A stretch of 64,000 nucleotides of DNA, taken from the NCBI GenBank assembly GCA_947561395.2, contig OX387184.1:44072766-44136765 (forward strand), in the 5' to 3' direction. The translations under genes and the position numbers were made by a program. This document shows, one piece after another, positions 1-64,000 of the stretch. Source of the DNA: Buxus sempervirens. Lineage: Eukaryota; Streptophyta; Magnoliopsida; Buxales; Buxaceae. The notes under the pieces were generated by a model. It was not told the DNA's origin. It saw nothing but the letters and a program-made list of their open reading frames with translations, and did not search any database. The first letter of the stretch is position 1. Each line of letters begins with the position of its first letter.

Positions 1-290
1 AATTCAGTAGCCATTTTGAGGGTTTTCAAGCATGCTTTCACCATCAAAACCCTTCTTATACCATGTCAAGTAGTTGCTGAAATTTTAGGCTTCAATTTGG
101 GGTATAAACAACGCACTTTGAGCATGAAAATGAGGCCACTAAAACCCAGAATTCAGTAGATGTTTTGAGGAGTTTTCAAGCATGTTTTCTATGTTCAAAT
201 TCTCCTTGTACAAAATGCTTAGTTGCTGAATTTTTAGGCATCAATTTGGGGTATGAATGACACACTTTGAGCATGAAATCTAGAATTTTA
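1..290 (+). repeat. Tandem duplication of about 149 bp in the element A leader
   Basis: Two diverged copies lie head to tail, roughly 1-149 and 150-290. Both start AATTCAGTAG, continue with a GTTTTCAAGCATG motif, and end with TTTGAGCATGAAA. It is not coding. Element B shows no clear equivalent doubling after its primer site, so the duplication is probably private to A or its close relatives. Confidence 0.75.
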
Positions 291-479
291 GGGAATGCTT
301 TTGGGTTTCAAGCATGTTTGGCATGGTTTAATTGTTGTTTGTGCAAAATGATGCCATGTTTGTATGCTACTTTTTGGGCATGTAATACTTGTGTGCATAT
401 TTGGTTGCTTTGGCTCTCTTGCTTGCTTATGTCTTGCTTTCAATATAATGTCATATGCCTTTGCTTGAAATTGTATGCA

Positions 480-980
480 TGGCTACGAAAAAGAGTGGCA
501 AGGGGCTGGGACGTTGTGAATGTACCTCAATTTTAAATGTACTTGAGCACTTTAAACTATTTGCACAACCTAGCCATTACCTATAGGAAGTTGAACCCGA
601 ATGTGTGTAGCTTGGCGCACCGAGGTCGTTACTTCGGAAAGCGAAAGTGAAAACATTCATCTTAGAATTTGAGTCAATGATGTGATGACAATGGGATCTG
701 TGATTCGATTCTGGGCATCACTAGACTTGAGTTCTAAGTTGCCAATTAAGCCAAAACCCAAAAACCATACGCTTGAAGGTAGAGAAACACGTTTTCAGCT
801 AAAAGTACACAATTGCGTTTGGGGAATTGGGTGTAAATGTGGAAAGGCCGTTTGCGTGTTTCACAGGCCAAGGTATAATACCATATTGAAGGTAACACAA
901 GGTGACAAAGTAAATCCTTGTATTCTTTTTTTATCATCTTCATGTGAATTAAAAGCCATGGTGTCCATATGCTTGGGATG
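480..980 (+). other. Conserved leader block shared by elements A and B
   Basis: This non-coding stretch matches B at about 48749-49230 far better than the surrounding leader. The core at about 575-660 (CCTATAGGAAGTTGAACCCG onward, with GTGTAGCTTGGCGCA) is nearly unchanged between the two elements. Short open frames are not kept in phase between the copies, so conservation is at the nucleic acid level. Packaging, dimerisation or a translation-control structure would fit a retroelement leader; nothing in the sequence proves one of these. Confidence 0.6.
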
Positions 981-1279
981 AAATTTTTCCAAAAAATGTA
1001 TATAACCTAAGGTTGGTGTAACCTATAGGATGAGTTTCTAACTCAATTTAATAGTCATCCTACCCACAGTCCATGTAGGAGGCAACCAAAAGTACAAAAT
1101 CCAAGGATTGGTGCATACTTTGGCGGGTACAACTACTCTCATGAATTTGTGAATTTTGCAAGTATAGTGTCAAAACCCAATTTGGGGCAAGTTTTAAGGA
1201 TCAAGTCAAGATGAACATCAAGTGGGAATGAAAATAACATAATCTGGTGAAAAAATGAGTCAAAAAGGGCCATTTCGGC

Positions 1280-1423
1280 CTTAACCGACAACTCAGGTCG
1301 GTTAAGAAGAATTTCATTCATATCCGGCATATATTGTCGGTTACAAAGACCTATGCGTGTATCCGACTAATTATATTGGATACAATAAGCCATAGCCTTA
1401 TCCGACATTTCATGCCGGATACA
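1280..1423 (+). promoter_or_regulatory. Four-palindrome array, 39-bp spacing, in element A leader
   Basis: Palindromes lie at 1280-1306, 1319-1345, 1358-1384 and 1397-1423. Each has 10-nt arms around a 7-nt centre, and the centres are exactly 39 bp apart. The first is perfect (CTTAACCGAC / GTCGGTTAAG) although its outer arm bases differ from the usual TGTATCC, meaning both arms changed together. The same array occurs in A-family LTRs and upstream of A's antisense promoter. Function unknown. Confidence 0.85.
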
Positions 1424-1699
1424 TGCAGAAAATGTGCAAATGGGTTTTTCAGCCCAAAATTTCAGAATAAATTGCCTAAAACACTATGGATATTCCTTAG
1501 GCACCCCAAAGAGAATATAAAAAATGTTTCAAAAAAAATATAAAATAAAATAAAATTGTTTTTAGGGTTTAACCTAATTTTGAAAATCGAAGAGGGAACC
1601 AAGGTGTCATATTTTTTGATACCAATTCAACTCAAACATGTTTCAATCAAGCTCTTGAACTTGAAAACTGAGGAAACTCAGCAACAACAAAAAAAACTT

Positions 1700-3310
1700 G
1701 TGAGACATTTAGAAGCCCCAGAATATTGCAAAAAACCTTTGTTTGGTCACGAGAACCATTCAAAATCAAAAAACTTTTGGGACATTTGGAAGCCCCAGAA
1801 TATTCCAAAAACCTTTATTTGGTCACGAGAACCATTCAAAAAGCAAAAAATTTGATGGGACATTTGGAAGCCCCAGAATATTCCAAAAACCTTTGTTTGG
1901 TCACGAGAACCATTCAAAATCAAAAATTTTGTGGACATTTGGAAGCCCCAGAATATTCCAAAAAAAAAAACCTTTGTTTGGTCACGAGAACCATTCAAAA
2001 ATCAAAAAACTTGTGGGACATTTGGAAGCCCCAGAATATTCCCAAAAAAAAAAAAACCTTTATTTGGTCACGAGAACCATTCAAAATCAAAAAACTTGTG
2101 AGACATTTGGAAGCCCCAGAATATTCCAAAAAAAAAAAAACCTTTGCTTGGTCACGAGAACCATTCAAAAATAAAAAAACTTGTGGGACATTTGGAAGCC
2201 CAAGAATATCCCAAAAAACCTTTATTTGGTCACGAGAACCAATCAAATCAAAAAATTTGTGGGACATTTTGAAGCCCCAGAATATTCCAAAAACCTTTGT
2301 TTGGTCACGAGAACCAATCAAATCAAAAAAAATTTTTGGGACATTTGGAAGCCCCAGAATATTCCAAAAACCTTTGTTTGGTCACGAGAACCAATCAAAT
2401 CAAAAACTTTGTGGGACAATTGGAAGCCCCAGAATATTCCAAAAACCTTTGTTTGGTCACGAGAACCAATCAAATCAAAAAAAATTTGTGGGACATTTGG
2501 AAGCCCCAGAATATTCCAAAAACCTTTGTTTGGTCATGAGAACCAATCAAATCAAAATATTTGTGGGACATTTGGAAGCCCCAGAATATTCCAAAAACCT
2601 TTGTTTGGTCACGAGAACCACTCAAAATCAAAAAATTTGTGGGACATTTGGAAGCCCCAGAATATTCCAAAAACCTTTGTTTGGTCACGAGAACCAATCA
2701 AATCAAAAAATTTATGGGACATTTGGAAGCCCCAGAATATTACAAAAACCTTTGTTTGGTCACGAGAACCAATCAAATCAAAAAAAATTTGTGGGACATT
2801 TGGAAGCCCCATAATATTCCAAAAACCTTTGTTTGGTTACAAGAACCAATCAAATCAAAAAAAAATTTGTGGGACATTTGGAAGCCCCAGAATATTCCAA
2901 AAACCTTTGTTTGGTCACGAGAACCAATCAAATCAAAAAATTTGTGGGACATTTGGAAGCCCCAGAATATTCCAAAAACCTTTATTTGGTCACGAGAACC
3001 AATCAAATCAAAAAATTTGTGGGACATTTGGAAGCCTCAGAATATTCCAAAAACCTTTGTTTGGTCACGAGAACCAATCAAATCAAAAAAAATTTGTGGG
3101 ACATTTAAAATCCCCAGAATATTCCAAAAACCTTTGTTTGGTCACAAGAACCAATCAAATCAAAAATTTTGTGGGACATTTGGAAGCCCCAGAATATTCC
3201 AAAAACCTTTGTTTGGTCACGAGAACCAATCAAATCAAAAAAATTTGTAGGACATTTGGAAGCCCCAGAATATTCCAAAAACCTTTGTTTGATCACAGGA
3301 ACCAATCAAA
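1700..3310 (+). repeat. Minisatellite, about 21 copies of a 75-bp unit, element A leader
   Basis: The unit contains GGAAGCCCCAGAATATTCC followed by TTTGTTTGGTCACGAGAACC and an A-rich tail of variable length. The period of 75 is a multiple of three, which leaves several reading frames open for hundreds of codons; these are not genes. Each unit can fold: TTTGGAA pairs with TTCCAAA around an 11-nt loop. Early units have ATTCAAAATC where later ones have AATCAAATC, so the array has at least two homogenised blocks. Tandem subrepeats in untranslated regions are known in Tat/Ogre elements. Confidence 0.95.
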
Positions 3311-3422
3311 ATAAAAATTAAAAATAAAAAAATAAAAAAAAGAGGGGGCAAATAAACCCAGACTTGTGTTCACCTAGCCTACTTGTCTACATTTATAGGG
3401 GTGTGACTCAAGTTAAATTGAA

Positions 3423-3455
3423 GCTGACATGTTTCTTTGCTTTTTCTTCACTCAG
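3423..3455 (+). promoter_or_regulatory. Probable splice acceptor just before gag, element A
   Basis: A branch-like CTGAC (3423-3427), a pyrimidine-rich run and CAG ending at 3455 are followed by GTACA. Element B has the same order at 50652-50682. Together with the conserved CAG/GTAAG donor in the LTR it would define a long leader intron. Inferred, no transcript data. Confidence 0.6.
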
Positions 3456-3506
3456 GTACACATATTTGCCATCATTCCTCCCGTGACCAGATCCAAAGCC
3501 CGAGCC

Positions 3507-6500
3507 ATGAATACATAAGAGAATCAAGCTCAAGCTACTATCCCCGCCCAGGATTTTGCTCAGCTGCAGGAGCAAGTGACTGGTCTGGCCAAAATGCTGG
3601 GGGATTTACTGGCTGCTCAGGCCCAACAGGCCCAGGCCCAAAACCAAGCCTCTATTTCTCATCAAGCACCACCACCTCAGGCCTACATTCCGCCTCCGGT
3701 TCAACCCATGCCTGAGCCCATTTCTGAACCGGTCCCTGAGCCTATCCTGATCAGGGAAAACACCGTGGAATCTGAAAAAGAAATGGAGAAGGAAAAAGCC
3801 AGGGAGGAGATGGAAAGGAAACTCCTGCACAAGATAGAGAGGATCCAGGAAGAACTGAAGGAGGTAAAGGGGGGAAACAGCTATGGAGGTACCACCTTCG
3901 ATGACTTATGTATGTACCCGGATGTATGCCTACTGGCCAAATTCAAATGCCCGGACTTCGACAAATTTGACGGCATAGGCTGCCCTATGAGCCACTTGAA
4001 ACTATACTGCGGGGCCCTATGCCAATTTGGCCGGGATGACGGCATACTGATCCAACTCTTCCAGAGGAGTTTGACCGGGTTAGCTCTTAGGTGGTTCGCC
4101 ACAGTAGACCATGGAAGGATCAGAAGGTGGAAGGACTTGGCTGACGCCTTCTTAGATCAATATAAATTCAACTCTGAGCTCGTGCCGGACCGGTACGACA
4201 TGATGAGAATGAGCAAGGGAAAGGAGGAGCTTGTACGGCAGTATGCCAAGAGGTGGAGAGAGGCCGCCTCCCAGGTCAGGTCGCCTATACTGGAACCTGA
4301 AATGATCTCAATGTTCATGGGCACACTGGGGCAGCCTTTCTACAACCATTTGGTGGGGCAGATCACCACAATTTTGCAGCCTTGGTACAGGTGGCAGACC
4401 GGATTGAGGAGGGGGTCAGGTCAGGAAGGCTCATTGATTACTCTACTTTGACTGGGCAATCTGATTCCTCTGCTTCCATGGCACAGAAGAAGGGAACTGG
4501 GTTCAAAAAGAACGGAGCCAGAAAAGAAGGAGAGGTAAACCTGGTCCAGGCTCCTCCGGCCAAGAAACCGCTCCATGTGAACATCTCTACACCCCAGTAG
4601 GCCCAACAGGCTCAGCATTCTTATCAGACCCCGCACAATGTCAATTTCTCCTCTTCCGTGCCTGCCAACCCAAGGAGGACTTTTACCAAGGAAGAGAGGG
4701 AGGCCTGGTTGGCAGCAAGGAGGAACCGAGTCTTTACTTCCCTTCCCGTATCTCTTTCCCAACTACTGCCAACCCTGCTGAAAGGGGAGTATATGACCCT
4801 GAAGGAGCCCACCCCAAATGCCTCGAAGAGGAGGAATTTTGATCCAGCCATCACTTGCGACTATCACATGGGTGCACCGGGGCACTCTACTAACACTTAC
4901 TGGATGCTGAAGTATGCGGTCCAGGACCTGTTGGACCAGAAGGCCTTGGTTTTCAATACTGCTGCACCCGCCCCATCGGGAAATGATATTGGGCAGAACC
5001 CTCTGCCTTACCACAATGGGGCAGGCCCGTCCAACTCCATCACTATCATATCCACCACAAGAAGGGCCTTTGATCCATCTCAGCTTATAGATCCCATAGG
5101 GTCCTCGGTCAAGGTCTATTTTTTTCAAGAGAAAGAAGAAGAGGAGGTCAATGTGGTCTCCCAAAAAAATGATCATACTGCTGAGGACATCAGCTCCTCT
5201 CTGAACCGAGTCTCCTCCCTCATGGCCCAAATAAACATTGCAAGGCTTCCATTGGTCTTCAATTGCAGTCCACCTACCTATTCTCCGGCCAAGCCACAAA
5301 AGGCTCCTTTGGTCGTCAACCTTGACCCCACCACTGCTTCCATCACCTCTTCTATTCCCACAAAATCCAAGCTCCAGCCCTTGGTTGTGAATGTTCAGCC
5401 ATCCTACAATATCCCTAAACCGGCCCATACATCTCGGTCCAAACTCCAGCCGTTGATAGTTAATGTCCCGAAACTAGCCTATTCTGAGGCCGCTGTACCA
5501 TGGAATTACAGCGAAGGGGTCACGGCTACGGTTCCAGTGGTAAGGAACCAGAACCAGGAGGAGGTGAACCTCATGACGAGGTCGGGGAGATGTGCAGGGG
5601 TTGAAGAGAAAGAAAAAGAAATAGAGGTGGAAAGAGAGAAAAAAGAAACAGAAGAAAAAAGAAAATTAAAATGAAAAACAAAAGTGGGAGAAGACACCCC
5701 CAGGGTGCAGAAAATGAGGCATCAGACCTCATAAAAATAATAAATAAAAGTGAATTCAATCTTGTGGATCAGCTAAACAAGGTCCCGATCCAAATTTCAA
5801 TACTGGGCATTTTGCTGAATTCTGAAAAGCACAGGGATGCATTGTTAAGGGTGCTACAGAGTGCACATGTATCCCAGACAATCGATCCAGACCAACTAGG
5901 CAAAATGGTTGGTCAAATTTTGTCACATAATGTGATAAGCTTCTCTGAAGGTGAGATAAGCCCAGGTGGGTGTTATCATATTGACAATTTGCACATCACA
6001 GTGCTTTGTAAGGGCAGTATGATTGCACAGGTATTAATTGACAACGGTTCGGCGTTAAACGTCTGCCCGTTAATCACTTTTGTCAAGCTTGGTCTGGATC
6101 AGTCAAAGATCAAGCAAAATGGGAGGATAGTGAGAGCTCTTGACAGCTCTAAGACACACTCCCTAGGGGAGGTTGAACTACCGGTCACAATTGGACCGTA
6201 TATTTTTAACATCACATTTGAGGTGATGGATATACCCGCAGCCTTCAATCTGCTCCTAGGAAGGCCGTGGATACACTCGGCTAGGGCAATACCATCCACG
6301 CTCCACCAAAGGGTGAAATACATAAGAGGGCAAAGGGTGATAACAGTCCTAGCTGAGAATTTGGTGCCTCCCATTATGTCACCTGATGTACCCTTAATAA
6401 ATGTGGACTTAACTGTCAACAAGATTGCGTTTCACTCATTTCAGTTTGAGACGGTTAATTTCATACCTGGGGGGTGTAAGAAAAAAGAAAAGAAGGAGAC

Positions 6501-6962
6501 TACTGCTGAGAACATGATGAGGAAAGTGATGGAGAAATACCACTTTCACCCGGGGAAAGGCCTGGAAATAAATTTGCAGGTAATGGTGGAGCCCATCAAG
6601 GCCAAAAAGCTGATCCCTAAAGTAGGGTTGAGATTTAAACCCCGAGGTTGGAGGAGAATGAAGCATGAAGAAGGAGAGAACAGAACCAGAGGAAAATTCC
6701 CTCATCTAAGGGAGAATTTTCCAAAACCCTTATGTATAATCCAACTATCTCCTCCCATGGACCAATCCAAGCCTCCTTACCGAAACATCATCCCGTTCCA
6801 AAAGCCTTCTATTTCGGCCTTGCAACCGTACAACCCATCTCTTATACTGGAAACAGCAAATGGGCCTGGGCCACAGCAAGAGCAACAGGCGGACTTCTCC
6901 GAAGAGGTTGGTGCATTCTTCGCCATGACTGAGGGCGATAAGACAGGAGCAGACATGGACCT
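3507..6962 (+). pseudogene. Element A gag-protease region (fossil)
   Basis: A proline- and glutamine-rich N-terminal part is followed by a retrotransposon gag core at about 3950-4370 (motifs PMSHLKLYC, LTGLALRWF, YAKRWRE). Next is a zinc-knuckle-like segment near 4855-4930 (CDYHMGAPGH) and a long low-complexity linker. The aspartic protease has the DNGS active-site motif near 6035-6055 with LLGRPWIH further on. A G-patch-like segment (FHPGKGL) lies near 6545-6570. Gag would form the virus-like particle and the protease would mature the polyprotein. The copy is broken at several places and is read here only as a fossil. Element B gives a better preserved version of every part. Confidence 0.88.
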
Positions 6963-6984
6963 GTAGTTCATTGACTGGATAGCA

Positions 6985-9300
6985 GTGAAGATTCCGGATG
7001 AGGTTATATCTGGACTGGGCCCCGTAGCAAAAAAGGGCAGTACCCACCCGGTGATGATGGCATCGGATTCTGGGTTTGAGGAGCAGGCTTGCACTATTTC
7101 CCCTGCTCCCAAAAATTTTATATTGAACAATTGGGAGGAAACTCCCCTTACCTTTGAAGCAGCGTTTGTTTGGCAAACTGACGCGGCTTCCAAAAAAAAC
7201 TCCAATAGTGGAATGCCATTTCCCTGAAGGTTCTAATGAGCCTTCGTCTTTAGGGGAATTATGTTTAGAAGGCTCACAAAAAAACCAAAAAGATTTTTCT
7301 ATTTTTTCTAAACAACTTAATTTTTTCAAAAAAATCCAAACCACTTATGAACCATATAATCAAACCGAATTGGACCAGGTTGAATATGACTTTGACCTTG
7401 AGCTCGACTTTGACCTCATGGGGATCGAAGAAGAAGATGTTCCAAAAGAAATTGAATATCAATTGGAACGTCATGAAAAGGGGGTCCAACCTAATATTGA
7501 GGAGACCATTTCAATAAATCTTGGTACCGAAGATGACCCAAAAATAGTGAAAATTGGGGCATGTTTATCTAATGTGCAGCGTGTTGAAATGACACAGTTC
7601 TTGGCAGACTATAAGGATGTGTTTGTTTGATCATATCGGGACATGCCGGGGTTGGGCACTGACATGGTGGTGCACAAGTTGCCAATTTTGCCAAGGGTTA
7701 AGCCAATTAAGCAGAAGATGAGAAGATTGAAACCTGAATAGACTCTGAAGGTCAAGGATGAAGTGGTCAAGCAATTCCAAGCAGGATTTCTGGCAGTCTC
7801 CACATACCCCGAGTGGCTGGCAAACATAGTGCTGGTACCAAAGAAGGACGGGAAAGTCAGAATGTGCGTGGACTACAGATATCTGAACAAGGCAAGCCCA
7901 AAGGATGATTTTCCGCTTCCACAAATTGACATTCTGGTCGATAACACTGCGGTCCATAGCCTATTCTCGTTCATTGATGGTTTCTCTGGATACAATCAGA
8001 TCAAAATGGCTAAGGAAGATCAAGAGAAAACAGCATTTATCACACCTTGGGGTACCTTCCACTATACAGTCATACCATTTGGGCTTAAAAACGCTGGGGC
8101 AACATACCAGCGGGCCATGACCGCACTATTCCATGACATGATCCATAAGGAGATGGAGGTCTACGTGGATGATATGATCGCCAAATCGTGCAAAGAAGAA
8201 GACCACTTGATCAATCTGAAGAAAATGTTTGATCATCTCAGGAAGTACAGTCTACGACTTAACCCGGCTAAATGCGTCTTTGGGGCTACATTAGGAAAGT
8301 TGCTAGGATTCATTGTAACCAGGAGAGGAATTGAAATTGACCCGGCTAAAGCCAAGGCCATAATTGAAATGCCATCACCCAGAACAGAGAAGGAGGTTAG
8401 GGGCTTTCTTGGAAGAATTCAATATATAAGCCGGTTCATAGCACAGCTCACAGCTATCTGTGAACCTATTTTCAAGCTTCTAAGGAAAGATAACCCGACG
8501 GTCTGGAATGAGGATTATCAGCATGCATTTGATACAATAAAGAAGTATTTGCTGAACACACCTGTGCTAGTGCCACCAACTCCAGGAAGACCGTTGATCC
8601 TGTACTTGTCAGTGTTGGAAATATCGATGGGATGTGTCTTGGGGCAGCATGATGAGACTGGTAGAAAGGAAAGGACAATTTACTATCTGAGTAAAAAATT
8701 CACAGAATATGAAGCCAAGTACTCACCGTTGGAAAAGACCTATTGTGCTCAAGTGTGGGCAACTCAGAGGTTAAGACATTACTTCCTTAGTCACTCCACA
8801 TTATTGATATCCCGGATGGACCCTCTGAAGTATTTATTTAAGAAACCAGCATTAACTGACAAAACGGCAAAGTGGCAGCTATTACTATCCGAGTTTGACC
8901 TCACGTACATCACTCAGAAGGCGATTAAGGGTCAAGCCATAGCTGATCACCTGGCTGCACATCCTTTGCCAGAATACCAACCGTTGAAGACCAATTTTCC
9001 TGAGGAGGCAATTCTGTTTACTGAAGAAGAGGAAAGTGAAAGTTCTTGGTAGATGTTCTTCAACGGGGCTGCCAACATGAATGGAAATGGAATAGGGGCA
9101 GTCTTGGTCAAACCAAATGGTTCATACATCCCGATTGCAGTGAAGCTGAGATTCTAGTGCACCAATAATATTGTAGAGTATGAAGCATGTATAATTGGGT
9201 TGCAAGCCGCCATAGATCATGAAGTGGAGGAACTTGACGTATACAGAAATTTGAGTCTTATCATCTTCCAAACAATTGGTGAGTGGAAAACCAAGGATCA
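6985..9300 (+). pseudogene. Element A reverse transcriptase and RNase H region (fossil)
   Basis: RT motifs run from about 7680 to 8320: LANIVLVPKKDGKVRMCVDY, the SGYNQI block, PFGLKNAGATYQ and the catalytic YVDD near 8160. Then comes a standard RNase H (LILYLSVLE, YYLSKKFTEYEAKYS, about 8590-8970). The second, archaeal-type RNase H follows near 9050-9280 (FNGAANMNGNGIG), a mark of the Tat lineage. An acidic stretch at the N-terminal end is rich in Asp and Glu. The region is broken at several points. The change from the gag-protease frame to the pol frame falls at the same place in A and B, so it may be the family's own expression device rather than decay; Ogre elements are known to splice near this junction. 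Confidence 0.88.
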
Positions 9301-11376
9301 CAAATTGATCGCCTATCACCAGTATTTGGAAGAACTAAGCACAAATTTTACTCAAATTTCCTTTAACTATATGCCAAGGGCCAAGAATCAGTTCTCGGAT
9401 GCTCTAGAAACATTGGCTTCAATGGTCAGCATGCCAGAAGGGGTAGACATCAAACCACTGGAAATCGAGGTCAGAGATGAACCAGCTTATTGTCTTGTTC
9501 TAGAGGGAGCACCAGAAGAGGAAACACCATGGTTTCAAGATATCAAAAATTTCTTGAACAATCGGAGTTTGCCAGAAAATGCCACTTCTACTGAGAAGAG
9601 GACAATACAGAGATTAGCTGGTCAATTCCTGCTTAGTGGTGGACACTTGTACAAGAGATCACACAACGATATTCTACTCAGATATGTTGCTAAGGCTAAG
9701 TCAGAAAGGCTGATTGAGACTGTACATGGAGAAGTTTGTGGACCCCATATGAACGGACACATGCTTGCAAAGAAGATCCTGCGGTTGGGATATTATTGGT
9801 CAACGATGGAACATGATTGTTGTATACATGTCAGAAGATGCCACCAATGTCAGATATATGCAGATAATAAGCATGCACCCCCAACTGAGTTGCACAACAT
9901 GACATCCCCATGGCCCTTTTTCCATGTGGGACATAAATGTCATTGGCATGATTTCCCCTAAGGGATCGAATGGGCACAGATTCATCCTAGTGGCAATTGA
10001 TTATTTCAATAAGTGGGTAGAAGCAGCCTCATATGCAAATATCACAAGCAACAAGGTTATTAAAATTTTGAAGTACAATATTATTTGTCGCTATGGACTA
10101 CCAAGTATCATAGTATCAGACAACGCTTCAAATATTAAGAACAAGGACATGAAGAAAATGTGCGAACAGTTTCAAATCAGCCACCACAAGTCAGCTCCGT
10201 ACATGCCAAAGATGAATGGGGCAGTGGAAGCAGCAAATAAGAATATAAAGAAAATCATTCAGAAGATGGTAGTGAGCTACAAGGATTGGCATGAAATGCT
10301 ACCACTTGCTCTACATGCCTACCTTCGACTGGGGCAACCTCGTATTCCCTGGTCTATGGGATGGAAGTAGTTCTGCCAGTGGAAGTAGAAATCTCATCAC
10401 TCAGAGTTCTCATGGAGGCTGAATTAGAAGAAGCTGAATGGATACAGTCAAGAAGTGATCAACTCAACCTAATAGAAGAGAAGCGTTTGAAAGTGCTATG
10501 TCATGGCCAATTGTACCAACGAAGAATGGCCCGGGCCTACAATAAGAAAGTGAGGCCCAGAACTTTCCAAGAAGGAAACCTAGTTCTAAAGAAAATTCTA
10601 CCATTTTTGGAAGACCCTCGTGGTAAGTTTAAGCCCAATTGGGAAGGGCCCTATTGTAAAACCCCAGTTTTGAGTAGAAGAAAAAATAATAATAATAATA
10701 ATAAAATAAAAATATATGCAAAAGTATAAACATATGGATTTATGGACAGGTTAAATCAAATTTATTTTTACAAGAAATTGGTGGTCATTAGTTTTTAAAG
10801 AGAATGAGGTGAAATATTAATATGTAAGTCATATTCGAACCGGAAATAAATAGAAATTGGTCAATAGTTAAAGCCCAGGAAAGCCCTACATTAATGAGGG
10901 GTAGAAAGGGGATTCCGAGGGTTAAGGGTGAATTAGGTTAAACCCTGGCGGTGTCTATAAATAGGTAACTCCTATAAAATTTTCGGGGATTTGGGGAAAG
11001 GTTGCTGCTCTGGAGAAAAATTAGGGCGGCGGCCAAGCAGCTTACGTCTCGAGATGAAATCCACCAAGGATGGCCGGAAGCTTGAAGAAGGTCTTCAATA
11101 CTAAGTGAGTAGAACTGATTTACAACTGAGGTTTTAGTTTATTCGTGATGTATTTTGATTGCATGGTTGTATTGTGAGTTTTCTGGGTTTTCTGGAATAC
11201 CATGAGTCCGAACATGAGATTGAAATTCAACTTGAAATTAAATGTGTTTAGATTAAACCCAAAACTGGTTGGGAAGTATTCTGGGAACATTGGGAGTGTA
11301 TTGGAACAATTACAGACCGAAACAAATCGGCCAGACATAGAGATCTCGAAATAACAGAGACCCGAAAATCGCAGTG

Positions 11377-11652
11377 GGTATCCGCCGAGTTGGCGCCCAC
11401 TCGCGCCCACTTAGGAGGTAGGCGCCCTATTGAAACACTACTATCCGCCGAGCTAGCGCCCACTTGGCGCTCAGCTCGTGCACACTTAAAAACCATGCGC
11501 GAGTCTCGCGCGAAGCCGGCGCCCATCTCGCGCCATTTTCTCGCTCAGCTCGCGCTCACTTAGCGTCAAGTGAGCGCATAGTCAAATTTTGTCTGTTTCC
11601 TATCCGCCGACTGGCGCTCACCTGGCGCTCACTTCAGGAAGTGAGCGCATAC
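11377..11652 (+). repeat. GCGC-rich palindrome cluster in the solo LTR
   Basis: A GC-rich island in otherwise AT-rich DNA, with many copies of GCGCTCAC or GCGCCCAC in both orientations. Two strong foldbacks are GCGCTCACTT / AAGTGAGCGC with a 6-nt loop and GCGCTCACTTC / GAAGTGAGCGC with a 2-nt centre. It lies downstream of the TATA box, so it would be in the transcribed part. The B solo LTR has a smaller cluster near 59310-59370. Confidence 0.75.
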
Positions 11653-12255
11653 CAAATTTAATCTTGCCGAAATTGATTCTTGACTGAACCAAGGGGGATT
11701 TTGATGTCTTAAGGTTTATACCACTTAACAAATCACTTGTTTGGGAACCTTGGAACCTGCATTTCTTATTAAATTCCTAGGGAAATTCTAGTGGCAAATT
11801 CTTAAAGGCTTCTAAGGTTGAGTTTAGGTTTTTGTATATGTTGTGCTGGATACCAAAACACTAGGAGTTCCTAGTTTGTTTTCTCCTCGAATTTATACAC
11901 TGTTCTGATTGAGAAATTATTGACTTCTGGTTTCACTTGTTTGGAAAATTCTGAATGTATTGTCTTGGTATAAATAACTGTGTTTTGTATTCAAATGGCA
12001 TGGGTTACGGAAAATGAGAAAATACTGAAAGTATTAAGATACTACTTGGTCCAGAGGGACAGGTGATGAACTGTGATGAGATATACATGATGTGGTATGA
12101 ATGGTTTTACTTTGATGTTGGAATTGAGATTATATGATGTTTTACTGTTTTGGTTTAGCTTGTCCTGGATCCAGAGTCTAAGCTTAGTAATGGGATGCTT
12201 TTATTTTATTGGAGTAATGGCATGGCCATGGAGTGTTGCCACGACTGGTGTAGAG

Positions 12256-12381
12256 CAACCAGAAACCCTGAGTAGGCCTGGTTGTCAATGTCGAAACCCT
12301 GAGTAGGCCGGCATTGGATTGGATGACGAAACCCTGAGTAGGCCGTCATTCCAGAGTATCCGAAACCCTGAGTAGGCCAGA
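12256..12381 (+). repeat. Four short hairpins with identical 15-nt loop
   Basis: AAACCCTGAGTAGGC occurs four times. In the first three copies the flanks pair with each other while differing between copies: CAACCAG / CTGGTTG, CAATGTCG / CGGCATTG (one G-T pair) and GGATGACG / CGTCATTC (one G-T pair). The fourth copy keeps the loop but pairs poorly. Variable stems with a fixed loop indicate selection on RNA or cruciform structure. Confidence 0.8.
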
Positions 12382-12743
12382 ACTGTGTACATGGAAGAGT
12401 GGAGGTCGCTCTGACATGTTGATTAACCAATCAAATATTTGTATGACATTGACCATGTGGATTTATTATTCATTTGTCTGTTTTAGATATTATGGAATAA
12501 ATAGTGGAATTTGTCTTTCTTGGAGCATGGTTATAATGATATAGTTTCTGGAACTGATCGGAGTTTTGTTGACGAAGGAATTACCGATGTTAATTTCGTA
12601 TAGTTTAAATTGCTTCCTAGACCCTTGGGTCAAACAAATTTTAAAAGGGTTTACGCAGATTTCACCGGGTTATTCTTGTTTTCTCGTGTGATTATTCGAT
12701 CATAAATTTACAACTAGAAGATGTGTATTGCTGCATGCATGTG

Positions 12744-12777
12744 CTACTCGCTGAGATATTCGTATCTCAGCGAGTAG
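12744..12777 (+). other. Perfect 15-bp hairpin with TTCG loop
   Basis: CTACTCGCTGAGATA (12744-12758), TTCG, then the exact reverse complement (12763-12777). It follows a TGCATGCATG stretch. The solo LTR in element B keeps only one arm-like half near 60730-60755 (CTGCTACTTGCTGAGATG), so the second arm appears to be a later or lineage-specific duplication. Confidence 0.85.
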
Positions 12778-13056
12778 TGAAATTGGGTCATGTGAGTTTT
12801 ACTTTGGGATTATTTTAGCGCACTCTGTTACATAGCATTATTTAATTCATGTTTTCCTTACTCTGGTAGTGCGATCCTGTTATTTATATTAACCTCTGGA
12901 TACGAGTTACGGGTTTTCATGTGACTCGGATCCGGGGCGTTACACCTATGTTGTCAAGAAGGTCCTGTCAGGGGGTGCACTCATCTTGACAGAAATGGAT
13001 GGGTCAGATTTTCCTGAGCCAATTAACTCTGATGCTGTAAAAAGGTATTTTCCTTG

Positions 13057-14010
13057 ATTGAACATTACTAGGAAATGATCCGAGACCATCCTTCTTTATT
13101 TCCTTCAAAATTTTAATCCCTAGTCTAGCCAAGTTGAACCGGTTCGTTTCTTTGATAAACCTAAACCGGACTTGCAGTCTTATATTGGGGCAAGGCCAAT
13201 TGGGGCAAAAATAAGGAAAAAAGAAGAAAAGAGAGAAAGAGCAAAGAAAAATGGCAAATGAAAGCCAAGTGTGAAAAGAAAGGAAAAGGATGCAATTTGC
13301 GGAAAAAGGGTTAAATTCATCATGACTGTAAGTCCAGTCGACCTATTTCCACATGTGAAAAATTTTGAGCCTTTAATACCTCTTCTTTCATAAACCGAGC
13401 CTGGCCTTTGTTTCGTCCTATTTCTAAATCCTCGGTGATCTTAGTATGTTCATTCAAATTTCAGAGTGAAATTGGTGATAACGGAATACAGAAGCCGACC
13501 CTAGTGAAAACCGTAACTAGCGCTAGGGGCAATATTGGCAAGAAGAAAAGAAAGAACAAAAAAAAAATAAAAAATGAAAAATCAAAGGTTGAGTTGGTCA
13601 TGGAGATCCAAGCTTGAAGAGAAATCAGCACAAGTACTGAGACTAAGCAGATTGGGTAACACGATCAATTCTGGAAGAAAAGGCATTTGGTGATGACTCT
13701 AAAGGTCCTAAGATGGACGGTTTTGATCCCTCATTATTACTTAGATTACCCTTTTCATTATTTTAACTTGGTTTTAATTCCTTTAATTATGGGTGATTAA
13801 GTGTATGGACCAAATTTCAAAAAAGAAAAACTATACTTTGGCCAGTGATGATAAATCAAATACTTTTCATAAAACCTTTGTTTTTACAAGCATCTGAGCA
13901 TTCTGAGGCCAATAATATAAAAAATTTATTTTTGAATTAAATCCTTTGTCTCTCCACTATTGGAGTTTGCTTTCGTACAAAGGTATAAAAAAAATGTGCA
14001 GGAAATAAGG
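13057..14010 (+). other. Element A 3' untranslated region between integrase and antisense gene
   Basis: No coding region is seen. It matches element B at about 57950-58096 plus 61104-61860. Both contain TGACTGTAAGTCC followed later by ATTCATTCAAATTTCAG, which look like a donor and an acceptor, and then short purine-rich A-tracts. A spliced 3' exon is possible but unproved. Confidence 0.5.
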
Positions 14011-15826
14011 CTAGTCTCTGTCTCCTAGCCGCTCCTCAACCTCCCGAATCCGTGCTGCCTGAGCTGCAATAACTCCCGAAGCCCCCTCTGCAGCGGGATC
14101 ACTCAAGAAGGAAATGACCTCATCTGAAAGGGTCTGTCTAATCCGCATGCTCCTAAGGCTGGCTAAGGCATCCTGGTACTTCTGCCGTACCATCCAAACC
14201 TCAAAGCGGCGGGCCTGCCTCTGTTCCTCAAGTTGCTTTTCCATAGCAAGACGGCGGGATACCTGCTCAGCAAGTTGACTCTCCATGTCAAGGCCCCGTA
14301 TTCTAAGCTCCCGGGCCTCTCGTACCCATATCTGTTGAAGTCGCTTGTGAGAAGCTCTCTCAGACTCCAAGATGTCCTCATAAGTAGGAGCCAAGACTGC
14401 AGGAGGATCTTCAGGTACTGGGGCCTGACTCTGTATCTGCTCCCTAATCCAGAAGAGATAGTCCTTCACATGGGACTCTAAGAAGACCGGGCTCCGCATA
14501 AAACGAACATAGGACCACTCCCTCATCAACCAAGAATTCAGCTTCATGGTGGCTGGTGAAAGTGGCCCAAGGTGGTCCTCATATCCACTTGGGATTATAA
14601 TCCCCTGGGTCGCTCTGAACTGACGAAGAACCCGCAAAGGGAGGTAAAGCACTGCGTGTCTCAAGCCAGCCAGAACCCGGTCTAGGAAACTGATCACTGT
14701 CTCTGCATTGGGCTGATAAGTACCAGGCCACCTCACTTGATCATCTTGGAGTGTAGCCAAGAAAGTAAACCAGCCCTGTTTACCCCCTGGAATGTCAGGA
14801 CACCCCCGGTTGCTCATCAAAATGGGAACTTTCAGGCTTGGGAAGAAGTGCCGATTGATCTCCTCAATCTAACTTAGGTGGTCAAGTAGCCAAAGCTGCA
14901 AAAGAGGTGGGATATTTTAGTATATTGTAAAAAGGAAAAAAAAAAAAGAAAAGCAAAAAGCAAAAAGAAAAAAAAAAGAAAAGAAAGAGAAAATTTTTAC
15001 CTGCAGAACAGGTGTACATGACAGGAAGCGCTTCTTCTTCCTGTATTAACAGTCAGTCAAAGCCTAGTACATCTCCACCAAAATCATAGGAGCCAATCTC
15101 TCCCTCTCCCTAACCTGGCATACAACTGAGATTAGGGCCAAGTCCACCTCATCGTCATCCCGAGGGAAAAGCAGTTGGTTAACCACTATCAGGGTCAAGG
15201 CATTGAACCTGGCTTCCTTGTTCTCCCCCCTCAAGAGCTTCTCAGTCAAAAAAGACTTGGACAAAGTCAAAAGGGTGTCAGAATCCCCTAAATCCTTCTT
15301 CCCTATACTCAGGAAAGTAGAAGCCTCCTTCTTGTAGCTGGGCCTAAGGGGTGGGTTCACTACCTTCTCATCAAATCTCAAGCTCAGGATGGTTTCCACC
15401 TCTTCAATGGTCGGGGTCATCTCATGGGTTCCAAAACGGAAAAGGTTGAGGTCGGGTACCCAATGGCCAATCATGGCTTCAATAATCTCTCACTTGAAGG
15501 GAATCTTCGGGATAAGCAGAATGTGGCCTAGATGGGTGGAATCCCATCTCCTCTCTTCATCAAGGGTCATAGAATTAACCCATCTACTGTAAAATGAGTC
15601 CACAGGATTATACCTAGTGAGTTTAGGAGGTTTTGATCTAAAAGACTGTTTTGCAGGGGAGGCTACGTGGACAGACAATGGCAAGGCAGAGGATGATCCG
15701 GAATCCACTGGAGATGATGGGAGCAAGCTAGAACCCAATGGGAGGAAGAAAAAGGCGAAAAAGGGGTTTTCTAAACTCAAAAACTCGTAAAAAAATACGC
15801 AAATCCCGAGGCTGGTTGCATTTATA
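14011..15826 (-). pseudogene. Element A antisense gene, plant-mobile-domain-like (fossil)
   Basis: Reads opposite to gag-pol. The N-terminal part (15600-15480) has SRWVNSMTLDEERRW. The next part (15474-15064) has FRFGTHEMTPTIEEVETILS, the pattern typical of the PMD/DUF7745 family, then ALTLIVVNQLLFPRDDDEVD. The C-terminal part (14820-14011) has a long alpha-helical, coiled-coil-like segment rich in Gln, Glu and Arg, ending EERLGDRD. A TATA box lies at 15821-15826 on this strand and a palindrome array lies just upstream. Antisense open frames between integrase and 3' LTR are known in Tat-lineage elements, with unknown function. The copy has a few interruptions, some of which could be introns. 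Element B keeps the C-terminal half at 61864-62618. Confidence 0.7.
15821..15826 (-). promoter_or_regulatory. TATA box of the antisense gene
   Basis: On the minus strand the sequence reads GCTATAAATGCA, a standard plant TATA context. The antisense reading frame starts within a few hundred bases downstream, and the nearest palindrome of the array ends only 12 bp upstream. Confidence 0.6.
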
Positions 15827-15837
15827 GCAGGTTTTAA

Positions 15838-15981
15838 TGCATCCGATATATCAGACCAAATACAAAGGCCTCTCTTCATATCCGTTGAACAGTGCCGGAT
15901 ACAAAAGAAGTCATGTGTATCCGACATAACATGCCGGATACAAGGGAAATTCAATGTATCCGATCTGATATGTCGGATACA
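15838..15981 (-). promoter_or_regulatory. Four-palindrome array, 39-bp spacing, upstream of antisense promoter
   Basis: Units at 15838-15864, 15877-15903, 15916-15942 and 15955-15981; the centres are 39 bp apart with 7-nt loops. The one nearest the TATA box is the most decayed. Arms match those in the LTR (TGTATCCGAC with GCCGGATACA or GTCGGATACA). Confidence 0.85.
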
Positions 15982-15984
15982 AGG

Positions 15985-16499
15985 AAAAAAGGCAAAAAAA
16001 GAAAAAAAAAGAAAAAGGAAAAAAAAAAGAGAGGAAAAGAAAAGAAAAAAGAGAAAAAAAAAGAGAAAAGAAAAAAAAGAATGAAAAAGCAAGAAAAAAA
16101 TATGCTCCAAAGTCTGCTATTTTCACAAAAATCCCTATTTTGCCTTAAAATCCAGTTCATAGCCACGAGAGCTCAATGGAGTTTAGGACAACGTGGGGAA
16201 ATGTGTTGGTCGAAAAGGAAGATATTCTCAACTTTTAACTTGGATTGATAAAAAATCAGTTTTCAAAAAATCTTATTTTTGGGCTTAAAATCCACTTCAT
16301 ATCCACGAGAGCTCGGTGGAATTTAAGAATTCTTGGAGAAATGCCCCCTTAAAGTTAGGGCTTTTTGGCAAATCTTCACCCAAAAATTAGTTTTTAATAA
16401 ATTGAATTGAACCAAGCAAATCATGGTTAAGGGAGTGCAATTTGGGCTTGTCTAATCTTTGCAGCTCATTGCTTCGCAATTCCCACAAAGAGGGGTAGT
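15985..16499 (+). other. Purine-rich low-complexity tract, short duplication and polypurine tract before 3' LTR
   Basis: 15985-16095 is an A/G-only tract; open frames through it are artefacts. Two diverged copies of a segment with CCACGAGAGCTC lie near 16131-16200 and 16270-16345. A short purine tract ACAAAGAGGGGTAG at 16485-16498 adjoins the LTR and is the likely plus-strand primer. No gene seen. Confidence 0.7.
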
Positions 16500-16600
16500 T
16501 GTAGACACCCCAAATTGCACAGTAAAAATGGTCGATAATTAGCAAAAATCATTATCTCCTTGGAAACCAGCACAAAATTTGAGAAAATGAGTTTTTTCCT

Positions 16601-16744
16601 TGTATCCGGCAACTCAGGTCGGATACAAGCGTATTTCTTCACATCTGATGGAAAATGCCGGATACAAGTCGCCCTTAATGTATCCGGCAACATATGCCGG
16701 ATACACATAGGTGCTTGTGTATCCGACCTGACATGTCGGATACA
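16601..16744 (+). promoter_or_regulatory. Four-palindrome array, 39-bp spacing, in element A LTR
   Basis: Units at 16601-16627, 16640-16666, 16679-16705 and 16718-16744. The third is perfect with GGC / GCC at the inner arm and the fourth is perfect with GAC / GTC, a compensatory pair change. The second keeps only its right arm. The array ends 166 bp before the TATA box. Confidence 0.9.
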
Positions 16745-16889
16745 TGCTTTTTGCTCAAAATTAGGGTTTTCCGAGAGTTTTCAAATTTTACCATCATATC
16801 CTTCATTAAAGGAGTGGAAATCTCGGAAATAGCCTTATGGTTAAGGTTGGTGGGTTATAGACCTTATGTTGTGTCTACCATCCCACCAA

Positions 16890-16917
16890 CCCTAACCCTA
16901 GCCTTTGCCTATAAATA
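16890..16917 (+). promoter_or_regulatory. LTR core promoter: telomere-like motif and TATA box
   Basis: CCCTAACCCTAG, two partial plant telo-box repeats, is followed by TATAAATA at 16910-16917. The same order is seen in the inverted solo LTR (TATA at 23754-23761) and, with a shorter telo-box, in the LTR at the right end (63489-63496). Confidence 0.8.
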
Positions 16918-17021
16918 GGAGGCTCCTCCTTAAGCAAATGGCCAACAACTCTTGTCAAGAACTTTTGCCAAGAAGAGCTCCGAGTGAAGAGGGAAACCGC
17001 TGCGGAACTGCTTCTAGAACC

Positions 17022-17030
17022 CAGGTAAGC
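17022..17030 (+). promoter_or_regulatory. Splice donor in LTR leader
   Basis: CAG followed by GTAAGC, about 110 bp after the TATA box. It is preserved in all four LTRs that cover this part: here, about 23634 (inverted), 47026/47027 in element B and 63591/63592. Conservation points to a spliced LTR leader. Confidence 0.65.
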
Positions 17031-17204
17031 CTCAAACCTATCTTTAATTTTCTGTTTTTACATTTTAGATCTAGATCTCTTCTTCTACCTTTCTGTAGAA
17101 TAAGGCCTTGATGTGTGTATGAAAACCCTAGCCGTAAAACGTGAAGGCTGGATCTAGGAGAAACGAGACTGGGGATTGATCTTAGTGCTAGAACCTTTTT
17201 CGAA

Positions 17205-17520
17205 TAAGCCTTTTGAATCTGTAAAGACCGTTCCATATTCAAAGTACCCAAGAGTATCTTGAAGAACCGTGTTTAACGGGGAGAGAGAACTAAGGGAAAC
17301 GATAATGGAACGGAACCCTAGGTTGTTTTAGAACCCTTTTTTTATTGATCTAAATGCATGCTATAAGCCTTGTGATTCTATGAAAACCGTTTCATATTCA
17401 AAGTACCCCAAGATTATCTTGAAGAACCGTGTTTAACGGGGAGAGAGAACTAAGGGAAACGATAATGGAACAGAACCCTCGGTTGTTTTAGAACCCTATT
17501 TTGATTGATATGAATGCATG
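17205..17520 (+). repeat. Tandem duplication of about 160 bp in LTR
   Basis: Two copies each carry GAAGAACCGTGTTTAACGGG, then GAGAGAACTAAGGGAAACG and AACCCT, near 17257 and 17418. The right-end LTR shows related repeats near 63700 and 63840, and element B's LTR has its own tandem copies at about 47130-47395. Not coding. Confidence 0.75.
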
Positions 17521-18708
17521 CTATCTTTGCTATGTTGTTGGAATGATTTTTACACCTACACATACATGGCACGTGATTTTGGCGAGATAGGCTCATATTT
17601 CGGATTTATTGCCTTTATTGTGATAAATCTAAAATAAATAGCCCCAAGCAATTCTGGAATGTCTTTAAATGATTTTCAAGTGATTTTGATCTATCTTGCA
17701 CGGATCACACACCTCTTGTCACTGTTTTGAGTTATTTTTATCCAAAAATGGTTTAACTTGACAGCAACTGTACCCCAACTTCGGACACTCATAACTTCAT
17801 CGTCCGGATGAATTTTGGAGTGATTCCAGAACCATGGGAAAGGTGAGGCTGTCTAATTTATGCCTACCAAATTTGATTAACTTCTATCAAGCGGATTTTG
17901 GACACGTCTCTGTCAAAGTTGATAGGTCAGTTCTGATCTGAATACAGAACTTGTCACTTCGACTGAGCGTCATGTGTTCGTTTTAAGTCTGATTCGAGTG
18001 ATTCTTGTTTCTGAGTTTTCCTATGGAAGTCTAGTTTTAAATGCAGTTGGTTTTATAATTTTTTGAATCCATTTGTGTTGTGAGCAACAGATTTACTCAG
18101 AGCTGTTCAACAGCACTTTTCTGGGTAAATCTGTGATCTTTGGGGCCTGTTCGAGAGACCACCCAAGGCACATCCGAATGAATTTCTTTATGAGACTAGT
18201 TTCATTTGAAAGATGGCCATACAGACTTCACTCACACCAAATTTCATGAATTTATATGGAGCAGATTTTGCTAGGTGATTTTCCAAACTTGCCTACTTGT
18301 CACTTTTAATTATCTCCAGCAGCAATTTTAAAGGAGGTATAGCTCCTAGGATTTCAACCGGATTCAATCCAAATTTTGCATGAGTTTCTTATTTATCATA
18401 ATCTTTCAAATGGATTTGGTTTGATTCAATTTAAAATTGGATTTGAATGATTTCAAGACAAATGGCATTATCTTTTACCGAATTTTCCGGATTTGACTCA
18501 ACTTGGATTTGTACAATCTTTGCTTTGATTTCCATTTATTGTTGATATTCCAGAAGTGATATTGGCATAAAAGAGGATCTGGAATTCATTTGGATTTTCA
18601 TGTGAAGATATCATACATTTATCATTTTTCAAGGTTTTTTTTAATGATTTTTAGCAAGCTTTCCTATTTTTTAGCATGAACAACACTTGGCAACCACCTT
18701 GTGTGGGT

Positions 18709-18739
18709 GAATGGGGGTGCCTAACACCTTCCCCCGTTC
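18709..18739 (+). other. Conserved 9-bp hairpin near LTR 3' end
   Basis: GAATGGGGG pairs with CCCCCGTTC around the loop TGCCTAACACCTT. Element B has GAATAGGGG / CCCCTGTTC with the identical loop at 48094-48124, a compensatory change. It lies in a block of about 90 bp that is much better conserved between families than the rest of the LTR. Confidence 0.8.
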
Positions 18740-18873
18740 ATAATCTAATCCCCTTACCCATCTCTGGATTTGATTTTCAAGTAGAGTTATTTGTACTCTA
18801 GAATTTGCCTTTTAGCTCTTTTTGCTTATTTTGAATCTTTTGGTGTCCATTCACACCCCAAAAATCTGAATGG

Positions 18874-18883
18874 TGGCGACTCT
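18874..18883 (+). other. Primer-site-like motif inside the LTR
   Basis: TGGCGACTCT, the first ten bases of the tRNA-Arg-type primer site seen at 48325-48342 in B, occurs about 70 bp before the LTR end. Element B's LTR has the same internal motif at 48243-48252. Confidence 0.6.
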
Positions 18884-18952
18884 CCCATTTTACGTTCAGC
18901 CCGTTTGTTGATGGAGGGGAAATCATCCCGGTGATTTTTCCCATGTCTCACA

Positions 18953-20171
18953 TTAAGGTTATGTTATAATTTCATTAGTAACTAAATATTTAGTAAGTTT
19001 TATTACTTATAATTAAGTTTTGATAATTCTTGTTGGGTGGCAAATCAAAGAATCAAAGGATTAGGTGGAGTAGTGTATGAGTTTTAGTAGAGTGGGGCTG
19101 CGTGGGATCATGAGAGAGTTAAAGAGTTTTGGGTAACGTAAGAACATATTGTCTCCGAGCGTTCAGAACAATTCGACTGTTCACTTTTGGAGGAAACTTA
19201 AACTGCAGAAAACTAGATCTGAGATCTAGAGTGGAGGGATTCTAACTTTGAGAGGCGAGATTGGGTGATTCGATCTGAAGTTTGGAAGACTATAGAAACC
19301 AATGTTAGCAGGAGGTGGTGCGACTGATTTTCTAAGATTAGAATTCGTCCAAGCCAGTCCAGATTCAGGTAAGTCGATTTTAGTGATTAGATCTAGGTTA
19401 GTTTAGTTCAATTTCATTAAGAATTTAGCAAGGAATTGGTTTAGATGTTGAAGATCTAAGTTCTGAAATTTTCTCTGCAATTTCCGTAGTCGTTGGGAGG
19501 TTCTGTTAACAGGAGAAAATCTTGTCATCGTTGCTGATCTTGGTGAAGTTAGATTTCAGCAAATAGCAGGCAAGTAGCATCTTCATCTTTCGTGTTTTCG
19601 CATGTTTTATGTTCAGGTAAAAGTTTTAGTTTTGAGTTAAGCAAAAGTGTCGTGTTCTAATCATGTCTTGAGCGAAAAATTGCTGAATCTTCTAAGTCTG
19701 ATTAGATTGAATTCAAGAATGTTTAGAAGTATTATTTGGATGTTTATCAAGGTGTTAGATGAGATTGGAATGGGGGAATATGGTTCTGTCATTGAAATTT
19801 TTGATTACCATAAATGATTCAAGAAAAGATACCTGGGCCAACCTAAAAATTGTTGGGCGCTAACCTCAAAGAGGTTAGCACCAGACTCCAACTGAAATGG
19901 CGCTCAGGGGTTTTGATCTAGCACCAACCTCAATAGGTTAGCACCAAATGGTTCAAGTTGGCACCAGATCCAAATTCTAATACTATGTGCGGCTGATTTA
20001 TTATTTGTTTATAAATAAAACTTTAGCCTCTAAAACCTGTTCAAATAGGTTCATTTAATTTCTATTTAGGATCTAAGACTATTAGAATCTTGTGGAAGCT
20101 CAATTAACACCATGAACTAAGAGAATTGTTGAGAGGAAAAATACTAAAAGGAGGTTCTAAATTTTCTGCAG
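18953..20171. other. AT-rich region, possible decayed LTR remnant
   Basis: No coding region recognised. Foldbacks such as GCTAACCTC / GAGGTTAGC near 19860-19880 and several CAGGTAAGT-like donors resemble the transcribed part of the long solo LTRs in this window. Neither terminal inverted dinucleotides nor target duplications were found, so this is only a suggestion. Confidence 0.3.
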
Positions 20172-20486
20172 CATATAGTTGCCTAACTTGGTTAGGCAAT
20201 ACAGCCACACTGCAAAATTAGTCTCATCACCAGTACCATAATCGATTATGCCAAACTCTAAATGACGGATTACCGTACCGGGAGGATTGCTAAGCAGGAG
20301 GGATGTCGTCAATCCACCGAAGGAGAGTTTCGAGGATGGAGATGATGGAATTAAGCATTTTCGATTGGTGGTAATGATCGGAGATCTTGTGGCCTCGAAT
20401 AGATTGTTGAGAGCAACAATGAAGCCAAGGAAATTCTTTCCAGAATAGGAGTCATGAAAGTGGTGAATGTATTCGATGGAAGTAAT
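20172..20486 (-). pseudogene. PP2A activator (PTPA) gene fragment, decayed
   Basis: On the minus strand the translation gives HFHDSYSGKNFLGFIVAL, then in another frame ISILETLLRWIDDIPP and RYGNPSFRVWH, then IDYGTGDETNF and VWLYCLTKLG. These are family motifs, in order, of serine/threonine phosphatase 2A activator (a peptidyl-prolyl isomerase that activates PP2A). The relic has one frameshift (around 20355-20375), an in-frame TAG right after DDIPPA, and a deletion joining VWHNRL to IDYGTG that removes about 35 residues. The N-terminal part is missing and the piece abuts a TTA microsatellite. It is a host gene relic, either a retrocopy or a captured fragment; the lack of visible introns slightly favours a retrocopy. 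Confidence 0.82.
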
Positions 20487-20509
20487 TTATTATTATTATT
20501 ATTATTAGT
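20487..20509 (+). repeat. (TTA)n microsatellite
   Basis: About seven TTA or ATT units next to the PTPA relic. Confidence 0.9.
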
Positions 20510-20640
20510 TTTGAAGAGGGAGGAAAGACAATGGGGACCCTGAAGATGGCAAGTAACCCGGTAAGGTTTTCGTCCAATTTCGAAGGGAAATTAGGGTTTT
20601 GAGGGAGAGTAAATGTTTTTTTTTAAATTAAGAAATTTTC

Positions 20641-21521
20641 TTAGCTTGACATGTTACCCTCTTAACACCTCCTTCGCTTAATATATAACCAGCAAACAGC
20701 CTGTATATCATCACATCTAGAATTCCATACTTTAATAAAAATTAAGATTCATAATTCAATCTTTGTGGGTTTTACCTACATGTCTTCTGGTTAAGTCGTT
20801 ACAACTCCTAAATTATATCTAACAGTGGAACCTTATCCTTAAATCATAGTTTTTTTAATGACATTGCTTTATCTAAAGTTCTCACCGCCATGTCAATCGG
20901 TTTTCCATTTTTCTTTTTTTTACAATACTTGTTCACTATGATGGGGTCTACCTTAATGCATAGTATAGATGTAGAAAAGAAATAATATATAATTATTAAT
21001 AAATAGTAATAACATTATTAAATATCTGTAGTATTATTATCTAATAGAATGTATTTAATAGAATAAGAAATAATTTATGAGAGAAGCAAAAAATCCAAGC
21101 GTCTTTATATATTTAAAATGTCAAATAATTCTTTTCTTCAAAAAAGTAGATAGTTGAATCCCCATAAAAAGCAAATATAATATTTTACTAATTAATATAT
21201 TTAGTAATTGTACGAAGCAAATGAACACATAATGCAAAGGATGTGATTCTTTCAATATATATGTAATATAGTCTAATTTTTTTTTTCTTGCAGCTTTTAT
21301 CAATAATTTTTCTTTAATGAAAAGATTCAAAAGAAGGATATCAAGTTATCCATTTTTAATTAGTCTTATATTTATTTCTTTAATATGTTATTCTTTCATT
21401 TCACATTAATTCTTTTTGTGAGGGTGCCCATTTCCTCTTTGTTCATGATTTAATTCATTTTATCAATGATTATCATTTTTGGATTTGAATTCTTTTCAAA
21501 ATAAGTTTTTTGGGTCATGTA
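20641..21521. repeat. Local duplication, copy 1
   Basis: Starts TTAGCTTGACATG and matches 24270-24518 joined across element D to 41145-41615, then 43350-43521. It contains the empty CCATGTCAATCGG site corresponding to element D's insertion point. Copy 1 lacks about 1.7 kb that copy 2 has between AAAAGATTCAAA and TTATCCATTTTTAAT. AT-rich, no coding region recognised. Confidence 0.85.
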
Positions 21522-21671
21522 TTTGTTAGGTCTAGTAGATTGTATTGGCTTAATTCCGTACCAAAGAACTGTATTTAAGTGTGTTTAGAGTGTTTAGATT
21601 GAGTCCAAGAACTTGCGGTTCAAACGGTGTAGAAATCAGAGTAGAAATAAGGTTTTTATGCTCAACATGAG
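21522..21671. other. Spacer between duplicate copies, split by solo LTR
   Basis: Continues at 24173-24269 after the solo LTR. It contains tandem TGTTTAGAGTGTTTAGATTG and no recognised gene. The ATGAG at 21667-21671 is the left target duplication of the inserted LTR. Confidence 0.6.
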
Positions 21672-24172
21672 TGTGAGACATGGAAAAAATCACCGGGATG
21701 ATTTCCCCTCCGTCAAGACACGGACTCAATGTAAAATATGGGAGAGAGTCACCACCATTCAGATTTCTGAGGTGTGAATGGACACCAAAAGATTCAAAAA
21801 TAAGCAAAAAGAGCTAAAAGGCAAATTCTAGAGTAAAAATAACTCTACTTGAAAATCAAATCCAGAGATGGATAAGGGGATTAGATTATGAACGGGGGAA
21901 AGTGTTAGGCACCCCCATTCACCCACACAAGGTGGTTGCCAAGTGTTGTTCATGCTAAAAAATAAGAAAGCTTGCTAAAATCATTAAAAACCTTGAAAAA
22001 GGACAAATGTATGATATCTTCACATGAAAATCCGAATGAATTCCAAATCCTCTTTTATGTCAATATCACTTCTGGAATATCACCAAAAGATGGAAATCAA
22101 AGCAAAAGTTGCACAAACCAAGTTGACTTAAATCCGAAAAATTCGGTAAAAGCAAGAACCATTTGTCTTGAAATCATTCAAATCTAATTTAAATTGAATC
22201 AAACCGAATCCATTTGAAAGATTATGGTAAATAAGAGACTCATGCAAAATTCCAATTAATTCCGGTTGAAATCCTAGGAGTTATGCTTCTTTGAAATCTG
22301 CTGCTGGAGATAATTAAAAGTGACAAGTGGGCAAGTTTGGAAAATCATTGAGAAAAATTGGCTCCATATAAATTTATGCAATTTGGTGTGAATGAAGTAT
22401 GTATGGCCATCTTTCAGATGAAACTAGCCTCATACAAAAATTCATTCGGATGTGCTTGGGTGGTCTCCCGAACAGGCCCCGAAGATCACAGGTTTGCCTA
22501 GAAAAGTGTCATGAGCAGTTCTGAGTAAATCTATTACCAACGACACAAATGGAGTCAAAAAATTATGAAACCAACTGGATTTGAAACTATACTTCCAAAG
22601 GAATACTTAGAAACAAGAATCACTCGAATTGGACTTAAAACGAACACATGGCGTTCAATCGAAGTGACAAGTTCCGTATTCAGATCTGAATTGACCTATC
22701 AACTTCGACAGAGGGGTGTCAAAAATCCGCTTGATATAAATAAATGAAATTTTATAGGCATAAACCAAACAGCCTCACCTTTCCCATGACTCTAAAATCA
22801 CTCTAAAATTCAATCGGACGATGAAGTTACGAGTGTCCGAAGTTGGGGTACAGTTGCTATCAAGTTAAGCCTTTTTTGAAGAAAATCAATTCAAAAGAGT
22901 GCTTGAGTGTGTGGGATCCTTGCAACATGAATTTAAAATCATTTAAACAAAGTCTGAAGAACCTCTAGGAAGTAATGGGGCACAATTTTGGCTCACCATC
23001 CTCTCCGATTGGAAAGAATATGCCAAAAACCCCCAAAATTGAGCAAAAGTGCTCAAAACCGAGAGGTTAGACCTAGAGATCTTCAAAACTCAGATCAATC
23101 TGATTGAAATCAATTCGAAAATCATTGAAATATATTCCAGAATTGCTTGGGGCTATTTATTTCAGATCTACCACAATAACGGCAATAGATCCAAAATACA
23201 AGCCAAATCCGATAAAAACGGGTGTTATGTGTGTATGTGTAAAATCATATCTTTAACAATATATAGCATGTATTCATCAATCAAATGGGGTTCTAAAACA
23301 ACCTAGGGTTCCGTTCCATTATCGTTTCCCTTAGTTCTCTCTCCCCGTTAAACATGGTTCTTCAAGATAATCTTGGGGTACTTTGAATATGAAACGGTTT
23401 TCATAGATTCAAAAGGCTTATTCAAATAGGTTCTAACACTAGGATCAATCCCCAGTCTCGTTTCCCCTAGATCCCGCCTTCACGTTTTACGGCTAGGGGG
23501 AGTCTCGAGGTACTTTGAGTAGGAGAAGGGTTTTCATACACATAGAAGAGGCCTTATTCTACAGAAAGGTAGAAGAAGAGATCTAGATCTAGAATGTAAA
23601 AACAGAAAAGTAAAGAGAGGTTTGAGGCTTACCTGGGCTTCTGGAAGCAAGACTGCAGCGGTTCCCCTCTTCACTCGGAGCTTTTTGATCTCCAACTTCT
23701 TGGCAAAAGTTCTTGGCAAGAATTAATTGCCATTTGCTTAAGGAGGAGCCTCTTATTTATAGGCAAAGGCTAGGGTTAGGGTTGGTGGGATGGTAGATAC
23801 AAACTAATGTCTAGAGCCCACCAACCTTAACCATAAGGCTATTTCCGAGATTTCCACTCATTTAATAAAGGATATGATGGTAAAAAGTGAAAACTCTCGG
23901 AAAACCCTAATTTGAAGCAAAAATCATGTATCCGACATATAAGGTCGGATACACAAGCATCTATATGTATCCGACATATGATGTCGGATACGTTAAGGTT
24001 TGCTTGTATCCGACAACTTATGTCGGACACAAAGGGATATGCTTGTATCCGACCTGAGTTGTCGGATACAAGGAAAAATGCTTATTTTCTCAAATTTTGT
24101 GCTAGTTTCAAAGGAGATAATGATTTTTGTCAATTATTCTTCATTTTTACTGTACAATTTGGGGTGTCTACA
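21672..24172 (-). mobile_element. Inverted solo LTR (2501 bp), element A family
   Basis: The minus strand reads TGTAGACACCCC to CCATGTCTCACA, as in the element A LTR. The flanking 5-bp duplication is ATGAG (21667-21671 and 24173-24177). It includes the palindrome array (23927-24070), TATA box (23754-23761), splice donor near 23634 and the conserved hairpin (21890-21920). No internal region adjoins either end, so it is a true solo LTR formed by LTR-LTR recombination. Confidence 0.93.
23927..24070 (-). promoter_or_regulatory. Four-palindrome array, 39-bp spacing, in inverted solo LTR
   Basis: Units at 23927-23953, 23966-23992, 24005-24031 and 24044-24070. All four use the GAC / GTC inner arm and 7-nt centres. 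Spacing is exactly 39 bp throughout. Confidence 0.9.
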
Positions 24173-24269
24173 ATGAGACAAGGTTTGAGGGAGCGTTCGA
24201 GCACACTTTTTAAAATAGACAGACAATCAAACCCGAGGCCGGCGTTTGAGAACGTTTGATCTAGAGTGT

Positions 24270-24518
24270 TTAGCTTGACATGTTACCCTCTTAACACCCC
24301 CTCCGCTTAATATATAACTAGCAAACAACTCGTGTATCATCACATCTAGAATTCCATACTTTAATAAAAATTAAGATTCATAATTCAATCTTTGTTAGTT
24401 TTACTTACATATTTCTTGTGGTTAAGTCGTTACAATTCCGAAATTATATCTAACAGTGGAACCTTATCCTTAAATCATGGCTTCTTTATGACATTGCTTT
24501 ATCTAAAGGTCCCACTGC
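24270..24518. repeat. Local duplication, copy 2, left part
   Basis: Matches 20641-20896 with few differences. Interrupted at CATGT by element D and resumed at 41145. Confidence 0.85.
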
Positions 24519-24523
24519 CATGT

Positions 24524-25621
24524 TGTTGCTCCAAAAATGGGCCGGTGTGGACACGTGTCGAGGGTGGTGATGTGTCTCTACGCGGGCGTGCCAGTATCGT
24601 TTGATACAATGATTTTCGAGTCGATTCCTGACCCCGGGCACCTGTTCCGAATCTGAACCGAGATCGGTTCAGTCGTACTGCAAGTCACCTGTAACAAAAT
24701 CGGTCAGGCGATGGTATGAAGACTAGGGGTTCGGTCTTCGTTTTGGGTTCTTGTAAGCGTTTGAAAGCGAAAGCATCTAACGACACACAAATCCTTTATT
24801 AATAAATCGGCCGAATAGCCGAAAACGACAACAGATAATCCTCAAAAGGGAAACAAAAGTAAAAAAGAAAACTGACAGGGCTCGCAGGACCGGCCTGTCC
24901 TGGTCTTATAGCCGTAATCGGTTATAAGCGCAGGAGGAAGGGGGCGGCTGCTAGCAAAGCCAATTCAGGGGGTTCACCTTGGATTGCTGCTTACCCGAAA
25001 ATACACGAGTCACCTGGCGTGAACAGAGCGAGTCTCGGGACCGGCTGCTCGGGATTCTGTAAGGACAGAACTGCGAGTCAGGGGCGGCCTCAACTTACTC
25101 TCTGGTGGCAGGATTCTGGTGTTAGTCGGAGTAAAGAGGGGTCGAAGATGTCACTACGACTGGAAGCAGTGAGAGAAGTCCTAGTTTATCCGTCTGTATT
25201 AGAGGGGATAAAGGATCACGGATGATCAAAATAATATAATAACCGGTTGCAGTTGTGTGGATTGTGTCCTTGAGCTCTTCGAATTGGTGCCTTTTATAGC
25301 CGCTCCTTGACGGTTGCTCAACGTCCTACTCTTGCACGATCTTCATGGCGGTTGGTCATCTTCAGTTCTCTGTTTCAAAATGATAACCTCCCGGCCATGA
25401 TCTAAAAATAGTTTTATTCTTGAACGGCCGATGGCACGATCTTCTGATATTTGTGGTTTTGTCGTATTGGCTTGCGTGGCTCGAACCGCATTCTTCTGTA
25501 TGCGTGCTGACGTGGCCTGCTCAACCATTCAAAGCCTACGGGCCTTGATGTCGTGGCCTAACTAAGCCACTTAGGCTCCACGTGTCCTTCTCTTATTCGT
25601 CGGTTATATAGGGTGTAAACA
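24524..25621 (-). repeat. Element D 3' LTR
   Basis: On the sense strand it reads TGTTTACACC to GGAGCAACA. A TATA box (CTATAAAAGG) lies on the minus strand near 25290. A palindrome CTGAACCG / CGGTTCAG with a 4-nt centre lies at 24653-24672. The adjoining G-run (minus strand AAGTAGGGGGGCAA, 25622-25636) is the likely polypurine tract. Confidence 0.95.
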
Positions 25622-25778
25622 TTGCCCCCCTACTTATTTGTGACGCCGTCATCGGCCGGTGTGATGAATAAGTATTTCGGGTTTTTCAAAATTTGTCCGT
25701 CGTTTGATGTGAAAAGATCGCGCCGTTTCCCTACGATCGTAATGATGAAACTTTTCAGATTTCATCTTCTATCTTGCT

Positions 25779-25785
25779 TATAAAG
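25779..25785 (+). promoter_or_regulatory. TATA box of first antisense PMD gene
   Basis: TATAAAG, 69 bp before the ATG at 25854, followed by a pyrimidine-rich leader. This gives the gene its own promoter independent of the LTR. Confidence 0.65.
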
Positions 25786-25853
25786 TACCACAGCCGAGAT
25801 TTTACTTTACTCTTTCTTTTTGGCTGTTTGTCTTTTCTTCTTCTTTGTCTTCA

Positions 25854-28800
25854 ATGGCGGGCACTCTCATATACTATCCTTCTACAGCCGAAGTTTTCGA
25901 CGGCTCGATATCTGTAGGCCCCTTCATTTGTGCCAGTAATGCTCCTTTGGAGGCCCCGACTGAGAAAGTGAGGGGCCCTTTACTCTTTACTGATGAAAAG
26001 AATCTCAATCTACCTCTTCGCTTTCGAAATTGGCCGACTGCTTACCCTGAATGGAAAGCCTGGGTTGACCGCATGAAGGATCGTTTTGCCGTTATTTGGC
26101 GTAAGACAGGTATTTATGACATGATTATCTTTTCCTGTCACTCTATTCCCTGCAATCGCGATCTTCTCTATGACATGAGTTCATTCTGGAATGCTCAGAC
26201 CAATACCTTCAATTTCCCTTGCGGAATGATGACTCCTACTGTCATGGATGTCTGCTTTATTACTGGTTTCTTCGCAACTGGTCATGAGATCCGGGTTGGT
26301 ATGGCGGATCTTAAGGATTACCAGCATTTACCTCCGATGGAAGTGGGTGACAAAGGGAAAGAGGTAGAAAAGAAAAGAAAGCAACCTCCAACGAAGAATA
26401 ACAGGGCTTCCAAGAAGGTGCGATCTTCTCGGCAAAAAGGTATTGTTTTGTCCGAGAACGAACCTCCACCGTCAGAGAGCGAATCTCCACCGACTTCAAT
26501 TCATTCTTCTTATCGGTCCTATATCAAGGACTGTGCCAAATTCCGGCCTCCAGCTCATGAAGATGAGGTGGAACACTTCTACTTTCTCCTTTATTTTTTC
26601 TGCAACTTTGTATTCTGTTCCAAGGCTCAAGCAGTTACCAAAGAGTATTACTCGTTGGTTAAGTTAATTTTGGGTGAGTATGAAGTTGCCCTTGCTCCTT
26701 ACTTTTTATCGGTTTTGTACCGTTCACTTCAAGAGTTTGTTCATGGCACCCTTCAGAATCATGGGGGGCCATTGTGGTTCCTCCAATTTTGGGCTTATCA
26801 CTATTTTCCATCCCAGTTTTATGCTCAAGTGCCGATTACTCCCAATATGCCTTCTGAGTTTGGTGGCTACGCCTGTTTGGCTGCCACTCCAGCTGTTCTA
26901 TCTTTTTCTGAATGTTTCCGTTTCTTTTTTAATCTTCATCATTTTCCTACTCCTCCTTTTGAAGTCTCCGCAAATTCTCTCGGTTTCCTTTCGATGGTAG
27001 ATGACATAACTGACGAGCAGCATCTTATCTGGGCCAGTTTTCTGATGGCTCGAAATTTAAATTATGCTGTGAAGTCGATTAACAAGAAACCGGGGTTTGA
27101 GGTATACTTGCCAAATTGTGTCGGCCGGCAATTTCAATGTGAATAGAGGATCCCCTTATTTGATGTGGATGGTTTGTTCACAATTAATGCCAAATCTGTT
27201 GATCGGCCGTCTGTCACTGTAGCCGAAGCTGCCCAAATGGAAGATGCTTATAGAGTTGCTGCCGTTGAATTTCAACTTCCCTTTCTTCCTCGTCGTCACA
27301 AATGTCGTTGTGATTTCCATGTTTGGTGGAAATCTTTGTTGAACAACATTTGCTGCCATTCGGCCGATTATTATCTTGAAAGACTGGGTCTGTTTGAGCC
27401 TTTGGCTTCACCTATCCAAGAAGGTATATTCTTATCTTTCTTGTTTCTGATCCACTTGATGTTCACTCAGTTGTTCTGTCATTAGGTGAAGTACCGCCTC
27501 TAGCTCTGGAGGCTGGTCCACTTGAACTTTTGCCTGAACCGATCCAAGAAGATATCAATTCAGCTAGTCGGTCACCCGTCAGAATGCCGTTTCTCGCCTT
27601 GGAGGCTCATGCTTCCCCTTCCGGGGAATTGGCCGAGGATGATGCTTTGTCACCAGAATGTCCTCTTTCGATCGTCCCGTATGAAGATGATGAGGATCCC
27701 GATGATGTCCCACTACGACGGCGTCCTCGGAAGGTACTGAATCTTCATTTACCATTCTTTTTATTCTTCCTTCTGACACCTCATTCTTCTAGGCTTCGAG
27801 TTCCTCGGGTCCAACTGCTTTTTCCTCCAATGTCATGGAATCTTCTTCGGATCCAGTTATTGATCCCATGTCTGTTTTTGATCCGGTCAATTTCGTTGGT
27901 CTTGCCGAAACATTGGATTCTCCTGGTAGTGTCATTGCAGCAGCTCCTTTAGTACTTCCTGAAGGTCAGGAGCATTTATCCATTCGAGAGGATTCTTCAG
28001 AAAGAAGTCCGTCTCCCGACTTACCTCCTGGATATGAGCAGAGTGCTACCCTTCCGGTAGTTGAGATTGCAACGTCTACCACTTCCATTGGGCCTTCCGG
28101 CCCTTCTGCCTTGGCCGATATTCCTCCAGATTCTCTTGTTACAGCAACGGATGGTGATACTGATCGGCCGAAGCAAAAGCTTGTTGAATTGGGGAGTTCC
28201 AGTTCATCGCTTGTTCCTTCTCCTGCTGCGGGATCACTCTCTGGTGATGGCCATGGCCGATTGGACACTATATTGAATGATGTCTGTTCTAATCTCTCGT
28301 CGGATGGTTCATCTGAGCCCTTATCTCCAACAAGTATCCGATCGGAGATTATCCGCCTCCTCTCTCCAGGCATAGTTGGTATTTCCGAAGAGACTCTTAC
28401 CCGTGTGATGGCATTGGCTGCGCAGCTTCGGGATCTCTCTTCTGTATCTCCTGACGTAAAATCGGTGTTCTCTCAACTTACTTTCCTTTACTCCTATAAA
28501 GTTGTCTTTGACCATCTTTCGGCCAAACTACATGAAATGAGTAATACGGCCGATTCTGTTGATGGCCGATATCAACTTTTGCAACAGTTAAGGAATGAGC
28601 GCGAGATTTGTCACCATCAGTATATTGAAACGGTCCACCGTATAAACATCATTGATGATGATATTTCGGCGGTCGACCGTCAGATTGCTAAGTTACAGTC
28701 TAAGAGATCTGATCTTGTAAATCAACGGGAGGAACTTCTTCATACGAATAACGCTGTTGATGATACCTTGAAGGACAAGACCCGTCAGTGCATCGAGATC

Positions 28801-28935
28801 TCCCACGAGCTAAAATCGGAGATAGAGTTGGCTCGAGGTTCTTCTCTACTTCGGTCCACTTTGGTTGAAGAAAAACGGTCTGCTCAAGAGTCTTTTGACC
28901 GTATATATTCTGCAATTTTAAATACTTCTTTGTAA
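25854..28935 (+). CDS. Antisense gene 1 of element D: plant mobile domain protein
   Basis: Starts MAGTLIYYPS. The N-terminal two-thirds is a plant mobile domain: LRFRNWPTAYPEWKAWV, then MMTPTVMDVCFITGF, VALAPYFLSVLYRSL and GPLWFLQFWAYHYFP. A Lys/Arg-rich insert after about residue 160 (KKRKQPPTKNNRASKKVR) looks like a nuclear localisation signal. The C-terminal third is acidic and Ser/Pro-rich, then a coiled coil (QQLRNEREICHH to IAKLQSKRSDLV). Host PMD proteins MAIN and MAIL1 act in the nucleus and are needed for transposon silencing; what element-borne copies do is unknown. The frame is divided by short intron-like spacers and has about one further break. Frequent CGGCCGA words are shared with the neighbouring gene. 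Confidence 0.75.
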
Positions 28936-29276
28936 AGCATTTAATGAATTAAATTCTTTTTGGAATCCATTTTGCCAACTGTCCTGGCCGTCAGAATCGG
29001 CTCCTTTTTCGACAAAGTTCATCTTTTCAATTTGATTCGTCCGTATGATCTTTACCCTTAAAAACGCTTTATTCGAGAAGATATTCAGCCGCCGTTTCGA
29101 TTTCTTCGGGAAGGCGATCGTCCTATCAGCACCTTTTTCGGGAAGACAGCAGTCTTATCAACGCCCTTCTCGATATTTTGAATCATTACGAGCTTTTCTT
29201 CCTGCACACGTTTCCTTGCTTTGTTTCGTCTTCTTCTCTCTGCGAGCTTTCCTTGTCTGGTTTCCGATATTGATCA
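28936..29276 (+). promoter_or_regulatory. Spacer and 5' region between the two PMD genes
   Basis: No coding region. It includes repeated TTTTTCGGGAAG/TTCTTCGGGAAGGCGATCG words near 29105-29150 and a pyrimidine-rich leader before ATG at 29277. No clear TATA box was seen. Confidence 0.5.
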
Positions 29277-32029
29277 TGGCGGATGATAACCCTAATGACT
29301 TGAATCTGTTCCTCGACGGTGAAGATGGTCCTGTTCTTGGTCGATGCACCGATGAAGATACGGAAGAGGCCCCAAAGGTCCTGCACTCTTCTTTCCACTT
29401 GATCAGCGCCTCTGATCCTGTGAGGTGGGGTAATCTGATTACTCTTCCTCGTTCCTGGCCTAAATGTTCCCCTGAGTGGAACAAATGGGTTGAACGGTTA
29501 TGGCCTTTTCATATGGAGACCTGGGTTAGGCTCGGGTTGGCGGAGATAATCTTCTATTCCACCTTCTATATTCCCTTCAACCCTATTTTACTTGGGTGGC
29601 CTCGTTTTTCTGGTGTCGGGGTTCCAATACCTTCTCTTTCTGTCACGGTCCCATGACTACCACACTCTTAGACGTTTGCTGTATCACTGGCCTTTCCGTT
29701 CTCGGGGAAGAGATAGATTCCAGTTTATCTCTTTTCCCGTCTTCTGTTTTCAGCACTGTTCATGCTTCTTCTGCTTTCGGCACTTTTGTTCGTGCTAAGC
29801 GAGTTTCAAATACTGATAGTCCTCCCTCCTTTCAAGAACATTGTTCTTTCTTGCTGTTTCTCCTTTGCCATTTTTTCTGCTGTGGCCCATCTGCTCAGAT
29901 GGTAAAGGAGTTTGCCGGTATTGCGGTAGCCCTTGCCCATGGTCGTCGTCTGGCTTTAGCCCCTTTCTTTCTCAGCCAGGTTTATCGAGGTTTACACAGT
30001 CTATCTTCTGGCCGATTCGGGGTCGCTAGTGGCCCTCTTTGGTTTTTGCAATTTTGGTTCTATGAATACTTTCCCGGCTTCTTCTGTGAGGCCGTAAATA
30101 ATCCTTTTCCCAACTATTACTATACCGGTCGCCGATGGCTCACTGCGACACCCAGGCAACTGTCTTTTACGACTGTTCTTGATTTCTTCCTTGTGGGTAT
30201 ACAGAACATACACCCACCCTTATTTCACTGCTTTTCCTTAGAGCAATTCCATGGTTCCCCTCTCTATGCCGCCATCAATTCCACTCCCGAAACCCGTCGT
30301 CGTGCTATGGCCAGCTTTCTCATCGCGCAGGAGCTCCCTTTTGGTTTGCATAATCTGGATGCTCCTGCTACCTCTAGAAGAGAAGGAGTAGAGATTTATC
30401 TGCCGCATTTTGTCAGCCAGCAACTTGACTATGGCCAAGGCATTCCTCTTGTTTTGTTCTCGTTCACCAATGGTGATTCTCGGTCAGTTCTCACTCCCAG
30501 CTACCTGTCTATCATTACCCATCGTTTTCGTGACCTTTTCGGTCGTTTCCGCAACTATCCTCTTCCTCGGGAATCTCCGACCGAACCTTATTTTCGGCGA
30601 TGGTGGGCTCAGCTTTACTCTGACTTTGTCCGGCTTGATGCAGAGTCGTATACTACGTTTTTTCGACCGAATGTGGCCGATATAGCGAATATAGCCAAAC
30701 TCCGTGGGTATTATGAGGCCCGTTACCCAGGTAACTTTCTTTTATGTTCTTGTAAATTGATTCTCTCTATTCGGTCGCGTCTGACTTTCTTTTTTTCTAT
30801 TAGATGATCATCGATCCTCCAACGTGAAGGGTAAGAAAAAGAAAGCCGAGACGACGGTCACCTTCAGCTGGAGGCGACCTTCCAAGGCTTCTGCCAGTCG
30901 GAGCAACCCTTCCTCCAAACAGTCGCCACTGAAAAAACGGAAGATTGGTGAGGTATCGGATGGTCGTGCTTACGTCACCCGTTCCAGCTTGCGACTCCGA
31001 GTTCAGCATCCGGGTGAGCGTGTCGTCGTGGCTGATGATTCTTCTGGCGATGAAGAGGATATCGATTTATCTCGCCCTCAGCGTAGGCCCCCTGTTGGTT
31101 CTGCAAGTAGTGGTCGGTCATCTCCCATGCCGATTCCTCCCCGTGCATTTCATTATGTTAGTCCCTTATCTCGTCTTCCAACGAATTCTGTTTCTTCCAT
31201 GGCCGACCCATCGCCTAGCGCGTGTAGGCAGATTCCTCCCATTCCTTCTCCTGGTCTTGATGAAGCTGGCACGTCTCCTTCCTCTGGTAATGTTTTATCG
31301 GATTCCTCCTCCGATGAATTACCTGATGATCCAAAAGTCCCGGTGGCCAATGATGATGCCTTTAGAACTCTTCCTGGCACTTGCTTTGGATTTGTCAGAT
31401 CATGTTTCATGGAGATAGATCGTTGTCTCGCCTCTCCAGAATTTCGTGACCTTCGTCCAGCTTTTCTTTCAGGATTCGACAGTCATGACGAACTCCGCTC
31501 TTTAGTTCTTCGTCGACCTGAAGATCTCTCTGATGATGAGCTGTCTGCGCTCCGATTGCTAATATGTCATGCCACAGTAACTAACCCTCATGGGGACCCT
31601 ACGACTGAAAGTCGGCTAATGTCCATGCTCGGGTTTTACAGTGCCGTACCGCGACTCCGAGAAGCTATGGATTATCTTCGTTCTATCAATATCAGATGTT
31701 CCGACTTTCGCCAAGAAATCCGTGAGGTATTCGGTTATCATCGTCAGCTGGAAGCCTTGCGGCGGACTCTCGGTGTCAACCTTCTCAATCAGGTTTCTGT
31801 TGCTGATAGTCCATCGGCCGCTAATTTGACCGAATTATCTCGACTCCAATCTGAGGAACAATGTCTTAAAGAATCCATCAAGGCTCAGTGGGTGCTGGTC
31901 GAGTCAAGCCGTCATCGCTTGGAGGAGCATATGCAAGATGAAAGAGATGTGGAGGTACGACGGGCCGAGATGCAATTCTTGTTGGAGCGGGCAAAGTATG
32001 ATCATGCCCGATTTAAAACTTGGTTTTGA
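29277..32029 (+). CDS. Antisense gene 2 of element D: second plant mobile domain protein
   Basis: Starts MADDNPNDLNLFLDGEDG. Same plan as gene 1 but strongly diverged: WPKCSPEWNKWVERLWPFH, PMTTTLLDVCCITGLSVLGE, RLALAPFFLSQVYRGL, GPLWFLQFWFYEYFP. A basic patch (KGKKKKAETTV, then PLKKRKIGE) suggests nuclear entry. The C-terminal half is acidic and Ser-rich, with helical segments ending RHRLEEHMQDERDVEVRRAE. An intron-like spacer separates the PMD part from the C-terminal part, and there is about one break. The two genes look like an old tandem duplication inside the element. Confidence 0.75.
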
Positions 32030-32229
32030 GGGGTAAGATCTTCTTTAAACAATTATACCGTTTGTTCGGTATTCACTTTTTGATGATAATGCCATATGGC
32101 TGGCATTTTAAACTTTATTCAGCCGACTTCTCGGCTTTTTATTTAAACGGTAGTTTTTTGCAGGCTTTTTGGATGCATAACATACTCGTTTTATTTCATA
32201 TCTACTGCTCGTCATGGAAAGACTAGAAC

Positions 32230-32691
32230 TTAAAAAAGGAATAAGAAGGTTTTTATTTCAACATTGATCTTTCATACAACCAAAGCTGAGCTCTTTTGGC
32301 TCTTTCATACAATCAAGGCCAGATGTTTCAGCCGGGGCCGATATGCCCCTGAAATTGCTCCGCACGCCAATCATGGATGGTGTTAGCGAGGGCCAATTTA
32401 ATCAAAGGGGCAAGAGGAAAGAGGGGGGGATGGCGACTACTCCAACCGGCGTAAATGTTGGTCGGAGAAGAGAACTCTCGTCTCTACCCAGAACTCGGTG
32501 GGAGAAGACCTACCGTGATGGGGTCAGCGAGAGTGGAGCCGCCTTTTCCGATCCCGCCCATTCTTATGAAGTCATCGGCTTTGTTGACTTCTTCTTCTCC
32601 GATTGTCTCCGTCGTCGGCACTTGGTCTTTCGCCATTTCTTCTCTGCTTCCCTTGCTTGATAGAATGGCGAGCATTGCCTTAGTATTTATA
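32230..32691 (-). other. Possible small transcription unit downstream of integrase, element D
   Basis: On the minus strand TATAAATA (32684-32691) is followed by an ATG at 32636 and a 50-codon open frame (MAKDQVPTTETIGEEEVNK onward, ending near 32484). Further down, AATAAA near 32250 follows two copies of TTGTATGAAAGA. The peptide matches nothing I recognise. It could be a private small gene or a decayed remnant of a longer one. Confidence 0.35.
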
Positions 32692-32838
32692 GACCGATTG
32701 TTAGAAGGAAGATCAATGGGTTTGAGCAGATCTCGAAGAGATTTCCTATTTTAGTCTAATCCGCACTGTATGTCGGCACTTTGATTTGACAATGCCATTT
32801 ATTTGGCGTTGCAGGTACCGAGCAGTAGATATTTTATT

Positions 32839-34000
32839 TTATTCCTGATTTTCCTCAGGTTGGTTATTGATTTCGCGGCTTTCCCATAGAGTGGGAAAAT
32901 ACCGTTTCAAAAACTGGCCGTTGATAATCTTCTTTTCTTGGCCATCTAATGACTGTATATGGTATGCCCCCCCGGGCAATACCTTGCTGACTTGTAATGG
33001 TCCTTCCCATGTGGGGGACCATTTTCCATATAAGGAATCTTTTTTCCCTATTGGCAGAAGTGTTTTCCACACTAGGTCTCCTTGAGCAAATGACTTATGC
33101 TTCACTCGGCGGTTATAGGATCTTGCAATTCTTTGTTTGAGGGCTTTCTGCCGATCCAGGGCTAGCCTCCTCATTTCTCCCAAGTCTTCTAATTCAACTT
33201 ACATTGCTTCCGTGTAATCCTTGGGAGTGAAATTATTCTGAATAGCCACCCTCAACGATTTGACCGTGATCTCGGCTGGAATAACTGCCTCATGACCGAA
33301 GGTTAAGGCAAAAGGGGTAGTTCCAATAGACGTCTTGTAAGACATTCGATACGCCCACAATGCTTCAGATAGAAGTTTATGCCAACTTCTTGGCTTATCT
33401 TCAATCATCTTTCTCAGGATATTTTTCAATACCTTATTCATTGCTTCAGCTTGTCCATTTGCCTGTGCGTAATAAGGTGTAGATTGAATCATTCTGATGC
33501 CATATGTTTTGGCAAACTCAGTCACTTCTTATCCTACAAAAACGGTGCCTGAATCGGTCGTGATAGTTTCAGGGATACCGTATCTGTGAATTATCTACTC
33601 CCTGATAAACTCAATCACATCCGATTGTTCCACTTTTTTCAAAGGTTTGGCTTCCACCCATTTGGTGAAGTAATCGGTGGCTATTATGATGAAGTTGTGT
33701 AGACCAGTCGAAGGAGGATATACTTTTCCAATTAAATCCATTGCCCAACCTCTGAAAGGCCATGGCTTGACTATTGTTTGCAATTCGAATGCCGGTACCC
33801 TCTGAACTGGTCCATGTTTCTGACATTCCTGACATCCTGCAGCGAACATCTGACAATCTTTCAAGATTGACGGCCAGTAATAACCATGCCGACGTAATAA
33901 CCATCGCATCTTGATTCCTGCTTGGTGTGCGCCACAGATCCCTTCGTGCACTTCGGCCATTATTAACATGGCTTCTGTTGGGTTGACACACCTAAGTGGG
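32839..34000 (-). pseudogene. Element D integrase region (fossil)
   Basis: Zinc-binding segment GICGAHQAGIKMRWLLRRHG with CQECQKHG, then the DDE core (IIIATDYFTKWVEAKP; NGQAEAMNKVLKN) and a C-terminal part ending LKRYFP. Broken in a few places. The C-terminal end lies about 150 bp from the small unit's TATA box. Confidence 0.88.
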
Positions 34001-34399
34001 ATGTCCTCAATACTCTTTTTATATAACTCATCACCCAGAATGAAATAGTTGGCAGCTTTCCTTTTGGTCGATCTGCTAGTCTTTATAGTAGGATCTTTAA
34101 GATATCCCCAGATCTCACCTCTCCAATCCTGTCTTATTGTCTGGTTACAACATGCCAGTGAATCTACCAGAAATGGTCTTTTCTCGGAGTTGGGGAGAGA
34201 TTGTATGGTCACCGTTCTGACTGAATCGCGCAGTCTGAGTCCGGATGCCAACTGGGCCAGTTCATTAGCTTGATAGTTTTCCTTCCTTGGCCGATGTTCG
34301 AATTCAATTCTATTGAACTGCTGGGCCAAGAATCTCACCCTTTGCAGCAACAGTACTAATGACTCGCTATTGCAGTTATATATGCCCTCCATTTGCTTT

Positions 34400-36439
34400 A
34401 AGACGAGTTATGAATCCCCAACAATATTAACCGCTCGAGCACCCATTTCCCATAGAATTTCCAACCCTATATTTGTAGCTTCAAACTCTGCTTGATTATT
34501 TGTGGATAATTCTTCAAGTTGAAATGCATGTTCGTGCTTGTCACCGGTTGGTGAGGTTATTACTACTCCGATCCCAGAAGCAAACTCTGTTTTTGAGCCA
34601 TCGAATTCCAGTGTCCATGGTTGGAATTCGGCATAGCAAAAACTGGCATGAAATACTGGGATATCCAATTATTTTTCTTGTACACTAGATGGATGATCGG
34701 CCAAAAAATCGGCCAATGCTTGCCCTTTTACCGCTTTCTGCCGGTACATATTTGAAGTCGAACTCCATCAGAGTCAGGGTCCATTTTCCGAGTCTACCAC
34801 TCACTGTGGGCCGAGTGAGCATGTACTTGACCACGTCAGTGGCTGCTATGACAAAAATTTCTTTGGCCAACAGGAGATAATGTCGTAATTTGGTAGCTGC
34901 ATAATAGAGTGTGAAACACAACTTCTCTAGATTAGTGTACCTTTCTTCCACTGGAGTCAAGAATCTGCTGAGGTAATAAATAGCCTGCTCATATCCTTGA
35001 TTGTTCTCTTGGGCCAACAAGACTCCAACTGAATCGCTCGCCGCTGCTATATAAAGCTTTAGCGGCCGTTCTTTTGAAGGTGGCACCAAGACCGGTGGTG
35101 TTGCCAAATACTGTTTAATGCCTTCAAAAGCGGCTTGATGGTCCTCATTCCAAATAAACTCTTCAGTATTCTTGATCTTCAATAATGGGGATAGGACCCT
35201 GATCTTCCCGGCCAGGTTTGAAATGAATCTTCTCAAGAAATTCACCTGGCCGAGCAACCTTTGTAGCTGTTTCTTATTAGCTGGTGGCTTGGCCTCTATG
35301 ACCGACTTTGCCTTATTCTTGTCGACCTCAATTCCTCTTTGGTGTACGAGAAAGCCTAGGAAATTTCCGGCCGATACACCAAAAGCACACTTTAACGGAT
35401 TCATTTTCAAGCTGTACTTACGAAGTCGCTCAAAAACCTGCTTTAAATGCTGCAAGTGGTCCGTTTCGGTCTGAGACTTTATCACCACATCGTCAATATA
35501 TACCTCAAGTATTTGACTGATCATATCATGGAAGATAAGATTCATTGCCCTTTGATAGGTTGCGCCAGCATTTTTCAATCCGAAGGGCATAACTACCCAA
35601 CAATAAGTTCCTAATGCTCCAGGGTATCGAAACGCCGTTTTAGCTACATCTTCTTCGGCAATAAAGATTTGATTATATCCGGAGTGGCCATCCCTAAATG
35701 ACAAAAACTTATGCCGTGATGCATTATCAACTAAGAGATCTACGATCGGCATTGGATATTCGTCCTTGGGCGTTGCAGAATTCAGATTGCGGAAATCAAT
35801 ACATACCCTAATTTGACCATTCTTTTTTATTACAAGTACAAAGTTTGAAAGTCACTCGGCGTATCGTATCGGCCTAATAAACCCGGCTGATAAAAGCCAT
35901 TCTATTTCAACCTTTACTTTACATACCACGTCGTCACCCATCCTCCTTGAAGGTTGTCTGAATGGTTTAAATTCTGGCTTGATAGGGAGCCTGTGTTCTA
36001 CTATTTTTCGGTCCAATCCTTGCATCTCTTGGTAAGTCCAGGCGAAACAGTCCGAATATTCGGCTAACAATCGTCTCATTTCTTGTCTGACCGAAGGTGG
36101 TAGTAACTTACTTATGAAAACAGGCTTTTGTTCCACCTCTGTCCCCAGGTTGATTTCTTCTAATGGATCTTGGGTATCTACCTTCAGGTCTTCTAATTTG
36201 GCTGGTGCTGCTTGTAGGTCGGCGAGAGTAATCTCATCCCGGTCTTGTACCCTTTCATCTTCTTGTTCATTAATGAATTCGGCCGAGTTTATCATTATCT
36301 CGCCGTTTTCCAGCCATTCCTGTTCCTGCTGCAATTTCCCTATCTTTTCTTCCTGCATGTAAGCCGTCATCTTTCTTAAGACGGCTTCTGCGACTTCTGA
36401 TGGCTTAACCATCATTTGGTAGTTCTTTGAGTTCGGCAA
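34400..36439 (-). pseudogene. Element D reverse transcriptase and RNase H regions (fossil)
   Basis: RT motifs HSGYNQIFIAEED, PFGLKNAGATYQRAM and the catalytic YIDD near 35490-35500 precede a standard RNase H (KLYIAAASDSVGVLLAQ, YYLSRFLTPVEERY). The second RNase H (EFDGSKTEFASGIGVV, TNNQAEFEA) lies near 34640-34480. This double RNase H places the element in the Tat lineage. A handful of breaks are present. Confidence 0.9.
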
Positions 36440-39400
36440 CTGCGGCTACCTCTGTAATCTGTAGTTGCGCCGTTTGTAGTATAGCCGAACTTGAAGTGAT
36501 CGGCTGCCCATTCTTGTCATATCCACTAAATGAAATTGGTTTTACCCCCTCGTTATAAAGGGATGCATGTGCGGCGTTGGAATCTACGGCAAATGGCCGC
36601 TGGTCGGCTTTTACTTCTTCGGTCTTGCCATCCTTCCAAAACAACAACGATTGGTGCAAAGAAGATGGTACGCATTTGTTCGAATGGATCCAATCTCTTC
36701 CCAGCAATGCGTTGTATCCGGCGGATGATTCAATTACAAAGAATGCCGTAAGAGATTGCCGTGTCCCAACCGTTAGTTCGATTGGGAGGATTCCTCTAGT
36801 CCCTATAATACCTCCTGCAAAGTTAGTGACGGTGATCTCGGAAGAAATTAAATCCGAATAAGACTTACCTAATTTCTTCAATGTGGAGATTGGGATGGAA
36901 TTTATTGCTGCCCCATTATCAATTAGAATTCTATTGATAGGGATCCCGTTCATGTGCGCCTTTATAAATAAAGGTTTCAGATGTTGAGTCATGGTTAAGG
37001 ATGGTTCAACGAAACATACCTCTCCGACCAGACCGATTTTGTCACCATCGGCTGGTTTCTGGTCTTTTTTCTCTTCTTCGAGATGTTCCGGATCAATCAC
37101 ATACAAAGCTACTGGGTCTTCCTCCTCCTGGATCTCCTCTAACCGTGGTAACTCCATGCTGGCCCCAAAAGTCATAGGTAAATTGAGGACCATATGACAG
37201 TCAAGTGGTATCGGGGGCATCCGACAGAAACAAATTTCGGCGATTGATGCATCAGCACTCAAAGGAGGTTGACTCAGCGACTCACTGATCTCGTCTTTGG
37301 GACTTTCGAGCGTCAATTCCTCCGTTATTTCTACCGTAGAAGGAGTTGAGATCCTGCTGTACTCTGTTAACAATTGTTCAACTAACAATTGTTCTCCTTC
37401 TCCTCCGGCGAAATTGTCCGTCAATTCCTCGTCCGAAACCAGCCTTTCGGTCACTGCATTGGAATTGTGTTCGGGCGTAGTATCTGGAGGGATTGGTGAA
37501 TCGGGCGGGCTCTTTTTGAGCCTTTGTGGTTTCGGAATGCGCCTTTTGGCAACAAACCTAGACGACCAATACGGCTCGGATGATCCAGTACTCTGTTCCT
37601 GGTATCGTCTCTTAGCTTGCTGTCGCTGCCAGCGTCGCTTCTGCGTTCTGGTCAGTTCTGCGATACTTGTCTGCGCATGGAAAGGAAATTTAAAATGAGT
37701 CAATCTTTTCCAGTGACCATCCTGCATAATAGGTGGTTTTACCATTCTGGGTTTGACCCTGTTTACCATCCTATATTGTTCGTGAGTCATATAGCCGCTA
37801 TCCCTAGCGGAGCTATAGGTGGCTGCCGTCCTTGTCGGCGAGCCTACTTGTCTTCCAGAAGTTAAGTACAAGGGTCTCTTGCCCCCCTGAGTGTGGCGTG
37901 CATCTTCATACTTGACTGATTTCCCTTTGTATTGGGAATACCGGTATTCTGCTATCACTTTTTGCTTGCAGTCTTGGCAAAGGAGGCCTGGTGACATTTC
38001 TATTTTCTCCGGAATCTTGCATGATGTATCTTTATTAACGGAAGAATCCTCAGAGGATTTAGCAACCGTTTCCGGTCGCTTTTTGGTTGCAGCTTGATTG
38101 GAAGACAATTCAGAAGGAACCGAAGCCAATTTCTTTGTTGTTTTCTCGTTGAGGTCTGGCTTCCTGTCTTCTTCTATCCTGGGTTCGCGTCTGGACTTAT
38201 GCCACCACTCACCCCAGATTTCACCTATCCTCTCTTGACGCCATGACCGTCCTTGTGTAGGTGGATACCTCCAATGGTTTCTTGGTCGTAAATTCACCTG
38301 GTTTTGCACTGGCTGTGCTGTTTTCCCCCATTTCCCTGATGAGGATCCATCCAGGTCGGTTTTAACTGCTGGAGTGCGTTTTGGCAAACCAATGGTAACC
38401 ATATTCGCCGACACCTCTTTAGGGAATGGTTGTGTGTCAACCTGCATCTTCTCTTTGTCGGTTTCTGCAAACTTCAGGAGCCCTTTATCAATATTCTCCT
38501 GTATCACATTACGAAGCACAGTACATTCATTAGTTTCATGAGTTTTCACCCCGTGCCATTTACAAGCTTTACCCTTTGCCGCCACATTGGCTGGGATAAA
38601 AGGATGGTCTTTGGTCAATCTGAAGAATCCTTGTTTCAAAAGGTATTCAGATACTTCAGCCGTCTTATTTATGTCAAAGGAATAATTTCGGCTAAAAGTA
38701 CTCGTCTCCTTTGTTGCTTCTGTATCCTTGGTTTTTCGGATAAGAATCGGACAGGTAATTGATTGTTTTCCCACGACTTCTACAACTCCGTATTCAAAGT
38801 TCGGGTCCTTGTAATAAGACCCGTAAGACGAGACTTTCTTTTCGTTGTCTTCCTGTAATAGCCATTCGTATTTGGTGGCTCTGGCCGACAACTCAAATAA
38901 GTCTTCGAACTGTTCACCTTCGAATTTCTTCCGAAGTTCAAAGTGTAGTCTGTTTAAAGCCAAATTTGCAAATTCCGATTCCGGTAAAAGAATTCGGCAT
39001 TTGTTTTTCATATATTTAAAGCGAGCAATATATTTATCGGCCGATTCCCCCGGTTGTTGTCTTAACCGAGCAAGATCAACCATGGTCACTTCGGGTTCTG
39101 TGCGATAAAATTGGGAGTGGTATTTCTCTTCCACCATTCCCCAATTTGTAACTGAATTGGCCGGTAAGGTAATATACCATGTAAAGGCCTGTCCGGTCAA
39201 TGAGTTTCCAAATAGTCTAAGTCTAAGGAAATCATTACCGGACGCCTCTCCACATTGAACCGTAAATCGGCCAATGTGTTCAATGGTAGATTGTTGACCT
39301 TCTCCTGAAAACAAAGTGAATTCGGGAATCTTGTATCCCCTAGGGAATTCAAATTGTTGGTCAATCCAGCCTGGGTAAGGTTTCCTATAAACTGGCCTAG

Positions 39401-39992
39401 TCATTCGTCGGTGATATTGATCTCCGATCATTTCTTGAATTACATTTTGGATGTAATTACGGTTTACGGCCATATTTCTTACCCCGAAATCTTCTCTATG
39501 GTTCTCCTGTGCTTCCCTTTGTCCCATGGGCCGCACCTCGATCGGAGGCACATTGGGATGAACTGGGACACCAGGAGGTATTTCTCCCCTAAAAGCGGCG
39601 GTGTTGGCATGTTCGTTTTGGCCGTTTACACCTAGGTTCATGATCGGTGGCTGCTCCGGGATATTTATCCTTTCGTGAGCATTTGATCCGGCAGCCGATG
39701 TTTCGGCTCGTTCGGTCATCATGACCGGTCTTGCCATTGTAAGGAAACCTTCCTGTAAAACCGCTAGGATTCTACCATTATCAGAAGAAATTTTGTTAAT
39801 ACCCTGGCCAAAGCCTGCCATTTGTTGGCTGAGACCTTGTATGGCCTGAATAAGTCGCTCATTAAGGTCCGGCTGAGAACTCGAAGGTCCTTCTTCCGGG
39901 ACCTCTGAAGCATAAAGAGGATTTACCTGAGATTCGGCAGGTTCCTCTGGCGCTGCATTTTCAGCATGCCGAGTACTTCTTCTTGCCGCCAT
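36405..39992 (-). CDS. Element D gag-protease
   Basis: The start MAARRSTRHAENAAP follows the primer site by a few bases. The gag core lies at about 39340-38880 (IPEFTLFSGEGQQ, NSLTGQAFTWY, YHSQFYRTEP, RLRQQPGESADKYI). A zinc knuckle CKWHGVKTHETNEC is near 38570-38530, then a long Ser/Pro/Glu-rich linker. The protease has ILIDNGAAINSIPIS near 36935-36890 and ALLGRDWIHSNK. About 1195 residues, longer than most Ty3/gypsy gags because of the linker. The reading frame appears whole. The pol frame starts just before this one ends, so expression would need a frameshift or splicing. Confidence 0.9.
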   Translation of the reverse strand: MAARRSTRHAENAAPEEPAESQVNPLYASEVPEEGPSSSQPDLNERLIQAIQGLSQQMAGFGQGINKISSDNGRILAVLQEGFLTMARPVMMTERAETSAAGSNAHERINIPEQPPIMNLGVNGQNEHANTAAFRGEIPPGVPVHPNVPPIEVRPMGQREAQENHREDFGVRNMAVNRNYIQNVIQEMIGDQYHRRMTRPVYRKPYPGWIDQQFEFPRGYKIPEFTLFSGEGQQSTIEHIGRFTVQCGEASGNDFLRLRLFGNSLTGQAFTWYITLPANSVTNWGMVEEKYHSQFYRTEPEVTMVDLARLRQQPGESADKYIARFKYMKNKCRILLPESEFANLALNRLHFELRKKFEGEQFEDLFELSARATKYEWLLQEDNEKKVSSYGSYYKDPNFEYGVVEVVGKQSITCPILIRKTKDTEATKETSTFSRNYSFDINKTAEVSEYLLKQGFFRLTKDHPFIPANVAAKGKACKWHGVKTHETNECTVLRNVIQENIDKGLLKFAETDKEKMQVDTQPFPKEVSANMVTIGLPKRTPAVKTDLDGSSSGKWGKTAQPVQNQVNLRPRNHWRYPPTQGRSWRQERIGEIWGEWWHKSRREPRIEEDRKPDLNEKTTKKLASVPSELSSNQAATKKRPETVAKSSEDSSVNKDTSCKIPEKIEMSPGLLCQDCKQKVIAEYRYSQYKGKSVKYEDARHTQGGKRPLYLTSGRQVGSPTRTAATYSSARDSGYMTHEQYRMVNRVKPRMVKPPIMQDGHWKRLTHFKFPFHAQTSIAELTRTQKRRWQRQQAKRRYQEQSTGSSEPYWSSRFVAKRRIPKPQRLKKSPPDSPIPPDTTPEHNSNAVTERLVSDEELTDNFAGGEGEQLLVEQLLTEYSRISTPSTVEITEELTLESPKDEISESLSQPPLSADASIAEICFCRMPPIPLDCHMVLNLPMTFGASMELPRLEEIQEEEDPVALYVIDPEHLEEEKKDQKPADGDKIGLVGEVCFVEPSLTMTQHLKPLFIKAHMNGIPINRILIDNGAAINSIPISTLKKLGKSYSDLISSEITVTNFAGGIIGTRGILPIELTVGTRQSLTAFFVIESSAGYNALLGRDWIHSNKCVPSSLHQSLLFWKDGKTEEVKADQRPFAVDSNAAHASLYNEGVKPISFSGYDKNGQPITSSSAILQTAQLQITEVAAVAELKELPNDG

Positions 39993-40014
39993 TAGTGCTC
40001 TTTCAAAGACTAAT

Positions 40015-40033
40015 GGTCCCACCGGGCGTGCCA
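40015..40033 (-). other. Primer-binding site of element D
   Basis: The minus strand reads TGGCACGCCCGGTGGGACC, starting 8 nt after the LTR. TGG at its start is the usual complement of CCA at a tRNA 3' end. The tRNA species could not be assigned from memory. It clearly differs from the tRNA-Arg-type site of element B. Confidence 0.7.
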
Positions 40034-40041
40034 AAAAGGGA

Positions 40042-41139
40042 TGTTGCTCCAAAAATGGGCCGGTGTGGACACGTGTCTGTATTGATGATGTGTCTCTACG
40101 CGGGCGTGCCAGTATCGTTTGATACAATGATTTTCGAGTCGATTCCTGACCCCGGGCACCTGTTCCGAATCTGAACCGGGATCGGTTCAGTCGTACTGCA
40201 AGTCACCTGTAATAAAATCGATCAGGCGATGGTATGAAGACTAGGGGTTCGGTCTTCATTTTGGGTTCTTGTAAGTGTTTGAAAGCGAAAGCAACTAACG
40301 GCACACAAATCCTTTATTAATAAATCGGCCGAATAGCCGAAAACGACAACAGATAATCCTCAAAAGGGAAACAAAAGTAAAAAAGAAAACTGACAGGGCT
40401 CGCAGGTCCGGCCTGTCCTGGTCTTATAGCCGTAATCGGGTATAAGCGCAGGAGGAAGGGGGCGGCTGCTAGCAAAGCCAATTCAGGGGGTTCACCTTGG
40501 ATTGCTGCTTACCCGAAAATACACGAGTCACCTGGCGTGAACAGAGCGAGTCTCGGGACTGGCTGCTCGGGATTCTGTAAAGACAGAACTGCGAGTCAGG
40601 GGCGGCCTCAACTTACTCTCCGGTGGCAGGATTCTGGTATTAATCGGAGTAAAGAGGGGTCGAAGATGTCACTGCGACTGGAAGCAGTGAGAGAAGTTCT
40701 AGTTTATCCGTCTGTATTAGAGGGGATAAAGGATCACGGATGATCAAAATAATATAATAACCGGTTGCGGTTGTGTGGATTGTGTCCCTGAGTTCTTCGA
40801 ATTGGTGCCTTTTATAGCCGCTCCTTGACGGTTGCTCAACGTCCTACTCTTGCACGATCTTCATGGCGGTTGGTCATCTTCAGTTCTCTGTTTCAAAATA
40901 GTAACCGCCCGGCCATGATCTAAAAATAGTTTTATTCTTGAACGGCCGATGGCACGATCTTCTGATATTTGTGGTTTTGTCGTATTGGCTTGCGTGGCTC
41001 AAACCGCATTCTTCTGTATGCGTGCTGACGTGGCCTGCTCAACCATCCAAAGCCTACGGGCCTTGATGTCGTGGCCTAACTAAGCCACTTAGGCTCCACG
41101 TGTCCTTCTCTTATTCGTCGGTTATATAAGGTGTAAACA
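40042..41139 (-). repeat. Element D 5' LTR
   Basis: Same 1098-bp length as its partner. Carries the same TATA box and CTGAACCG palindrome (here CTGAACCG GGAT CGGTTCAG). Confidence 0.95.
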
Positions 41140-41144
41140 CATGT

Positions 41145-41615
41145 CAATCGGTTTTGCATTTTTTTCCCTTTTTTGTACAAAACTTGTTTGCTATGAGGGG
41201 GTCTACGTTAACGTATAGTCTAGATGTAGAAAAGAAATAATATATTATTATTAATAAATAGTAATAACATTATTAAATATCTGTAGTATTATTATCTGAT
41301 AGAATATATTTAATAAAATAAGAAATAGTTTATGAGAGAAGCAAAAAATCCAAGCGTCTTTATATATTTAAAATTTCAGTTCATTCTTTTCTTCACAAAA
41401 GTAGATAGTTGAATCCCCTAAAAAAGGAAATATAATATATTATTAATTAATATATTTAGTAATTGTACGAAGCAAATGAATACATAATGTAAAGGATCTG
41501 ATTCTTTCAATATATATGTAATATAGTCTAATGTTTTTTTTTTTTTTTGGGTCTTTGGCAGCTTTTATCAATGATTTTTCTTTAATGAAAAGATTCAAAA
41601 ATGGGATATCAGTAT
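41145..41615. repeat. Local duplication, copy 2, middle part
   Basis: Matches 20897-21335. AT-rich, no gene. The match stops after AAAAGATTCAAA. Confidence 0.8.
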
Positions 41616-43349
41616 GGAAAGAGAGAGAGGTGTCCCATCTATTGCTTAACCCGGGCCTTCCACATTCTTCGCTCGAATATACAAAGAGAGGTGTCTCCAT
41701 GATTGCTTCACCAGGATCTCCCTCACTATTCGCTGCCACGCTCCCAAGCTTGATATATTACACCCTCAAGACCCGTTTACCTTAATATATAGTAAATATA
41801 TTAGATTCTGTCTTCTTCCTATCTCAATGATTTCTAAAACTATTAGTTTCAATTAAACTCAAAAGATAAGAACCCATTTGGAAATGTGTGATTCAAGCCA
41901 AACTTTTGTGATTCAAGACTCTTCCAATGCTCTATTAACAAATGTCTATTCATGTGTCTCACTAAATCAACGATTATAGCTCTTATTTTTATATTTTTAA
42001 TGTGTGTTTTCACCTCTTTAACCAGTTCATTTTTTCTTATAAGTCCTCAGCGTGATTATGAATTCGTCAAAGTAATTATGAATTGACAAGTTGCGATCTT
42101 TTTCCCATTTTGCATTTTTCCCCATGATAGATCCATGCAAATGCTTGGTTTTATTTTCAGTTTTCTCTTCGAATTTATGTGCTAATGATTAATGAGAACA
42201 GAAAAAGTCTCCAAATATTCTTATTCTTCGAAATTTCGTTTGGGCCAGCTTAGGCTCTTTTTGTGTGGGACCAATTATAACAGGCCTATTACTATTCTAT
42301 TTTAATTTTATTTTCTTCATTATAGGTTTTAGGATTTATGCTGCATGTTTTTGGTTTTAGCCTTTAGGATTCACTAAAAGAAATGTGACAAAGTAATATG
42401 GGAGACATTGAAATTAAATTGCAAGATATTGAAATTTCTAATTTTTGTTGAGTATTTCAATTTAAATATAATATGATAAATGAAGGAGATCAAAGTGACA
42501 ACTAAACATTTTTATGAGTTAAAACATATAAATAATTTCATTACAATAAAAAAAAATTGTTTGCAAAGAAAATGTTTAGAAGTCATTTGTGCAAGTTCAG
42601 TATGGTAATGCTTATTGGTCTTCTTCAGACAGTGATGCTGAATGACAGAATCCACAACCTAAATTTCTAAAGGAAATTAGGTTTTAGGAATGAAGACACT
42701 CACTTGAAGTTTCTTTCTCTAAGATCACTTAATTTTTTATGCTGAACCAGAGTTCTAGATGAACAACACATATACAATCTATTATTACACGTCTTATTAC
42801 TTGGAGCTTCTTTCTTTGAGATAACTTTATATTTTTTGCTGAACCAGAGGTCTAGATGAAATGAGCTCTGGTATCTCCATTTCACTACTGATCCGCCAGC
42901 TGATGAAGAATCCTCGATTCTCATTTTTAATGCTTATATATGACTTTTTGTTATACTTATCCCTCACCAAAGGCTTCAATCTATCTATGCCCAAAAGGCT
43001 CACTTTTTGCTTGGGGGACTAAAGGCAACTTCGTCTTTTACTTTTGTTGTTTGGCATAATCTGTTTAATAGATAACTTGGGGCATTCTTTTACATTTCAG
43101 ATGATTAAATCTTAGGACCCCATTTGACTACTTTCACCTTAGACCACCCCAAATCTTTTTTCTCAAGATTGCATTGATCTCATGTTTTTATTTTTTATTT
43201 TTTTCCTAGATTTTTTTTATATTTGGTTATTTCTTGTTTTTGGGCTCATGAAACTGATCCAAAATGATTCTCTATAAACAAATTAAAGATTCGGCTTGGC
43301 TCATGCTGTTTATTTGAACCAATCCTTGGGAGAAATTCATCTAGTCAAA
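41616..43349. other. Unassigned 1.7 kb present only in duplicate copy 2
   Basis: A short open frame on the minus strand (41739 leftward, MAANSEGDPGEAIMETPLF) has GC content above its surroundings but matches no family I know. Two diverged 62-bp units lie at 42701-42763 and 42799-42860, each ending GCTGAACCAGAG then TCTAGATGAA. Otherwise AT-rich with nothing recognised. It may be ancestral sequence deleted from copy 1, or an insertion in copy 2. Confidence 0.5.
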
Positions 43350-43521
43350 TTATCCATTTTTAATTATTCTTATATTTATTTCTTTAATATGTTATTCTTT
43401 CACTCACAAATCTTTTGCGATGGTGCCCATTTGCTCTTTGTTCATCATTTAATTCATTTTATCAATAATTATCATTCTTGGATTTGAATCCTTTTCAAAA
43501 TCAATTTTTTGGGTCATATAT
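43350..43521. repeat. Local duplication, copy 2, right part
   Basis: Matches 21347-21521 (TTATCCATTTTTAATTA to TTTTTTGGGTCAT). A weaker third copy of part of it seems to lie near 43890-43955 (TTTCTTTAATAT, then GTACCTATTTGCTTTCC). Confidence 0.75.
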
Positions 43522-44570
43522 ATATTCATATTGGCGAACCATGAAATTAACTCATTCTTATTTTGATAATTTATTTATATTTGTTTTTGAAATTTTAATT
43601 GCTACTGATTTGTGTCATTTATTTTACATAGGTCTTCATTTTTTTATTGATGAATTTTATGTTTTAAGTTAATAGAATATTACTAATTGCAGAATTGTAA
43701 TGATAATAGGTGCTGAAATGGGAGGACATAGTAGTAGGACAGGGAAAAGAGGAAGAAATCTGTTTGAAAAACATGGCAATCGGGCTCAACTTTATTGAAT
43801 TGTATTTTCCGCGAAAGAGTTTGAGCAACTTTCTATAAGCCCTTTATTCGAGGTTGCTTTCTGTTTTCTTTAGTTGATAAGACCTACTTGTTTTCTTTAA
43901 TATATTTTTCTTTCATCTAACATTTCTTTTGTGACAGTACCTATTTGCTTTCCACAAGGCACTTTTATTTTTTATTTAATCTGGATCCTAGGATGAGGTA
44001 TTTGTATTTTGATCTGTTTCCCCCTCATTTCTTTGCAATTTAACTTAAGATTTATGCATTTGTATAATTTTGATTCATCTTGTATAAGTTAAATACATTG
44101 TTCCTTTTGTAACATTGGAAAAGTGTGATCAACCTCTTAAATCCCAGGAATTCAGCCCCTTAGCAACAAAGTATTGTTGAACTAGAATCATAATTGTGTT
44201 GCCATGGAAGTCTATTGCAGCTGATGCTGGAGTTAGAGGATTTTTTGTTTTATCTTATCTTTTTTCCCATTTTTCTTTATGGCTTTCTATCTTATCCTTT
44301 CACCTGCTTATTGTTTAATACATGTTTGGACGATAAATTACATTGAAAATTATACTATGGTTTTTTCCTTGCAATCTTGCCCCAATAGTCATAAATTCTA
44401 CTGGAATTTTTATGGTTTTCTAACAATATGAGGTGTCTATTAGGTTCAGTGGCTATTTCTTGAGCTCCCTTTTATTATCACATTATGCATCTTCTGTCAT
44501 TTATGCATCTTGAACATGGACTTTGTTGGAAATTGCAAAATATACTCCTTTTCCTTAGGCTCTTGTCTAC
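43522..44570. other. AT-rich spacer, nothing recognised
   Basis: No gene, LTR end or clear repeat apart from the weak duplicate near 43890-43955. A short purine-rich stretch around 43715-43770 is unremarkable. Confidence 0.5.
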
Positions 44571-45411
44571 TGTGAGACATGGAAAAAATCAATCTCATGA
44601 CTTTCCTATCATCGATCACACGGGATTCGTAAAAGGGAAGAGTCGTCACCATTCAATTTTAAAGTGTGAATGGACACTAAAATCATCAAAATAAGCACAA
44701 AAGGCAAATCTAGATTAAAAATAGTTATACTTTAAAATAAAAATCCAGAGATGGGTAAGGGGATTAGATTATGAATAGCGGAAGGTGTTAGGCACCCCTA
44801 TTCATCCACACAAAGTGGTTGCCAAGTATTGTTCATGCTACAAAAATGCTTGCTAATAAAAATCAAAACAAAGTAAAAGGAAACAAATGAATGTATGGCT
44901 TGTTTCCATGTGAATGATCCAATTTATTCTAGATCCTTCTTTATGAAAACAAAAGCCATTTCTTAGGCTTCATGATTGACTGAAATCAAAAGAAAACCAA
45001 TTTAAAATGAAAACTTCAAAAATCAGGCTTTAGATTAAATCCTTGAAATCTAGGCATAAATAAAAAAAATCATTTTTACAAAAAATTGCAGAACTAAATC
45101 TGAGCAGTCCAGGACCTAGATCTAGCCCATATTTTTCATTAAATAAGAGAAATCAAACCAAATATACCAACGTTGATGAAAAACATCAAAAGGGGAGAGC
45201 TTAGACCATAGGGCATTCTCTCAAGAACCAAAAATGACTCCAAAAATCACTCCATGATGCAGAGCTAAATCTGAATAATCCAGGGCATAGATCTATCCCA
45301 CATTTTTCATTAAATAAAAGAAATCAAACCAAATATATCCACGTTGATGAAAAACATCAAAAAGGGAGAGCTTAGACCGTAAGGTCTTCTCTCAAAAACC
45401 AAAAATGACTC
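44571..45411 (-). mobile_element. Inverted LTR fragment, element B family, interrupted by element B
   Basis: The minus strand ends CCATGTCTCACA at 44571, and the conserved hairpin is at 44773-44803. It has two tandem copies of about 165 bp with AACGTTGATGAAAAACATC or close variants. No primer site adjoins 44571, so it is not a 5' LTR of an element lying to the left. The fragment stops exactly where element B's LTR starts; the remainder should lie beyond B's right end, outside the window. The five bases before B are GACTC, its predicted target duplication. Confidence 0.8.
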
Positions 45412-45526
45412 TGTAGACACCCCAAATTGCACTACAGAATGAGAAAGTAATAAAAACATGTAATTAAAGCTTAAAACAGGTCAAAAATGCATAAAAATTG
45501 ACTAAGCAGGCTTTGCCCGTATTTTA

Positions 45527-45633
45527 TTCACAAGCCGGTCGCGCCCGAGATCAATCTACGGTTAGGCGCGCCCGTAGTAACAATACGGTCCCCATTGGAC
45601 CGTAAATCATTTACGGTCACTTAAGACTCGTGC
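45527..45633 (+). promoter_or_regulatory. Four-palindrome array, 28-bp spacing, element B LTR
   Basis: The best unit is ATACGGTC / GACCGTA with a 7-nt centre at 45591-45597. Others centred near 45566 and 45622 keep one good arm each, and a weak one is centred near 45538. It lies about 186 bp before the TATA box, as in the A family, but with unrelated arm sequence. Confidence 0.65.
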
Positions 45634-45826
45634 GAGTTCTGTCCTTCTCTTGATCTCCGAGCTTTATCTTTAGTCTAATATATCTCTAAATAAGCGAATT
45701 ACGTATTTTATTCGCTGAAGCCACCTTGGTTGGCTATGGATGGGCATTATCTTGTGTTTAACTCAAACTGAAACTCTATCTTGCCAAACCCTGGACCAAC
45801 CTTACCCCTGTGCTTGCCTATAAATA

Positions 45827-46924
45827 TGTTTACACCCTATATAACCGACGAATAAGAGAAGGACACGTGGTGCCTAGGTGGCTTGGTTAGGCTACGACAT
45901 CAAGGCCCGTAGACTTTGAATGGTTGAGCAGGCCACGTCAGCACGCATACAGAAGAATGCGGTTCGAGCCACGCAAGCCAATACGACAAAACCATAAATA
46001 TCAGAAGATCGTGCCATCGGCCGTTCAAGAATAAAACTATTTTTAGATCATGGCCGGGCGGTTACCATTTTGAAACAGAGAACTGAAGATGACCAACCGC
46101 CATGAACATCGTGCAAGAGTAGGACGTTGAGCAACCGTCAAGGAGCGGCTATAAAAGGCACCAATTCGAAGAACTCAGGGACACAATCCACACAATCGCA
46201 ACCGGTTATTATATTATTTTGATCATCCGTGATCCTTTATCCCCTCTAATACAAACGGATAAACTAGGACTTCTCTCACTGCTTCCAGTCGCAGTGACAT
46301 CTTCGACCCCTCTTTACTCCGATTAATACCAGAATCCTGCCACCGGAGAGTAAGTTGAGGCCGCCCCTGACTCGCAGTTCTGTCTTTACAGAATCCCAAG
46401 CAGCCGGTCCCGAGACTCGCTCTGTTCACGCCAGGTGACTCGTGTATTTTCGGGTAAGCAGCAATCCAAGGTGAACCCCCTGAATTGGCTTTGCTAGCAG
46501 CCGCCCCCTTCCTCCTGCGCTTATACCCGATTACGGCTATAAGACCAGGACAGGCCGGTCCTGCGAGCCCTGTCAGTTTTCTTTTTTACTTTTGTTTCCC
46601 TTTTGAGGATTATCTGTTGTCGTTTTCGGCTATTCGGCCGATTTATTAATAAAGGATTTGTTTGCCATTAGTTGCTTTCGCTTTCAAACACTTACAAGAA
46701 CCCAAAACGAAGACCGAACCCCTAGTCTTCATACCATCGCCTGACCGATTTTATTACAGGTGACTTGCAGTACGACTGAACCGATCCCGGTTCAGATTCG
46801 GAACAGGTGCCCGAGGTCAGGAATTGACTCGAAAATCATTGTATCAAACGATACTGGCACGCCCGCGTAGAGACACATCATCAACACAGACACGTGTCCA
46901 CACCGGCCCATTTTTGGAGCAACA
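45827..46924 (+). mobile_element. Solo LTR of element D family inserted at the TATA box of B's LTR
   Basis: 1098 bp, the same length as both D LTRs, reading TGTTTACACC to GGAGCAACA. Target duplication AAATA at 45822-45826 and 46925-46929, which is the end of the TATAAATA box. The left copy still shows a complete TATAAATA, but transcription from it would now run into the inserted LTR. Confidence 0.95.
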
Positions 46925-48093
46925 AAATAGAGGTGAGATTCTCAAGCTAAGGGCCACAAAATTTTGAAGAATCAAGAGTTCCAAGAGAAGAAGAGGAACC
47001 CTTGCTGCTCTGCTTGCTCAATCCAGGTAAGTCTCTTTTCCCTTTTATTTCATATTTTCAATTCAAGATGTAATAGGATCATCTCTATTGCTGTAGAATA
47101 AGGCCATCTTTTGTACTAGTATTCCTAAACTTGCCTCTAAGTACCTCAAGAGTCTCTCTAGCCGTAAAACGTAAAGAGAGAGCTAAGGGAAAAGAGAACA
47201 GGTGGATCCCTAGAATAGAACCCCATATCTGTTTTTCTCTTTTTTCTAGAATAAAGCCTGTGATTGTGTTTGTGTAACCAAACCTATCTTCAAGTACCTC
47301 AAGAATCATCTCTAGCCATAAAACGTGAAGAGAGAGCTAGGGGAAAAGAGAACAGGTGGATCTGTAGGGTAGGACCCCATGTGCTCTAATTTGTGAGATG
47401 TGGCTGCTTTAAATATCTTGATCATGTTTTAATGCTTTTTATGATGAATCTGAATGAATCACATGAATCCATGATGTTTATAGCATGAGATCCCCACTTT
47501 TTTTTATAAAATTTGGATTTTCCACATATTTGCACCTACAGCACTGTTTTCGTGATTTTTGTGATTTTAGGCTAAGATCTTGGATTTATCATGATCAATA
47601 TGGTAGATCTGGATCCAGAAGCCTGAAATAAATTCTGGGGTTTCATGAGATGGGTTTTAAATTGTTTTTCCTTATTGAGAGAAGACCCTACAGTCTAAAT
47701 TCTCCTCTTTTGATGTTCTTCATCAACGTGGGTATTTTTGGGTTTTATTTCTTGATTTAACGTGAAATTTGGGCTTTATCTATGCCCTGGACTATTCAAG
47801 TTCAATTTTGAAATATTTTATAAAAATCATATTTTTCTAGATTTCTAGAATTTGACTTGAAACCAGATTTTTGGATTTTTCACTTTAAATTGATTTTATT
47901 TGATTTCATCTCAATTTTATTTTGATCATGAAACCCTAGGAATGGTATGATCATATTTGAAAGTTCTGGATCAATCAGACTATTCATATGAAAAACCATA
48001 TATTTTTGTTTTTTTGTGATTTTTCTGATTTTTATAGCAAGCTTTTTCCTTTAATTTAACATGAACAATACCTGGCAACCACCTTGTGTGGAT

Positions 48094-48124
48094 GAATAGG
48101 GGTGCCTAACACCTTCCCCTGTTC
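48094..48124 (+). other. Conserved LTR hairpin, element B version
   Basis: GAATAGGGG / CCCCTGTTC around TGCCTAACACCTT. The loop equals element A's and one stem pair is changed on both sides. Confidence 0.8.
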
Positions 48125-48324
48125 ATAACCTAATCCCCTTACCCATCTCTGGTTGTTTTTTTTAGGACGGTTATTTTTACCCTAAAATTGCCTTTTATGC
48201 TTATTTAATATTTTGGTGTCCATTCACACCTAAATTGAATGGTGGCGACTCTTTGTTTAATTTGATCCTGTGTGATGATTGAGGAAGTCAATTGAAAATT
48301 TGATTTTTTCCCATGTCTCACAAC

Positions 48325-48342
48325 TGGCGACTCTGCTGGGGA
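48325..48342 (+). other. Primer-binding site of element B, tRNA-Arg type
   Basis: TGGCGACTCTGCTGGGGA starts two bases after the LTR. It is the complement of a plant tRNA-Arg(ACG) 3' end with about one difference, as recalled from Arabidopsis. Arg primers are known for Ogre-type elements. Confidence 0.8.
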
Positions 48343-49560
48343 CTTGAGAATTTGAGTCTTTTGGTGTTTTAGTTCATGTTTTTGATATTTTTGGATTTGC
48401 TTGCTATTTTGTGTTCTTAAGCATGTTGGGTATGTTTTAAATCTAAATTATTGCTTAAGAATTCATGGGGGTAGAAACATGCTTAATTTTGATTTATAGG
48501 ATTATTTCTACAAACATGCGTAGGGGAGGTTCGTTTTGCTAAACCATGCTTATTTCTTGCTATATTTTTATGATAGCATGATTTAATTTTTAGCATGATC
48601 TCCATGATGATTTTGGGTGTATAACATGATCATATGTTTGCATGATTAGATGATTTTTTTTATGAGCATGTTTTAGGTGCTATACGATTGCTTTATTTAC
48701 TTGTTTATTTTAAATATGCTTTCCTATTATGCCTTGGTTTGTTTATGCATGGCTACGAAAAGAGTGGCAAGGGTTTGGGACGTTGTGAATGCACCCTATT
48801 TTTACAATGCATTGTGCACATTTATTTTTTTTACACAGCCTACCCTTAACCTATAGGAAGTTGAACCCGAATGTGTGTAGCTTGGCGCAACGAGGTCGAT
48901 ACTTCGGAAAGCGAAAGTGAAAACATTCACCTTAGAACTTTGGGCTAATGATGTGATGATAACGTGGATCTGGGATTCTGGTCATCACTAGGCTTGAGTG
49001 CTAAGTTGCCATTAAGCCAAAACCCAAAACCCCTACGCTTGAAGGTGGAGTTACACGTTTTTGGCTAAAGTACACAATTACGTGGGGATATGGGTTTGTA
49101 TGATTGTGGGAAGGCCATGTGCATGACTTACAAACCAGGGCATAATGCGGATGCCATATTGAAGGTAAACAAGGTAACAAGGTAATCCTATTGTTTTGCA
49201 TTATTTTCATGTCATAGGGGTGTCATGGTGCCCATTGGTTCGGGATAAAATTGGTCCCAAAATATGCATGTTTTCTAAAACTTGGTGCAGCCCACAGGAA
49301 GAGTTTCTAACTCTGTTTAGAATCAATCCTACCCTATGTTCATACAAGAGGCAACAAAAGGGTACCAAATTCTTGAGTATGGTGTCAATTTGGAGGGTAC
49401 ATGTGCCTTCCTAAACATGTCTTTTAGCAAAAAGGTTAAAGTCCACTTTGGGACAGTTTAGAAGCTCTGCAATGGGTGAACCGTATGTTTGGATGAACAA
49501 TCAAAGTGATCAAACCATGTAAAAACTGAAAAAACATAAAAGAGCTCCGTAAAACCGTAT
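48343..49560 (+). other. Element B leader, conserved block
   Basis: Non-coding. 48749-49230 matches element A 480-980, with the strongest match at about 48851-48940. Short open frames here are chance. Confidence 0.7.
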
Positions 49561-49565
49561 TTAGT

Positions 49566-49672
49566 ACACGGGCTGGGCTCGCCCGTATTGGTTATACGGG
49601 CTAAGCTCGCCCGTGTTGGTCATACGGTCACGGCTTGCTCATAATATGAACACGGGCAAGGCCGGACCGTGG
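49566..49672 (+). promoter_or_regulatory. Four-palindrome array, 28-bp spacing, element B leader
   Basis: Centres at 49577, 49605, 49633 and 49661. Units 1, 2 and 4 have ACGGGC arms facing GCCCGT or GACCGT across a 7-nt centre; unit 3 keeps its left arm. It holds the same leader position as element A's 39-bp array. Confidence 0.85.
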
Positions 49673-49838
49673 TGAATATACGGTTTTCTCGGAGGATTCA
49701 ACTTTAATCAATTTTTCCCACTAAAATCGTCCTTTAACCCTTAAATAATAATAAAGGGAAACAAGTTTGAATAAAATGCTTCAAAAAAAATAATAAAAAA
49801 ATAATAATAATTGAAAAAAAATGTGAGAGAAAGGTTCT

Positions 49839-50500
49839 TTGGGCTTCTGAAAGCCTTTGAATTTCAGACTTTTTCAAAACTCCTGGGCCTCTGAAAGCCT
49901 TTGAATTTCAGATTTTTCAAAACTCCTTGGGCCTCTGAAAGCCTTTGAATTTCAGACTTTTTCTCAAAAACTCCTTGGGCCTCTGAAAGCCTTTGAATTT
50001 CAGACTTTTTATCAAAAAATCCTTGGGCCTCTGAAAGCCTTTGAATTTCAGACCTTTTTCTTTTGGGCCTCTGAAAGCCTTTGAATTTCAGACCTTCTTC
50101 CCTAGGCCTCTGAAAGCCTTTGAATTTCAGACCTTTTTCTTTTGGGCCTCTGAAAGCCTTTGAATTTCAGACCTTTTTCTTTCGGGCCTCTGAAAGCCTT
50201 TGAATTTCAGATCTTTGGGCCTCTGAAAGCCTTTGAATTTCAGATTCTTTTCTCAAAAACTCTTTGGACCTCTGAAAGCCTTTGAATTTCAGACTTTTAT
50301 CAAAAATCCTCAGGCCTCTGAAAGCCTTTGAATTTCAGACTTTTTCTCAAAATATCCCTGGGCCTCTGAAAGCCTTGGAATTTCAGACCTTTTCCAAAAA
50401 AAACTCCCTGGGCCTCTGAAAGCCTTTGAATTTCAGACCTTTTTCAAAAAAAAAACCCCCCCGGGCCTCTGAAAGCCTTTGAATTTCAGATATTTCTCTC
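49839..50500 (+). repeat. Minisatellite, 15 copies with an invariant hairpin core, element B leader
   Basis: The core CTGAAAGCCTTTGAA plus TTTCAG recurs 15 times, once with a single change, separated by spacers of variable length and A/T runs. CTGAAA pairs with TTTCAG around GCCTTTGAA. Unlike the A array, only the core is uniform. Confidence 0.95.
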
Positions 50501-50513
50501 TTTTTTGAGGGAC

Positions 50514-50545
50514 CTGTTGGAAGCCCTAGAATATTCCAACAATTC
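50514..50545 (+). other. Single copy of the element A-type hairpin unit in B
   Basis: TGTTGGAA / TTCCAACA around GCCCTAGAATA, directly after the B minisatellite. It corresponds to the unit amplified in element A and probably represents the unexpanded state. Confidence 0.75.
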
Positions 50546-50651
50546 AATTCAATTCAAAAAAAAAAGAAGCAAATAAAGAAAAAATCCAAACTCGTGTTCA
50601 CCCAACTTGCACATAGGCATTCCTAAGCATGTGAATGAGATTAATTGGGCA

Positions 50652-50682
50652 CTGATATTTTTTTCTTTTATTTTGTGGCCAG
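50652..50682 (+). promoter_or_regulatory. Probable splice acceptor before gag, element B
   Basis: CTGAT, a T-rich run and CCAG ending at 50682, followed by GTACT. Same arrangement as element A at 3423-3455. Confidence 0.6.
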
Positions 50683-50735
50683 GTACTAATACACTTGCAA
50701 TCATAGCTCCTGTAACCAGATCAAGAGCTCGCGCC

Positions 50736-53700
50736 ATGAATCCCATTGAAGACAAAGCCGATGCTCCTCATCCAGATGTTGTCCTGCTCCAAGAACAAGT
50801 AGCAGGACTAGCCCGAATGTTAGAGAACATATTGTCCATGCAGGCCCAACAAGTGCAGGCCCAACAAATGCAGACCCAACAAATGCAGGCCCAGAATCAA
50901 GCATCCACTTCCAACCCTGCACCTCCACCCCAAATCAATATTCCACCTCCAGTGCAACCAACTCCTGAACCCGTCTATGAACCCACCCCTGAACCTATAC
51001 TGACCAGGGATGAGACAGCTGAATCAAACAAGGCTAAGGAAAAGGAAAGGATAAAGGAAGAGGTTGAAAGAAAGTTCCTGCATAAGCTATAAATGATCCA
51101 AGATGAACTTAGAGAAGTAAAAGGGGTGAGCAACTTCGGGGGCACCAACTTTGAAGACTTATGCCTATACCCTAATGTTAACTTGCCGGCTAAGTTTAAG
51201 TGCCCAGATCTAGACAAGTATGATGGCACAGGCTGCCCCATGAGCCACCTGAAGTTATACTGCAGTACCCTGTGCCAGTTTGGGCGGGATGAGGCTATTC
51301 TGATTCAGCTCTTCCAAAGGAGCCTGACTGGAACCGCATTGAGGTGGTTCGCTACTCTAGACCATGGGAAGATTAGAAGATGGAAGGACCTAGCAGATGC
51401 CTTCCTAGCTCAGTACCGGTTCAATTCAGAAATAGTGCCAGACAGGTACGACGTAATGAGAATGAGCAAAGGAATGGATGAGACTGTAAGGCAGTACGCC
51501 AAGAGGTGGAGGGAGACAGCCTCTCAAGTCAGACCACCTATGCTAGAACAGGAGATGATTTCCACCTTCATCAGTACATTGGGTCAACCATTCTACAGCC
51601 ACCTGGTGGGACAGACCACCACTAATTTTACGGCTTTGGTACAAGTGGCCGACCGAATAGAAGACGGGATCAGATCAGGTAAGATAGTTGACCACTCTGC
51701 TATGGTCAGTCAGCAAGACCCCAATGGGAAGAAAGGAAGCGGGATGAAGAAGAACAGGAACAAGAAAGAAGGGGAGGTAAACATGGTGCAGCCACCATCA
51801 GGGCCTAACAAGCCCATACAAATCAACATACCTGCTCATTTTCCTACTCCATCTCCACCTACCCAGGCCCCTATGAGGGTTAATGTTCCAGCAGCACCTT
51901 CAGACCAAAAAAGGGTTTTTACTAAAGAGGAAAATGATGCCTATTTTGCAACAAGGAGAAATAGGGTTTTCACCCCTATTCCAATGACTCCTTCTCAGTT
52001 GCTGCCCACCTTATTGCAAGCAGGGTATATCACCTTAAGAGAACCCAATCCGAATGCACCTAAGGGGAGAAATTTTTACCACATGGGTGCACCTGGGCAC
52101 CCTACTGACAAGTGCTGGCCTTTGAAACATGCCATTCAGGATTTACTGGACCAGAATACCCTGTCTTTCAATACAGGGGCTCCCAATCCTCCTAGAACAG
52201 ATATTGGACACAACCCTCTGCCCCAGCATCATGGGGCAGGTCCATCTAATGTCATAGGTGTCGTCTCTTCTGATAAAATGACCTTTGATCCATCCCAGTT
52301 AATTGCTCCAATAGGGACAACGGTCAAGGTTTATTTTAACAAAATAAACAAAGAAAAAGAAATAAATGTAATTTCAAAGGGGAATGATAGTGCTGCAAAG
52401 AACATTAGCTCATCTCTGGACCGGGTCTCGTCCCTCATGGCCCAAATGAACATTGCAAAACCACCATTGGTCATCAATTGCAATCCATCCACCTTTACTT
52501 CACCCATTCAGTCAAAACCACCATTGGTCATAAATTGTGACCAATTTAATGCATCAGTCACTTCTGTGACCCCTCAACCAAAACAACTCCCACCATTGGT
52601 TGTTGATATCCCTCTCACTCAAATTTCATCATCCAAGTCTAAACTTCCTCCCTTGGTGATAAATGTCCCCAAGCCTTCCTACTCTGAATCGGCTGTACCA
52701 TGGAACTACAGTGAAGCTTTTACCACTACATGCCCTGCAGCTGAAAGCAAGGAAGAAGTAAACCTCATGATGAGGTCAGGAAAATGTGTAGGGGTGGAAG
52801 AAAAACAAAAAGAAACAGAGAAGGAGAAGGAAGAAGAAAAAAATAAAGGAAAGGCCAAGATAGGGGATGATGCCCCTCAGGTAACTAACAGTGAGGCTAC
52901 GGACCTCATGAAGATAATAAAAAAGAGTGAGTTCAATGTTGTCGAACAGTTGAACAAAGTCCCTGCCCAGATCTCAATACTGGGCCTATTGTTAAATTCT
53001 GAAAAACATAGGGACTCCTTGTTAAAGATACTTCAGGGGGCCCATGTGCCTAAAAATATTGAACCAGACCAACTAGGCCGGATGGTTGGTCAAATTTTAT
53101 CCCACAATGTGATAACTTTTTCAGAGACCGAGATCAGCCCAGCAGGGTACCATCATGTTGACCCGTTGCACATAGCTGTACTCAGTAAGGGTTGCATGAT
53201 AGCCCGGGTCTTGATTGATAATGGGTCGGCTCTCAATGTCTGCCCGTTAGTAACCTTTGTTAAGCTCGGTCTGGAGCAAAACAAAATCAAACCAAATCGA
53301 AGAATCATAAGAGCATTTGACAGCTCTAAAACACACTCCCTAGGGGAGGTTGAACTACCGGTCACAATTGGACCGTATATTTTTAACATCACATTTAAGG
53401 TGATGGATATACCTGCAGCCTTTAACCTACTCCTAGGAAGGCCGTGGATTCATACGGCTAGGGCTATACTATCTACCCTCCACCAAAGAGTCAAATATAT
53501 TAGAGGGCAAAAGGTGATTACTGTCCTAGCAGAAAATTTGGTTCCTCCCATGTGGTCCCATGATGTGCCCTGTATAAACATGGAAATGAATGCTGATAAG
53601 ATGGCATTTCACTCTTTCCAATTTGAAACTGTTAATTTCATACCTGGGGGGTATCAGGAAAAAGAAGGAAAATTGACCTGTGCTGAGAAAATGGTTAAGA

Positions 53701-54014
53701 ATGTGCTGGAAAAGTACAACTTTCACCCTGGAAAAGGTCTGGGGGTTAACCTACAAGGAAAGATAGAACCAATAAAAGTTAAGAAGATGGTCCACAGAGC
53801 AGGATTGGGGTCCAAGCCAAGGAAATGGAGAAGTCAGAAGGAAAGAGAAGACATGAAATTCCCTCACATCAGGGAAACTTTTCCTAAGCTTTCTCACATG
53901 ATTCAGCTGTCTCCTCCTGAGGATCAGTCCAAACCCCCATACTATAACATCAATCCATTCAAGAAACCCAAGTCCTCAACCGTGCAACCATATGTTCCAC
54001 CTCCACCTCCATAA
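50736..54014 (+). pseudogene. Element B gag-protease region (fossil, well preserved)
   Basis: The likely start is MNPIEDKADAPHPDVVLLQE, after the conserved TRSRARA context also seen in A. A Gln-rich stretch (QAQQVQAQQMQTQ) comes next, then the gag core at 51230-51640 (PMSHLKLYCSTLCQFGRDE, LTGTALRWF, YAKRWRE). The knuckle-like MGAPGHPTDKCW lies near 52080-52115. A linker follows with four or five repeats of PPLVINC/PPLVVD type. The protease DNGSALNVCP lies near 53215-53245 and LLGRPWIH near 53435. G-patch-like FHPGKGLGVNLQG lies near 53720-53755. Nearly all parts are present; one break or so. Confidence 0.9.
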
Positions 54015-54017
54015 GCA

Positions 54018-56460
54018 TTGGGTGGGCCTGGGCCATATACAGAACAGAAGCATGACTTTTCTGAGGATGTGGGAGCATTCTTTGCCAAGACAGAAGGCAA
54101 CCAAGAAGAAGGAGCAGAGGAGCTACCTTTTATTGATTGGGCTGCAGTAGAAGTTCTATCTGGAACTGGCCCTACGGAAGAAGCAGGCGATGCAACTCAC
54201 CCAGTATTGGTGATTTCAGATGCAGACCCTGAGCTTGAGGAGCAGGCTTGTATCCCTGCCCCAGATTCTTTTATTCTGAACAATTGGGAGGAAACTCCTC
54301 TTACTTTTGAAGCCGCGTTTGTTTGGCAAACAGACATGGCTTCCAAAAAAAAACTCCATTAGTGGAATGCCCTTTCCCTGAAGGTTTTAATGAGCCTTCG
54401 TCTTTAGGGAAAGATTTTGTAGAAGGCTCTCAAAAAATACAAAAAGAATTTTCAATTTTTTCTAGAAAAGATAAAGTTTTCAAAAAGGTCCAAACCATTT
54501 ATGAACCATATAAGCAAACAGAATTGGATCAGGATGAGTATGACTTCGACCTTGAGCTCGACTTTGACCTAATAGGGGTTGAAGAAGAAACCGAGAACGA
54601 AGAAGACGACCCTCCAAAAGAAATCACATATCAATTGGAGCGTCATGAAAAGGGGGTCCAACCCAATATTGAAGAGACCATATCAATAAACCTAGGGACC
54701 GAAGATGACCCAAAAATAGTGAAGATTGGGGTATGTCTATCTGAGGTACAGCGAGATGAAATGATATGGTTCTTAGCCGACTATGAAGATGTATTTGCAT
54801 GGTCGTATCGGGATATGCCAAGGTTAGACACAGACATGGTTGTGCATAGACTACCTATTCTACCAGATGTTAAGCCAGTTAAACAGAAACTGAGAAGGTT
54901 AAAACCTGAATGGACATTGAAGGTCAAAGATGAAGTGGTTAAACAATTCCAAGCCGGATTCTTAGCAGTCTCCACATACCCTGAATGGCTTGCAAATATA
55001 GTGCCAGTATCAAAGAAGGATGGAAAGGTCAGAATGTGCGTAGATTACAGAGACTTGAATAAGGCAAGTCCAAAGGATGATTTTCCACTTCCACATATTG
55101 ACATCTTGGTGGACAACACTGCTGTACATAGCTTATTCTCATTCATGGATGGCTTCTCGGGGTACAATCAGATTAAGATGGTGAAGGAGGATCAAGAGAA
55201 AACAGCCTTCATTACACCGTGGGGTACCTTCCACTACACTGTCATGCCCTTTGGACTTAAGAATGCCGGGGCAACCTACCAAAAGGCCATGACAGCCTTA
55301 TTCCATGATATGATCCATAAGGAGATGGAGGTTTATGTGGATGATATGATAGCCAAATCATGTGAAGAAGAAGACCACTTGATCAATTTGAAGAAGGTGT
55401 TTGACCGGCTCAGGAAATACAGTCTAAGACTTAACCCTGCGAAATGTGTCTTTGGGGCTACATCAGGAAAATTGTTGGGCTTTATTGTAAGCAGGAAGGG
55501 AATTGAGATTGACCCAGCCAAAGCTAAAGCAATCATTGAAATGCCATCACCTAGAACGGAGAAGGAAGTTCGTGGTTTTCTTGGAAGGATTCAGTACATA
55601 AGCCGGTTCATAGCACAGCTCACCACTATCTGTGAACCAATTTTCAAGCTTCTAAGAAAGAATAACCCGACAGTCTGGAATGATGATTGCCAAGAAGCCT
55701 TTGACACAATAAAGGAGTATTTATTGAATCCACCTGTGCTAGTGCCACCAACTCCAGGAAGACCATTAATTCTATACTTGTCAATTTTGGAGACATCAAT
55801 GGGGTGTGTCTTGGGACAGCATGACGATACAGGCAGAAAGGAAAGGGCGATTTACTACCTAAGCAAGAAATTTACAGAATATGAAGCAAAGTATTCCCCT
55901 TTGGAAAAGACTTGTTGTGCATTAGTGTGGGCAACTCAGAGACTGAGGCACTATTTCCTTAGCCATTCCACCTTATTGATATCCCGAGTGGACCCTTTAA
56001 AGTATCTATTTGAGAAACCAACTTTAACTGGCAGAACAGCAAAGTGGCAGTTGTTACTCTCTGAATTTGACCTCACCTATATCACGCAGAAAGCCATTAA
56101 AGGTCAAGCCATAGCTGATCACTTAGCTGCACGCCCTTTACCAGAATACCAACCCTTGAAGACCAACTTCCCTGATGAGGCAATCCTGTTTGCTGAAGAA
56201 GAAGAAGGTGAAAGCTCTTGGCAAATGTTTTTTGATGGGGCCGCCAATATGAATGGAAATGGAATAGGGGCTGTGTTGATCAAGCCAAATGGGGCACATA
56301 TCCCAATCGCAGTGAAGCTAAGGTTCCAATGCACGAACAATATAGCAGAGTATGAAGCATGCATAATTGGATTGTAAGCTGCCTTAGACCATGAAGTAGA
56401 GGAACTTGACGTATATGGGGATTCGAGTCTTATCATCTTCCAAACAACTGGTGAATGGAA
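54018..56460 (+). pseudogene. Element B reverse transcriptase and RNase H region (fossil)
   Basis: An acidic N-terminal segment (EEEDDP-type runs near 54590-54620) precedes RT at about 54880-55480: KKDGKVRMCVDYRDLNKASP, FSGYNQIKM, PFGLKNAGATYQKAM and YVDD near 55335. RNase H is at about 55750-56130 (LSKKFTEYEAKYSPLEKT). The second RNase H is at 56220-56450 (FDGAANMNGNGIGAVL, NNIAEYEACIIGL, then DSSLIIFQ). Catalytic acidic residues of both RNase H domains are visible. A couple of breaks. Confidence 0.9.
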
Positions 56461-56476
56461 AACCAAGGATCACAAA

Positions 56477-57949
56477 TTGATCCCCTATCACCAGTATTTG
56501 GAAGAAATAAGCAATAAATTTACTCGAATTTCCTTCAATTATATGCCAAGGGCCAAAAACCAGTTTGCGGATGCTCTAGCAACATTGGCTTCAATGGTCA
56601 GTATGCCAGAAGGGGTTGATATTAGACCACTGGAAATTGAAGTCAGAGATGAACCAGCTTATTGCCTTGTTTTAGAAGAAACCCCAGAAGAAGAGGTACC
56701 GTGGTTTCAAGATATTAAGAACTTCCTAAATGATCGGAGTTTGCCAGAAAATGTCACTTCTACAGAAAAAAGAACAATAAAGAGGTTTACAGGACAGTTC
56801 TTACTAAGTGGTGGGCAGTTGTACAAAAGATCACACAATGATATACTACTTAGATGTGTTACCAAGACCGAGTCAGAAAGATTAGTTGAAACGGTACATG
56901 GAGGAGTGTGTGGACCCCATATGAACGGGCATATGCTTGCCAAGAAGATTCTGCGATTGGGATATTACTGGTCGACTATGGAGCATGATTGCTATATACA
57001 TGTCAAAAGGTGTCATTTATGCCAAGTGTATGCGGATAACAAGAATTCACCTCCAAGTGAATTACACAGTATGACATCTCCGTGGCCTTTCTCCATGTGG
57101 GGTATAGACGTCATTGGAATGATCTCTCCAAAGGCATTAAATGGACACAGGTTTATACTTGTAGCAATTGATTACTTCACCAAGTGGGTAGAGGCAACTT
57201 CATACGCAAACATTACAAGTAGCCACGTTTTGAAATTCTTAAAGCACAATATCATTTGTCGCTACGGTTTGCCAAGTGCCATAGTATCAGACAATGCTTC
57301 AAACCTTAAGAACAAGGATATGAGAAAGATGTGTGAACAGTTTCAAATTACCCACCACAAGTCAGCTCCGTATAGACCAAAGATGAATGGGGCAGTGGAA
57401 GTAGCAAATAAGAATATAAAGAAGATCATTCAGAAGATGGTAGTGAGTTTTAAAGATTGGCATGAAATGTTGCCACTTGCTCTACATGCTTACAGAACCT
57501 CGATTCGAACTTCTACAGGGGCAACCCCGTACTCTTTAGTATATGGAATGGAAGCAGTTTTACCAGTGGAAGTAGAAATACCTTCACTAAGAGTGCTAAT
57601 GGAAGCTGAATTAGAAGAAGCTGAATGGATACAATCAAGACATGATCAACTCAATCTAATAGAGGAAAAGCGATTAAAAGCGCTTTGTCATGGCCAATTG
57701 TATCAGAAGAGAATGGCCAGGGCTTACAATAAGAAGGTGAAGCCTAGAACTTTCCAAGAAGAAAATTTAGTATTGAAGAAAATCTTACCCTTTTTGGAAG
57801 ATCCTCGTGGAAAGTTCAAACCAAATTGGGAAGGACCTTATGTGGTCAAAAAGATCCTATCAGGGGGTGCTCTCATCTTAACAGAAATGGATGGGAAAGA
57901 TTTTCCTGAGCCAATTAACTCATATGCAGTAAAGAGATATTTTCCATGA
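56477..57949 (+). pseudogene. Element B integrase region (fossil, long open stretch)
   Basis: HMNGHMLAKKILRLGYYW and CHLCQ form the zinc-binding part. The DDE core has AIDYFTKWVE near 57165-57195, SDNASN near 57290 and NGAVEVANKN near 57390. The C-terminal part (RTFQEENLVLKKIL, NWEGPYVVKKILSGG) ends KRYFP at 57949. The N-terminal part is the tail of the second RNase H. No chromodomain follows, as expected for the Tat group. Confidence 0.9.
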
Positions 57950-58096
57950 ATGAATATTACTAGGAAATGATCTGAGGCCATTTTTCCTTATATCCCAAAA
58001 TTTGCATCCCTAGTCAAGCCAATTTGAGCCTGTTCGTCCTTTTTTGTTAAACCTAAACTGGACTTACAATCTTATACTGGGGGCAAGGCCCACAGG
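57950..58096 (+). other. Element B 3' untranslated start
   Basis: Matches element A 13057-13186 (for example GACTTACAATCTTATACTGG). No gene. Ends with ACAGG (58092-58096), the left target duplication of the inserted LTR. Confidence 0.7.
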
Positions 58097-61000
58097 TGTA
58101 AAACCCCGAATTTTCGTCTAATAAATAAATAAATAATAAATAAAAGAAAATATGAGTTAAGTCCTAACTAAAATAAAAAGTGAAGATTTAGAGGATAATT
58201 AATTCAAATAAGTTCTAAGTTGAAAATAAAGAAAGAATTTTAATGAAATTAACCTAAAAGAATAAAAAGGGTATTTTGGTAATTTTCAGAAAAGGGTAAT
58301 TAGTAAATAGATCATCAAATAATAATTAGAATTAGAAAATATGAGAAAACAAATTATTTTGACAAGTTAGAAATTAAAAGAAATTAATAAAAGCCTAAAA
58401 GTGGGAAAAAGGGTAATTAGGAGATTTCACATCTTAAATTGGAGAAAATAAGGTTTTAAGTGATAGAAATGTTTAATTAAATATTTTGCACGAAAATAGG
58501 TTATTTTCATGAGTTTAGATAATAAGAAACTTAATTGGTATTGTTTAAATAGAAAAATAGAAGGTGGAGAAAAAGTAGGAATTAAATTAGAAAGATTAGA
58601 CTTTAACTAGACCATGGTTGGGTTAGCCCAAATTAAATTAGCCAATTAGGGTTTGTTTAGGATTTCTAAAGCTTAGTATAAATAGGAGAGTAAGGTTAGA
58701 AGAGAGGGGATTTTCGTGGGTTTCTTATGGAGAGAAAAGAGGGAGAGGAAGGAAGGAGGTCTCTAATGGAGGTGTCTGACCAGCCACCATCAAAATGCGA
58801 TCGGAGAAAATCCGTACGGTGGATTGCCTTCAAATTTGGAGGTTTTGTTCGTGACGGATAAAACTACATTGTGAACGGTGGAGATTTGAATTGGAAGAGT
58901 CTAGCTTGGTGCGGTTGGCAGCAACATTCTGGTCCAGAATTAGAAGGTGCACTAGAAGAAGGATTTAGCGTATAAGGCAAGTAGTAACCCTTGGAAAACG
59001 TGAGGAATTGCATGATTTTGATTTCTGTGATTTCATATGGTTAGCATGGATTAGACGGAACTGTATTTACATGGAATCAAGTTGCTTATATTTTCATGAT
59101 TTGTGTTCTTGGTGGATTTATCAAATTAATGAAGAAAGTTTAGTTGGATTATGTAAATAAAGGTAGGAGGGTATTTAATTCATAAAAATTACTCTAGAAG
59201 GCTCTAGGTAAGTTTCAGAAAGTTTGTAGATTAATTTAGACCGAGAAAACATAAAGCAAAAGCATAAGAATCCGAAATTGGAAAATCTGGAAAATTCTGT
59301 CAAAAATTGCACTAGTGCCTAGGATCGCCTAGGATCGCCCAGCCCTGTAGAGGTAGGCGCTCTACGCAAAATTTGTAGATTTTGGGAATTTTGTAATTCG
59401 AATAAATACCCAATAATTCTTATGTTTAGTTAAGCATGTTAGCATCTTTATAAGGACCTAATTAAGCTATAAAAATTATAAAATTAATTGGGAAAGATTA
59501 AGCAATAAATAGAAGGTTATAATGAAAGGATTGTTTATAAAAGAGTCAAAGGGTATGGATATTGCTAGAAATAATACTACTGAAATTTATAGCTTACAAA
59601 TATCTTTTAAACTTCATTCTAGGTCTGTAGAACACGCTGGAAAAATAAAATACAGAAAATTCAAATAAAAACTAGCTTAGGTGCTAAGGTAGGAAATTGG
59701 ATTCTAATAAAGGGATTAAGAAGGAAAAGTTCAAGCATGATTTGATTTACTTTTATTTGAGCTTTATATAGGAATATTGGCTACTGGAATTGCCTAAACT
59801 CAGATTTTACTGGATTTATGATACTTGAGTTTTATTTTGAATATAATTGGAAGAATTGCATAGGTTATTCTGAAAATGCCTATAATTGGATTTGTTATGA
59901 TTGAATCATGGATTTTACATGGAATGGAATACTTTGGTATGGATTGGTATGTGGTATGATATTGTTCTCTTTAATTTTACGGTTGGGTGATACGGGTTCT
60001 GTGGTAGAGTTTGATACTATCTTTTACGGCAGAGATGGGTAATCCTCTGTGTAGAGATGTGTAATCCTTTACGGGTAAAAGTGTGTATGCCTCCTACATT
60101 AGCGTGTCCTCCCGTATGTGGTTTTATCTTGGTTTGTGTCAGTGGGCTTAGCTGTATATGGATCCATAGTTTTGGCTGGTTAGCTAAGTGGTATTTAGTT
60201 TGGGTTGATTTACTCCTATATTTCGAGCGCGCTTCCCTTTGCAAGTTAGTTTGCTCTGGGAGGGTCCTATGTCTGGAGGGACACCCCAGTGAGCCGCTGG
60301 TGATTCCCTGTAAATGTGGATAAGCGACCACACTCCATGTATTGATTCTGGTGCTGCATGCTGGTGGTACGTCCAACTCTACGGGGTTCGTGCGCAATAA
60401 GTCGGTGACTATGGCTCTTGCCTAAGCTGCGCTGCATGGGGCTTGAGTATCATCAAGTAGCACTGCCCCTAAGCCGCACGGTGGAACAGCATTTAGTTGA
60501 GTGTCATCTCAAATACTTATCATCTTTGTGAGTCCTGCAATGGCACGTGTTTTGTCGCTTTTGTCGGTTTTACCCCGTTAACATCAAGCTACTGGTATTT
60601 ATACATGATCGTTTGTTTTATCGCTTTATTTGGAATTGCCATGAATAACTTGGATTTCTCGTCTTATCGTTGATTAATCGAATACCTCATGACTATTTGC
60701 TTATATTGGACTGTTTCAAATTGCATGCACCTGCTACTTGCTGAGATGTAAATCTCACTCCATTTTCCCCTATTTTTCAGGTTGCTTAGAGAGATCGCGA
60801 AGATGGGGTTTTAATTTGATGGGTAGAAATATAATTGGTATTAATGCCACATGTTGATTAGATAAACTTTATTGTAAACAGAATTGATATTATTGAATAA
60901 AGAATTGTTGTTATTGGCCACCATAACTCTGATATAATTTGTAAAGTTTAAAATTATTGTGAATCTTGGTTTGTATCTGACCCCAGCTTCGTGGTAACAC

Positions 61001-61098
61001 CTCGGGTTTGGTTGTTGAACCGGACTTGGGTTGTTACAGTAGCGAACCGGGTTCGGGTTGGGTGCCGGTTTGCACTGACCCGGGTTTGGGGCGTTACA
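58097..61098 (+). mobile_element. Solo LTR (3002 bp) in element B 3' region
   Basis: TGTAAAACCCC to GGGGCGTTACA, flanked by ACAGG (58092-58096 and 61099-61103). TATAAATA at 58677-58684. A motif GTGCTACT/CTGCTACTTGCTGAGATG near 60730 matches the solo LTR in element A. The last 120 bp hold three diverged copies of a GGTTTGG...GTTACA motif (near 60995, 61020 and 61085). Open frames around 60057-60397 are not kept in the sister LTR and are not called. Confidence 0.92.
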
Positions 61099-61103
61099 AC
61101 AGG

Positions 61104-61863
61104 GGCAAAGCCAATAGGGGCAGAAAAAAAATAGGGGCAAATGAAAGCCACATACAAAAGAAGAGGAATGGGATTGAATTCATCATGACTGTAAGTCCGG
61201 TTGACCAATTTTCACACTTAGAAAATTTTGAGCCTTTAATACCTTTTCTTTCATAAACCGAGCCTAGCCTTTGTTTCGTCCTATTATTAAGCCCTCGGTG
61301 ATTTTAGTATATTCATTCAAATTTCAGAGTAAGATTGGTGATGACGGAATACAGAAGCCGACCCTAGTGAAAACCGTAATTGGCACTAGGGGCAATAAGG
61401 GCAAAAAGAAAAAAATAGAAAAAGAAAAAAAAAAGAAGAAAAAAAAATCAAAGGTTGAGTTGATCATGTGGTCCAAATGTAATCAGCATGAGCACTGGAA
61501 ACTGAGCAGATTAGCAGGGTCAATCATGAAGGTAAAGCCATTAGGGGATGACTCTAAAGGTCACAAGGTAGACAAATTTGGTCTCTTCCTATTGCTTGGA
61601 CTACCCTTTTCATTATCCAACCTGATTTTAATTCCTTTAATTATATGTGATTAAGTGTTTTGGATCAGCTTTCAAAAAAAAAAACTATACTTTAGCCAGT
61701 GATGAGAAATCAAATACTTTTTCATAAAACTTTTTTTTTTACAAGCATCTGAGAATTCTGAGGCCAATAATATAAAACCTATTTTTGAATTAAATCTATT
61801 GTCTTTCCACTAATGGAGTTTGCTTTTGTATAAAAGTATGGAAAAAAAAGAAGATAAAAGAAT
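61104..61863 (+). other. Element B 3' untranslated region, right part
   Basis: Matches element A 13190-14010, including the donor-like TGACTGTAAGTCC and acceptor-like ATTTCAG. Purine tract 61390-61450. No gene. Confidence 0.6.
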
Positions 61864-62618
61864 CTAATCCCTACTCCCCAACTGCTCCTCAAGTTCCCTA
61901 ATCCTAGCTGCCTGAGTTGCAATGATTCCAGAAGCTCCCTCTGCATCAGGATCACTCAAAAAGGAGATGACCTCATCTGAAAAAGAATGCTTGATCTTCA
62001 ACGCCCTAAGGTCGGCCAAAGAATCCTGATATTTCTTCCGCATCACTCGGACTTCAAAGCAACGAGCTTGCCTTTGTTCTTCAAGTTTCTTCTCCATGGC
62101 AAAGCGGCCAGACTTCTGCTCTTCAAGCTTTCTCTCCAGAACAAGGACTTTTATCCTAAGTTCTTAAGCCTCCCGTACCCATATTTGTTGAAGCCGCTTA
62201 TGGGTTGCCCTTTCTGACTCCAGAATATCCTCGTAGGTAGGAGGAAGAACTGCAGGAGGGCCCTCTGGTACTGGGGCATGACTCTGCACCTGCTCCTTGA
62301 TCCAGAAATGATAGTCCTTCACATGGGACTCAAAAAAGACACGACCCCGCAGAAAGCGAACATAAGACCACTCATTCATTAATTGAGCATTTAGCCCCAT
62401 GGTGGCTGATGTAAGTGGCCCTACAAGGCTCTCATAGCCAGTTGGGATCATAATTCCCTGGGTCGCTCCAAATTGCCGAAGAACAATCAAAGGAAGATAG
62501 AGAACAGCAGATTTCAAGCCTGCCAGGACCAAAAAGTTCCTATCTCTGAAGCTGATCACTGTCTCTGAATTGGGTTGATAAGTGCCAGGCCATCTCACTT
62601 GATCATCCTGGACAATAC
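61864..62618 (-). pseudogene. Element B antisense gene, C-terminal half (fossil, cut by LTR)
   Basis: Aligns along its length with element A 14011-14775: DDQVRWPGTYQPNSETVISF, LPLIVLRQFGATQGIMIP, NEWSYVRFLRGRVFFESHVK, then a helical C-terminus with EKKLEEQRQARCFEVRVM ending EQLGSRD. The protein-level match between the two elements is strong, as expected if this frame was under selection while the elements were active. The upstream (N-terminal) part is separated by the LTR at 62619. About one break. Confidence 0.75.
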
Positions 62619-63067
62619 TGTAGACACCCCAAAATTGCACGATTTTTGATAAATCTTGAAGGAGAGAAATATTTTATGGGAATTTTCAATTCTTTGCATT
62701 GGGTTTGAGATACTTAACCAATTTGAATCCAAAACCATAAAGGAAAAGGCCTGAATTCAATCTTTTGTGCAAAGTCAAACTTTTTCCGGTTTAATTTTGT
62801 TGACTTTTGACCCCAGAAAATGAAATATTTTTTAAACCCAGATTTCAAGATAATTTTTCCCGGTAATCAGGTTTTTAGCCATGTTATTGCATAAAAGAAT
62901 TTTTTTGACATTTTAAATCTTGGCGAATACCTTGGTTTTAACATATTGAACCTTTTTTCCAGACCTGAAAAATCGGAATTTTGCCTAGAATTGGAAAGTT
63001 GACTTTTTATTCACTTGGAATTTGGGTCTGGAACTATTTTCAATGGATTCAAATGAGGGGGTGTTTG

Positions 63068-63149
63068 CTTATTTACATGTAATATCTTAAGTAAGTGGAG
63101 ATTAAAAAATACGAGGACATTTACTTAAACGATATTACATGTAAATAAG
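63068..63149. repeat. 82-bp foldback element in the right-end LTR
   Basis: CTTATTTACATGTAATATC (63068-63086) and its perfect reverse complement (63131-63149), extended inward by TTAAGTAA / TTACTTAA. It is not seen in the other A-family LTRs at this place. It could be a tiny MITE-like insertion or a locally generated inverted duplication. Confidence 0.75.
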
Positions 63150-63189
63150 TATTGCCTGTATTAAAATTTGGAAAAAAGGCTTTTTTCCT

Positions 63190-63333
63190 TGTATCCGGCA
63201 CCTCAGGCCGGATACAAGTACTTTCCTTTGTATCCGGTCTCAAGTGCCGGATACAAAGAGCCTTTAGTGTATCCGGCATCATAGGCCGGATACATTAAAG
63301 CTCTAGTGTATCCGGCCTGAGATACCGGATACA
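63190..63333 (+). promoter_or_regulatory. Four-palindrome array, 39-bp spacing, in right-end LTR
   Basis: Units at 63190-63216, 63229-63255, 63268-63294 and 63307-63333. Arms TGTATCCGGC / GCCGGATACA with only one weak pair in units 2 and 4; centres of 7 nt. 156 bp before the TATA box. Confidence 0.9.
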
Positions 63334-64000
63334 TTAGTTTTTGCTCAAAATTAGGGTTTTCCGAGAGAAATCACTTTTTACCATCATATCCCTCATTTAA
63401 TGAGGGGAAATCTCGGAAACAGCCTTAGGGTTAAGGTTGGGGGGTTCTAGACATTAAGTTGTGTCTACCAACAACCCTAGCCTTTGTCTATAAATAGGAG
63501 GCTCCTCCTCAAGCAAAGGGCCAAGCTTTTGGAGATCGAAGAACTCCGAGTGAAGAAGGGAACCGCTGCCGGATTGCTTCCAGAACCCCAGGTAAGCCTC
63601 AACCCTAATTTACTTTCTGTATTTAATTTATTAGATCTAGATCTCTTCTTCTACCTTTCTATAGAATAAAGCCTCTTTTTGTGTGTGGAAATCCTTCCCC
63701 GGCTCAAAGTATCTCAAGACTCCCCCTAGCCGTAAAACGTGAAGGCGGGATCTAGGAGAAACGAGACTGGGGATTGACCCTAGTGCTAGAACCCATGTAG
63801 CATAAGGCTTTTTGAATGATTGAAAACCGTTCTATAATCAAAGTACCCTTGATTATCTCGAAGAACCGTGTTTAACGGGGAGAGAGAACAGAGGGAAACG
63901 ATAATGGAACGGAACCCTAGGCTATGCTAGAACCTATCTGGTTGAATCTATATGCATGATATTTGGGGTTTATTACATTTATTGTAATAAATCTCAAATA

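Follow-up and report, generated by a model that had tools for sequence, protein, structure and literature searches.

Why should one palindrome recur four times over, in exact register, at five places in a single stretch of plant DNA? A sequence-only reading of the window, by which we mean the whole stretch of 64,000 nucleotides analysed here, had described these arrays and proposed that they are a binding platform for a dimeric protein, or an RNA fold, under selection.

Palindrome arrays in the window

All five arrays were found again, each with four units, arms of 10 bp, a centre of 7 nt and unit starts 39 bp apart:

16601..16744, + strand: array 1, four palindromes at 39-bp phase in the U3 of the 3′ LTR of element A; TATAAA 165 bp downstream
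23927..24070, − strand: array of solo LTR B, in U3; GAC variant in all eight half-sites; TATAAA 165 bp downstream
63190..63333, + strand: array of LTR E, in U3; G at arm position 9 in 8/8 half-sites, GGC in 6/8; TATAAA 155 bp downstream
15838..15981, − strand: array of the antisense accessory gene of element A, outside the LTR; ends 11 bp before TATAAAT
1280..1423, + strand: leader array of element A, upstream of gag; unit 1 with the CTTAACCGAC arm variant on both sides
1516..1521, + strand: TATAAA near the leader array of element A, 92 bp downstream of the array

Three of the five arrays lie in LTRs; the array at 15838–15981 precedes an antisense gene, and that at 1280–1423 lies in the leader of element A. 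The TATAAA at 1516–1521 stands in A-rich DNA, and to call it a promoter is a guess. Pairing of the arms is imperfect: across the 20 window units, 170 of 200 arm positions form Watson–Crick pairs, the unit at 16640–16666 pairing worst (4/10). An inverted-repeat scan (at most one mismatch, loops of 3–15) showed the window arrays together with other matches, including a leader minisatellite with a palindrome of its own. Rfam gave no match within the window.

Elements carrying the arrays

The window was mapped by self-comparison and direct reading of the sequence. The leader of element A (+ strand) lies close to the start of the window; gag-pol follows at approximately 3.5–10.6 kb, an antisense gene at 15.8–14.0 kb and a 3′ LTR at 16500–18952. 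Element C (+ strand) is related to A, with a 7.1-kb internal match at 76%, and its antisense-gene region is interrupted from 62619 by LTR E. Element D occupies approximately 24.5–41.1 kb of the minus strand. The LTRs and their promoters are as follows:

16500..18952, + strand: 3′ LTR of element A, running from TGTAGACACCCC to CATGTCTCACA; 82% identity to LTR B over 2546 columns
16910..16916, + strand: TATAAAT of the LTR promoter of element A, read from the sequence
21672..24172, − strand: solo LTR B; ATGAG on both flanks, a 5-bp target-site duplication
23755..23761, − strand: TATAAAT of LTR B, read from the sequence
62619..64000, + strand: LTR E; begins with TGTAGACACCCC and is truncated where the window ends; lies within the antisense-gene region of element C
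63489..63495, + strand: TATAAAT of LTR E, read from the sequence

The Pfam order in element C is gag, RT, RNase H, a second RNase H (RVT_3) and integrase core, with RT_RNaseH in 54311–56377 and RVT_3, followed by H2C2 and rve, in 56378–57949; the H2C2 match (23.4 bits) is below its cut-off of 25.5. Since RT precedes INT, element C belongs to Ty3/gypsy. Two features of the Tat clade (Ogre/Retand type) were found, namely the additional RNase H between RH and INT in element C and, in element A, a further ORF in antisense orientation that lies between pol and the 3′ LTR. Judged by their predicted domains, the elements are Ty3/gypsy and, by the additional-RNase-H criterion as it appears in a portion of PMC6317226, Tat-type.

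Opposite its gag-pol, element D has two ORFs (25749–32029, + strand), both of which contain a plant mobile domain (E 8.9e-29 and 1.6e-27). D-type LTRs lie at 24524–25621, 40042–41139 and 45826–46928, element D's own two being 97.2% identical. The third copy ends where the match of C's 5′ LTR starts (46938–46941) and so probably interrupted that LTR.

The antisense gene and its promoter

The antisense gene of element A was resolved into the following parts:

15820..15826, − strand: TATAAAT of the antisense gene of element A; the array ends 11 bp before it, the same distance as in 18/20 other copies
15067..15489, − strand: open piece of exon 1; DUF7745 (PF24924), E 3.2e-10, 40.1 bits against a cut-off of 26
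14011..14868, − strand: 3′ open piece; no Pfam family at E 1

A plant mobile domain (PMD) match of the gene is sub-threshold (28.4 against the Pfam cut-off of 34.9). The 3′ open piece would be preceded by an intron of about 107 nt (GTAAAA...TTGCAG), and it had no homologue at E 0.001 among 2873 candidates. The predicted structure of the DUF7745 piece was unusable (pLDDT 41).

Used as a protein query of the genome, the DUF7745 piece gave 150 scored matches among 5017 candidates, with 94–97% identity apart from the window's own; an internal stop was present in two of the 150. The gene class was then tested without reference to the motif: 20 of the 150 matches were picked from the upper part of the list for contig spread, and the 341 bp upstream of each were fetched. 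An array was present upstream of 18 of these 20 copies, and all 18 arrays end 11 bp before TATAAAT. The remaining two (L048 and L059) have the TATA box and no array. Three units with one 55-bp step were seen in L044 and one 79-bp step in L058, and the last spacing is 38 in L045, L051, L052 and L057.

Genome-wide abundance and spacing

We searched the 676.5-Mb genome, in which the window lies on contig C4. The pattern TATCCGRC-N7-GYCGGATA, with up to two mismatches, occurs at 65,303 sites, compared with 205 for the reversed pattern; arms with 0–30 bases between them gave 15,433 exact sites versus 15 for the control. Among the matches listed, all within the first 8.1 Mb of contig C1, the centre is exactly 7 in 58 of 59 distinct sites. 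The fixed loop length that had been proposed was likewise borne out in the window and 13 spaced 10-kb stretches, where 30 of the 31 exact TATCCG...CGGATA pairs lying 0–40 bp apart have an 11-bp gap, equivalent to a 7-nt centre. Exact core pairs 41–60 bp apart in the same sample numbered only 19, all at 50, the distance from one unit to the next. The spaced stretches contained 26 sites (up to three mismatches), in 4 of the 13, each with a neighbour 39 bp off.

A scan for any palindrome in three repeats with a period of 22–70 covered 242,368 bp, made up of the window, the 13 spaced stretches and 16 motif-chosen loci (48,368 of the bases thus being motif-chosen). Apart from the leader minisatellite of element C, everything it recovered was a 39-bp array of the present type; three shuffles gave no matches.

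In total, 48 arrays were collected: 5 from the window, 18 gene-chosen, 17 motif-chosen and 8 from the spaced sample. Outside the window, 106 of the 119 steps in 43 arrays measure 39 bp, a count slightly biased towards 39 by an array finder that retained weak units (three core mismatches) only when they had a neighbour at 37–41 bp. By source, the figure is 47/53 for gene-chosen, 42/47 for motif-chosen and 17/19 for spaced-sample arrays. Random spacing or unpaired arm changes in other family members, taken to mean plain recent tandem duplicates, had been named beforehand as the outcome that would refute the proposal. That outcome was not seen, given this spacing and loops that are more like their positional counterparts in other arrays than like their neighbours. 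The same observation corrects the statement that loop sequences are free: loops at corresponding unit positions of other arrays are 0.61 identical, versus 0.37 at different positions. In the comparison of LTR A with E, and likewise of B with E, a gapped aligner placed four gap openings inside the array, so compensating indels are possible.

Two promoter classes

Arrays were assigned to classes by the position of TATAAAT, with search windows of 140–180 and 8–14 bp. Of the 48, 17 are LTR-type, with TATAAAT 154–166 bp on, 21 are gene-type, with TATAAAT at exactly 11 bp, and 10 fit neither. Three of these ten have TATAAA at 11 bp, and another two that fall outside the TATAAAT rule (L029:801 and L029:9350) have flanks matching that of the window gene array. 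The five left without either promoter class are L002, L012, L018:159, L032:7327 and the window leader array. Four units are present in 12 of the 17 LTR arrays; the window holds no element with both LTRs whole.

In element orientation, the gene arrays have the same direction as the LTR arrays (loop identity 0.615 vs 0.515), and hence one module seems to serve promoters that point in opposite directions. The LTR array is roughly symmetric overall, its loops reaching 0.54 identity with their own reverse complement, compared with 0.38 for non-corresponding LTR-versus-gene units.

Three arrays (L008:1317-1564, L018:1499-1746 and L032:9586-9833) have five units with one 104-bp step, TATAAA at 11 bp and flanks unlike those of the window gene promoter. 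They perhaps represent a related element family with the same module.

Conservation of arms, loops and spacers

In the 14 perfect-phase gene arrays, all 48 columns of core positions 3–8 (TATCCG) are at least 90% identical. The same level is reached in 11/16 columns of positions 1–2, 3/16 of positions 9–10, 14/28 of the loops and 15/36 of the spacers. The corresponding values for 12 LTR arrays are 45/48 for the core (11 of the 17 LTR arrays come from loci picked by exact motif match, which favours a good core), 12/16, 1/16, 15/28 and 8/36. Length is kept where sequence varies: the 39-bp steps persist while the spacers decay.

Arm conservation higher than that of the nearby LTR was not found. 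LTRs A and B are identical at 117/144 positions in the array and at 552/596 outside, and neighbouring-LTR identities between copies are 0.87–0.93; the argument for constraint therefore rests on the arms compared with the loops and spacers. CpG observed/expected is 0.92–1.40 in the three window LTR arrays versus 0.58–0.65 in their LTRs, and retention of CpG between LTR copies is no better in the arrays than outside (e.g., 7/9 vs 11/13). The core CpG is retained in 135 of 142 half-sites of the gene-chosen arrays.

Paired changes in the arms

The arms had been reported to vary in a paired way. Pair-counting on the 20 window units does show excess covariation, with a score reached in 0 of 500 shuffles. 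We rejected this at face value: once right arms are shuffled within arrays the excess is no longer significant, with 170 pairs observed and 168.0 expected of 200 (p = 0.33). In the 48 arrays, 1552 of 1820 positions pair, against 1533.9 with shuffling within arrays (p = 0.013) and 1443.9 with shuffling across arrays. Separated by class, LTR arrays show 574 pairs versus 565.0 in the within-array shuffle (p = 0.018), the 10 arrays outside both TATAAAT classes 288/340 versus 273.4 (p = 0.0096), and the 21 gene arrays 690 versus 695.9 (p = 0.94). The larger part of the pairing is thus the sharing of one state at positions 9–10 among the half-sites of an array, and the smaller part is pairing within units. 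What stands of the earlier description is this array-level sharing, with a smaller unit-level signal in LTR arrays and in those outside both TATAAAT classes; gene arrays show no unit-level pairing.

In LTR arrays, different units agree in their state at positions 9–10 at 0.48 within an array versus 0.28 between arrays at the same position. Their loops behave in the opposite manner (0.39 within, 0.61 between). Gene arrays give 0.56 within and 0.42 between for positions 9–10, largely owing to a GGT clade of 10 gene arrays in which 6–8 of 8 half-sites are GGT. With one member of that clade the values are 0.36 vs 0.34, and a permutation gives 0.364 vs 0.268 (p = 0.0005, with kinship of copies left uncorrected). 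Within one element, in L029, the rare GGA state is common to a gene array (801) and an LTR array (1541) 740 bp further along, a single case.

Locus L018:159-263 has three units in 39-bp phase whose arms differ between units and match within them (TGTAGCC/GGCTACA, CTGG/CCAG and TTGATCC/GGATCAA). A concerted TAGCCG core was considered for this locus and rejected; TAGCCG is present in just one of the three units, which makes the locus evidence for unit-level pairing.

Proposed function and alternatives

We regard the arrays as probable DNA-level cis-regulatory modules, docking sites for a dimeric protein that are common to two promoters of a Ty3/gypsy family of Tat type. The fixed centre and phase, the near-invariant core and the two TATA promoters fit the platform half of the original proposal, and the RNA half is the weaker one. 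A dimer would grip two half-sites, each (TG)TATCCG plus two tunable bases, at a distance set by the 7-bp centre, and four bound dimers would stand at a fixed 39-bp repeat. The U3 module, 154–166 bp before the LTR TATA box, would set the output of genomic RNA, and the module 11 bp before the antisense TATA box would set the accessory gene, so that one trans-acting factor would set sense and antisense output jointly. Unit-level matching of the arms would also be expected if both halves must suit the same dimer. Protein binding, dimerisation and co-regulation of both promoters are what we infer. The anatomy, phase, TATA positions, copy number, core conservation and tendency to share an arm variant within an array are direct observations. 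No transcription factor for TATCCG turned up in this analysis.

The binder might be encoded by the element itself, plausibly by the antisense DUF7745 gene, whose product would bind its own promoter and that of the LTR in a feedback loop, with specificity at arm positions 9–10 changing together with the half-sites by lineage (GAC, GGC, GGT, GGA). We offer this only tentatively, as a rather doubtful extension. If true, LTR retrotransposons would have a counterpart of systems in which anti-silencing or trans-activation is sequence-specific and self-targeted.

The 3′ U3 and the leader should both be part of genomic RNA, and selection might act on the palindromes as hairpins of element RNA, serving as signals or as sources of small RNA. 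Each unit could fold into a 10-bp stem with a 7-nt loop, 92% of the cells in the 20 window units being standard pairs when G–U is allowed. The unit-level pairing in LTR arrays (p = 0.018) and in arrays outside the TATAAAT classes (p = 0.0096) agrees with folding, as do examples such as TTGATCC/GGATCAA and TGTAGCC/GGCTACA in L018 and CTTAACC/GGTTAAG in the window leader array. Small RNAs concentrate on the LTR palindromes of Sireviruses (portions of PMC5311732 and PMC10760457), and those of maize have been proposed as small-RNA sources. An RNA helix should, however, produce unit-level pairing everywhere together with a G–T preference. The 21 gene arrays lack the former (p = 0.94), and their strand is opposite to gag-pol RNA. 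In the window and in the 48 arrays as a whole, within-array shuffling of right arms costs little pairing, which also speaks against a fold. Wobble preference is absent from LTR arrays (26 G–T vs 27 A–C) and from arrays outside the TATAAAT classes (14 vs 21). The overall excess of G–T (122 vs 76 A–C in 48 arrays) comes from the gene arrays (82 vs 28), where 54 of the 82 fall at the two outer arm positions, 33 of these in unit 3. We consider an RNA fold unlikely.

Upkeep by mutation without function is slightly less probable again. Here tandem duplication, together with template switching or gene conversion that corrects palindromes, would hold both pairing and phase. Mutation is known to correct imperfect palindromes, the arrays are tandem, and in several individual units the two arms have changed together in a matching way; the unit-level pairing in LTR arrays and in those outside the TATAAAT classes would be expected from such correction as well as from an RNA fold. 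Yet homogenisation should spread loops and spacers, whereas the loops are position-specific and the spacers decay at constant length. It also leaves the 11-bp distance to TATA in 18/18 arrays unexplained.

We give equally low probability to a role mainly in chromatin, with four 39-bp repeats (144 bp) forming a platform that is nucleosome-scale or counters silencing, such as a VANDAL/VANC-like target, instead of an array for classical activators. The array length is near nucleosome size, the CpG ratio is higher in LTR arrays than in their LTRs (0.92–1.40 vs 0.58–0.65), and VANC targets are short motifs in non-coding tandem repeats that differ between related elements (portions of PMC5735166). 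Against this, CpG is no better retained between copies in the arrays, and by simple arithmetic 39 bp is about 3.7 helical turns, which puts neighbouring sites on different faces. Deamination is possible for the transitions from GGC to GAC or GGT, but paired transversions are seen in GGA/TCC (3/5 units of L032) and in CTTAACC/GGTTAAG, and 135/142 half-sites of the gene-chosen arrays retain the core CpG.

A shared docking module for a dimeric protein remains our preferred reading. Identifying what binds it would open to testing the control circuit of a family whose sites number in the tens of thousands in one genome. For the antisense accessory genes of Retand- and Ogre-type elements, a rigidly phased array shared by both promoters gives a direct handle on function, and the arm variants are a natural record of site change.

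Relation to known systems

The comparisons below draw on portions of the cited papers. The statement that plant LTR elements have no described equivalent proved too strong, since palindromic CGG-CCG motifs occur in Sirevirus LTRs and upstream of the env-like gene (PMC2829016). These repeated motifs (RM) were described in Ty1/copia by Bousios et al. (2010) and are specific to Sireviruses within the Ty1/copia set of that paper (PMC2829016). As in the present family, CCG/CGG palindromes are repeated in U3 before TATA and again before an extra gene, which is env-like there, and the Citrus Sirevirus motif AATCCGGCTWRCCGGATT resembles the arms of our arrays (PMC2829016). Extra copies of the palindromes precede an additional gene in 18/20 antisense copies and in the window copy; this gene is antisense, and env-like character is described for the Sirevirus gene.

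Sirevirus membership is ruled out, the present elements being Ty3/gypsy (RT before INT in element C); the extra gene here is antisense, and the distance from array to TATA is 11 bp. Sirevirus RMs number at least eight per element and have a short centre in the consensus listed (PMC2829016), whereas here there are four units per array with 10-bp arms, a 7-nt centre and a 39-bp phase. By analogy, the present arrays may work like Sirevirus RMs without being RMs by membership. Palindromic CCG/CGG promoter arrays extend beyond the Ty1/copia Sireviruses into Ty3/gypsy, by convergence or through a common host factor.

VANDALs are DNA transposons. Their VANC targets are also short tandem-repeated motifs in non-coding transposon DNA, with variants that differ between relatives (PMC5735166, PMC10398659). 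Our motif shares this feature, being tandem-repeated in non-coding DNA and different between relatives, with within-array sharing clear in LTR arrays and weaker in gene arrays. The cognate element-encoded protein is known for VANDAL/VANC; here there is only a candidate. The word palindrome is absent from the main text of the VANC paper (PMC5735166). For change in the motif, VANC target repeats are the best parallel.

Retand, also a gypsy element, resembles element A in having an antisense gene that lies after pol and before the 3′ LTR, for which a role in regulating transcription has been suggested (PMC11963269), and an antisense gene with its own promoter is known from maize Grande (cited in PMC11963269). 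The Retand gene is of TRP28 type in 97% of clusters (PMC11963269) and ours is DUF7745; Retand LTRs measure 315–1,194 bp (PMC11963269) and ours approximately 2.45 kb. In that paper "Palindrom" appears only in the reference list. Ogre has the additional RNase H between RH and INT, and 57% of Ogre elements carry a PMD-type extra ORF (PMC6317226), unlike the gene of element A, whose PMD score is below the Pfam cut-off (28.4 vs 34.9).

In the portion of the open-licence literature that was covered, a search for the motif letters gave matches that look unrelated by title and abstract start, and one for palindromes together with Ty3/gypsy terms yielded nothing equivalent; PMC6911290 concerns palindromes as insertion targets. 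Within these sources, the closest known case is the Sirevirus CGG-CCG palindromes, and what is new here is another superfamily, a rigid phase and an antisense promoter.

Other palindromes in the window

The LTRs of element D each contain one lone, unarrayed CCG/CGG palindrome, CTTATASCCG-N4-CGGNTATAAG, with one mismatch each (24905–24928, 40423–40446 and 46520–46543). Element A has, between pol and the antisense gene, a perfect 15-bp inverted repeat with a 4-nt loop at 12744–12777 (CTACTCGCTGAGATA-ttcg-TATCTCAGCGAGTAG). At the site corresponding to A's leader array, element C carries palindromes with unrelated arms, another phase and the same 7-nt centre:

49569..49670, + strand: leader palindromes of element C, ACGGGC-N7-GCCCGT, period 28, two clear units plus degenerate ones; TRF row 49568–49627

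Both leaders also contain minisatellites, in A at 1691–3317 (75-bp unit, ~21 copies) and in C at 49839–50449 (~48-bp unit, ~14 copies), and their units hold hairpins of their own, TTTGTTTGGT-N7-ACCAATCAAA and TCTGAAA...TTTCAGA.
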